The notes under the pieces were generated by a model. It saw nothing but the letters and a program-made list of their open reading frames with translations, was not told where the DNA came from and ran no database searches. From NCBI GenBank assembly GCA_027065555.1, contig JAMONS010000064.1, positions 1-37,329 of the forward strand: DNA of 37,329 nucleotides. Direction: 5' to 3'. Source of the DNA: Hyphomicrobiales bacterium (GTDB taxonomy: Bacteria > Pseudomonadota > Alphaproteobacteria > Rhizobiales > Devosiaceae). Made by a program: the position numbers and the translations under genes. Shown here one piece after another: positions 1 to 37,329 of the stretch; positions within the stretch are counted from its first letter, which is position 1; every line of letters begins with the position of its first letter.

Positions 1-108
1 TTTCAAGCCAGTTGAAAGACGATTCTGTGTTGTTGACATCATGTCAGCAGTTGATTGTAGTGAAAGCAGGTTGGTACGCACTGCACTGGATAAGGTTATT
101 TCGCCCAT
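1..108 (-). CDS. Flagellin, N-terminal fragment (runs off the left edge)
   Basis: Translating the minus strand from the ATG at 108-106 gives 36 open codons to the window edge. The peptide contains LSSAVRTNLLSLQSTADMM and ends NRLSTGLK, which is the conserved D0/D1 start of alphaproteobacterial flagellins (filament subunit, exported without a cleaved signal peptide). A strong ribosome binding site, AGGAG, sits 7 nt before the ATG. Its position next to a flagellar gene block agrees. Only the first tenth or so of the gene is present, so the flagellin type cannot be told. No sigma-54 element was found in the 300 bp upstream. Confidence 0.85.
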   Translation of the reverse strand, partial: MGEITLSSAVRTNLLSLQSTADMMSTTQNRLSTGLK

Positions 109-866
109 TTTGAACTCCTATTCAAGGTCGATTACTAAAAAATCTCTTTCTGAGATGAATACATAATGCACCTTAGGGTTTTAGATTTAGTTAAAATTTT
201 AAATAATTTTGAAATTGCGAATTATTTGGCTAGCTTTGTTTGTTGTTGTTTTTCAATAGGTTAATATAGATTGTAGAAAGGGGGCTAATTGTTTTGTTAA
301 GGTTTTGGCAACTATATCTCTGTGTTTTTGCTGTTTTTGGGTTAAGTTTGTAGTGATTCTAAGTCTTGTTGGCTCTTTTATTCTTGCCGCCGTTTATTTA
401 TCTCACGCTAGTTCGCTCTGCTCACGCTCCGATGGGGCGGCGCTAGCGCCGGCGAGCCCAAAGCTCGCTGTCCTGAGAGGATGAGTTCTAAATGCACCTC
501 ACCCTGCCTGTCCGCCGAAGCCTTGGCGTAGGTGGAACACCCCGCCGTTTATCCTTTTTCCATGCTTGCTCAGCGGTTATTTTATATTGATAGGTCAACA
601 ACTCCCTTATGCTTTTGCATATTACTGTTTTTTGGCTGGTTTTTAGAAGTTTTAGCGCTTCTCTCAACTGCCTTATCAGAACTAGCAAAGGTTAGGCTTT
701 TGGGTATGGCAGTGCGAGTGGCATAAGAGTTTGAAATTGTAGTAACTCTAGTCATATAACTAATCCCTATAATTCGTCATTTAACGAAGTAGAATTAGCT
801 AAAAATATTTAAGCGCAATTATTATTGCTTTGGCAATTTTATTAAAATTTGAAATATTATTGTTGG
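109..866. other. Intergenic spacer between flagellin and the flgI operon
   Basis: This 758-bp spacer separates the flagellin start from the end of the FlgN-like gene; both are on the minus strand. The first 280 bp are AT-rich and should carry the flagellin promoter, but I see no convincing -35/-10, sigma-54 or full CtrA box. Positions 392-535 hold GC-rich repeat modules described separately. Two small open frames over 488-726, on opposite strands, have no ribosome binding site or recognisable protein and are probably repeat-derived noise. Around 811-830 the minus strand can fold a short AAGC/AAT stem followed by a T-rich run, a weak candidate terminator for the flgI operon. Confidence 0.6.
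392..535. repeat. GC-rich modular intergenic repeat, copy A
   Basis: Three modules are seen. Module 1 (about 398-440) reads TCTCACGCTAGTTCGCT, then CTCACGCTCCGATGGGGCGG. Module 2 (439-470) holds the perfect 12-bp palindrome GGCGCTAGCGCC and a hairpin GCGAGC-CCAAA-GCTCGC (452-468). Module 3 (507-535) holds CGCCGAAGCCTTGGCG followed by TAGGTGG, enclosed by CACCT (495-499) and AGGTG (530-534). All three recur in altered order at 14143-14340. The block is much more GC-rich than its surroundings, lies between genes and has no coding potential, so it looks like a dispersed REP/BIME-like element. Confidence 0.75.
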
Positions 867-1334
867 CTAAAGCGCTCTATCGATTGATAGCCCACGAGCA
901 ACTTGTGGTTTTTGCGAGGATAATAGTCCACTATCATTATAGGTTCTTGGCTTTTCATTAGCGCCAACTGATTTTGCTACATCGCTTAAAATATCTTGCG
1001 CTACAGTTTTAGCAGTTGCTAGCACACGTAAATTATCTGCCATTTGTGTTGCTAGGCTTTCATGGCGTGCTTGTAATTGGTTTAGCTTTTCAGGGGCTTC
1101 TATTTTAAGTCGCTTGGCTTCTCGCTTAACTGCCCGTGCCAACATTACATAATCTTGGCTAAGTTGTGTTTTTTCTGGAGTTAGCGTTCCAGCTTCCTTT
1201 AGATGACCTGCACGCAATAACATTGTTTCACGGTTCATAACATTAACTAATGCGCTTAATTTATCATCAGTTTTGGCGCATAATTCATTTGCATCTAAGC
1301 TATCAAGTTGATCTAGGCGTTGAGCGGCGTTCAT
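867..1334 (-). CDS. FlgN-like flagellar protein (FlbY-like)
   Basis: A 155-residue, largely helical soluble protein. The core MNRETMLLRAGHLKEAGTL followed by K-x-x-L-x-x-x-Y has the FlgN pattern (glutamate, LL, short linker, then lysine/leucine in a second helix). FlgN proteins are export chaperones for hook-associated proteins; in Caulobacter the equivalent gene after flgI is called flbY. I chose the ATG at 1334 rather than the one at 1364: it lies one base after the stop of the rod-binding gene and has AGAGGGA upstream, and the earlier start would overlap that gene by about 30 bases. Family call is moderate because FlgN proteins diverge strongly. Confidence 0.65.
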   Translation of the reverse strand: MNAAQRLDQLDSLDANELCAKTDDKLSALVNVMNRETMLLRAGHLKEAGTLTPEKTQLSQDYVMLARAVKREAKRLKIEAPEKLNQLQARHESLATQMADNLRVLATAKTVAQDILSDVAKSVGANEKPRTYNDSGLLSSQKPQVARGLSIDRAL

Positions 1335-1335
1335 T

Positions 1336-1668
1336 TTAATATCCCTCTTTAAGAGCATAGGCATTGTTTTGTGCTGGGCGATATGATTTGGCGTTTTCTT
1401 GAATGGCTAATAAATCTGCCATAATTTGATCGGCTAGTCCGATGCCACCGTTTTGTGCCAATAGATTGGCATATTGTTCAGATTGCATTGAGCGCCAAGT
1501 GTCCTCGCCCTGACCTCCGCCAAACATTCCGTCGGTTTTAATTGATGAAAACATTTGGCTCATAAGAGTGTTCAAAAACACACCTTCAAGTTCTTCTGCT
1601 TTTTGGCGAGCCTCATTCACGTCAAATTTGCCTAATGAATTTTGGCTATTTACAATATTAAATTCCAT
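1336..1668 (-). CDS. Flagellar rod-binding protein (FlgJ N-terminal domain type)
   Basis: 110 residues covering only the rod-binding domain of FlgJ. Recognisable pieces are ARQKAEELEGVFLNTLMSQM, the GMFGGGQGEDTWRSM stretch and the ending GIGLADQIMADL. It lacks the C-terminal muramidase domain of enterobacterial FlgJ, which is usual in alphaproteobacteria, where a separate peptidoglycan hydrolase makes the hole for the rod. Its ATG overlaps the flgI stop codon by one base (TAATG), so the two are translationally coupled. Expected to act in the periplasm as a rod-assembly cap. Confidence 0.85.
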   Translation of the reverse strand: MEFNIVNSQNSLGKFDVNEARQKAEELEGVFLNTLMSQMFSSIKTDGMFGGGQGEDTWRSMQSEQYANLLAQNGGIGLADQIMADLLAIQENAKSYRPAQNNAYALKEGY

Positions 1669-2819
1669 TACATCACCACCACTTCTGCTTGCAATGCGCC
1701 AGCCGCTTTTATTGATTGAATAATGGCAATGAGATCTCGTGGGGTAATGCCAAGCGAATTTAATCCATCAACTAATTCTTGCAGGCTTATTGATTCTGGT
1801 ACGAGAGCGAGATTACTGCCTCCAATTTCAACGCTTAGATCTGTGCGAGGTACAACAACTGTTTGACCTAGCGTTAGCGGATTAGGCTGTGAAACTTGAG
1901 GGCTTTCAGCAATGGTTATCGTAAGATTGCTCTGAGCAATGGCAACCGTTGAAACCCTAACATCTTTGCCCATAACAATAATGCCAGAATTTTCATCTAT
2001 TACGATTTTGGCGTTGAGATCTGTTTGCACCACTAGTTGCTCAATATCGGTCAATAAATCAACAATATTGCCGTTAAAATTTCTTGGTAATGTTAGGCGC
2101 ACCGTTGCGGGGTTTTCAGGGACAGCGGTTGCCGAACCAATATAATCATTAATCGCTAACGCTATGCGCCTAGATGTTGTTAGGTCTGGATTACGCAAGG
2201 CAAGGCGTAAAGTTCTTTGATTAGCTAATATAAAATTTGTCTCACGCTCAATAAGTGCGCCATTTGAAATTTTACCCGTTGTTGGTACGCCAGAAATAAT
2301 TGTTGCGCCATCACCTTGTGCCTTAAAGCCATTTATCAAAACTGGACCTTGTGCAATGGCGTAAACTTCACCATCTGCTCCCAAAAGCGGCGTGACCAAT
2401 AATGTTCCTCCTTGCAAACTATCACTATCACCAAGTGAAGCTACTGAAATATCAATGCGAGAACCTTGCGTTGCAAATGCTGGTAAATTAGCGGTTATCA
2501 TCACAGCGGCGACATTTTTGGTTCTCACCGTTTCACCACGAGTGTTTACTCCAAGTCGCTCAAGCATTGCTTGTAGGCTTTGTTTGGTGAAAGGAGAATT
2601 ATTTAGGCTATCGCCAGTGCCGTTGAGACCAACAACTAAACCATAACCAACAAGCTGGTTATCACGAATACCTTCAATATCCACAATGTCTTTTATTCTA
2701 GCTGGAGCTGCAAAAGCATTAGTAGTAATTGATAGTGCAATTAGCGCTAAAATAATTGTGTAAATTACTTGCCAATTAGATTTGGCCTTTTTGCTTGAAA
2801 AATATTGATTCTTAAACAT
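1668..2819 (-). CDS. flgI: Flagellar P-ring protein FlgI
   Basis: 383 residues, the normal FlgI length plus a longer signal peptide. Residues about 17-38 form the hydrophobic core ending in ALA-type AFA, followed by the family start ARIKDIVDIEGIRDNQLVGY and GLVVGLNGTGDS. Internal hallmarks include VAAVMITANLPAF and GGTLLVTPLLGADGEVYA; the C-terminus ends with SLQELVDGLNSLGITPRDL and LQAEVVVM. FlgI forms the ring round the rod in the peptidoglycan layer. It is the first gene of a minus-strand operon (flgI, rod-binding protein, FlgN-like). A sigma-54 type -24/-12 element lies about 60-75 bp upstream. Confidence 0.97.
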   Translation of the reverse strand: MFKNQYFSSKKAKSNWQVIYTIILALIALSITTNAFAAPARIKDIVDIEGIRDNQLVGYGLVVGLNGTGDSLNNSPFTKQSLQAMLERLGVNTRGETVRTKNVAAVMITANLPAFATQGSRIDISVASLGDSDSLQGGTLLVTPLLGADGEVYAIAQGPVLINGFKAQGDGATIISGVPTTGKISNGALIERETNFILANQRTLRLALRNPDLTTSRRIALAINDYIGSATAVPENPATVRLTLPRNFNGNIVDLLTDIEQLVVQTDLNAKIVIDENSGIIVMGKDVRVSTVAIAQSNLTITIAESPQVSQPNPLTLGQTVVVPRTDLSVEIGGSNLALVPESISLQELVDGLNSLGITPRDLIAIIQSIKAAGALQAEVVVM

Positions 2820-2877
2820 TTGCTTTCCCGTATCTATAGCCCATCCCCATGGACTAAAATTAATTCACCTATGAATA

Positions 2878-2893
2878 TGCGAGAATTGTGCCA
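2878..2893 (-). promoter_or_regulatory. Sigma-54 (-24/-12) promoter of flgI
   Basis: On the minus strand TTGGCACAATTCTCGCAT has the invariant GG (-24) and GC (-12) exactly ten bases apart and TGGCAC intact; only the T before GC departs from TTGC. Transcription would start near 2867, giving a leader of about 48 nt before the flgI ATG at 2819. It faces away from fliX. GGCA/TGCC palindromes lie about 130 and 175 bp upstream of the predicted start, a usual enhancer distance. Confidence 0.75.
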
Positions 2894-2998
2894 ATTTAGA
2901 ATTTACAAAGAAAAATCTTATAAGGCATTGAAAATAAAAAGAAATATTGCCAATAAAACTGCGTGTTGAAAAAATGGGGATAAAAAAATTTATTAAAA

Positions 2999-3054
2999 GG
3001 CAATTTTTGCCGAGTAAATTAAGGTAATATTAACCACTATAGGCAGAATTTGCC
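2999..3054. promoter_or_regulatory. Paired GGCA-TGCC palindromes, candidate FlbD-type enhancer sites
   Basis: GGCAATTTTTGCC at 2999-3011 and AGGCAGAATTTGCCT at 3041-3055 are similar inverted repeats 43 bp apart (start to start). They lie in the flgI/fliX divergent spacer, upstream of the flgI sigma-54 element and just before fliX. Closely related sequences occur in the flgF/fliL spacer (7677-7702). An enhancer-binding activator such as FlbD, the partner of FliX, is the obvious candidate; that assignment is inference. Confidence 0.5.
3019..3034 (+). promoter_or_regulatory. CtrA-binding box upstream of fliX
   Basis: TTAAGGTAATATTAAC matches TTAA-N7-TTAAC, the established CtrA recognition sequence, without a mismatch. 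It ends about 54 bp before the fliX ATG, a position where the right half could overlap the -35 region of a CtrA-activated promoter. In Caulobacter fliX is a class II flagellar gene activated by CtrA, which supports the reading. The AT-rich context makes chance matches possible, so function remains inferred. Confidence 0.65.
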
Positions 3055-3087
3055 TTAATAGTTTTAATTAGAACATGGTTTGTTTGA

Positions 3088-3507
3088 ATGCGCATAGAAA
3101 AATCAGGACAATCTAGCAGAATTAGCTCGAAAGCAAAATCGGGCAAGAGTTCAGGTGCTTCTCCTGTATTTAAGCCTAATATGGGGCAAGATAATGTGCA
3201 GGTTGCGCAAGTTAGCGTGAGCGATAATATTACTCCTGTTGATGCTATTTTGGCTTTGCAGGCAGTAGAAGATCCTATCTTTGCCAAGAAAAAGGCGGCA
3301 CGTTATGGACATTCTATGCTTGATGTTTTGCAAGAAATGAAAGTGGATATGTTGGCAGGAAAAATTACTGAGGGGCACTTAAATAGATTGCTCGCTCTTG
3401 TGCAACAAGCTAAATCTTCTTCTGAAAAAGGCCTTGATGATTTAATTGAAGATATTGAGTTAAGGGCACGAGTTGAGTTAGCTAAGCTTGGGCACTTCCC
3501 AAATTAA
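3088..3507 (+). CDS. fliX: Flagellar assembly regulator FliX
   Basis: 139 residues with the typical FliX layout: a low-complexity serine/lysine-rich first 35 residues, then VSDNITPVDAILALQAVEDP, a basic linker (FAKKKAARYGHSMLDVL) and a helical C-terminus ending ELRARVELAKLGHF. FliX is known only from alphaproteobacteria; it binds FlbD and couples early basal-body assembly to sigma-54-dependent transcription of later flagellar genes. Here it is divergent from flgI, as in related genomes, and has a CtrA box upstream. It is convergent with dksA, with 23 bp between the two stop codons. FlbD is not in the window. Confidence 0.9.
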   Translation: MRIEKSGQSSRISSKAKSGKSSGASPVFKPNMGQDNVQVAQVSVSDNITPVDAILALQAVEDPIFAKKKAARYGHSMLDVLQEMKVDMLAGKITEGHLNRLLALVQQAKSSSEKGLDDLIEDIELRARVELAKLGHFPN

Positions 3508-3530
3508 TGTGTTTTTTTTAGATAGTTAGC

Positions 3531-3950
3531 TTAGTCGTCACGATAGACTTTTTCACGTTTTTCGTGCATTTCTTGCGCTTCAAGAGATAGGGTTGCGATA
3601 GGTCTAGCTTCAAGACGTGGCAGGCTAATAGGCTCGCCCGTTTCATCGCAATAGCCATAAGTATTATCTTCAATTCGCTTAATTGCCGCATCAATTTTTG
3701 ATATTAATTTGCGTTGGCGATCACGGGTTTTAAGTTCAAGAGATCTGTCGCTTTCTGATGATGCACGATCAACTGAATCTGGGTGGTTTTGGCTATCTTC
3801 TTGCAGGTTTTCAACCGTTTCTCGGCTTTCTCGCAAGATATCCTCTTTCCAGCTTATAAGCTTATTCATGAAATAATCACGTTGATTTTTATTCATAAAT
3901 TTTTCGTCACTGGAAGGTGTATATCCCTCAACTTTAAGCTTTTTGCCCAT
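3531..3950 (-). CDS. dksA: RNA polymerase-binding transcription factor DksA
   Basis: 139 residues. The coiled-coil tip carries HPDSVDRASSESD, keeping the Asp and Ala (DRA) that act in the RNA polymerase secondary channel. The C-terminal globular part reads YGYCDETGEPISLPRLEARP then ATLSLEAQEMHE: only one of the four zinc cysteines is left, the state common in alphaproteobacterial DksA. DksA works with ppGpp to tune rRNA and amino-acid promoters. It lies between the flgH operon and fliX, a position seen in other alphaproteobacteria. AAGGG stretches precede the ATG. The long spacer upstream is unusually structured (see 3951-4261). Confidence 0.93.
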   Translation of the reverse strand: MGKKLKVEGYTPSSDEKFMNKNQRDYFMNKLISWKEDILRESRETVENLQEDSQNHPDSVDRASSESDRSLELKTRDRQRKLISKIDAAIKRIEDNTYGYCDETGEPISLPRLEARPIATLSLEAQEMHEKREKVYRDD

Positions 3951-4018
3951 TCCCTTAAACCCTTATTTAACTCGACTAAAAGTTGCGCCCTTATAGGTTG
4001 GCTTAACCTTTAGGGCAA

Positions 4019-4063
4019 GGGTTTTATTAACATTTATTAAAGGGGTTTTATTAACATTTATTA
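4019..4063. repeat. Two 21-bp direct repeats upstream of dksA
   Basis: The same 21 bases, starting GGGTTTTATTAAC and ending ATTTATTA, occur at 4019-4039 and 4043-4063, a 24-bp period. They lie 70-115 bp before the dksA ATG, in the likely promoter region. Each copy contains TTAAC, and on the minus strand a TTTA-N7-TTAA arrangement can be read, one mismatch from a CtrA box; in such AT-rich DNA that may be chance. Confidence 0.8.
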
Positions 4064-4098
4064 TTTGATTGCAAGCATAAGCTAAAAGAAAAGGGAGT

Positions 4099-4131
4099 GG
4101 GGCGTAGCGATACGGAAAAGAGCTACGCCCC
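4099..4131 (-). terminator. Rho-independent terminator after the flgFGAH operon
   Basis: A perfect 10-bp stem, GGGGCGTAGC / GCTACGCCCC, with a 13-nt loop. On the minus strand it is followed by ACTCCCTTTTCTTTT, a broken T-run; on the plus strand by AATTTTG. It lies 130 bp past the flgH stop and 150 bp before dksA, so its main job is probably to separate the flagellar operon from dksA. Confidence 0.7.
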
Positions 4132-4261
4132 AATTTTGTTAATACTCTTTTGAGTGCTAACAAATGACATTATTCACTTAAAGTCTTGGGGATATGAATA
4201 ATGTCGGGGAGGGTTGGGCAAAGATTAGATCTTCGCCAAACTTTACTTCTTGGACTTAAGA

Positions 4262-5002
4262 TTAGAATGGTAGGATTGCGTCAAGTACTTGCGAGCCATA
4301 TCTTGGTTGTTGTACGTCTGAAATTTGCCCGCGACCACCGTAAGAAATTCTAGCTTCGGCGATTTTTGAGGACATAATAGTATTATCTGCTCCCACATCT
4401 TCTGGGCGAATTATGCCAGCTACTAACAGTTCACGAACCTCAAAATTTACTCGAACTTCTTGGCGACCCTCTATCACCAGATTGCCGTTTGGTAAAATTT
4501 GCGTAACTACGGCGGCAACACGAGTTTCTAGTTTTTCTGAACGATTAACCGATCCATTGCCACTATCTTTAATTCCTGATTTGGTATCAATTTCAGTGGC
4601 GGCAGGAAGGCCGGGCAATGCAGCAGTAAGGGCTGTGCTGAACAGCCCTCCAAGTCCTGCGCTATTTGTTGAGGAGCGGGTTCTGCTTGTTTTGTTTGCA
4701 ATTTGTGCTTTGTCTGAAATTGTGACTAATACGGTTAGGATATCACCAACCCGACGTGCTCTTTGATCTTTAAAAAAGCCTTTAGCATTACTGCGAAATA
4801 AAGAGTTAGGCTGATAAGATACAGCAGTAACTTCTGGCATTGGCATAATGATTGGCGTATATCCCGCTTGCGCTGTTGGGTTGGCTATTGCTGTAAGCAC
4901 TGGTGCTTCGCCAATATTGGTTAAGCGATCTGTAACAGAACATGCCGCCATTGTGCCTGCTAGTGTGGTTATTGTTAGTAGTTTAAGTGTGTTCTTTAGC
5001 AT
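4262..5002 (-). CDS. flgH: Flagellar L-ring protein FlgH
   Basis: 246 residues from the chosen ATG. The start MLKNTLKLLTITTLAGTMAAC is a lipoprotein signal with lipobox AGTMAAC-type and acylated Cys21. Family hallmarks: SLFRSNAKGFFKDQRARRVGD, ILTVLVTISDKAQIANKTSR, then LPNGNLVIEGRQEVRVNFE, ELLVAGIIRPEDVGADNTI and the C-terminal QPRYGSQVLDAILPF. FlgH makes the outer-membrane bushing of the flagellum. I prefer the ATG at 5002 to the one at 5026: it has AAAGG at 8-9 nt, starts 4 nt after the flgA stop, and gives a clean lipoprotein signal. Last gene of the flgF-G-A-H operon. Confidence 0.96.
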   Translation of the reverse strand: MLKNTLKLLTITTLAGTMAACSVTDRLTNIGEAPVLTAIANPTAQAGYTPIIMPMPEVTAVSYQPNSLFRSNAKGFFKDQRARRVGDILTVLVTISDKAQIANKTSRTRSSTNSAGLGGLFSTALTAALPGLPAATEIDTKSGIKDSGNGSVNRSEKLETRVAAVVTQILPNGNLVIEGRQEVRVNFEVRELLVAGIIRPEDVGADNTIMSSKIAEARISYGGRGQISDVQQPRYGSQVLDAILPF

Positions 5003-5006
5003 TATA

Positions 5007-5963
5007 CTAGCCTTTTGGTTTTGCAATTTCTAATGGAGTTGCATTGATTTCTACAGTTCCCGGAGCGATGGCCATCGCTTGAACTATGTTTTTTGATGTA
5101 AGATTAAGTACGGAAACTAATTCGCCTTTGGCTGCTGAATTTAGCGCCTGACCTTTGATGGTTAGAGTAAGAGGCCCGTTGCGATAATAAAGCGTTACGA
5201 AGGAAGAGCGAGCAATTAGCTCAGGCTCAATAACATCTTTTGGAGAAAGCATCACGCCTTTTCGTGTGGCACGCCTGATTTGTTTGCCAATTATTTGATC
5301 TAAGTCAGTAAAGCCGTTGCCTTGAGCAAAGCGATATGAAACTAGTCGTAATTCAACATCAGAAGATGATATTATTGCACCAGTTTGTAGTGATTTTATA
5401 AGGTGCGGAACATTGGCTAATATGCTAAGCGTTCCGTTGATATTGCGTATTTTATTTTCACCAGAAATTTGAATGAAAGCGTTAAAAGATTGTGCTCTTG
5501 GGTAATATTTTAGATCGACTAATACAAGCGGTTTATTTGATAGATCGGCATAAAAATCACCAATATTTTCATTAAATACTATTTCGCCATAAGTGCTGTC
5601 ATTTAGTAATCCACGATTTGTTAAATCCTCAATAATAGCAATTTTTATGTCTTGCTGCTTTACAATAATTCCTTGTCGCTTGACGCTAACTCGCTCTAAG
5701 CCTCTATCTTCAAAATTTACCACCCCAACTTTTGCCGCAGCTTTTTTAATGGCACTAAGGCTGACATTTCCTTTTGTGCCCGGAAAAGGGGAGCGAAACA
5801 ATGCTCTCTCGGCGTTTATGCCTGCATTGTCGAACATATCGCCAACAGTAACAATTAAAGACGATACTTCAATGGAGGGCTTTAACACTGGTGCGCCAAT
5901 GGCAGTATTTGCCATTAAGAACGTAAGTGAAAAAGCTAGTATTATTTTGATTGAACGTATCAT
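5007..5963 (-). CDS. flgA: Flagellar basal body P-ring formation chaperone FlgA
   Basis: 318 residues from the ATG at 5963. The start MIRSIKIILAFSLTFLM continues to a signal-peptidase site near NTAIGA. The last 130 residues form the SAF domain: GAIISSSDVELRLVSYRF, IGKQIRRATRKGVMLSPKDV and LYYRNGPLTLTIKGQALNSA, then NLTSKNIVQAMAIAPGTVEI. FlgA is the periplasmic chaperone for FlgI ring assembly. An earlier in-frame ATG at 6032 would overlap flgG by about 50 bases and spoil the signal peptide, so it is rejected. Longer than enterobacterial FlgA (about 220 residues), as usual in alphaproteobacteria. Confidence 0.93.
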   Translation of the reverse strand: MIRSIKIILAFSLTFLMANTAIGAPVLKPSIEVSSLIVTVGDMFDNAGINAERALFRSPFPGTKGNVSLSAIKKAAAKVGVVNFEDRGLERVSVKRQGIIVKQQDIKIAIIEDLTNRGLLNDSTYGEIVFNENIGDFYADLSNKPLVLVDLKYYPRAQSFNAFIQISGENKIRNINGTLSILANVPHLIKSLQTGAIISSSDVELRLVSYRFAQGNGFTDLDQIIGKQIRRATRKGVMLSPKDVIEPELIARSSFVTLYYRNGPLTLTIKGQALNSAAKGELVSVLNLTSKNIVQAMAIAPGTVEINATPLEIAKPKG

Positions 5964-5979
5964 TATCTTAACTTTCAGT

Positions 5980-6765
5980 TTAGAACATTTGTGTTGCTGA
6001 GCGTAACATTTCATCTGCACCAGAGATGACACGGGCGTTCATTTCATAAGCTCTTTGAGCTGCGATAAGGTCAGCAATTTCGGTTACTGAATTTACATTT
6101 GAAAGCTCAAGATAGCCCTGCTGCAAACTACCTAATCCATCTTGTGATGGGGTGCTAACCTGCGCAGTGCCAGAAGCAGCTGTTTCACGAAAGAGGTTAC
6201 CTCCTATTGCCTCTAGGCCAGCTTTATTAACAAAAGTCGCTAGTTGGAATTGCCCAAGTTGGGTTGGAGTTGAATCATTATCTAAAAATGCTTCAACTAC
6301 ACCATCAGCGCTTATAGAAACTGCACGGGCATTCCCCGGAATTACAATATTGGGCTCAGCTGCATAGCCATCAACGGTCACAATTTGACCAGTTGAATCA
6401 CGCTCAAACGAGCCATCACGAGTATAGGCAGTGCCTCCATCAGGCATTTGAATAGCAAAAAACCCTTCTCCCTTAATTGCTACATCTAGCTCTTTTTGGG
6501 TTGGCGATACATTGCCTTGGCTCATAATGCGAGCAGTGGCCGAAGTCATAACACCAGAGCCTACCGAAACCCCAACAGGAGCTTGTGTTCCTGCGCTTGA
6601 AGTTTGACTTCCAGCCCGGCGATAATTTTGATATAATAAATCCTGAAACTCAGCCCTTTGGCGTTTATAGCCAGTGGTGCGCATATTTGCGATATTGTTA
6701 GAAATTACTTCAACATTTCGCTCCTGTGCGGCCATTCCCGTCGCTGCGATATATAGTGCCTTCAT
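5980..6765 (-). CDS. flgG: Flagellar distal rod protein FlgG
   Basis: 261 residues, the standard length. N-terminus MKALYIAATGMAAQERNVEV then ISNNIANMRTTGYKRQRAEF is the signature of the rod/hook axial family in its FlgG form. The middle has GEGFFAIQMPDGGTAYTRDG and the C-terminus ends LSNVNSVTEIADLIAAQRAY and EMNARVISGADEMLRSATQ. FlgG makes the distal rod inside the P- and L-rings, which fits its operon with flgA and flgH. It follows flgF by 16 nt. Confidence 0.98.
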   Translation of the reverse strand: MKALYIAATGMAAQERNVEVISNNIANMRTTGYKRQRAEFQDLLYQNYRRAGSQTSSAGTQAPVGVSVGSGVMTSATARIMSQGNVSPTQKELDVAIKGEGFFAIQMPDGGTAYTRDGSFERDSTGQIVTVDGYAAEPNIVIPGNARAVSISADGVVEAFLDNDSTPTQLGQFQLATFVNKAGLEAIGGNLFRETAASGTAQVSTPSQDGLGSLQQGYLELSNVNSVTEIADLIAAQRAYEMNARVISGADEMLRSATQMF

Positions 6766-6781
6766 AATTTTATTCCTTTAT

Positions 6782-7519
6782 TTATGCTTGTAAAGAGCCA
6801 AGTTTTTGAATGGCTTTTTGTCTTAATTCTGCTTGAGTTTTTTGTAATTGTGCCAGTGATTGGTAAGCACGGTTCACACGGATCATTTCAGCCATTTCTG
6901 CAACGCCAGAAACGTTAGAGCGCTCAAGCGATCCTTGAGAAATTTTGCTATTTAAATCTTGTTGTGGGTTAATGCCAGCGTAAAGATTTCCACCCTCAAT
7001 GGTTAGGTCTTGAGGGCTCTCAAAAGAAACTATTTTTAAGCGTCCTTTGCTACCTTCATTTGTATATATATTACCATTCGCATCGATTGTGATTTCAGTT
7101 TCACTTGGAGAGAAACGAATTTGTCCGCCTTCACTTAGTACAGGATAGCCAGAGTTTGTTACCAAAAGACCAGTATCATCAATTTTTAATTCGCCGTTAC
7201 GTGTATAGCGCTCACTATCACCTGTTTGCACGGTTAAAAAGCCATTTCCTTGCAGTGCTACATCTAGTGGATTTCCTGTTTGAACAATCGCCCCCGCACT
7301 AAAATCATGAATGGTTGCCCAATCTTGCGTATAGGAGATAATTTGATCGTTTCCAGAAAAGCTATTATTGCGTGCAACTGGCATTTTATATTCTTCGAAT
7401 AATAAAGCCTCAGCCTTGAAACCAGTTGTATTTATATTGGCGATATTGTTCGCAACAACGTCCATTTGCCTTTGCAAGGCAATCTGGCGTGATAATCCAA
7501 TAATCTGCACATTTTCCAT
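6782..7519 (-). CDS. flgF: Flagellar proximal rod protein FlgF
   Basis: 245 residues. MENVQIIGLSRQIALQRQMD and VVANNIANINTTGFKAEALL mark an axial-family rod protein; the operon position before flgG and the C-terminus (NVSGVAEMAEMIRVNRAYQ) point to FlgF. The ATG at 7519 is preceded by GGGAG at 10 nt and gives the standard start; an in-frame extension to 7564 adds 15 unlikely residues. It is the first gene of the flgF-G-A-H operon and has a near-consensus sigma-54 element about 70-85 bp upstream. Confidence 0.96.
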   Translation of the reverse strand: MENVQIIGLSRQIALQRQMDVVANNIANINTTGFKAEALLFEEYKMPVARNNSFSGNDQIISYTQDWATIHDFSAGAIVQTGNPLDVALQGNGFLTVQTGDSERYTRNGELKIDDTGLLVTNSGYPVLSEGGQIRFSPSETEITIDANGNIYTNEGSKGRLKIVSFESPQDLTIEGGNLYAGINPQQDLNSKISQGSLERSNVSGVAEMAEMIRVNRAYQSLAQLQKTQAELRQKAIQKLGSLQA

Positions 7520-7586
7520 TGCGCTAAAACTCCCGTATCGTTTAGGCCTTATTTGCTTCCCCAAGCATCGGGCTTGCTAAATGAAT

Positions 7587-7602
7587 TGCATGATGCGTGC
7601 CA
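7587..7602 (-). promoter_or_regulatory. Sigma-54 (-24/-12) promoter of the flgF operon
   Basis: The minus strand reads CTGGCACGCATCATGCAATT. TGGCACG is the full -24 consensus, GG and GC are ten bases apart, and the -12 half is ATGCA instead of TTGCA. The start would be near 7576, giving a leader of about 57 nt to the flgF ATG. This is the best sigma-54 match I found in the window. Confidence 0.85.
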
Positions 7603-7606
7603 GTTA

Positions 7607-7702
7607 GAAAAAGGCAATTAAAACATGAGGTTATAATATGTAGAGGTGCATTGCTAATGGGCAAGAATAGAAGGTAGGCAGAAATTGCTAGGCAAAAATT
7701 TC
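7607..7702. promoter_or_regulatory. GGCA-type half-sites, candidate FlbD-type enhancer
   Basis: GGCAGAAATTGC (7677-7688) is directly followed by TAGGCAAAAATTT (7689-7701), and GGCAATTAAAA occurs near 7612. They resemble the two palindromes in the flgI/fliX spacer and lie 30-125 bp upstream of the predicted flgF sigma-54 start. Because they also lie 100-190 bp before fliL they could repress or activate the divergent promoter. The protein that binds them is an inference. Confidence 0.45.
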
Positions 7703-7719
7703 CCAGCATAACTAGAAAA

Positions 7720-7738
7720 GTAACTATTCGTTAACCAT
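7720..7738 (+). promoter_or_regulatory. CtrA-type box upstream of fliL
   Basis: GTAACTATTCGTTAACCAT reads GTAA-N7-TTAACC, one mismatch from TTAA-N7-TTAACC, and includes TTAACCAT, the strong right half-site of CtrA promoters. It ends about 60 bp before the fliL ATG. The fliLM operon of Caulobacter is a CtrA-dependent class II operon, which agrees. The -10 hexamer is unclear; TATTGT at 7751-7756 is a weak candidate. Confidence 0.6.
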
Positions 7739-7799
7739 CAGCGTTTTACCTATTGTTAAGACTTATATTTAGATTCTTTTATTAAGAGAGTGCTGACAG

Positions 7800-8309
7800 A
7801 TGGCAGAAGAAGAGCAAGTTAAAGAAGAAGGCCTAGAAGAGAATGGCGAGGCTAGTGAAGAGCAGCCAGTTAAGAGTAAGAAGAAGCTGTTCATTTTTGC
7901 AGGTGCGGGCGTTCTGTTATTATTGATAGCTGCTGGGGCGGCGTATTTCTTTTTGTTTGCTGGGGCAGGTAAAGATGCTGATCCTATTGAGCAAGCGGAA
8001 CCTGTGTTCTTTTATAATATGGAAACTTTAACGGTTAACTTGGCTACCAGTGGTGATGAAATACAAAAATTTCTAAAAATTTCTGTGTCTTTAGAACTTG
8101 AAAAAGAAAGCATGATGGAAATCATCACTCCAAGAATGGTTAGGGTTCAAGACGCGTTTCAAGTATATTTAAGAGAGCTGCGTCCAAGCGATCTTGAGGG
8201 GTCTGCTGGTATATATAGGTTAAAGCAAGAGCTGCTTAAGCGAGTGAATTTAGCAATTTATCCTGCGAAAGTTGAAAATATATTGTTCAAAGAAATTCTG
8301 GTGCAATAA
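7800..8309 (+). CDS. fliL: Flagellar basal body-associated protein FliL
   Basis: 169 residues: a charged cytoplasmic tail (1-29), one membrane helix (about 31-53, KLFIFAGAGVLLLLIAAGAA), and a periplasmic domain with VFFYNMETLTVNL, FLKISVSLELE, ITPRMVRVQDAFQVYLREL and LLKRVNLAIYPAKVENILF. FliL surrounds and supports the stator units. The stop overlaps the fliM start (TAATG). First gene of a plus-strand operon running through fliM and motE, with a CtrA-like box upstream. Confidence 0.95.
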   Translation: MAEEEQVKEEGLEENGEASEEQPVKSKKKLFIFAGAGVLLLLIAAGAAYFFLFAGAGKDADPIEQAEPVFFYNMETLTVNLATSGDEIQKFLKISVSLELEKESMMEIITPRMVRVQDAFQVYLRELRPSDLEGSAGIYRLKQELLKRVNLAIYPAKVENILFKEILVQ

Positions 8310-9508
8310 TGGCTGATAATGAAACAGGCGAAATTTCTCAAGAGTGGGATTTAGGTGATTTAGAGGAAAGTAAGAGCTCTTCCTCTAGCGATAGTGAACA
8401 GAGCGCTGATTCTGGAGCTAGCGACGATGATATGGCGGCCGAATGGGCTGCAATGATTGAGGGTGGTGGCGATGGCGAAGAAGAGGGTGGTGGTGCCTCT
8501 GAAGATCGTGTGCTTGATCAAGATGAAATTGATAATTTGTTGGGGTTTGATCCCAATGTTAGCGATAGTGCTGAACTTTCTGGAGTTCAATCATTAATTA
8601 ATTCGGCGCTAGTTTCCTATGAGCGTTTGCCGATGCTTGAGATTGTGTTTGATAGGCTTGTTCGTCTCGCAACCACATCCTTGAGGAATTTTACTTCTGA
8701 TAATGTTGAGGTTTCACTCGATTCAATAACATCGGTTCGGTTCGGAGATTACCTTAATTCAATACCTTTGCCAGCTATTTTAAGTGTGATTAAAGCTGAA
8801 GAATGGGATAATTATGGTCTTTTGACAGTTGATTCTAGTCTTATATATTCAATGATTGATGTTTTGTTGGGCGGTCGTCGTGGCTCAAGTGTTGTAAGGG
8901 TTGAGGGGCGACCTTATACAACTATTGAAATGGCGCTTGCAAATCAAATGATTGAAGTGATTTTGGCAGATACTAAAAAGGCTTTTGAGCCATTAACTAC
9001 TGTTACATTTAATGTTGAGAGGCTTGAAACAAACCCAAGATTTGCCACCATTTCCCAACCTGCTAATGCAGCAATATTAATTGAACTTCGCATTGATATG
9101 GATGATCGGGGCGGGAAGATTGAAATCTTATTGCCATATGCAACAATAGAGCCAATTCGTGAGCAATTATTGCAAGCGTTTATGGGCGAGAAGTTTGGAC
9201 GTGATACAGTATGGGAGGGACATTTAGCTAGTGAAGTATTTGCATCAGATACAAATATTGAAGCCGTTTTGCACGAGATGGATGTTCCGCTATCCAAGCT
9301 TATGAAATTGGCTGTTGGTGATAATTTTATGTTTGAGCAATCGCCTAGTGACCCAATTAAATTACGTTGTGGGGATGTTGAATTAAGCGAGGGTGTTATG
9401 GGGCATGTTGGAAAGTATATTTCAATAAGAGTAACAAAACCGCTTAACCCACCAAAAGTTACTATGGCGGTATTTGAAGCACTTGATGAGCAGATGGAGA
9501 ATAGATGA
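8309..9508 (+). CDS. fliM: Flagellar motor switch protein FliM
   Basis: 399 residues, about 60 longer than enterobacterial FliM because of an acidic, serine-rich head (1-66, with EWAAMIEGG) before the CheY-P-binding motif VLDQDEIDNLLGF (68-80). The CheC-like middle domain has PLPAILSVIKAEEWDNYGLL and LLGGRRGSS; the C-terminal SpoA/FliN-like domain has LRCGDVELSEGVMGHVGKY. It forms the C-ring rotor and controls switching. Overlaps the next gene by ATGA, so coupling is expected. Confidence 0.97.
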   Translation: MADNETGEISQEWDLGDLEESKSSSSSDSEQSADSGASDDDMAAEWAAMIEGGGDGEEEGGGASEDRVLDQDEIDNLLGFDPNVSDSAELSGVQSLINSALVSYERLPMLEIVFDRLVRLATTSLRNFTSDNVEVSLDSITSVRFGDYLNSIPLPAILSVIKAEEWDNYGLLTVDSSLIYSMIDVLLGGRRGSSVVRVEGRPYTTIEMALANQMIEVILADTKKAFEPLTTVTFNVERLETNPRFATISQPANAAILIELRIDMDDRGGKIEILLPYATIEPIREQLLQAFMGEKFGRDTVWEGHLASEVFASDTNIEAVLHEMDVPLSKLMKLAVGDNFMFEQSPSDPIKLRCGDVELSEGVMGHVGKYISIRVTKPLNPPKVTMAVFEALDEQMENR

Positions 9509-9936
9509 TGAGTGAAATTCCTTTAGGACTAGTAGTTGAAATAGGCGTTGCTATTTTATTAATGATGACAATAGGTTATTGTTTTGTATTGAATAATCGG
9601 TTGAAAAAATTGCATGCAGATAAAAATGCTCTTAGGCAAATGGTTACAGATCTAGTTCAGGCAACAAATCTAGCTAATAGTGCCATTTCTAGTTTGAAAG
9701 ACAATGCGACTGAAGCGGACATTATGCTTAGTGCTCGACTTCAAGACGCAGATATATTTGCTAATGAATTAGCAAATCATATTAGTTCTGGGCAGGCTGT
9801 ATTAGAGCGTATTTCACAAATCACTCAAGCGGCTTCACAAAAGAGTACTTCTAAAGACCAAGTTCGAGAGCAAGGTGCTAATGCAGCTCTAAAGAGGTTG
9901 CGTGAATATCAGTTGCATAGGGAGAATGCGGCATGA
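9505..9936 (+). CDS. DUF6468-like flagellar-operon membrane protein
   Basis: 143 residues with one N-terminal membrane helix (about 8-28, VVEIGVAILLMMTIGYCFVL) followed by a basic turn (NNRLKKLHADKNALRQMV) and a long helical, probably coiled-coil, cytoplasmic region. Small bitopic proteins of this type follow fliM in many alphaproteobacteria; Caulobacter PflI, which helps place the flagellum, is a possible relative, but I cannot confirm that from the sequence alone. ATGA overlaps join it to fliM upstream and to motE downstream. Confidence 0.75.
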   Translation: MMSEIPLGLVVEIGVAILLMMTIGYCFVLNNRLKKLHADKNALRQMVTDLVQATNLANSAISSLKDNATEADIMLSARLQDADIFANELANHISSGQAVLERISQITQAASQKSTSKDQVREQGANAALKRLREYQLHRENAA

Positions 9937-10679
9937 GATCTATTCGTTTGTTGCCAATCGTAATGATGGCAGCATTTGCTTTATTATTGCTAAAAACCGT
10001 TGGTTTAATCACTCAGGGTAATTATGTTTTATCGGGTACAAATTCTGCTTTTGCTCAACAGGATACGCTTAGTGATTCTGAGGTAAAGGCTGCAGAAAAA
10101 GCATCGCAAGCGTTATTCTCCCGACAAGGGCAAACGCCAATAGGTAGTTCGCAAATTGATGCTATTCCAATGAAAGAAAACAAGGATGGCGATAAAATCG
10201 CTATTGGATCGACTGATGGAGTTAACAATACCGAAAGGGCTGTGCTTGAGAGATTGAGTGAGAGAAGGGTGGAGCTTGATTTGTTAAGGGATGAGCTTGA
10301 TATGCGTGTTGTGCTGATTGATGCAGCTGAGCAAAGATTAGCGCAAAGAGTCGCTGGTCTTGAGGAATTAGAAGCACGAATTGCAGCTTTAGTCGATGAA
10401 AGAAAAGCACTTGATGATACTCAATTTAAGGGTTTGGTTTCAATGTATGAAACTATGAAACCTGGTGATGCGGCAGAAATTTTTAATGCGCTTAATATGG
10501 AAATTCTGTTAAAAGTTTCGCGCTCCATGAGCTCAAGAAAAATGGCGCTAGTGCTAGCGAAAATGAATAGAGAAAGGGCTATGGCTCTAACTATACAGCT
10601 AGCTGTTGTTGAGGTTGACCCGACATTTGAAGCTCCGGACGATGATGTTGCTAGTCTGCCGCAAATTGTTGGGCAATAG
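9933..10679 (+). CDS. MotE-family flagellar motor protein (MgtE-N/FliG-like domain)
   Basis: 248 residues: a signal-anchor helix (about 6-26), a variable linker, a coiled coil (about 100-160, ERLSERRVELDLLRDELDM and onward), then a helical MgtE-N/FliG-like domain (about 168-232) with YETMKPGDAAEIFNALNME and VLAKMNRERAMALTIQL. This layout is that of MotE, a periplasmic chaperone that stabilises MotC in Sinorhizobium. No MotC is in the window. Translationally coupled to the preceding gene. Confidence 0.8.
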   Translation: MRSIRLLPIVMMAAFALLLLKTVGLITQGNYVLSGTNSAFAQQDTLSDSEVKAAEKASQALFSRQGQTPIGSSQIDAIPMKENKDGDKIAIGSTDGVNNTERAVLERLSERRVELDLLRDELDMRVVLIDAAEQRLAQRVAGLEELEARIAALVDERKALDDTQFKGLVSMYETMKPGDAAEIFNALNMEILLKVSRSMSSRKMALVLAKMNRERAMALTIQLAVVEVDPTFEAPDDDVASLPQIVGQ

Positions 10680-10771
10680 AGATATTAAGTTTTCCTACCT
10701 AGTAAGGTGGTGTTAAAGAGAAGTGGGTATAGTTAATTTTGATTTATCTGTTTCTAAAATGGCAGCTTAGA

Positions 10772-13700
10772 ATGATTGCTTTGAATTATATCGATAAAAA
10801 ATATTCTTTTTGTCAATTTTGGCGTCTGCTTTTAATTGGTATACTATCCCTTTTTATTATTTTTCCTATATCTAGCTTTGTGAGTGTTGCACAAGCGCAA
10901 TCATCGATGAATGCTAGTATTGAGGGCGAAAAAATTGACCAGTTTGCTAGAATTATTATTAGTTTTGATCAGCGATTTGATCTGCCGAATTATAAAATTA
11001 ATTCAGAAAATGGTATTCTAACAATAGAATTTGATGACCCTGTAAATATTATTCTACCCGATTTATCTGAAACTTTACCACAATTTATAATTGCTTCAAG
11101 AATTGATCCAGATAAGCGTGGGATACGGTTTGCACTAAAAACAGATTTTCGTATTAATAAAGCGGAGGCAGGGGAGCAATTATTTATTGATATTTTGCCA
11201 CTTGGGTGGCAAGGTGCTAACCCTGGTTTGCCTGCTGAAATTGTTGAAAAATTATCATTGCGTACAAAAGAAGCGATTGCACTAGCTGCGCAAAAACAAA
11301 AAGAAAAATATATTGAAGAGAATAGCCCAAAAGCTGTTGTGCATGTTGGCAGACATCCGACATTTGTGCGCCTGTTGGTTGACTGGTCTATTGATGTTGA
11401 GGGGGAATATGTTTTTGAAGGGCAAAATAGTGAATTAAAATTTGATTGGCCAGTACCTATTGATCTTTACGCATTGCAAGTGGATTTGCCACCTGAAATT
11501 ATTTCTGTGAGCAATGATATTGACGTTGAGGGGTCAACGATATTGTTAGAAGTTGAGAAAGGAGTAGTTCCAAGGTTTTTTATTAATTCCAAAAAACAAT
11601 ATGTGATTGATATCGATCTTATAAAAGGACACTCTAACGAAATAGATATTACTTCTATACTTAGTGATGGCGATGGAGGAGAGAATATTGCTTTGAACGA
11701 TGGGCGTTCAAATAATATGAAAGATAATAACACAGTTCAAATTGATGTTACTAGCGGCAAGGGTATAGTTGTTGAACCAGTAATTGAGAAAATTGGCACT
11801 ACAATTCGCATGGTTTTTCCATTTGAAAATGAAACCGCTGCAGCTGTTTTTAAGCGAGGGGAAACATTATGGATGGTATTTGAAACTTTATCTTCGATTA
11901 AAGCGCCAACGAATTTAGATGATTTTTCTTCGCTTAGCGATAACTATAATGTGGTCAATGGTTCTGGTACTTCTATAGTCCGCATTGGATTGCCGCCGAG
12001 TAAACTTGCAACACTTGGCTCAGAGGGTCGCTCATGGGTTCTTTCGCTTGGTGATATTATATTAAAGCCTGGTGCACAACTTAAGTTGGGCAAAAAGCAA
12101 ACGGGGCAGGGTCTGTTTGAAATAGTTGTTGATATGGTCGGGGCGGCAAATGTGCATCAAATCCGTGACCCAGAAGTTGGTGATGTGCTTGAAGTTGTGA
12201 CAGCTTTCCCTCCCTCGCTTTCTCTTACACGTTCTATTTCTTTTGTTGAGTTTAACGCTCTAAGATCTATTCATGGCTTGGTTATTCAGCCCTTGCACGA
12301 AAATATTTTACTTCGTCTAGAGGGTGAAAAAGCTATTATAAGCTCAAAGAAGGGACTTATTGTTTCAACAGATCAGTCTGCTAGAGTTAGTAATCCTAAA
12401 GATTTAGAGGGAGTTAGTCGTGTTGGATTTATTAATCTAAAGGATATGATTGAAAAAAATCCAATAAGATTTTTATCACGTAGAAATGGTTTGGCGCAAT
12501 TAGCATCAGCTGCAGGGCAGGGTGAGAGAGCGCAAATGTTGTTGAATTTAGCACAATTTCATTTAGCCAATGAATATTCTTATGAGGCTATTGGGATTTT
12601 AGATGTTGCCCAAAGTGATATAGCTTCAATAAATACTTCTATTGCGATGCAAGTTACAAAAGCCGCTGCATTAACTCTTGCCAATAGAAGCGATCAAGCG
12701 TTGCAAATATTAAATGATGAGAATGTTGCAAATGAAATGGATGCTATGATTTGGCGTGCTATTGCAAAACAAAAAATGGAAGATTTTTCTGGCTCTCGTG
12801 AGGACGCTATTTTAGGTGAAACAGTTATTATGAATTATCCTATTTGGATAAGAAATCAATTTTTTCTTTCATCAACTTTAGCGGCGATTGAGCATGGCGA
12901 TATTACTCTGGCTATTCGCTATTTATCTCAAATAGAGAGCGCAGGATTTAGCGAAGAAAATTTGGGGAAATATATTATACTCTCAGCTCGCATTGATGAA
13001 GCGCAAGAACGCTTTGATGAGGCGTTGGATACTTATGGGCAAGTTCTCTCTAGCGATAATCGTCCCTCTCGTGCTGAAGCGGTCTATCGAACCTTGATGT
13101 TATTACGCAAGATGGGGCGGCTAAATTCTGTGCAAGCGTCTGAGACTTTAGCTATCGAAACATTGATTTGGCGTGGTGATAGATTAGAAGCAAAAATGTT
13201 AACCCTGTTAGCAGAACTACAATTTGAAACGGGTGCTTATCGTGAGGCATTTGAAAATGTACGTCAGTTTTCTAAATTTCAAGTGACAGGTGAAGGTGCC
13301 AATGAATTATTTGCTTTGGCTCAGAAAGAATTTTCTGAATTATTCCTTGATGGGAAAGCTGAAACCCTTGAGCCAATTAAAGCACTTAGCCTGTATTATG
13401 ATTATCGTTATTTAACGCCAGCTGGTGCTAAGGGTGATCAAATGATACGAAATCTTGCTCGGCGTTTGGTTAAGGTTGACCTTTTGGAGCAGTCGGCGCA
13501 ATTATTGCAATATCAAGTAGATGAAAGGCTTGAGGGCGTTGCAAAGGCGCAAATTGCTGCTGATTTGGCGGTGATATATTTAGCTGATAGATCACCTGAA
13601 AAAGCAATAAAATTATTAAATTCTACTAGGCTTGCTGGAATTCCGGCAAGTTTGGAGCGCCAGAGAAGAGTTCTTGAGGGAAGAGCGCTTATTGATGTTG

Positions 13701-14137
13701 GGCGTGAAGATTTGGCGCTTGATATATTATCAAAAGTAAATGGAAAAGACGCAGACCTGCTTAAAATTGACGCTCAATGGCAGGCTAAGCGTTATTCTGA
13801 GGCTGGGGAAATTATTGAGCAATTATATATATGGGAGCTTGAGCAGGGTAATCTTTCAAAGCTTGCACGAGATAATATAGTAAAGGCCGCTGTTGGTTAT
13901 GTGCTAGGTAATGATATTATTGGCTTAAGTCGCCTTAGGCTTAAATATGGAGAGGCGATGGCGACAACGCCTGAATGGCCCTTATTTAGTTTTGTTTCAA
14001 GTGAAGTAAACTCCTCAAGCGTGCAATTTTCAAAACTTGTTAGAGAAATTGCTAATCTTGATTCAATGAATGCTTTTTTGTTAGCTTATAGACAGAATTA
14101 TGGATCTGATGGGGCTTTGACGCCTAGCAATAGGTGA
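10772..14137 (+). CDS. Large secreted TPR-rich protein at the end of the flagellar operon
   Basis: About 1121 residues. The chosen ATG gives a long signal peptide (hydrophobic core LLLIGILSLFIIFPISSFVS, cleavage near VAQAQS); an in-frame TTG at 10739 would add 11 residues and neither start has a good ribosome binding site. Residues about 30-540 are beta-rich, with a stretch like ENGILTIEFDDPVNI and LRTKEAIALAA; residues about 560-1090 are helical TPR-like repeats (for example ANEYSYEAIGILDVAQSD, DEAQERFDEALDTYGQVL and DRSPEKAIKLLNSTR). Large TPR proteins in this position accompany motE in other alphaproteobacteria; no role is established that I know. It follows motE by 92 bp on the same strand and may serve envelope assembly of the motor. 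Confidence 0.8.
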   Translation: MIALNYIDKKYSFCQFWRLLLIGILSLFIIFPISSFVSVAQAQSSMNASIEGEKIDQFARIIISFDQRFDLPNYKINSENGILTIEFDDPVNIILPDLSETLPQFIIASRIDPDKRGIRFALKTDFRINKAEAGEQLFIDILPLGWQGANPGLPAEIVEKLSLRTKEAIALAAQKQKEKYIEENSPKAVVHVGRHPTFVRLLVDWSIDVEGEYVFEGQNSELKFDWPVPIDLYALQVDLPPEIISVSNDIDVEGSTILLEVEKGVVPRFFINSKKQYVIDIDLIKGHSNEIDITSILSDGDGGENIALNDGRSNNMKDNNTVQIDVTSGKGIVVEPVIEKIGTTIRMVFPFENETAAAVFKRGETLWMVFETLSSIKAPTNLDDFSSLSDNYNVVNGSGTSIVRIGLPPSKLATLGSEGRSWVLSLGDIILKPGAQLKLGKKQTGQGLFEIVVDMVGAANVHQIRDPEVGDVLEVVTAFPPSLSLTRSISFVEFNALRSIHGLVIQPLHENILLRLEGEKAIISSKKGLIVSTDQSARVSNPKDLEGVSRVGFINLKDMIEKNPIRFLSRRNGLAQLASAAGQGERAQMLLNLAQFHLANEYSYEAIGILDVAQSDIASINTSIAMQVTKAAALTLANRSDQALQILNDENVANEMDAMIWRAIAKQKMEDFSGSREDAILGETVIMNYPIWIRNQFFLSSTLAAIEHGDITLAIRYLSQIESAGFSEENLGKYIILSARIDEAQERFDEALDTYGQVLSSDNRPSRAEAVYRTLMLLRKMGRLNSVQASETLAIETLIWRGDRLEAKMLTLLAELQFETGAYREAFENVRQFSKFQVTGEGANELFALAQKEFSELFLDGKAETLEPIKALSLYYDYRYLTPAGAKGDQMIRNLARRLVKVDLLEQSAQLLQYQVDERLEGVAKAQIAADLAVIYLADRSPEKAIKLLNSTRLAGIPASLERQRRVLEGRALIDVGREDLALDILSKVNGKDADLLKIDAQWQAKRYSEAGEIIEQLYIWELEQGNLSKLARDNIVKAAVGYVLGNDIIGLSRLRLKYGEAMATTPEWPLFSFVSSEVNSSSVQFSKLVREIANLDSMNAFLLAYRQNYGSDGALTPSNR

Positions 14138-14142
14138 CTTTA

Positions 14143-14345
14143 TATATCTCACGCTAGTTAGCTATGCTCACGCTCCGACCTGCCGAGCCGAAGCTCAAAG
14201 AGCGTAGGTTGATGGGGCGGTATTTTATTCACGCTCACGCCGCTAAGGCTAGCGCCGGCGAGCCTAAGGCTCGCTATACTGATAGATTAATGAATTTAAT
14301 ATATCTCATTCTAGTTCGCTATGCTCACGCTCCGATGGGGAGCAC
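14143..14345. repeat. GC-rich modular intergenic repeat cluster, copies B and C
   Basis: Module 1 occurs at 14147-14178 (TCTCACGCTAGTTAGCTATG, then CTCACGCTCCGA) and again at 14304-14340 (TCTCATTCTAGTTCGCTATG, then CTCACGCTCCGATGGGG). Between them lie module 3 (14178-14212, CCTGCCGAGCCGAAGCTC and GAGCGTAGGTTG), GATGGGGCGG (14211-14220) and module 2 (14249-14280, CTAGCGCCGGCGAGCC). The module 2 hairpin is GCGAGCC-TAA-GGCTCGC (14258-14274), one pair longer than in copy A. The order 1-3-2-1 differs from 1-2-3 in copy A, so modules have been rearranged. The block fills the spacer between the TPR protein and the M23 gene. Confidence 0.75.
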
Positions 14346-14463
14346 TTTACTCACGCGTTCTTATTCGTTTTGGAGCATTATCAAATTGGGTAATAGTTTT
14401 GGCTGTTTTAGAAGATTGATTTATGTAATTATATTTATGCAGTTTATGAATGGTTCTAATATA

Positions 14464-15468
14464 ATGAAATTTTTAACAATATTAATCATCAGTATAATAA
14501 TTGGCATGTCTAATTTGGCATACGCTCAAAACCAACCCTCGTTTTCTCTTCCAATAGATTGTGAGTTAAATATTACGTGTTTTATTCAAAATTATGTTGA
14601 TATTGACCCTAGCGAAAACGTGCGTGATTATACTTGCAATAAAGCATCATATAACGGTCATAAGGGCACGGATTTTCGTCTTTTATCTACTCTCTCAATT
14701 CAAAAGGGAGTTAGGATTCTTGCTGCTGCTTCTGGTGTTGTTAAAGCCACTCGTGATGGCATGGCTGACAAGTTGGCGCTAAACATTGATGATCCGTCAA
14801 TCAAAAATCGTGAATGCGGTAATGGCGTTGTGATTGATCATGGTAATGGCTGGGAAATACAATATTGTCACATGAAGAAAGGTAGCGTTATTGCCAAAAA
14901 AGGAGAATTGGTTGAGCAAGGAGAGGAAATAGGGCAGGTTGGATATTCTGGTTTGGCACAATTTGCTCAACTTCATATTACGGTGCGTCAGAATGATAGA
15001 ATTATAGATCCATTTACTGGGAATGATAATTTTAATGCCTCATGTTCTTTAGCTCAAAATACTAGTAGCGGGTTATGGGACAAGGCACTAAAAAAACAGC
15101 TTATCTATAAACGAGGTGATTTGTTACAAAGCGGATTTTCAACTGCGATTGTAACACCTGCTAGCCTTGAAGGTGGTGAAGCTTTGCAAATTCCTTTCTC
15201 AACATCTGCGCCAGCCATTATTATTTATGCCAGATTTATTAATCTTGAAAGGGGTGACAAAATAAGTTTTGAAATATTGGGCCCATCTGGTGAGTTGATA
15301 AAAAATATTACCGACCCACTTGAGCGCAATAAGGCGCACTATGTTGCTTATTCAGGTAAAAAACGCCCCAAAGATGGCTGGGAGGAGGGGAGTTATAAAG
15401 GAAAAGTGAAATTATTGCGTGAGGGTGAAACCATTATTATGCAAGAGCAAGTGATTGAAATTAAGTAG
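14464..15468 (+). CDS. Secreted M23/LytM-like peptidase, possibly degenerate
   Basis: 334 residues from the ATG at 14464, with a clear signal peptide (MKFLTILIISIIIGMSNLAY, cleavage after AYA). The LytM domain (about residues 55-190) has YNGHKGTDFRLL (zinc HxxxD), VVIDHGNGWEIQYCHMKKGS and GQVGYSGLAQFAQLHITVR. The last motif is normally HxH; here it is QLH, so the zinc histidine is kept but the catalytic one is Gln. The remaining 140 residues are a beta-rich C-terminal domain. The reading frame stays open back to 14164 through repeat DNA, but that extension lacks sense and would bury the signal peptide. Likely a peptidoglycan hydrolase or an inactive LytM regulator. Confidence 0.8.
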   Translation: MKFLTILIISIIIGMSNLAYAQNQPSFSLPIDCELNITCFIQNYVDIDPSENVRDYTCNKASYNGHKGTDFRLLSTLSIQKGVRILAAASGVVKATRDGMADKLALNIDDPSIKNRECGNGVVIDHGNGWEIQYCHMKKGSVIAKKGELVEQGEEIGQVGYSGLAQFAQLHITVRQNDRIIDPFTGNDNFNASCSLAQNTSSGLWDKALKKQLIYKRGDLLQSGFSTAIVTPASLEGGEALQIPFSTSAPAIIIYARFINLERGDKISFEILGPSGELIKNITDPLERNKAHYVAYSGKKRPKDGWEEGSYKGKVKLLREGETIIMQEQVIEIK

Positions 15469-15597
15469 ATTATTTTAATATCAGCTAAGAAATAACTAGT
15501 ACCATTAATTTGATCACTAAGTGAGTTGCAAAGCGGCTTTTGACAAAATCCACATTTTTTTTGATTAAAGTCACATGCATTTGACAAACTAGCTATA

Positions 15598-17331
15598 ATG
15601 TCTGCTATAAAGGCTCGTTACTTACTGGAGTCTTTAATTTTGGCAATTCTAATTTTTCTATTACATTTGGCGGCAGCGACCATGCTGTTACTGTTTGGGG
15701 TGCGTATGGTTCGCACAGGCATTGAGAGGGCTATGGGGCCTTCGTTTAAGAGGTTGGTTACAGGTGCGAAGAGCAATATTATTCAAGGGGCATTTGCTGG
15801 CACAATATTAGCTATTATTTTGCAAAGTTCAGCCGCAACTGCGATTTTGGCAACTGGATTTGCCGCATCAGGTCTTATAACTATTACTATGGGATTGGCC
15901 ATAGTACTTGGCGCTGATCTTGGTTCAGCTTTAGTTATTCAAGTTCTTTCATTTAGACCCGATTGGTTAATTCCAATATTACTAGTTATTGGTGGCTGGT
16001 TATTCCTTAACACCCAATCTTTAACCTCAAAGCAAGTTGGGCGTATTTTCCTTGGTATTGCTTTTATTTTGTTGGCGCTTGGCATGATAAGTGCCGCCTC
16101 AACTCCAATTAAGGAAAGTGAATTTTTACCAGTTATCGCTTCATATCTGGAGAGTGAATATGTTACCGCATTTTTACTTGGTGCTTTGCTTACCTTTATT
16201 ATGCACTCATCGGTTGCCGCAATTTTAATGTTCGTAACATTTATTCAACTTGGATTGTTACCATTATCGGTTGGCATATCTATGGTATTGGGAGCAAATT
16301 TGGGCAGTGCTTTGGTATCTTTATGGCTGACAAAGGGAATGGAAATTTCAGCACGCCGCATTCCTGTTGCAAACTTATTGTTGCGTGGTTTTGGGGCAAT
16401 GTTGGCGCTTTATGCAGTGAAAAAATTGCCTATTACAGAGATGCTTTCAGGCTTTGGGCTAGGGCAAACTCTAGTTAATGCACATTTATTATTTAATCTT
16501 GTTTTATTGATTATTTCTTTGCCATTAATAAAATTAGTTCTTAAACCGCTAGAAAAAATGATGCCTGCAGCTATTAGCAAAGCTACAAAGGATAACTTAA
16601 AAGCTGCAAGCGCTCTTGATAAGAGCGCTTTAGATAAACCCACTTTGGCTCTTGCTAGCTTACGGCGAGAGATTTTACGAATGGGGGCGATTGTTGAAAC
16701 CATGATGCGCCCTGTTATGGAATTATATCAATCTGGTGATAGTGAGCAAATCAAGGAAATTCGACTAATGGACAAAGGAGTAAATGCTTCGCTCACCGCC
16801 ATTCGTCGTTATGTTTCTTCACTTGATAGATCAAAAATGAGCAAAAAAGACAATCGCTCTGCACGAGAATTAACCGATTATGCCATCAATCTTGAAATTG
16901 CTGGAGATATTGTTACTAAGCGCTTATTGGTTTTGGCTGAAAAATATAATCAGCGACATCTAAAGTTTTCAGATAGTGGTTGGGGTGAATTAGTAAGAAT
17001 GCAAGAGCGTATTGTGGCAAATATGACATTAGCATTTAACGTGCTTATTTCCCAAGATATAGAATCGGCTCGTCTATTGGTTGAAGAAAAAACCGAAATA
17101 ACAGCCCTTGAGCGTAAAAGCCGCAACAAACATCTTAAACGCTTACGACAGGGTGATGAAATAAGTTTTGAAAGCTCTGATATTCATCTTGAAACTTTGC
17201 GTGCATTAAAAGATTTCAATTCACAAATCTCAACTCTTGCTTATTCTATTCTTTATCGCTCGGGGCAATTACTTGAAACACGTCTGGTTGAAAATCCAAA
17301 TTTGGGTGATGAAATAGAGAAATCGAAATAA
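15598..17331 (+). CDS. Na/Pi cotransporter family protein with PhoU-like domain
   Basis: 577 residues. The membrane half (about 15-315) contains the two inverted Na/Pi repeats: GVRMVRTGIERAMGPSFKRL, QSSAATAILATGFAASGLI with GADLGSALVIQ, and MHSSVAAILMFVTFIQLGL with GANLGSALVSL. After a helical hairpin, residues about 350-560 form a PhoU-like four-helix region (LRREILRMGAIVETMMRPV onward). Members of this NptA/YjbB-like family move phosphate with sodium; YjbB exports phosphate. The gene stands alone, 10 bp from the convergent oxidoreductase. The start is uncertain: no clear ribosome binding site, and TATAAT overlaps the ATG. Confidence 0.9.
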   Translation: MSAIKARYLLESLILAILIFLLHLAAATMLLLFGVRMVRTGIERAMGPSFKRLVTGAKSNIIQGAFAGTILAIILQSSAATAILATGFAASGLITITMGLAIVLGADLGSALVIQVLSFRPDWLIPILLVIGGWLFLNTQSLTSKQVGRIFLGIAFILLALGMISAASTPIKESEFLPVIASYLESEYVTAFLLGALLTFIMHSSVAAILMFVTFIQLGLLPLSVGISMVLGANLGSALVSLWLTKGMEISARRIPVANLLLRGFGAMLALYAVKKLPITEMLSGFGLGQTLVNAHLLFNLVLLIISLPLIKLVLKPLEKMMPAAISKATKDNLKAASALDKSALDKPTLALASLRREILRMGAIVETMMRPVMELYQSGDSEQIKEIRLMDKGVNASLTAIRRYVSSLDRSKMSKKDNRSARELTDYAINLEIAGDIVTKRLLVLAEKYNQRHLKFSDSGWGELVRMQERIVANMTLAFNVLISQDIESARLLVEEKTEITALERKSRNKHLKRLRQGDEISFESSDIHLETLRALKDFNSQISTLAYSILYRSGQLLETRLVENPNLGDEIEKSK

Positions 17332-17341
17332 GTTTTATATT

Positions 17342-18586
17342 TTAAGCTTCAATAAATTCAACTTTTATAGGGCTATTTTCTTTTATTGTTGCAAGATCTT
17401 TAATATCAGAAAGCGAAATAAGTATGCGCCTTTGTGGGAACACACTCAAGTTACGTGAATAAATCACTTCATCATCATTTGATAATATCAATTTACCCTT
17501 CATTAAACGATCAAAGCGTAATTGAATATGGCTCATTCCAATATTTTCTTTTATGCCTGTCAAACATTGTGGAACGGCAAGTTTAACATTTTTGCTCACC
17601 TCAATTTTTGTTAAAATATGCCTAGATTGCAATTTGCTAGCTAAATCTAGAGCAACCCAATTAGCAATTTGCTTGCCCTCATTCCAACACCAGCCTGCTG
17701 TTTCAACAGGCCTTAAAATATTACCAGCAGCGTAATAAACAGGGTCAGAGCATCGCCCAAACTGATCAATAATCGGCCCATTAGTAGCTGGATCAATTTC
17801 AAGATGCCCAAGCCGTGCAAGCGAAGATTCGGGTATAAAGTGCCCACATAAAATTACTCCATCGCATTTAATGGTTTTGATTTGGCCGTTTGATTTTTTT
17901 ATTTCAACAGCACTCACTTTATTAGAGCCAATTATTTTTATTAATTTGCTACTTCTATGAAGTGGTATTTGCATTAAGGGTGCATATAATTCAACAGGCC
18001 AGCGAGCAATTACTTTGTCCGCTTCTTCAATTATAGCAACGGGTTTTATTTTTGCATGAGAGCAGGTTCTTATTGCAGAAAAAGCCACTAATTCCGAACC
18101 AATAATCACTGGATTTTCAAAAGGTTTTTGATTTCGTAAATATACCATTTGCTGCAATGCGCCAGTATTTAGCACGCCTTGCACCCTATCTCCAGAAATC
18201 AGCCTTGCCGAACGTGTCTTTTCTCGCACCCCACAAGCGTAAATAATGCGTGAAGCTGAAATTTCTTTTGTGCCTTCATTTGTGACTAATAATAAATGCC
18301 CCCCCCTTCTCATTTCTACAACGCTAGTTGAGAGCCAAATTTCAACGCCAGCATTTTTTGCGCTTTTAACGAGCTTCTTGGCATATTTAGTGCCAGTTAA
18401 AACACGGCCATATTCACGCATTCCAAAGGGAAAATCTCCACAATGGCGTGGAATGCCGCCAGCTTCATTTTCACGCTCAAGCACAACAACCCGCTTAATA
18501 CCAAGTCTTTTCAACTCAATAGAAGCAGAAAGCCCAGCAGGGCCTGCACCAATAATTGCCACATCTATTTGTTGCGCTTTATTCAT
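17342..18586 (-). CDS. FAD/NAD(P)-dependent oxidoreductase, partner of the GlpA-like protein
   Basis: 414 residues. An N-terminal dinucleotide fold DVAIIGAGPAGLSASIELKR (8-27) is followed by ERENEAGGIPRHC and GMREYGRVLTGTKYA; later pieces are YACGVREKTRSARLISGDR, VQGVLNTGALQQM and YYAAGNILRPVETAGWCWNE. This is the pyridine-nucleotide-disulfide-reductase-like protein that pairs with GlpA-like BFD oxidoreductases in many bacteria and carries electrons from the FAD dehydrogenase. Its ATG overlaps the end of the upstream partner by 8 bp, so the two are coupled. No GlpC or DUF1667 third subunit is present. Confidence 0.85.
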   Translation of the reverse strand: MNKAQQIDVAIIGAGPAGLSASIELKRLGIKRVVVLERENEAGGIPRHCGDFPFGMREYGRVLTGTKYAKKLVKSAKNAGVEIWLSTSVVEMRRGGHLLLVTNEGTKEISASRIIYACGVREKTRSARLISGDRVQGVLNTGALQQMVYLRNQKPFENPVIIGSELVAFSAIRTCSHAKIKPVAIIEEADKVIARWPVELYAPLMQIPLHRSSKLIKIIGSNKVSAVEIKKSNGQIKTIKCDGVILCGHFIPESSLARLGHLEIDPATNGPIIDQFGRCSDPVYYAAGNILRPVETAGWCWNEGKQIANWVALDLASKLQSRHILTKIEVSKNVKLAVPQCLTGIKENIGMSHIQLRFDRLMKGKLILSNDDEVIYSRNLSVFPQRRILISLSDIKDLATIKENSPIKVEFIEA

Positions 18587-20033
18587 TTTTTAGCTTTTGT
18601 TTTTTGCTCTTATTAAAATAACTATCAGCAATTTCTGTTACATGAGAGGAACAATAAAAGCCCTGACAGCGTCCCATTGTTGCACGAGTTTGCCTTTTTA
18701 AACCTGCCATTGAGTTTGCTTTTAATGCACCAGTTAGGGCGGCTAAGATTTCACGCTTGCTTACCATTTCACAATGGCAAATAATCTCGCCATGATCTTT
18801 TTCTTGCCAATCACGTTTTGAATTTTGGGCACGTTTTGAATTTTGGGCTAATAATGGGGTTGGTTTAGGAAGTTTTGGTCTATTTATTTTATCGTGTTTT
18901 TGCCCCAAACTTGAGTATTTTTTATAGACATATTTAGCAATTCCTAGCGCCCCACTAAGACCTGTTGATCTTATACCACCAACGCTTATCCAATTGTTTT
19001 TTGGCTCAATTTCGATTTGGTAATCCTTATACTGCGTGGCGGGTCGTAAGCCTGCATAAGTTGCGGTGATAGGCATGTCTTTAAGAGATGGTATTTTAGC
19101 AATCCCTGCTTTTATTAGACCTTTAAGTGTAGCTTCATCAGTTGAACTATTAGAACGGCTTGATTGATCCTCAGCCGTTGGGCCAACTAATAAGTTTCCA
19201 AATATGGTTTTGCAAACCACTAAACCTTTTGTGCGGGGAGTTGGAACAGGAAGAATAATTGAATTAGCTAGGTTTGATGCCGCTTTATCAAATATTACGA
19301 ATTGGCCTTTGCGAGGGGTAATGTTAAAACTTGAATGTCCGAGAAGTACTTTATTAAGCCTATCACCATAAAGACCTGCGCAATTTATTACGTATCGAGT
19401 TTTAATAGTTCCAAGCGTTGTTTTTAATTGCCAAATATCTTTATCAAAATCTCCACTAATAACTTGGCAAGAAAGAAATATTTGCGCTCCGTTTTCTATT
19501 GCTTGATGCAAATAAGCATAAGGAGCTGACCATGGATCAATTATTGCTTCATCGGGAATAAAAACTGCACCAAGAGCATTTTTGGCTAAGTGTGGCTCTT
19601 TTTGAGCAAGCAATTTTGCACTTATTATTCTAGCATTTTTAATACCATTTTGATGTGCTTTAGCTTTTATGTCATCAAGAGCTGCTAATTCATCTTCATT
19701 CCAAGCAACAACATAGGCGCCAATTTTTTCTAATGGCAGGCCTAGCTGTTTATGGATTTTTGTATATTCTAAATAACCATCCTTTACACATGCCAGTTCA
19801 ATCGAGTTAATAGGTGCATCAAAACCAGTGTGCAAAATTGCACTATTGGCTTTGCTTGCGCCATCAAGAATATCACTAGCTTTTTCAATTATAGCTACTT
19901 TTGCACCCTCTAAGGTGAAACGTCTGGCAACAGCACAACCCACTACGCCAGCGCCAATTACGGCAATATCAAACACATCACTTGCCAGCTCACCTTGTTT
20001 TGGGTTATCAAATTGTTGTTGTGATATTGTCAT
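18579..20033 (-). CDS. GlpA-like FAD oxidoreductase with C-terminal [2Fe-2S] BFD domain
   Basis: 484 residues. A DAO fold opens with DIAVIGAGVVGCAVARRFTL and EKASDILDGASKANSAILH TGFD-type, as in glycerol-3-phosphate dehydrogenases; TYAGLRPATQYKDYQIE and GGIRSTGLSGALGIA follow. The tail has ICHCEMVSKREI and MGRCQGFYC, four cysteines of a BFD-like [2Fe-2S] domain. Shorter than E. coli GlpA (about 540). The ATG at 20033 has AGGA at 8 nt. Substrate is likely glycerol-3-phosphate or a related hydroxy compound (inference from the family and the neighbouring DeoR and phosphodiesterase). A perfect 18-bp tandem duplication inserts AQNSKR twice before the BFD domain. Confidence 0.85.
   Translation of the reverse strand: MTISQQQFDNPKQGELASDVFDIAVIGAGVVGCAVARRFTLEGAKVAIIEKASDILDGASKANSAILHTGFDAPINSIELACVKDGYLEYTKIHKQLGLPLEKIGAYVVAWNEDELAALDDIKAKAHQNGIKNARIISAKLLAQKEPHLAKNALGAVFIPDEAIIDPWSAPYAYLHQAIENGAQIFLSCQVISGDFDKDIWQLKTTLGTIKTRYVINCAGLYGDRLNKVLLGHSSFNITPRKGQFVIFDKAASNLANSIILPVPTPRTKGLVVCKTIFGNLLVGPTAEDQSSRSNSSTDEATLKGLIKAGIAKIPSLKDMPITATYAGLRPATQYKDYQIEIEPKNNWISVGGIRSTGLSGALGIAKYVYKKYSSLGQKHDKINRPKLPKPTPLLAQNSKRAQNSKRDWQEKDHGEIICHCEMVSKREILAALTGALKANSMAGLKRQTRATMGRCQGFYCSSHVTEIADSYFNKSKKQKLKNE
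18813..18848. repeat. 18-bp in-frame tandem duplication inside the GlpA-like gene
   Basis: ACGTTTTGAATTTTGGGC occurs twice back to back (18813-18830, 18831-18848). Being 18 bp it keeps the frame and duplicates AQNSKR in the linker between the FAD and BFD domains. Such perfect copies point to a recent slippage event. Confidence 0.95.
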
Positions 20034-20104
20034 CAATATATCCTGTTATGACTAAGTGCTACTTAAAAATGGCTATTCGGTCAATTACTATCTTTGGGGA
20101 AAAA

Positions 20105-20866
20105 ATGAAAATTAAGCGCCGACAAGCAAAAATTCTTGAAATTATACGTAAAGAAGAACGTGCTTCTGTGGAATATTTAGCAGTAAAACTAGATATTTCG
20201 CGTGAAACCATTCGGCGTGACCTCACCGATTTAGCAAAAGTGGATAAAGTCCAAAAAATTCACGGTGGCGCTACTTTGCCACAACATTTTGGTGAAGCTT
20301 CTTTTCAACAACGTATGTCTGATAATGCTTTTGAAAAAGCAAAAATTGCTTCTAAAGCATTGCAGTTTTTTACATCAGGGGAAACTATATTTATAGATAC
20401 TGGTTCTACAACCCTATATTTTGCAGAAAAACTATCGGAAATTTCTGGGCTAACCATTGTTACTAACTCGACAGAATTGGCAAGAATAATTTCTTCTTCA
20501 AATTCTGATAATCAAGTTTTTTTACTTGGGGGAGAATTTAGCTCTGACAATCGCCAAACAGTTGGGACTATGGCAATTTCTCAAATTAGGCAATTTCGAG
20601 CGCATCATGCAGTATTAACGGTTGGGGCGCTTGATGGGCGCACTGGTGCAATGGACTATAATATTGAGGAAGCGCAAATTGCTAGCGCAATGATTGAACA
20701 ATCTCAATCGCTCACAGTTTTAATGGATAGTTCAAAATATGATCAGCTTGCTTCATTTGAAGTGTGCTCGTTAGAAAAAATTGATAGGCTTATTTGTGAT
20801 AAATTGCCAACAGATAAGCTTTTAGAGTTTTTGCAGGTAGCAGATGTAGATGTCATACTTGCTTAA
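20105..20866 (+). CDS. DeoR/GlpR-family transcriptional repressor
   Basis: 253 residues from the ATG at 20105, which has GGGGA at 6 nt; the frame is open further upstream to 19982 but would run into the divergent gene. The DeoR helix-turn-helix (about 3-57) reads RRQAKILEIIRKEERASVEY, LDISRETIRRDLTDLAK and KIHGGATLP. The sensor domain has IFIDTGSTTLYFAEKL and LLGGEF, typical of sugar-phosphate-sensing members such as GlpR. It is divergent from the GlpA-like operon with a 71-bp shared spacer and is followed by the ABC operon, so it probably represses both in the absence of a phosphorylated inducer. Confidence 0.9.
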   Translation: MKIKRRQAKILEIIRKEERASVEYLAVKLDISRETIRRDLTDLAKVDKVQKIHGGATLPQHFGEASFQQRMSDNAFEKAKIASKALQFFTSGETIFIDTGSTTLYFAEKLSEISGLTIVTNSTELARIISSSNSDNQVFLLGGEFSSDNRQTVGTMAISQIRQFRAHHAVLTVGALDGRTGAMDYNIEEAQIASAMIEQSQSLTVLMDSSKYDQLASFEVCSLEKIDRLICDKLPTDKLLEFLQVADVDVILA

Positions 20867-21242
20867 ATTTATTATACTTGTCTAAACTTATTATTGCTGT
20901 TCAATTAAATTTAGTTTTTTAATATTTTCTTTTTGAGCGCTGCAAATGCGTCAAAAGCTAACTTTCTCACAGGTTGTTATGTAAGTATCTATGTTAAAAC
21001 TTTCATTAAATATGTAAAAAGTCGCTAAATTGTATAAATTTTTGACTATTAGGCTAGTAATTCTGTGGTTTTTGTCATAATGTGGTTATATTAGATAGAT
21101 ATTTATTAATTGCATCGATGAAATCTATGCAAAAACTAGAACTGGTTTAACTGATCTGATTTGGGTAATAATAGATTTTTTGATGTTGGTGAGGCTAAGT
21201 TATCTGTCTGAAAGGTAACAAGATTAACAAGGGAACAAACTT
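20867..21242 (+). promoter_or_regulatory. Leader/promoter region of the ABC importer operon
   Basis: 376 bp, AT-rich, no gene seen. It should hold the promoter of the solute-binding-protein gene and operators for the DeoR protein. The inverted repeat TTGCAT / ATGCAA (21110-21115 and 21127-21132, 11 bp apart, with the palindrome CATCGATG inside) is the best operator candidate, about 110 bp before the ATG. I could not fix a -35/-10 pair. Confidence 0.4.
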
Positions 21243-22301
21243 ATGAAATCTAATATATTTAAAATTTTCACACTTGCAGCACTTGGTGTTACAGCTCTTG
21301 CGGGCTCGGTATCAATTGCTAATACTGAGGAATTAAGAATCGTAGGCTGGGGCGGCACAACTCAAGCCGCACATAAACCAGCTTATTTCGAACCATTTAC
21401 GCAAGAGACTGGCATTAAAGTTGTCGAAGACGAATGGAGTGGCGAAAAGGCTAAAATTCGTGCCATGGTTGAAACTGGAAATATAACTTGGGACGTTGTT
21501 CAAGTTGAAGGTCCAACTGTTGATCAGGGTTGTGAAGAAGGTTTGTTTGAAGAGCTTGATTGGTCAAGAATTACCGACAAAGCCAATATGGTTGACGGCA
21601 CAGTTAAAAAATGTGGTGCTGGCATTTTGATTTGGTCAGTTATTTTTGCTTATGATGGCGACAAGATTACTGGTGATGTCCCACAGAACTGGGCAGATTT
21701 CTGGAATGTTGAGAAATGGCCAGGCAAGCGTGGATTGCGCGGTAAACCAAAACCAATGCTTGAAATTGCGCTTATGGCTGATGGCGTTGCAAAAGAAGAC
21801 GTTTATAATGTTCTATCAACTCCTGAAGGTGTTGATCAGGCATTTGCAAAACTTGATGAACTTAAGCCAAATATCCTTTGGTGGAAAGCTGGCGCAGAGC
21901 CACAGCAACGTCTTGGTGCTGGTGATGTTGCTATGACCGCAGCTTATAATGCTTGGGTATATCGCATTGCTGACGAAGAAGGTAAGAACTTCAAAATGGT
22001 TTGGGATGGCAATCAGTTCTCAACTGATTATTGGACAATCATTAAAGGTTCTCCGAATATTGACGCAGCATATAAGTTCCTAGAGCTTTCAATGCGTCCT
22101 GATCGTCAAGCAGTATTCTTTAACAAAGTAACTTATGGCTGGACTGCTAAAGGAACTGGTGAATTTGTTGATGAAAAAGTGCTTCCACATCTACCAACCT
22201 ACGGTTCAAACATGGACAATGCTTTGGAAACAAGCGGTGCATTCTGGCTTGAGCATGGTGAAAGCCTTGAAAAACGCTTCCAAGCTTGGATGGCTAAATA
22301 G
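21243..22301 (+). CDS. PotD-type ABC transporter periplasmic solute-binding protein
   Basis: 352 residues with a signal peptide (MKSNIFKIFTLAALGVTALA, cleavage after SIA/N region) and a type II solute-binding fold: LRIVGWGGTTQAAHKPAYFE, TGIKVVEDEWSGEKAKIRAM, WDVVQVEGP, NWADFWNVEKWPGKRGLR and AMTAAYNAWVYRIADEEG. It belongs to the PotD/PotF-like cluster, whose members bind polyamines but also other small solutes; the neighbouring phosphodiesterase and GlpA-like enzymes argue against polyamine. A good AAGGGA ribosome binding site precedes the ATG. A terminator hairpin follows, which would give more binding protein than permease. Confidence 0.88.
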   Translation: MKSNIFKIFTLAALGVTALAGSVSIANTEELRIVGWGGTTQAAHKPAYFEPFTQETGIKVVEDEWSGEKAKIRAMVETGNITWDVVQVEGPTVDQGCEEGLFEELDWSRITDKANMVDGTVKKCGAGILIWSVIFAYDGDKITGDVPQNWADFWNVEKWPGKRGLRGKPKPMLEIALMADGVAKEDVYNVLSTPEGVDQAFAKLDELKPNILWWKAGAEPQQRLGAGDVAMTAAYNAWVYRIADEEGKNFKMVWDGNQFSTDYWTIIKGSPNIDAAYKFLELSMRPDRQAVFFNKVTYGWTAKGTGEFVDEKVLPHLPTYGSNMDNALETSGAFWLEHGESLEKRFQAWMAK

Positions 22302-22317
22302 GTTTTAATATTAGATA

Positions 22318-22349
22318 TGACTGGCGGGATTTTTCTTGCCAGTCATTTT
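22318..22349 (+). terminator. Terminator/attenuator after the solute-binding protein
   Basis: A perfect 8-bp stem TGACTGGC / GCCAGTCA (22318-22325, 22338-22345) with a 12-nt loop, followed by TTTTC. It lies 17 bp past the binding-protein stop, inside the operon, as is common for ABC importers. Confidence 0.75.
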
Positions 22350-22381
22350 CTTGAATAATATCATAGTGATATTATTGTGCT

Positions 22382-22454
22382 AAAAAGCGAGATGAACGTT
22401 AATTTTTGATGTTTCCTCCATATTTTTCTATATAGTTTAATATCTCGCTTTTTT
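22382..22454 (+). terminator. Second long-range hairpin before the permease genes
   Basis: AAAAAGCGAGAT (22382-22393) is the exact reverse complement of ATCTCGCTTTTT (22442-22453), with a 48-nt loop and a T-run at the 3' side. It may be a further attenuator or protect the upstream mRNA 3' end. TATAAT at 22459-22464, just after it, could be the -10 of an internal promoter, but no good -35 was found. Confidence 0.4.
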
Positions 22455-22500
22455 GCTCTATAATATTCTGACATGCCATATACTGGGGAGGTGATTGGCA

Positions 22501-23733
22501 ATGGTTTTTAGATCAGACGAGGGGGTTGGCCTTCGTAAGAAATTATTACGCGCTGAGCGCCGTAAGAAATTTGAGGCGCTTGGACTGATTGCGCCACTTC
22601 TTCTCGTTATGTTGGTTTTTTATTTTGTGCCGATTGCGATGATGTTATTTCGCTCTATTGATAATTCCCAAATGGCTAGAATTCTTCCGCAAACCAGTGA
22701 GGCTATTCAAACATGGTCGGGTGAAGGGTTGCCTGATGAGGCGACTTATGCAGCAATTCTTGGCGATATGAAAATTGCCTATGAAGAAAAAACATTGGCA
22801 AAAGCTGGTCGTCGTCTAAATTTTGACTTGGTAGGTTATCACTCGCTTCTTTTAAAAACTGGGCGTAAAGTTGAGCAGATAGTTGAGCCTCCCTATAAAG
22901 AAACGCTTATTGCACTTGATAAAAAATGGGGTGATGTGCGTTATTGGACGGTGATGGAGCGAGGGCTTAAAGACACAACAATGATGTATCTTTTAGCGGC
23001 GGTTGATTTAAGATATGATGACGATAATAAAATTGTAAAAGTGCCAGAACAAGAGGCTATTTATATCTCTATTATTTCGCGCACGGTTTATATTTCGCTC
23101 TCAATTACCATTCTTACACTTATTCTGGGTTTTCCAGTCGCCTATTATATGGCGAATGCTAAACCTCGCACCAGAAACTTGCTGATGATTGTTTTATTAT
23201 TGGTGTTTTGGACTTCGCTTTTGGTGAGAACTTTAAGTTGGATTTTGGTTTTACAAAATAACGGGGTGGTCAATAATTTATTGATGTTTAGTGGGATAAT
23301 TTCACAACCACTTGATTTGGTATTTAACCGATTTGGGGTCTATGTCGCCATGACGCATGTATTATTGCCGTTTATGGTATTGCCGCTTTATAGTGTGATG
23401 CGGGCAATCCCATCGGATTATGTCCGTGCGGCTCGCTCGCTTGGGGCAAAATCAATCACTGCCTTTATCAGAGTATATTTGCCGCAAACGCTACCCGGAA
23501 TTGGCGCTGGTGCTTTGATGGTGTTTATTCAGGCACTTGGCTATTATATCACTCCAGCACTGGTTGGTGGGCCAAGAGATCAGATGGTTAGTTATTTTGT
23601 TGCGTTCTTTGTTAATGAGCAGGTGAATTGGAGCATGGCTTCTGCGCTTGGGGTTACGCTGCTTATTCTTACTGGATCGCTTTATTTAATTTTTGGCAAA
23701 CGTGTCAACATCGCAAACATGAAGTTAGGGTGA
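22501..23733 (+). CDS. PotB-type ABC transporter permease
   Basis: 410 residues. A first membrane helix (about 32-52, LIAPLLLVMLVFYFVPIAMM) is followed by a 140-residue soluble segment before the core permease helices (from about 190). The EAA loop reads YVRAARSLGAKSITAFIRVY then LPQTLPGIGAGALMVF. The long insertion after helix 1 is usual in the alphaproteobacterial branch. ATG 22501 is preferred (GGGGAGG at 10 nt) over TTG 22495. Pairs with the next gene to form the channel. Confidence 0.9.
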   Translation: MVFRSDEGVGLRKKLLRAERRKKFEALGLIAPLLLVMLVFYFVPIAMMLFRSIDNSQMARILPQTSEAIQTWSGEGLPDEATYAAILGDMKIAYEEKTLAKAGRRLNFDLVGYHSLLLKTGRKVEQIVEPPYKETLIALDKKWGDVRYWTVMERGLKDTTMMYLLAAVDLRYDDDNKIVKVPEQEAIYISIISRTVYISLSITILTLILGFPVAYYMANAKPRTRNLLMIVLLLVFWTSLLVRTLSWILVLQNNGVVNNLLMFSGIISQPLDLVFNRFGVYVAMTHVLLPFMVLPLYSVMRAIPSDYVRAARSLGAKSITAFIRVYLPQTLPGIGAGALMVFIQALGYYITPALVGGPRDQMVSYFVAFFVNEQVNWSMASALGVTLLILTGSLYLIFGKRVNIANMKLG

Positions 23734-23737
23734 TAAA

Positions 23738-24568
23738 ATGGCATTACCTGCACATGCAACAATTGGTGATAAAGTCTGGCATTATTCATTCAGAACGCTA
23801 GTTGCCATAATATTTATTTATCTGATTGTTCCTATTTTTTCGATTATCCCATTGTCGTTTAATTCTGCTGAATTGCTTTCTTATCCGATGAAGGGGTTTA
23901 GTTTACGGTGGTATGAAGAATTTTTTGGCTCGGGGCGCTGGGGGCTGGCGATTAAAAACTCCCTTATTATTGGTCTGTCCTCAATGGTTTTTGCAACTAT
24001 TTTAGGCACAACAGCTGCTGTTGGTATAAACCGAGCCAACTTTGCCGGTAAGGCGTTAGTAGTTGCATTACTAATTTCGCCAATGATGATACCTTTGGTT
24101 ATCACCGCACTTTCACTATATTTATTCTTTGCCAAACTTGGATTAAATTCAACATATACAGGGCTTATTTTAGCGCATACAATTTTAGGTATACCCTTTG
24201 TTATAATAACTGTTAGCGCTACTTTGCAAAGTTTTGATTATAATCTTATGCGGGCAGGGGCTTCACTTGGGGCTTCGCCATTGCGGGTGTTTTTCAAAAT
24301 TGTCTTGCCAAATATTGCTCCGGGGGTATTTTCTGGTGCGCTATTTGCCTTTGCAACTTCATTAGATGAAGTGGTTGTGGTGATGTTTATTGCAGGGCCT
24401 TCTCAAAGAACAATCCCCCGTGAGATGTTCTCTGGTATTCGTGAAAATCTTAGCCCGACATTATTGGCAGCGGCGACAATTTTAATTGTGTTTGCCGCAA
24501 TGCTTATGTTGACTTTGGAACTTTTACGCAAACGAAGTGAAAAATATAATGCGCCTCCAGGTAAATAG
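23738..24568 (+). CDS. PotC-type ABC transporter permease
   Basis: 276 residues with six predicted membrane helices: VAIIFIYLIVPIFSIIPLSF near the start, SLIIGLSSMVFATILGTTAA, VVALLISPMMIPLVITALSL and a last helix near ATILIVFAAMLMLTLELL. EAA loop: LMRAGASLGASPLRVFFKIV. It begins 4 nt after the previous gene, so the two permeases are probably made together. The 3' end enters a three-unit 15-bp tandem repeat that contains the stop codon. Confidence 0.92.
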   Translation: MALPAHATIGDKVWHYSFRTLVAIIFIYLIVPIFSIIPLSFNSAELLSYPMKGFSLRWYEEFFGSGRWGLAIKNSLIIGLSSMVFATILGTTAAVGINRANFAGKALVVALLISPMMIPLVITALSLYLFFAKLGLNSTYTGLILAHTILGIPFVIITVSATLQSFDYNLMRAGASLGASPLRVFFKIVLPNIAPGVFSGALFAFATSLDEVVVVMFIAGPSQRTIPREMFSGIRENLSPTLLAAATILIVFAAMLMLTLELLRKRSEKYNAPPGK

Positions 24569-24605
24569 TATAAGTGCAAATAGTATGAGAGCAAATAGAA
24601 TGAAT
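24561..24605 (+). repeat. Three 15-bp imperfect tandem repeats over the permease stop
   Basis: GTAAATAGTATAAGT, GCAAATAGTATGAGA and GCAAATAGAATGAAT follow one another. Since 15 is a multiple of three, each unit repeats the TAG stop in the same frame. The last unit leads into the ribosome binding site of the next gene. Confidence 0.8.
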
Positions 24606-24616
24606 GAGAGTTTTTG

Positions 24617-25483
24617 ATGTTGATTGCGCAAATAAGCGACCCTCATATCACTGAGAAAGGCAAGAAGGCCTATGGAATTGCGCCGAGCAACGATAATCTT
24701 GCTCGCACTATTTTGCATATTAATAGGTTTAAGCCAAAAATAGATGTTGTATTGGTAAGTGGTGATATTGCTAATGATTGTTTGCTTAAAGAAACTCAAC
24801 ATGCGCAAAGCCTGCTAAACGAGTTGAATTGCCCATATTATATTGTTCCGGGAAACCATGATGATAGAGAGAATTTATTCTCAGTATTTGGAGGCAAAGC
24901 TATTCCTGCAATTCCTTCTGTGGAGAATAGTTTTATAAATTATGTGGTTGAGGAATATGATGTTCGCTTGATTGGCATGGATAGCGTAAAGGAAAATTCT
25001 CCGGGTGGAGAAATATGTCAAACAAGGTTGCAATGGCTGAGTGAATGTCTGGCAAGAGAGCCGCACAAATCAACAATTATCTTTATGCATCACCCACCAA
25101 TAAAATGTTCGGTACTTGAAACAGACATTGATGGATTTGAGGGGGCAGAAGAATTTGGCGAATTAATTGCAAAATTTTCTAATATAAAAGCAATAATTTG
25201 TGGCCATATTCATTTGCCAACCCATAGCCTATGGAATGGATCTATTGTTAGCACTGCACCAAGCACAGGAATGCAGCTTGGGCTTGATTTGAGTATGCAA
25301 AAGCAATCTGAATTTTATTTAAACGAAACTGGTTATCGCCTTCATCATTTTACAAAGCATAAAGACTTAATTTCACACACAATATATGTGCGAGAAAACA
25401 ATGATGGCCCATATCCATTTATAGAGCATCGTGATGGCAGTTTAGCTAATGAAGCGGCACAGGAGTTAAAGAATGAGCAATAA
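24617..25483 (+). CDS. Calcineurin-like metallophosphodiesterase (GpdQ/CpdA-like)
   Basis: 288 residues with all five metal-binding motifs of the family: ISDPHI (DxH, 7-9), VLVSGDIAND, YIVPGNHDDRE, IIFMHHPPIKC and ICGHIHLPTH. Class III cyclic-nucleotide and glycerophosphodiester phosphodiesterases look like this. It carries no signal peptide, so it is cytoplasmic and would act on imported substrate. It sits between permease and ATPase genes (its stop overlaps the ATPase start by 11 bp), strong evidence that it works on what the transporter brings in. ATG 24617 chosen over TTG 24614. Confidence 0.88.
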   Translation: MLIAQISDPHITEKGKKAYGIAPSNDNLARTILHINRFKPKIDVVLVSGDIANDCLLKETQHAQSLLNELNCPYYIVPGNHDDRENLFSVFGGKAIPAIPSVENSFINYVVEEYDVRLIGMDSVKENSPGGEICQTRLQWLSECLAREPHKSTIIFMHHPPIKCSVLETDIDGFEGAEEFGELIAKFSNIKAIICGHIHLPTHSLWNGSIVSTAPSTGMQLGLDLSMQKQSEFYLNETGYRLHHFTKHKDLISHTIYVRENNDGPYPFIEHRDGSLANEAAQELKNEQ

Positions 25484-26561
25484 AGATTATCATGTAAGAT
25501 TTAAGAATGTTCAAAAAAGCTATGATGGCAAAACTCTTGTTGTCAAAGACCTTAATTTGGATATTGAAAAGGGTAAATTTGTAACCATGCTTGGCCCGTC
25601 AGGTTCTGGAAAAACTACCTGCTTAATGATGTTGGCTGGTTTTGAAAGCACTACTCATGGCGAAATTGTTCTTAATGGTAAGCCGATAAATAAAATTCCA
25701 CCACATAAGCGTGGCATTGGCATGGTGTTTCAAAATTATGCACTTTTCCCGCACATGAGCGTGGCGCAAAATTTGGCGTTTCCCTTAGAGGTGCGTAAGT
25801 TTGGAAAAGCAGAAGTAGAAGAGATGGTTAAGAGCGCCTTAGATATGGTGCAAATGGGTGCATTTATTGATCGTTATCCGGGTCAGCTTTCGGGCGGGCA
25901 AAAACAACGTATTGCGCTTTCTCGTGCTTTGGTTTTTAAGCCTGAACTTGTGCTTATGGATGAGCCGCTTGGTGCTTTGGACAAGCAATTACGTGAGCAA
26001 ATGCAATATGAGATTAAACATATTCATGAGCAGCTTGGGGTTAGTGTGGTTTATGTAACCCATGATCAGGCGGAAGCGCTAACTATGTCGGATCAGATTG
26101 CGGTGTTTAACGACGGAATTATTCAGCAATTAGCAAGTCCTGCCGATTTATATGAGCGACCTGAAAATAGCTTTATTGCGCAATTTATTGGTGAGAATAA
26201 TCAGCTTGAGGGCGTTATTGAAAAAACGAATAAAAATATTGCGCAAGTGAAGTTGAAAAACGGTGAAAAAGTTTCTGCTCTAATGGTTGATGTTAAGGAC
26301 AAGGGCGAAAAGACCCTTTTGTCTATTCGCCCTGAACGTGTGGTTATTAATCCCAAAGCCAGCAAAAACTCACAGGCATTAGAGGGGAAAGTGCTTGAAT
26401 TGATTTATCTTGGCGATCATATTCGTTGTCGTATGATGGTTGCTCAAAATGATCAATTTATCGTCAAAGTGCCAAACTCCTCATTTCATGCACAATTAAA
26501 AGAGGGCGAAAGCGTTAAGCTTTCATGGGATAAAAATGATTGTCGTGCGCTTAAACCGTAA
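25473..26561 (+). CDS. PotA-type ABC transporter ATP-binding protein
   Basis: 362 residues. Walker A GPSGSGKTT (about 38-46), Q-loop FQNYALFPHMSV, signature LSGGQKQRIALSRAL, Walker B ELVLMDEPLGALD and switch VTHDQAEALTMSD are intact. A C-terminal TOBE-type region (about 235-360, IGENNQLEGVIEKTNKN onward) is typical of the CUT1/polyamine importer ATPases. Completes the importer with the binding protein and two permeases. Convergent with the kinase pseudogene. Confidence 0.93.
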   Translation: MSNKDYHVRFKNVQKSYDGKTLVVKDLNLDIEKGKFVTMLGPSGSGKTTCLMMLAGFESTTHGEIVLNGKPINKIPPHKRGIGMVFQNYALFPHMSVAQNLAFPLEVRKFGKAEVEEMVKSALDMVQMGAFIDRYPGQLSGGQKQRIALSRALVFKPELVLMDEPLGALDKQLREQMQYEIKHIHEQLGVSVVYVTHDQAEALTMSDQIAVFNDGIIQQLASPADLYERPENSFIAQFIGENNQLEGVIEKTNKNIAQVKLKNGEKVSALMVDVKDKGEKTLLSIRPERVVINPKASKNSQALEGKVLELIYLGDHIRCRMMVAQNDQFIVKVPNSSFHAQLKEGESVKLSWDKNDCRALKP

Positions 26562-26626
26562 TGGTTTCTTTTATCCATTTGTGCTCCATCACAAAAAACA
26601 TGCGGCGTTTTGATTGGTGAGCGGCA

Positions 26627-27499
26627 TTATTTCTCATTATGAGAAAAATGCTTCACTGCAAGTAAAACCGCTCCACTTAAAGCATCTCCTTTAGGCTCAC
26701 AAATTCTCTCTTTATATTTTTTATTCAAAAATTTAATATATTTTTCTCCAAGTCCACCCAACATATATAGGTTTTCATCACCCCTAAACGTCATAGCTTC
26801 TATTGCTTCCTCAATATTTACAACTGCATCTTTTATTATTTTATTGGCAATTAAATCATTCTTTTGGGCAAATTCAAAAATCTTAGGAGCGAGTTCGCCG
26901 AACTTTGCTGGGGTTGCCTTGCTTGCAAATTCAACAATTGCCTGTGGGCTGTTATCAAAATATTCAAGCACATATTTTGTTAGTTTTGAGCCTTGATGTA
27001 TTTTATCATAACATAAAAGCGTCTCCTGCAAGAGCTAATGACCAAGTTTTGCGCCACTTCCATGATCGCCTAATAAAAAACCCCAGCCGCCAATTATATT
27101 TATTTCACCCCTAATTTTTGAAATAAATACTGAGCCCGTGCCAATTATAGCAGCAATTCCGTTCTCATCATTAACTGCTCCAGCCAGAGCTAGACTAGCA
27201 TCACTGTCAATATAATAATCATTAAAAGGCAAAGTGGTTTTTAATTCTGCATTAAAATCTTTAAGATTTGCTCCAGCTAACCCTAGATAAACATCGGCTT
27301 CATAAATCACTTCTTTTGCAAGTCCTGCTTCTTTTATTGCCTTTTGACTAGCCTTTATAATATTGGCGCAACTTCCTTTGAAATTTGTAGCAATATTTGC
27401 CGATCCTGCTCCGCCATATCCCAAATGTTTGCCTAAGCGATCACAAACTATAGCACGACAGCCTGTCCCACCCCCATCTATACCAATCAAAATAGACAT
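26627..27499 (-). pseudogene. BadF/BadG-type sugar kinase (GlcNAc kinase-like) with in-frame amber codon
   Basis: The reading frame encodes a normal-length (about 290 residues) BadF-type ATPase/kinase: MSILIGIDGGGTGCRAIVCD (phosphate 1), YLGLAGANL, AAIIGTGSVF and GGWGFLLGDHGSGAKLGH. Directly after LGH there is a TAG (27037-27035), then the same frame goes on LLQETLLCYDKI through YMLGGLGEKYIKFL to the C-terminus GAVLLAVKHF. No frameshift is needed: one nonsense codon breaks it. The ribosome binding site (AAGGAG) is intact, so the damage looks recent; a sequencing error is the alternative. Other genes here end in TAG (flgA, PHP, solute-binding protein), so readthrough by recoding is unlikely. 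Confidence 0.8.
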
Positions 27500-27597
27500 A
27501 AATCACTCCTTACATATCTATGAACTATAGTAATCCCCCAAAAAAATAAAGATATCTAAAGTAGAATTTTCTTAGCATAATGAGTTGAGGAGTTTTT

Positions 27598-27759
27598 ATG
27601 CAAATAAGCCGATCTAAACATGAATTTTTGGTGTCCGACATCTGCGCGATCGGGTTAGATGTATCGATTAAGAATACCGAATTGTCCTATATTATTTTGG
27701 TGACTACAACCAGATCGGGTTCGACCATGCTCTTTTGCCAGCACGATCAATTATTGTGA
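27598..27759 (+). CDS. Small 53-residue ORF of unknown origin
   Basis: ATG at 27598 with GAGGAG at 5 nt opens a 53-codon frame (starts MQISRSKHEFLVSDICAIG, ends FCQHDQLL). I do not recognise the protein; no membrane segment or motif is seen. Its last 56 bases run antisense over the end of the PHP gene. It lies where composition changes from AT-rich to more GC-rich, so it may be the remnant of a gene cut off when the aap-PHP block arrived, or chance. Confidence 0.3.
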   Translation: MQISRSKHEFLVSDICAIGLDVSIKNTELSYIILVTTTRSGSTMLFCQHDQLL

Positions 27760-28624
27760 TGCGAATCCATGGTGAGTTGGCTAGACGCTCTAGCGAAAGT
27801 TGTGTACTTGTCATTGATACGCCGTGCAGGGTTGCCATTGATGTGCCCTGACCCTGAACGATGATTGTTGCTGCTGAGGAACAATCAACCTCGATATATT
27901 CTTTGAATATACGGATATCGTGAATATCTGGGCCAGTACTGGAATAATACTCACCTGCCCTTAGGGCTGCCAAAAGCGCCTCTGGGGAGTTTTCCTTCGC
28001 CTTGACCATAACCCATCCACCAAAAAAATCAGGGGAATTAAAATGTGCATCATCAGCAGCGATAAGGGTTAGGTGGCGATCTTTGTTCAGCAGATATTCT
28101 AGAGTTAAGAAACCTTCACCTCGATCATTGTCCACCACGCAACCATGATTGTAAATCTCTACCGCATGAGCTGCTCGAATTGAAAGGGCATCGGCCTCGC
28201 TCAAGCCAGACCAGTGCGGATGCGCAATAACCACAAATGCGCCTGCATCCCTCGCCCGTTGCGCTATATCAGCGGCAGATTCTGAGCCTCTGATAGGATG
28301 AAAATTGGGTGCATTCGGTGGTGTAAAATCAGCAGGAAGTCCGATGCCCAGCATATGCCATAGATGGCCGTTTTCCATAGCACCTGTGTGCAATTCTGCT
28401 CCTAGTATAGTGGTAAATCCATCTTTACGACATTTTGTTGTATCTGTAATCGGGTAGTCGAACAGACCAACAAAATGATCTGTCAGAGAAATAAAATCAT
28501 ACCCTTCAGCATGATAGCGGCGACAGACCTCGCTTGGATCAAGCACACCGTCTGAGCAGGTGGAATGGGTATGTAAGTTACCACGATAAAATTTGCCTTT
28601 GGCGGTGAAAAAACTTGTGGGCAT
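27704..28624 (-). CDS. PHP-domain metallohydrolase (CehA/McbA-like)
   Basis: 306 residues. PHP motifs appear in order: GNLHTHSTCSDG (HxH...D), GYDFISLTDHF, LGAELHT, VVIAHPHWSG and LIAADDAHF, so the metal site is complete. The last 80 residues are a beta-rich domain (YYSSTGPDIHDIRIF onward). PHP proteins of this group hydrolyse phosphoester or amide bonds; the substrate here is unknown. It starts 29 bp after aapP on the same strand and is probably the last gene of the aap operon. By eye its GC content (about half) is higher than that of the ABC locus to the left. Confidence 0.85.
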   Translation of the reverse strand: MPTSFFTAKGKFYRGNLHTHSTCSDGVLDPSEVCRRYHAEGYDFISLTDHFVGLFDYPITDTTKCRKDGFTTILGAELHTGAMENGHLWHMLGIGLPADFTPPNAPNFHPIRGSESAADIAQRARDAGAFVVIAHPHWSGLSEADALSIRAAHAVEIYNHGCVVDNDRGEGFLTLEYLLNKDRHLTLIAADDAHFNSPDFFGGWVMVKAKENSPEALLAALRAGEYYSSTGPDIHDIRIFKEYIEVDCSSAATIIVQGQGTSMATLHGVSMTSTQLSLERLANSPWIRITIIDRAGKRAWSNPIWL

Positions 28625-28653
28625 AGTATTATCTTCGTATTATTTAGTGATAG

Positions 28654-29430
28654 CTATAAAATTTGGCTAAGGAATTGCTGGGTTCGTTCATGCTCGGGAT
28701 TATCAAAAAACGCATCAGGATTATTGCGCTCTACAATGTCGCCTTCGTCCATGAAAATCACCTCGTCAGCAATGGTTTTGGCAAAGCCCATTTCGTGGGT
28801 CACCACAATCATGGTCATGCCAGTATCAGCAAGATCCACCATAACATCAAGAACCTCTTTAATCATCTCGGGGTCAAGCGCCGATGTTGGCTCGTCAAAC
28901 AACATAATTTTTGGGCTCATGCAAAGCGAGCGTGCGATTGCCACCCGTTGTTGTTGTCCGCCTGAAAGCTGCCCTGGATATTTATCGGCCTGCTCGGGGA
29001 TTTTTACCCGCTCAAGATATTTCATGGCAATTTCATTGGCTTCCACCTTACCCATTTTACGAACCCAAATTGGGCCAAGGGTTAGGTTTTCACGAATTGT
29101 GAGATGTGGGAATAAGTTGAAATTTTGGAACACCATTCCAACTTCAGCACGAATATGATCAAGATTTTTTAGGTTTTTACCCAATAAAATACCATCAACA
29201 GTAATTGTGCCTTCTTGATGTTCTTCCAACGCATTTATACAACGTATCAAGGTTGATTTTCCAGAACCCGATGGTCCACAAACCACAATTCTCTCACCCT
29301 TACGAACAGTTAAATCAATATCTTTGAGAACATGAAAATCTCCATACCATTTATTCATTTCAATAATTTCAATCATCACCTCGCTGGAAATAGCCGAAGC
29401 CAGTTGACTTTTTGTTTGTACATTACTCAT
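28654..29430 (-). CDS. aapP: General L-amino acid ABC transporter ATP-binding protein AapP
   Basis: 258 residues from the ATG at 29430 (GAGGGAG at 6 nt). [19 protein letters not shown], Walker [11 protein letters not shown]-loop [12 protein letters not shown], signature [15 protein letters not shown], Walker [15 protein letters not shown] and [15 protein letters not shown] are intact; the ending [12 protein letters not shown] is typical of polar-amino-acid ATPases. It energises the AapQM channel. It follows aapM by 21 bp. Confidence 0.95.
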
Positions 29431-29451
29431 GTTTTTCTCCCTCAAAGCAAA

Positions 29452-30780
29452 TCAATGCTTGTTACCTGCTGATAGTTTTACTTCGAGATGCCGGCTATAT
29501 TTAGACATTGAGAAGCAAACGATAAAGAATATTATTGCGCCAAATATAAGCGGCTCTTTGTGTAGGCCAATCCAAGGCGCGTCTTTTGATATTGAGCGCA
29601 ACATTCCAAGAATATCGAACAGGCCAATAATAGAAACCAGCGTTGTATTCTTAAGCAACCCGATAAAATTGCCAACAATATTGGGTATCATGTGCTTTAA
29701 CGCTTGCGGCATGATAATCAGCCCCATAGTCCCCCAATAACTAAGACCAATGGTATGAGCACCTTCAGATTGACCTTTCGGAATAGCTTGCAATCCAGCA
29801 CGAACATTCTCTGCCATATAACAGGCATTAAATAAGATTATCGCAAGGATTACCTGCACCAGCTTGTTTAGCACAAAACCTTCTGGCATGAATAAAGGGA
29901 ACATAGTTGTCGCCATGAATAATACGGTGATAAGGGGCACAGAGCGAAAAACCTCGATAAATGAAGTGCTGAGTACTTTAACCACTGGCAGTTTGCTTTG
30001 CCGACCAAGGGCAAGAAAAACACCCAAAGGCATGGAGGCTGCGATGCCTACACCTGATATGACTAATGTTAAAAACATTCCGCCCCATTTTGTCCAGACA
30101 ACCCCCTCAAGACTCCAGCCAGTTTGCCAGAAAAACACTGCTGCAAAACTGATGACTAAAACGCCTAATATAAGATTACGCTGGCTCTTGTCTGACGCAT
30201 TGCTTTGCCTAAATAAGCTAATTAAAAATTTAGAAAGGCTTTGCCCTTTTATTCGAGAAGTCAAAACATTGAGCATATTGGCGATGAATGCAATAATTGC
30301 CCCACTAACCATTACCTGCATAAATAGACCTTTTTCGCCACCAGAAAAAAGATAGCCAGCAAGGAAAGGATAAAATAAAATTACGCTTATACCGATGAAT
30401 ATCTTGCCTTTAACTTTGCTTATCCAGAGCGGTGCCATCCACAAAACCAACAAAAGCCCACCAAAATTTACCCGCCATATTTCTTCACGCGGGTAGCGAC
30501 CATAAAAAATATTATCAAACCAATCGATAACACCAGCCCAACACGCACCAGTTAAGCTGTTATTATAACATTCACGACGGTTTTCGGCGACAAATGTTGC
30601 ATCAGCAATTCCCCAAATATAGATACCACTTACAGTGATATAAACAATATAAAGAGTGATGATAGTCAGTATTGAGTTAAAAAACGAGCTGAATAGGTTT
30701 TTTTGCATCCAGCCTAAAATTGAAGTCTCGGATAGTGGCGGCGTTCTATCAGGGGTTTTTTGTGCTCTAACTATAGTCAT
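29452..30780 (-). CDS. aapM: General L-amino acid ABC transporter permease AapM
   Basis: 442 residues from the ATG at 30780, which has GGAG at 7 nt and lies one base after the aapQ stop. Membrane protein of the long AapM/BztC type: an N-terminal helix (about 30-55), a soluble loop with FYGRYPREEIWRVNFGG, further helices, and the C-terminal permease core with EAA loop AENVRAGLQAIPKGQSEGA then HTIGLSYWGTMGL. Together with AapQ forms the channel of a broad-range amino-acid importer. Confidence 0.95.
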   Translation of the reverse strand: MTIVRAQKTPDRTPPLSETSILGWMQKNLFSSFFNSILTIITLYIVYITVSGIYIWGIADATFVAENRRECYNNSLTGACWAGVIDWFDNIFYGRYPREEIWRVNFGGLLLVLWMAPLWISKVKGKIFIGISVILFYPFLAGYLFSGGEKGLFMQVMVSGAIIAFIANMLNVLTSRIKGQSLSKFLISLFRQSNASDKSQRNLILGVLVISFAAVFFWQTGWSLEGVVWTKWGGMFLTLVISGVGIAASMPLGVFLALGRQSKLPVVKVLSTSFIEVFRSVPLITVLFMATTMFPLFMPEGFVLNKLVQVILAIILFNACYMAENVRAGLQAIPKGQSEGAHTIGLSYWGTMGLIIMPQALKHMIPNIVGNFIGLLKNTTLVSIIGLFDILGMLRSISKDAPWIGLHKEPLIFGAIIFFIVCFSMSKYSRHLEVKLSAGNKH

Positions 30781-30781
30781 A

Positions 30782-31999
30782 TCAACGCTCCACCAATTGC
30801 ACACGTTTGTTATAAATATTCAAAAGACCCGAAATAATCAGACTAATGGTCATATAAAACGCCATGGTAATAGCCACGATTTCTACCGCATGACCGATCT
30901 GATTTAGGGTCGTTTGCATGAATAGTGAAACGATATCATTATATCCGATTGCCACTGCAAGTGATGAGTTTTTAACGGTATCCATCCAATTGGAAATTAT
31001 CGGCGGAACAATTGCTGGCATTGCCTGCGGAACTACGACCAAAGATGTCACTTTGCCAGGCTTTAATCCGATTGCTAGGGCGGCTTCAGTTTGCCCACGA
31101 TTGACCGAAAGAATACCTGCGCGAACTGCCTCGGCAATTTGTGCTGCGTGATATATGCTTAGAGAAACGAGCAATGCTAAAAATGATGGGGGCAGGCTTG
31201 CTCCGCCAACAAAATTAAAGCCTTGCAAAGTTGGAATGTCCCACGCAAGGGGCATACCTGTGATGAAGAATGTAAAGCTAGGCAACAATATTATAAGAGC
31301 AAGCGAGGGAAGCAATATCTTAGTTTGCGCCCCAGATTCATTTTGAAGTTTACGAGCTCGCCGCCTTAGAAAAAACACCCCAACTAAAGCAGTTAATAAG
31401 GCTAGGGCAGTTAACCAAAATAAGTCTCCAAATATTGGAGTTGAAAAATAAAGTCCTCTGTTATTAAGCAATAACATTTCAGATCCGAATGAAAGGTCTA
31501 TAGTTTTTTTGACGACTGGAAGTAGTGAAAAAATACCAATAAACCAAAAAACAATTTGGATAAGTAGAGGAGTGTTACGAAATACTTCAACAAATGCCAA
31601 AGCAACTTTAGCAACTAGCCAGTTTTTTGAAAGTCGTAAAATGCCAACAAAAAACCCTAAAATAGTGCTTAGAATAATTGCCACGAAGGAAATTAACAGG
31701 GTGTTTATTGCCCCAATCATGAAAATATCTAGGTAAGTCCCAACGCCTGGGGTATATTCGATAAGTTTAAAATCAGTATCAAAACCAGCAACGGAGTCGA
31801 GAAAGCCAAAACCAGTGTTCATTCCACGTAGGGCAAGGTTTTGGGTAGTGTTGCTTGCTAAATACCACAATAGCCAGCCAACAGTTCCAGCGGTTAATAA
31901 TTGGTAAAATACAGAGCGAACTCTCTTGTCCTGAAAGAAGTTAAATTCTTCTTTCGGTCTGATACGCACATTATTGTCTTGATTTGCGACTTTTACCAC
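30782..31999 (-). CDS. aapQ: General L-amino acid ABC transporter permease AapQ
   Basis: 405 residues, GTG start at 31999 with GGGGGGAG 4 nt before. N-terminal helix about 30-48, periplasmic part with ALRGMNTGFGFLDSVAGFD typical of AapQ/BztB, then helices with FVGILRLSKNWLVAKVALAF and FVEVFRNTPLLIQIVFWF; EAA loop EAVRAGILSVNRGQTEAALA. Between aapJ and aapQ lies a terminator-like hairpin. Confidence 0.95.
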   Translation of the reverse strand: MVKVANQDNNVRIRPKEEFNFFQDKRVRSVFYQLLTAGTVGWLLWYLASNTTQNLALRGMNTGFGFLDSVAGFDTDFKLIEYTPGVGTYLDIFMIGAINTLLISFVAIILSTILGFFVGILRLSKNWLVAKVALAFVEVFRNTPLLIQIVFWFIGIFSLLPVVKKTIDLSFGSEMLLLNNRGLYFSTPIFGDLFWLTALALLTALVGVFFLRRRARKLQNESGAQTKILLPSLALIILLPSFTFFITGMPLAWDIPTLQGFNFVGGASLPPSFLALLVSLSIYHAAQIAEAVRAGILSVNRGQTEAALAIGLKPGKVTSLVVVPQAMPAIVPPIISNWMDTVKNSSLAVAIGYNDIVSLFMQTTLNQIGHAVEIVAITMAFYMTISLIISGLLNIYNKRVQLVER

Positions 32000-32057
32000 T
32001 TAACTCCCCCCGAATTATCTATAGTTTTGCATAAAGTTATTTACTTTTTTGTACAAT

Positions 32058-32091
32058 AAAAGTGGCACCAAAACCAGTCAGCGCCACTTTT
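32058..32091 (-). terminator. Attenuator hairpin between aapJ and aapQ
   Basis: AAAAGTGGC (32058-32066) and GCCACTTTT (32083-32091) form a 9-bp stem with a 16-nt loop; on the minus strand it ends in TTTTATTGT. It lies 17 bp past the aapJ stop, so most transcripts should end after the binding-protein gene. Confidence 0.75.
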
Positions 32092-32107
32092 GTTTAGTGT
32101 TTAGTGT

Positions 32108-33145
32108 TTAGCGCATTGGCGGAGAATACATTAGTCCACCATTAGTCCAAAGAGCATTTAGCGAGCCTTCACGAGCAATGCCAATACCTTGTGGTCCATC
32201 ACCTATGAAACGATCATAGTTTTCGCCATAATTACCAACATTTTTGATGATGTTATAAGCCCAGTCTTTATCAAGTCCAAGACCTTCACCTAGTTCGCCT
32301 TCTGCACCCAATATTCTAAGAACGCTAGGATTTTTAGAATTGGCGCGCATTTCATCAACGTTGGCTTGAGTAATGCCTAGCTCTTCAGCATTAATCAGAG
32401 CGAACACAGACCAACGAACAATATTTGCCCACTGGCTGTCATTTTGACGAACAGCAGGAGCTAGAGGCTCTTTTGAAAGAGTTATAGGCAAAATCATGTG
32501 ATCTGCAGGAACCGGAAATGCTGCCAGATTGCCAGCCAATGCTGATTTGTCGGCAGTTACTGCATCACAACCACCGTTCAAATAGGTATCATCACGCACA
32601 TTAAAATCATCAAATGTTACGTTGCTAATGCCTAAATCATTTTCACGGCTAAAGTCAGTAAGGTTCAACTCAGTTGACGTGCCAGTTGTCACACAAACTT
32701 TAGCTCCCTTAAGCTGCATTGCATTTGTGATGCCGCTGTCTTTGCGAACAGTAAAGCCTTGTCCATCATAAAAGTTAGGTGGCATGAAATCTAGACCCAA
32801 TCTAGTATCTCGGCTCAATGTCCAAGTGGCAGTACGTGACAATAAATCACTGTCGCCATTTGCCAGCGCAGTGAAACGTTGCTGAGTGGTAACAGATTGA
32901 ATTTCTAGCTTGCTTTTATCACCAAACACGGCGGATGCAACAGCCTGACAAATTGCAACATCAATGCCATACCAGTTGCCATCAGAATCAAGGTTATAGA
33001 AACCAGGAGTAGGCGCGCCAACCTGACAGCGCAGGTGCCCGCGTTCTTTGACGATTTCCAGTGTTTGTGCAAATGCACCACTAACACCCATACTCGCTAA
33101 GGCGGCAAGGCCTACTAGAGTTGTTATTTTTGTTCTTAGTTTCAT
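32108..33145 (-). CDS. aapJ: General L-amino acid-binding periplasmic protein AapJ
   Basis: 345 residues with a signal peptide (MKLRTKITTLVGLAALASMG, cleavage after AFA). The family start LEIVKERGHLRCQVGAPTPG, GIDVAICQAVASAVFGD, LEIQSVTTQQRFTALANGD and LLSRTATWTLSRDTRLGLDF are near-diagnostic of AapJ/BztA. The C-terminus GIGIAREGSLNALWTNGGLM also fits. First gene of aapJ-Q-M-P-PHP; AAGGGAG ribosome binding site at 9 nt. Confidence 0.97.
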   Translation of the reverse strand: MKLRTKITTLVGLAALASMGVSGAFAQTLEIVKERGHLRCQVGAPTPGFYNLDSDGNWYGIDVAICQAVASAVFGDKSKLEIQSVTTQQRFTALANGDSDLLSRTATWTLSRDTRLGLDFMPPNFYDGQGFTVRKDSGITNAMQLKGAKVCVTTGTSTELNLTDFSRENDLGISNVTFDDFNVRDDTYLNGGCDAVTADKSALAGNLAAFPVPADHMILPITLSKEPLAPAVRQNDSQWANIVRWSVFALINAEELGITQANVDEMRANSKNPSVLRILGAEGELGEGLGLDKDWAYNIIKNVGNYGENYDRFIGDGPQGIGIAREGSLNALWTNGGLMYSPPMR

Positions 33146-33229
33146 TTATATTCTCCCTTGTTATTGTTGTAATAGGTTCACATTAAAGTGAGTGAGCTGA
33201 ATACGTCTAATGCCAATATTGAAATTATT

Positions 33230-33267
33230 GATGCAAAATTTGCATCGTACTACTTTTCATGCAAAAT
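33230..33267. promoter_or_regulatory. Operator-like palindrome upstream of aapJ
   Basis: GATGCAAA-A-TTTGCATC (33230-33246) is a perfect inverted repeat that contains TGCAAAATTTGCA, a T-N11-A box as bound by LysR-type regulators. ATGCAAAAT is repeated at 33259-33267, 28 bp away. It lies 85-120 bp before the aapJ start and within 200 bp of the lysR-type gene, whose product is a natural candidate to bind it. Confidence 0.5.
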
Positions 33268-33347
33268 ATCTATCAACTTCTTTTTGCTCCTTATTGATTG
33301 GCGGTGCTATCCATCAAAATAAAATTCATAATTGAACAATGAGCCTG

Positions 33348-34253
33348 TTACACTTGTTCTTTCAGAGTCTGCCAAAATTTATCAACCTTTGTTTCGTTAA
33401 ATTTCAAACTGCGATAAATTCTGATTTCGGCTTGGATATCCAAATCGGGCTCATCTGCTCGAACAAGCTGCCCGCTTTTTAGAGCGTCAATGACAAGAGT
33501 GTGGGGCATCCATGCTAATCCAAATCCTTGAATAGCCATCTCCTTCAAAGCCGTTCCGTCTGATGATTCATAAACAGGTTCAAAAACAAGATCGCTATAT
33601 CTTTTTTCTATATGGTTTTTAATTGGCCATGGAGATTGATTGGAATGGGTGTGAAGGCACGGAATTGGTGCTTTTGTCTGGTCGGGCAACCACCATTTCG
33701 GAGCCCCGTCAGAGGTGGGGCTGACCACTGGAATAAGTGATTCTTCACCCAGTTTTTGGGACGCAAAAAGAGAAGAATCATGGAGCAAACCAATTTTTGG
33801 ATTGAGATAGGAAATAAAGAAATCAACGTGATTTTCATCTAGTGCTGCAAAATAATCCGTGAGCGTTACATATTGTGTTTTAATGATAAATTGGGTGATA
33901 TTGATGTGGGGTTGAAGGTTTTTTAGCCAAGTTGGTAAAAATATTTTTGAAAGCGTACTGAGTGTTGCGAAGCGTATTTTTTTGTTTTCTTTTTGCACTT
34001 GGTCTTGAATTTCTTGCTTGCCAACTTCTAAAAGGTTGATAATATCCAACGCAATTGGATGAAATACTTGCCCCTCTTTTGTTAATTGTACAGGTTTAAT
34101 ATTCCGGTCAATCAGTGGCGCACCTATAAAGAGTTCAAGCGCCTGAATGCGTCGGCTGAAAGCAGGCTGGGAGACATTGCGAAGTTTAGCTGAGGCTCGA
34201 AAATTACCCTCCTCACTCAACACCAAGAAATCTTTTAACCATTTAATTTCCAT
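33348..34253 (-). CDS. LysR-family transcriptional regulator
   Basis: 301 residues from the ATG at 34253 (TTG at 34265 possible). The helix-turn-helix reads MEIKWLKDFLVLSEEGNFRA then SAKLRNVSQPAFSRRIQALE; the effector domain has IRFATLSTLSKIFLPTWL and GFGLAWMPHTLV. It lies on the same strand upstream of aapJ and divergent from the DAO-type oxidoreductase, so it could control either; the T-N11-A box before aapJ favours aap (inference). Confidence 0.92.
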   Translation of the reverse strand: MEIKWLKDFLVLSEEGNFRASAKLRNVSQPAFSRRIQALELFIGAPLIDRNIKPVQLTKEGQVFHPIALDIINLLEVGKQEIQDQVQKENKKIRFATLSTLSKIFLPTWLKNLQPHINITQFIIKTQYVTLTDYFAALDENHVDFFISYLNPKIGLLHDSSLFASQKLGEESLIPVVSPTSDGAPKWWLPDQTKAPIPCLHTHSNQSPWPIKNHIEKRYSDLVFEPVYESSDGTALKEMAIQGFGLAWMPHTLVIDALKSGQLVRADEPDLDIQAEIRIYRSLKFNETKVDKFWQTLKEQV

Positions 34254-34622
34254 AACTTTACTCAATTAGCTAATTTTACTGCAAGTTTTTACAAAGGTTG
34301 GGTCTATGCTCTTTAATAGTATGAATTACTCAAAGTTGCAAAGATTGCTTTAAGCCAGTGTAGCCTGAGAGCTCATTATATAGAAGGCTCTTTAAAAGTA
34401 TTTATCTAAAGTCCTTAACTGTCCGGCTAAACTCAATGGCTTCCTTCCTTCTCCCGCAAGGGGAGAAGGAAGGAAGCCATCGCTAACTGGACACTAGTGG
34501 GTCAAGCCCGAGTCTGATGAAGGGAAAGCAGGGATTGTTTGTTTTATAATTTTGAAGAACCTGCTATAGTAAAGTTTTTGTATATTTGTCTTTTGTTGCA
34601 AATTTTCTAAAAGAGTAAATTA
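34254..34622. other. Divergent spacer between lysR and the DAO-type gene
   Basis: 369 bp with no gene. It contains the REP-like hairpin at 34436-34480 and flanking text (GTGGGTCAAGCCCGAGTCTG near 34497) that looks like other dispersed alphaproteobacterial intergenic repeats. Promoters for both genes must lie here; TATAGT at about 34565 is a possible -10 for the plus-strand gene. Confidence 0.5.
34436..34480. repeat. REP-like perfect hairpin, 20-bp stem
   Basis: ATGGCTTCCTTCCTTCTCCC (34436-34455) and its exact reverse complement (34461-34480) flank a GCAAG loop. The stem is extended imperfectly by GTCC...(34421) and GGAC (34489-34492). The core CTTCTCCC-loop-GGGAGAAG is like REP elements scattered through Hyphomicrobiales genomes. 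It stands between divergent genes without a T-run, so it is not a terminator. Confidence 0.85.
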
Positions 34623-35882
34623 TTGCCACCAAGAAAACCAACTCCGTCATTATCTGGAACTCATAGATATAAATGGACAATTGTTGGCGCTGGTTTCACT
34701 GGTCTGTCATGCGCCTATAGGTTAGCAGAATTACACCCAAATGACAGGATTTTGCTTCTTGATGCACGACAAGTAGGACAGGGGGCATCGGGACGAAATG
34801 CTGGATTTGCAATCGCCGCCTCTTATTTTCCTGGCAAGTATGAGCTAGATAAAACACCGCTTTACCAACGAGTTTTGCGTATAAACAACACTGGTTTGAA
34901 CCTATTGCGCACACTAATCACAAAGCATCAGATAGATTGTGACTGGCAGAACAGCGGTTTTCATCACAGCGCAGCTGATTGTGAGGCATTGGCACAACAC
35001 AAATTTTATCGGGATTACCTTGAGGCATTGCAAATTGATCATACAATTCTTGATCGAGATGAGTTAACAAACAGGTTGGGAACGTCACATTATCAGGCAG
35101 GCATTTATGTTCATCAGGGGGCGCTTATGCAGCCTGCGGCACTTGTTTATGGGCTTGCAAATAATTTACCCAAAAATGTGACGCTTGCAGAAAATACGCC
35201 CGTATTGAGCATTAAAGCACAAAAGCACCCTACCCTTATTTTACCCAAAGGAGAAGTTGAAACCGGCACATTTATTCTTGCGGTAAATTATGAAGCCGCA
35301 AAGCTAGGTTTTTTACGTAACAAATTAGCGGGCAGTACCCTTTCGGGTAGCTTTACCAGAAAACTAACCAATGAGGAATTGGCAACATTAGGCACGCTAA
35401 AACAATGGGGTGTTTTATCCTTACATGGGGGCGGAGCAACGGTGCGTTTAACTAATGATGCTCGCATTTGTTTGCGCAATAGCGCTGAATATCATGGAGG
35501 GAAATTGCTGGAGCGTAAAACCATTGCTAAGCGACAAATTATCCACAAAAAATCATTTTATAAACGCTTCCCTGAGCTTGCTCATGTCCCGTTTGAATAT
35601 AGTTGGTCGGGGGTAGAGGGAATTACTTTTAATGGTACAAATTTCTTTGGTAAACAGGCTGAAAATATTTTTCTGGCTGGAGGCTATAATGGATCTGGGG
35701 TGTCACGAGGCACAAGTTTTGGTCGGGCGATTGCAGAATATGCCAGCAATATCCCATCGGACTTAGTAGATGATTGCAGTGTCTGCGCCCCCGCATCATT
35801 CGTACCGCCTCGCCCCTTCCTTGATATCGGAGCAGCTTTAACCGTGCGCTCAAGATTTAAAGGCGTTGGGCTTGATAGATAG
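34623..35882 (+). CDS. DAO-type FAD-dependent oxidoreductase
   Basis: 419 residues with a TTG start (AAGAG about 8 nt before; no in-frame ATG or GTG before the upstream stop at 34608). The dinucleotide motif TIVGAGFTGLSCAYRLAE (about 19-36), QGASGRNAGFAIA and the C-terminal FLAGGYNGSGVSRGTSFGRA are those of the DadA/glycine oxidase/GlpD-like DAO family with covalent or tight FAD. Likely oxidises an amine or amino acid; the exact substrate is unknown. Convergent with the aminotransferase, 6 bp apart. Confidence 0.88.
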   Translation: MPPRKPTPSLSGTHRYKWTIVGAGFTGLSCAYRLAELHPNDRILLLDARQVGQGASGRNAGFAIAASYFPGKYELDKTPLYQRVLRINNTGLNLLRTLITKHQIDCDWQNSGFHHSAADCEALAQHKFYRDYLEALQIDHTILDRDELTNRLGTSHYQAGIYVHQGALMQPAALVYGLANNLPKNVTLAENTPVLSIKAQKHPTLILPKGEVETGTFILAVNYEAAKLGFLRNKLAGSTLSGSFTRKLTNEELATLGTLKQWGVLSLHGGGATVRLTNDARICLRNSAEYHGGKLLERKTIAKRQIIHKKSFYKRFPELAHVPFEYSWSGVEGITFNGTNFFGKQAENIFLAGGYNGSGVSRGTSFGRAIAEYASNIPSDLVDDCSVCAPASFVPPRPFLDIGAALTVRSRFKGVGLDR

Positions 35883-35888
35883 CCTCTA

Positions 35889-36980
35889 TTATATTTGAGC
35901 TTTTAGCGCCGCAACCATCTGTTCGATTTCATTCTGAGTATTGAAATAATGGGGTGCGGATCGCATCATGTCAGGCAAACTACGTGCCTGATAATCCAGC
36001 CTTGTGCTTTCTATACCTGATGTACCAATAATGATATTTTGTGCACGCAAGGCCGCCACCATTGCTTGAGGATTTACCCCCTCAATAGAAAAACTCACGA
36101 TTGCACAATGTTGCCCACCAGCATCATGCACCCGTGCGCCAACAATAGTATTGAGTTGCTCACGCAAGGACTGCGCTAACTCCCAGCTGCGCTTTTGGAT
36201 ATTGTCCAAACCAATTTCTTGAGCATAGGTTAGTGCCGCCCCCAACCCAGCTCTTAATGCATAGGCATTTTCCCAATTTTCAAATCTGCGTGCATCATGA
36301 CGTAACTCATAACGATTTGTTTCGACCCAGGCGGCGGCAAAATGGTCTAACACCACTGGCTCCATGGTATGAATGAGTGCTTTGCGGATATAAAGAAACC
36401 CAATTCCTCTAGGCCCGCGTAAAAACTTACGCGATGTAGCTGACAGAAAATCACAACCAATCTCCCTTACGTCCACCACCATCTGCCCCACCGCTTGGCA
36501 AGCATCCAGCAAATAAAGCACTCCATGCTTTTGTGCAAGCTTGCCCACTTCAGCCGCTGGATTTACTAAACCCCCATTAGTGGGCACCCAAGTGATGGAG
36601 ATAAGTGCTGCTGGTTTGGCTAACATTTTTTCTAGAGCTGCCACATCAATTGCGCCCTTGGCATCATTGGGGATTACTTCAATGACAATACCATCACGTT
36701 TTACTCGCTGAAGATAAGCAACATAATTGGCAGCGTATTCCGCTTGACAGGTTAGCACCCTATCGCCCTTCTTGAGGGGCAAGGCATAAAAGGCCTGACA
36801 CCACGCTACCGTCGCATTTTCTACAAGTGCAATTTCATTTTCTTTTGCTCCTAATAGGGTGGCGACACTGTTATACACAGCATCAAGCATTTCAGCTTTT
36901 TCGCTCGCTGCTCCGTAACCGCCAATACGCGCCTCCAAATTGATGTGATCAATTACTGCATCAACTACCACACGTGGCAT
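35889..36980 (-). CDS. Class V aminotransferase-fold PLP enzyme
   Basis: 363 residues from the first ATG (GGAG at 8 nt). The PLP fold shows IALVENATVAWCQAFYALPL, ISITWVPTNGGLVNPAAEVG, LYLLDACQAVGQMVVDV (PLP Asp) and DFLSATSRKFLRGPRGIGF (PLP Lys in SRKFL). The C-terminus is a small domain to about residue 360. Relatives include cysteine desulfurase-like and isopenicillin-N-epimerase-like enzymes. The usual family N-terminus (YVN...GASLMP) is encoded in frame upstream of this ATG, in a region without ATG, GTG or TTG (see 36981-37064), so the real protein may be longer. Confidence 0.85.
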   Translation of the reverse strand: MPRVVVDAVIDHINLEARIGGYGAASEKAEMLDAVYNSVATLLGAKENEIALVENATVAWCQAFYALPLKKGDRVLTCQAEYAANYVAYLQRVKRDGIVIEVIPNDAKGAIDVAALEKMLAKPAALISITWVPTNGGLVNPAAEVGKLAQKHGVLYLLDACQAVGQMVVDVREIGCDFLSATSRKFLRGPRGIGFLYIRKALIHTMEPVVLDHFAAAWVETNRYELRHDARRFENWENAYALRAGLGAALTYAQEIGLDNIQKRSWELAQSLREQLNTIVGARVHDAGGQHCAIVSFSIEGVNPQAMVAALRAQNIIIGTSGIESTRLDYQARSLPDMMRSAPHYFNTQNEIEQMVAALKAQI

Positions 36981-37064
36981 AAGTGAAGCTCCAGCTGATA
37001 AAAGATGGTTTACGTATGAAACACCAAGCGTATCAGAGCGAACTTGTTTTATATTAATGGCTAT
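36981..37064 (-). other. In-frame N-terminal extension of the aminotransferase without a standard start
   Basis: Reading the aminotransferase frame upstream of its ATG gives ...QVRSDTLGVSYVNHLLSAGASL, which aligns in pattern with the start of class V enzymes. The frame is open back to TAA at 37079-37077, but holds no ATG, GTG or TTG. AGAGGAGAG at 37077-37069 is a strong ribosome binding site; ATA (37064-37062) and ATT (37058-37056) follow it at 6 and 12 nt from its AGGAG core. Either translation starts at ATT/ATA or the original ATG has mutated. Confidence 0.55.
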
Positions 37065-37079
37065 AAAACTCTCCTCTTA

Positions 37080-37329
37080 CTATTCAATTGGAGCAAAAAA
37101 TGCTTCGTTTTTTCCTAATACCTCAGCCCAAAGCCGATCACCATAGCTAAAGTGCCACCACTCATCAGGATAATTTACCATTCCAACATTATGGAGTAAA
37201 TCAACCAGCAAATCACGATTTTTGCGGATTTCAGCAGATACTGGCCAAGCGGTTGGTGCCATGCCACTCATTCCCTTCATCGGGCCGCCAAAATCTAATT
37301 CGGTGCGATCGCTATATGCCAATTTCACA
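37080..37329 (-). CDS. D-alanyl-D-alanine dipeptidase (M15D, VanX/DdpX-like), C-terminal fragment
   Basis: 82 residues to the window edge; the 5' part is missing. The decisive motif is NYPDEWWHFSYGD, with the catalytic Glu and zinc His of M15D peptidases (EWWH). RTELDFGGPM corresponds to the DxGTPFD-like stretch. These enzymes split D-Ala-D-Ala and other dipeptides in the cytoplasm or periplasm. It ends 21 bp before the possible ATT start of the aminotransferase, with that gene's ribosome binding site in between, so the two form an operon. Confidence 0.88.
   Translation of the reverse strand, partial: VKLAYSDRTELDFGGPMKGMSGMAPTAWPVSAEIRKNRDLLVDLLHNVGMVNYPDEWWHFSYGDRLWAEVLGKNEAFFAPIE

Follow-up and report, generated by a model that had tools for sequence, protein, structure and literature searches.

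The locus at 17342-26561 of the window, which is the whole 37,329-nucleotide stretch of DNA analysed here, raises the question of what is taken up by a PotABCD-type importer whose operon also encodes a phosphodiesterase. According to the original prediction, the compound was a glycerophosphodiester or something like it. Our analysis indicates that this is probably a locus, regulated by GlpR, that serves the use of a glycerophosphodiester, meaning a deacylated phospholipid or a related glycerol phosphate diester.

All the genes named earlier in this region were confirmed as open frames at the coordinates given below. On the plus strand, a DeoR/GlpR-type repressor (20105-20866; HTH_DeoR and DeoRC), whose open frame runs from 19982 to 20866 and whose protein start was placed around 20105 by profile alignment, is followed by a substrate-binding protein of what we call type A, which is not a canonical PotD/PotF (21243-22301; SBP_bac_8, E 5e-42), a PotB/PotH-type permease (22495-23733; NCBIfam PotH, 166 bits, under cut-off), a PotC/PotI-type permease (23738-24568; NCBIfam PotC, 181 bits, under cut-off), a GpdQ-like cytoplasmic metallophosphodiesterase (PDE; 24614-25483; Metallophos, E 6e-20) and a PotA-type ATPase with a TOBE domain (25473-26561; TOBE_2), the last two genes overlapping by 11 bases. 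The ATPase reaches 373 bits with TIGR01187 potA, above the subfamily cut-off of 355.6, and the best NCBIfam models for the repressor are of the GlpR/SrlR type, at 138-165 bits, every one under its cut-off. Gene calls and family models agree with a GlpR-type repressor and a PotABCD-type importer operon that contains the PDE gene, as first described. No shared GlpR operator was found in the two intergenic regions of the locus.

The PDE was compared with known enzymes by sequence and by fold. It matches GpdQ at E 5e-33, and its predicted model (pLDDT 89.3) has as best fold match the same GpdQ, the nearest solved structure and a glycerophosphodiesterase (Z 35.5, rmsd 1.8 over 258 residues, 28% identity); by both measures GpdQ is closer than Rv0805. 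The fold is of the calcineurin type, the PDE metal-ligand motifs are invariant in 18 aligned sequences, and we take the dinuclear metal ligands to be D, H, D, N, H, H and H at the corresponding PDE positions. Sequence and model suggest that the PDE would catalyse glycerophosphodiester hydrolysis of the GpdQ type.

On the minus strand, the predicted divergent pair is present: a FAD/NAD(P)-binding oxidoreductase, the NOX-like candidate partner of a glycerol 3-phosphate (G3P) dehydrogenase (17342-18586; Pfam Pyr_redox_2, E 1e-18), and a GlpA-like FAD G3P dehydrogenase/oxidase with a C-terminal BFD [2Fe-2S] domain (18579-20036; Pfam DAO and Fer2_BFD), with 8 bases of overlap between their genes. 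The GlpA label needs correction: the flavoprotein scores 233.6 of 460 bits with the type 2 G3P oxidase (MpGlpO) model but 140 of 552.8 with the GlpA model, missing both cut-offs, and neither GlpB nor GlpC was found among the ten window proteins scanned. Its best solved relative is the Mycoplasma L-alpha-glycerophosphate oxidase 4x9m (E 6e-37). His69, equivalent to His51 of MpGlpO, which has a catalytic (base) role according to an excerpt of PMC10726252, is kept in 28 of 29 sequences, and the BFD cysteines C420, C422, C457 and C462 in 29 of 29 (Fer2_BFD, E 8e-9), the window being included in both counts. The oxidoreductase passes no NCBIfam cut-off; of the 20 nearest PDE loci, 12 have it along with the GlpA-like gene, and it adjoins that gene in all 12 loci of the PDE-free class.

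The warning that a polyamine label would be a misnomer was upheld by the binding protein, which scores 53 of 582 bits with PotD and 36 of 636 bits with PotF, far under the NCBIfam equivalog cut-offs. Its Pfam matches at E 1e-3 are SBP_bac_8 and SBP_bac_1 only, with no PhnD type. Four carboxylates of PotF, D39, E185, D247 and D278, are reported in an excerpt of PMC8666671 to be at least 96% conserved in 250 PotF relatives. At these positions the window protein has G, P, W and D in an alignment at about 21% identity, so that three of the four carboxylates are replaced, and neither the model scores nor these residues point to a polyamine-specific protein. The residues were also compared, in PotF numbering, between 3 type A rows, mapped through an alignment to PotD at only about 20% identity, and 11 rows of a second importer type, B. 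The D39 position is G in 3/3 type A and 8/11 type B rows, with D in L062 and L078 and H in L074b; the E185 position holds P or M in type A and L, T or M in type B, E being retained only in L074b; the D247 position is W in 3/3 type A rows and K (6), I (3), S (1) or P (1) in type B; and D278 is retained in all 14 rows. Judged by these alignments, both types lack most of the polyamine-holding carboxylates. Searching the whole genome of the window with E. coli UgpB at E 1e-3 gave no match, in a search with no positive control within it, the same query having matched other loci. The predicted model of the binding protein failed (pLDDT 33.5).

The recurrence of the gene set was studied in loci collected using the PDE as bait, at least 80 of them from one scan; the constancy of the PDE is no argument here because of this way of gathering. 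In a quick tree (IQ-TREE, LG+G4, support by SH-aLRT only) the window PDE belongs to a clade of 25 (SH-aLRT 100). All or part of the G3P-dehydrogenase pair is found in 18 of the 25 loci inside the clade versus 0 of 76 outside, and a PotABCD-type binding protein stands beside the PDE in 17 of the 25 (type A in 3, type B in 14, none in 8). Importer types A and B are 16-23% identical, and therefore represent a non-orthologous replacement in one slot. The co-occurrence in other genomes that was proposed as a check on the prediction is thus found, and the PDE is co-conserved with two unrelated PotABCD-type importers; because of this co-conservation of PDE, pair and importer, the gene set is not accidental. 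Outside the clade, binding proteins within 7 kb of the PDE are UgpB/CUT1-like in 13 loci, PhnS-like in 12 and absent in 51 of the 76, so that the guess that distant PDEs adjoin Ugp was only partly right; CUT1 includes many sugar importers, and the PhnS likeness was HMM-checked in L122 and L124 only.

Clade members that carry the whole set or some of it belong to Pseudomonadota, Thermodesulfobacteriota and Chloroflexota, and similar gene sets are present in at least three bacterial phyla. The same set with importer genes of the window type occurs in the same-order genome L034, whose contig stops within the ATPase gene. Identities to the window are 83% (L034), 67% (L079) and 65% (G008/L186) for the binding protein, 81% (L034) and 71% (L079) for the PotB/PotH-type permease, and 83% and 72%, respectively, for the PotC/PotI-type permease. 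Among the eight clade loci with no importer beside the PDE, L035, L064, L066 and L081 lie on stretches of at least 13 kb, and L081 also lacks the pair; the clade includes short contigs (L061, L065, L070, L071 and L036), L037 and L124 have identical PDEs on equally long contigs, and L073 and L077 are closely related. G008 is a counter-example to the linkage, since the 8 kb contig that carries its 65% identical type A binding protein lacks permease, ATPase and PDE genes, and no PDE was found in that genome at E 1e-20. Plasmid-borne relatives of the binding protein (47-50%) adjoin aminotransferase genes in 4/4 examined, among the matches listed, 40 of 991 records; the wider binding-protein family is therefore not tied to phosphodiesters. 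A search limited to the openly licensed PMC literature found no description of this gene set.

A glycerol kinase gene (GlpK) is present in clade loci L035, L064, L074 and L067, with no GlpA-like gene found in L067. The L074 kinase, at 514 bits, is above one GlpK cut-off (498 bits), and the FGGY kinases of L064 and L067 are under both. GlpK stands beside the pair in 3 of 18 loci with the PDE versus 11 of 12 without it (Fisher p 9e-5, a value that ignores relatedness and short contigs). Being rare with the PDE and near-universal without it, GlpK suggests that the PDE delivers phosphorylated glycerol; the presence of GlpK in some loci and this alternation strengthen the G3P logic, and the alternation makes a testable prediction on which product the PDE makes. 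Glycerol use as such does not depend on this locus, since canonical GlpK and GlpD are encoded elsewhere in the genome of the window, as is one classical GDPD gene. In the 16 genomes examined (for 16 of the 25 clade loci, that of the window among them), EutB was found in 2 and BetA above cut-off in 6, and neither in the window's genome. Ethanolamine and choline were therefore rejected as linked head groups, since these genes do not track the locus; head-group genes give no support in these 16 genomes to glycerophosphocholine or glycerophosphoethanolamine, the example substrates first suggested, and uptake for phosphorus or glycerol alone is still compatible.

A Na/Pi cotransporter gene with a PhoU-like domain (15598-17331, plus strand; Na_Pi_cotrans and PhoU) is convergent with the oxidoreductase gene. 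In L062 and L067 the PDE is closely followed by Na/Pi symporter genes; in L063 a PiT-family permease with DUF47 adjoins the pair, and in L064 PiT fragments come after the PDE. Within the clade, the window, L062, L063 and L067 have an intact phosphate transporter (4 of 25 loci) and L064 has the fragments, versus 2 of 76 loci outside (L050, L098), an enrichment that is weak because the queries came from the same four loci; the phosphate transporter was rejected as a core gene.

The predicted order of import of a phosphodiester, cleavage and oxidation is favoured by the co-conservation, the loss of polyamine residues, the GpdQ fold with its metal site and the GlpK/PDE alternation, computed here together with the gene content and the conserved catalytic His of G3P oxidases. 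The PotABCD-type importer, with a binding protein that would no longer recognise polyamines, would carry the diester, its presumptive ligand, into the cytoplasm. There the dinuclear metallo-PDE encoded within the importer operon would split it into a glycerol phosphate and an alcohol, with cleavage side and stereochemistry equally presumptive, and the GlpA-like/BFD flavoprotein would oxidise the glycerol phosphate to dihydroxyacetone phosphate, passing electrons via its [2Fe-2S] domain to the FAD/NAD oxidoreductase as putative acceptor. The DeoR/GlpR protein would repress both arms until substrate is present, and surplus phosphate may exit via the adjoining Na/Pi-PhoU transporter, a possible phosphate valve. 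More tentatively, the substrate may have glycerol on both sides, being either glycerophosphoglycerol, which phosphatidylglycerol would supply, or diglycerol phosphate, an osmolyte; the PDE would then yield G3P plus glycerol and the GlpK of some loci would rescue the second glycerol. Such a substrate would explain the absence of a recurring head-group gene and the joint presence of PDE and glycerol kinase in some loci, in lineages of three phyla; if true, glycerol phosphates that derive from phosphatidylglycerol or serve as osmolytes would be recycled by a dedicated route through a PotABCD-class importer.

A monoester importer, which like GpxB/UgpB would take up G3P or glycerol 1-phosphate (G1P) itself, with the PDE as an accessory that widens the diet, is unlikely. 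GpxB and UgpB bind G1P and G3P with micromolar Kd (excerpt of PMC12718374), the locus would oxidise G3P, and GlpK is found in some loci; however, the PDE would be without a role if monoesters alone were imported, GlpK appears where the PDE is absent, and the binding protein is of neither the PhnD nor the UgpB type. An improbable reading is that the phosphodiester or phosphorylated compound derives from another polyol, with the GlpA-like pair and the FGGY kinase acting on a glycerol analogue. The flavoprotein and the L064 and L067 kinases do fall under the curated cut-offs mentioned above, but the best-scoring models and the best relative of solved structure all belong to glycerol/G3P enzymes, the L074 kinase passes a GlpK cut-off and the MpGlpO base His is conserved.

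A cyclic-nucleotide role for the PDE, like that of CpdA, SpdA or Rv0805, in signalling or in the salvage of 2',3'-cNMP, seems very improbable, even though its best NCBIfam matches are SpdA and CpdA and, in an excerpt of PMC4222275, the specificity of class III PDEs is described as not readable from sequence. Those matches are far under cut-off (120.2 bits of 400 and 105 bits of 225, respectively) and GpdQ is closer than Rv0805; L035 has a CHASE2/class III nucleotide cyclase gene close to the module, but cyclase relatives occur no more often inside the clade than outside it (1/25 versus 4/76 loci), whereas G3P dehydrogenase, GlpR and GlpK recur. Least credible is a polyamine importer with an unrelated PDE gene beside it by chance: permeases and ATPase do match Pot-class models, the ATPase above its potA cut-off, but two unrelated Pot-type importers keep the same partners and most of the polyamine carboxylates (excerpt of PMC8666671) are gone, and polyamine import was rejected on these residue losses and the co-conservation with PDE and G3P-dehydrogenase partners.

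Use of a glycerophosphodiester is our preferred reading. Importers of this class match polyamine (Pot) models and would receive a polyamine label. If the reading is true, a set of them, spread over at least three phyla, imports glycerol phosphate diesters that derive from phospholipids, a further importer class would join Ugp (CUT1) and Gpx (PhnD-type) as a route, and lipid-phosphorus recycling would be read differently from metagenomes. The locus also offers a natural context for GpdQ-type enzymes.

The Ugp/UgpQ-like logic is known, and the importer class would be new. E. coli Ugp (the UgpBAEC importer plus cytoplasmic UgpQ) likewise brings in glycerol phosphate compounds through an ABC importer whose operon also carries a diesterase gene, but its importer is CUT1 whereas that of the window is PotABCD-class; UgpQ has the GDPD fold, whereas the window diesterase is a GpdQ-type metallophosphoesterase, and the window locus adds a GlpR and a G3P dehydrogenase pair of its own. 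GpdQ of Enterobacter aerogenes (2zo9, 3d03, 2dxl) shares the fold and metal-site motifs of the window PDE, in which, by sequence alignment, Met220 takes the place of His217 of GpdQ, a difference that speaks against the preferred reading. The Mycoplasma pneumoniae system has a GlpQ-family diesterase, an oxygen-using GlpO without a BFD domain, and transport other than that of the window; its GlpO (4x9m) is nonetheless the nearest solved type to the window flavoprotein, and it resembles the proposed pathway in that GlpQ and GlpO handle deacylated phospholipid cleaved to G3P (excerpt of PMC3178575). The anaerobic G3P dehydrogenase GlpABC shares the C-terminal BFD domain with four cysteines, whereas the window flavoprotein stays under the GlpA cut-off and has no GlpB or GlpC near it in the ten proteins scanned. 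In GlpTk-NOX-MOX, as described in an excerpt of PMC11962113, a DAAO-fold G3P dehydrogenase gene is also next to an NADH-oxidase-type gene, whereas the minus-strand pair of the window has no third (MOX) gene. The GpxB G1P/G3P importer of marine bacteria is alike in the ABC uptake of lipid-derived glycerol phosphates, but its binding protein is of the PhnD/PhnT family (excerpt of PMC12718374) whereas that of the window is SBP_bac_8 (PotD-like).

The ORFs of the window and the family scans recovered the gene set that had been claimed for it, that is, a repressor, a Pot-type importer with an embedded phosphodiesterase (PDE) and a divergent flavoprotein pair, in such a way that two divergent arms flank the DeoR/GlpR repressor. 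On the minus strand, the gene of a FAD/NAD oxidoreductase (17342-18586) overlaps that of a GlpA-like flavoprotein (18579-20036) in which the family scan finds a BFD [2Fe-2S] domain; this pair is the proposed glycerol-3-phosphate (G3P) dehydrogenase. The plus-strand order is repressor, binding protein, two permeases, metallophosphoesterase (the GpdQ-like PDE, 24614-25483) and ATPase, with an 11-base overlap between the last two genes. By these scans the importer is assigned to the Pot class, the binding protein and permeases scoring far under the curated cut-offs and the ATPase being the sole component above one, which is a broad subfamily cut-off. A Na/Pi cotransporter-PhoU gene (15598-17331, plus strand) stops 10 bases short of the oxidoreductase gene; in loci L062, L063 and L067 of other genomes the module likewise has phosphate permease genes next to it, with only fragments in L064. 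Downstream of the importer lies a split gene for a BadF/BcrA-type (NagK-like) ATPase (26627-27499, minus strand), probably a frameshift or a remnant: 27035-27499 matches the Pfam model over its first half alone, and the separate ORF after it, 26627-27031, has no Pfam match. Between this gene and an amino-acid-type ABC importer sits a CehA/McbA-family PHP metallohydrolase gene (27704-28624, minus strand; 97 bits against a cut-off of 80). Away from the locus the genome encodes GlpK, GlpD and one GDPD, and in genome searches head-group genes did not track the locus.

A genome of the same order (locus L034) has these genes in the same arrangement, at 60-85% identity, until its contig ends within the ATPase gene. 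In a second genome sharing its genus code (G006, locus L035), the repressor, the flavoprotein pair and the PDE are retained, and a gene for glycerol kinase (8030-9441, two ORFs in the assembly) lies between oxidoreductase and PDE; neither a window-like importer (type A) nor the other PotABCD-type set that fills the same slot (type B) was found within the 20 kb read. When species genomes were scanned with an alignment of four PDEs, at least 80 loci were obtained. Among those listed, the nearest 20 (43-57% identity) had the pair or part of it in 15 cases, and both genes in 12, against none of the remaining 60, despite longer stretches there. In a quick tree of 101 PDEs and E. coli CpdA, the window, L034-L036 and L061-L081 formed a single clade of 25 (SH-aLRT 100) spanning Pseudomonadota, Thermodesulfobacteriota and Chloroflexota. 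Of these 25 loci, 18 had both genes of the pair or one of them, compared with 0 of the 76 outside, so the expected co-occurrence of the gene set, whole or in part, in other genomes was borne out. As all loci except the window were collected with the PDE as bait, its presence in them proves nothing alone; what counts as evidence is how they differ from the 76 loci outside the clade.

The nearest solved relative of the PDE by sequence is GpdQ (E 5e-33), followed by Rv0805 (7e-17). Its model (pLDDT 89.3) superimposed on GpdQ with Z 35.5 and rmsd 1.8 over 258 residues at 28% identity, ahead of full-length Rv0805 (Z 32.8, rmsd 3.0), and the metal-site motifs showed no variation across 18 aligned relatives. 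Since class III PDE specificity is unreadable from sequence (excerpt of PMC4222275), it is the gene context that carries the argument. A role in cyclic nucleotide turnover was considered, as a gene for a CHASE2 and guanylate/adenylate cyclase protein lies near the module, upstream of the repressor, in L035 (957-2963). With its catalytic part as query, relatives appeared in 1 of the 25 clade loci (L035 itself) versus 4 of the 76 outside, and therefore no link between the PDE and cyclic nucleotides was seen. Plasmids also matched the PDE at E 1e-5 (200 Escherichia and 61 Enterococcus records); the four Escherichia matches listed are around 34% identical to it and annotated as phosphodiesterase (e.g., NZ_CP074703.1, 12203-12862).

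The best solved relative of the flavoprotein is the Mycoplasma glycerophosphate oxidase, whose His51 is the proposed catalytic base (excerpt of PMC10726252). This residue corresponds to His69 in the window, kept in 28 of 29 sequences, window counted. At E 1e-110, flavoprotein relatives were detected in 12 of 385 genomes of the class sample (window's own excluded), with no PDE match near any of the 12 within the 14-20 kb read (L165 begins at a contig end). Glycerol kinase directly adjoins the pair in 11 of these PDE-free loci, against 3 of the 18 PDE-linked loci having the pair (Fisher p 9e-5, uncorrected for relatedness and short contigs); the twelfth, L171, is the most distant and also the lone sequence without His69. 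A TRAP-type transporter lies near three of the 11 (L160, L162 and L164; DctM or DctP by Pfam in L160 and L164). We read the kinase, serving incoming glycerol, and the PDE, serving an incoming diester, as alternative front ends of one G3P-oxidising module, an alternation that argues indirectly for a PDE product that is already phosphorylated.

Next to the clade PDEs, type A importers were found in 3 loci (window, L034, L079) and type B in 14, usually in the order SBP-ATPase-permease-permease-PDE, with no binding protein seen in 8; the co-conservation of PDE and PotABCD-type importer on which the original prediction depended thus holds. Types A and B share 16-23% identity with each other, so a partnership with PDE and G3P dehydrogenase was formed or maintained by two importers that are not orthologous. 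In L079, from a Desulfobulbaceae MAG, the importer genes are 67-72% identical to the window's but the PDE only 43%, which suggests horizontal transfer. Outside the clade, the binding protein within 7 kb of the PDE was UgpB/CUT1-like in 13 of 76 loci, PhnS-like in 12 and neither in 51. Importers of phosphorus compounds are found in each of these two classes, and CUT1 comprises many sugar importers as well. In L122 (5973-10819) and L124 (6225-10819) a PhnS-like binding protein, two permeases and an ATPase lie immediately upstream of a GpdQ-like PDE, and such importers, with a similar binding protein in the 12 outside loci, may form an additional class that takes up phosphodiesters.

The binding proteins were aligned to PotD and PotF of E. 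coli MG1655. PotF residues D39, E185, D247 and D278 show at least 96% conservation in 250 relatives (excerpt of PMC8666671). In the window protein the first three are replaced by G, P and W and D278 alone is retained, in a type A alignment of around 20% identity where residue mapping is less safe; judged by these positions it does not resemble a polyamine-binding protein, in support of the earlier view that a polyamine label would be wrong. In 11 type B rows, the PotD T35 position holds K (6), E (4) or S (1), D168 holds K (9), R (1) or H (1), and PotF D247 holds K (6), I (3), S (1) or P (1), all three tryptophans of the PotD aromatic box being retained. As exceptions, D39 is kept in L062 and L078, and E185 in the second L074 paralogue. 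Such carboxylate loss and lysine gain would fit an anionic or zwitterionic phosphate ligand. Type A is uncommon, being detected at E 1e-110 in 3 of the 397 genomes searched for the order and in 1 of 385 for the class; both counts include the genome of the window. A phylum sample (n=398) yielded 10 further genomes with relatives at E 1e-100, 45-50% identical, and the two read had no PDE or G3P dehydrogenase pair within around 10 kb. A 65% identical relative in G008 (L186, 5870-6931) is an orphan: its 8 kb contig carries no genes for a permease or an ATPase, and no PDE was detected in that genome at E 1e-20.

In searches of the open-licence PMC literature, no report was found in which a GpdQ-like PDE and a G3P dehydrogenase pair are combined with a PotABCD-class importer, in agreement with the claim that no described pathway is known to have exactly this set. 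Ugp and the recently described GpxB are importers of G3P/G1P (excerpt of PMC12718374), and the nearest described flavoprotein gene arrangement found is GlpTk-NOX-MOX (excerpt of PMC11962113). As these are described and the full combination is unreported in the literature searched, the novelty of the locus is that of a variation on a known kind of system.
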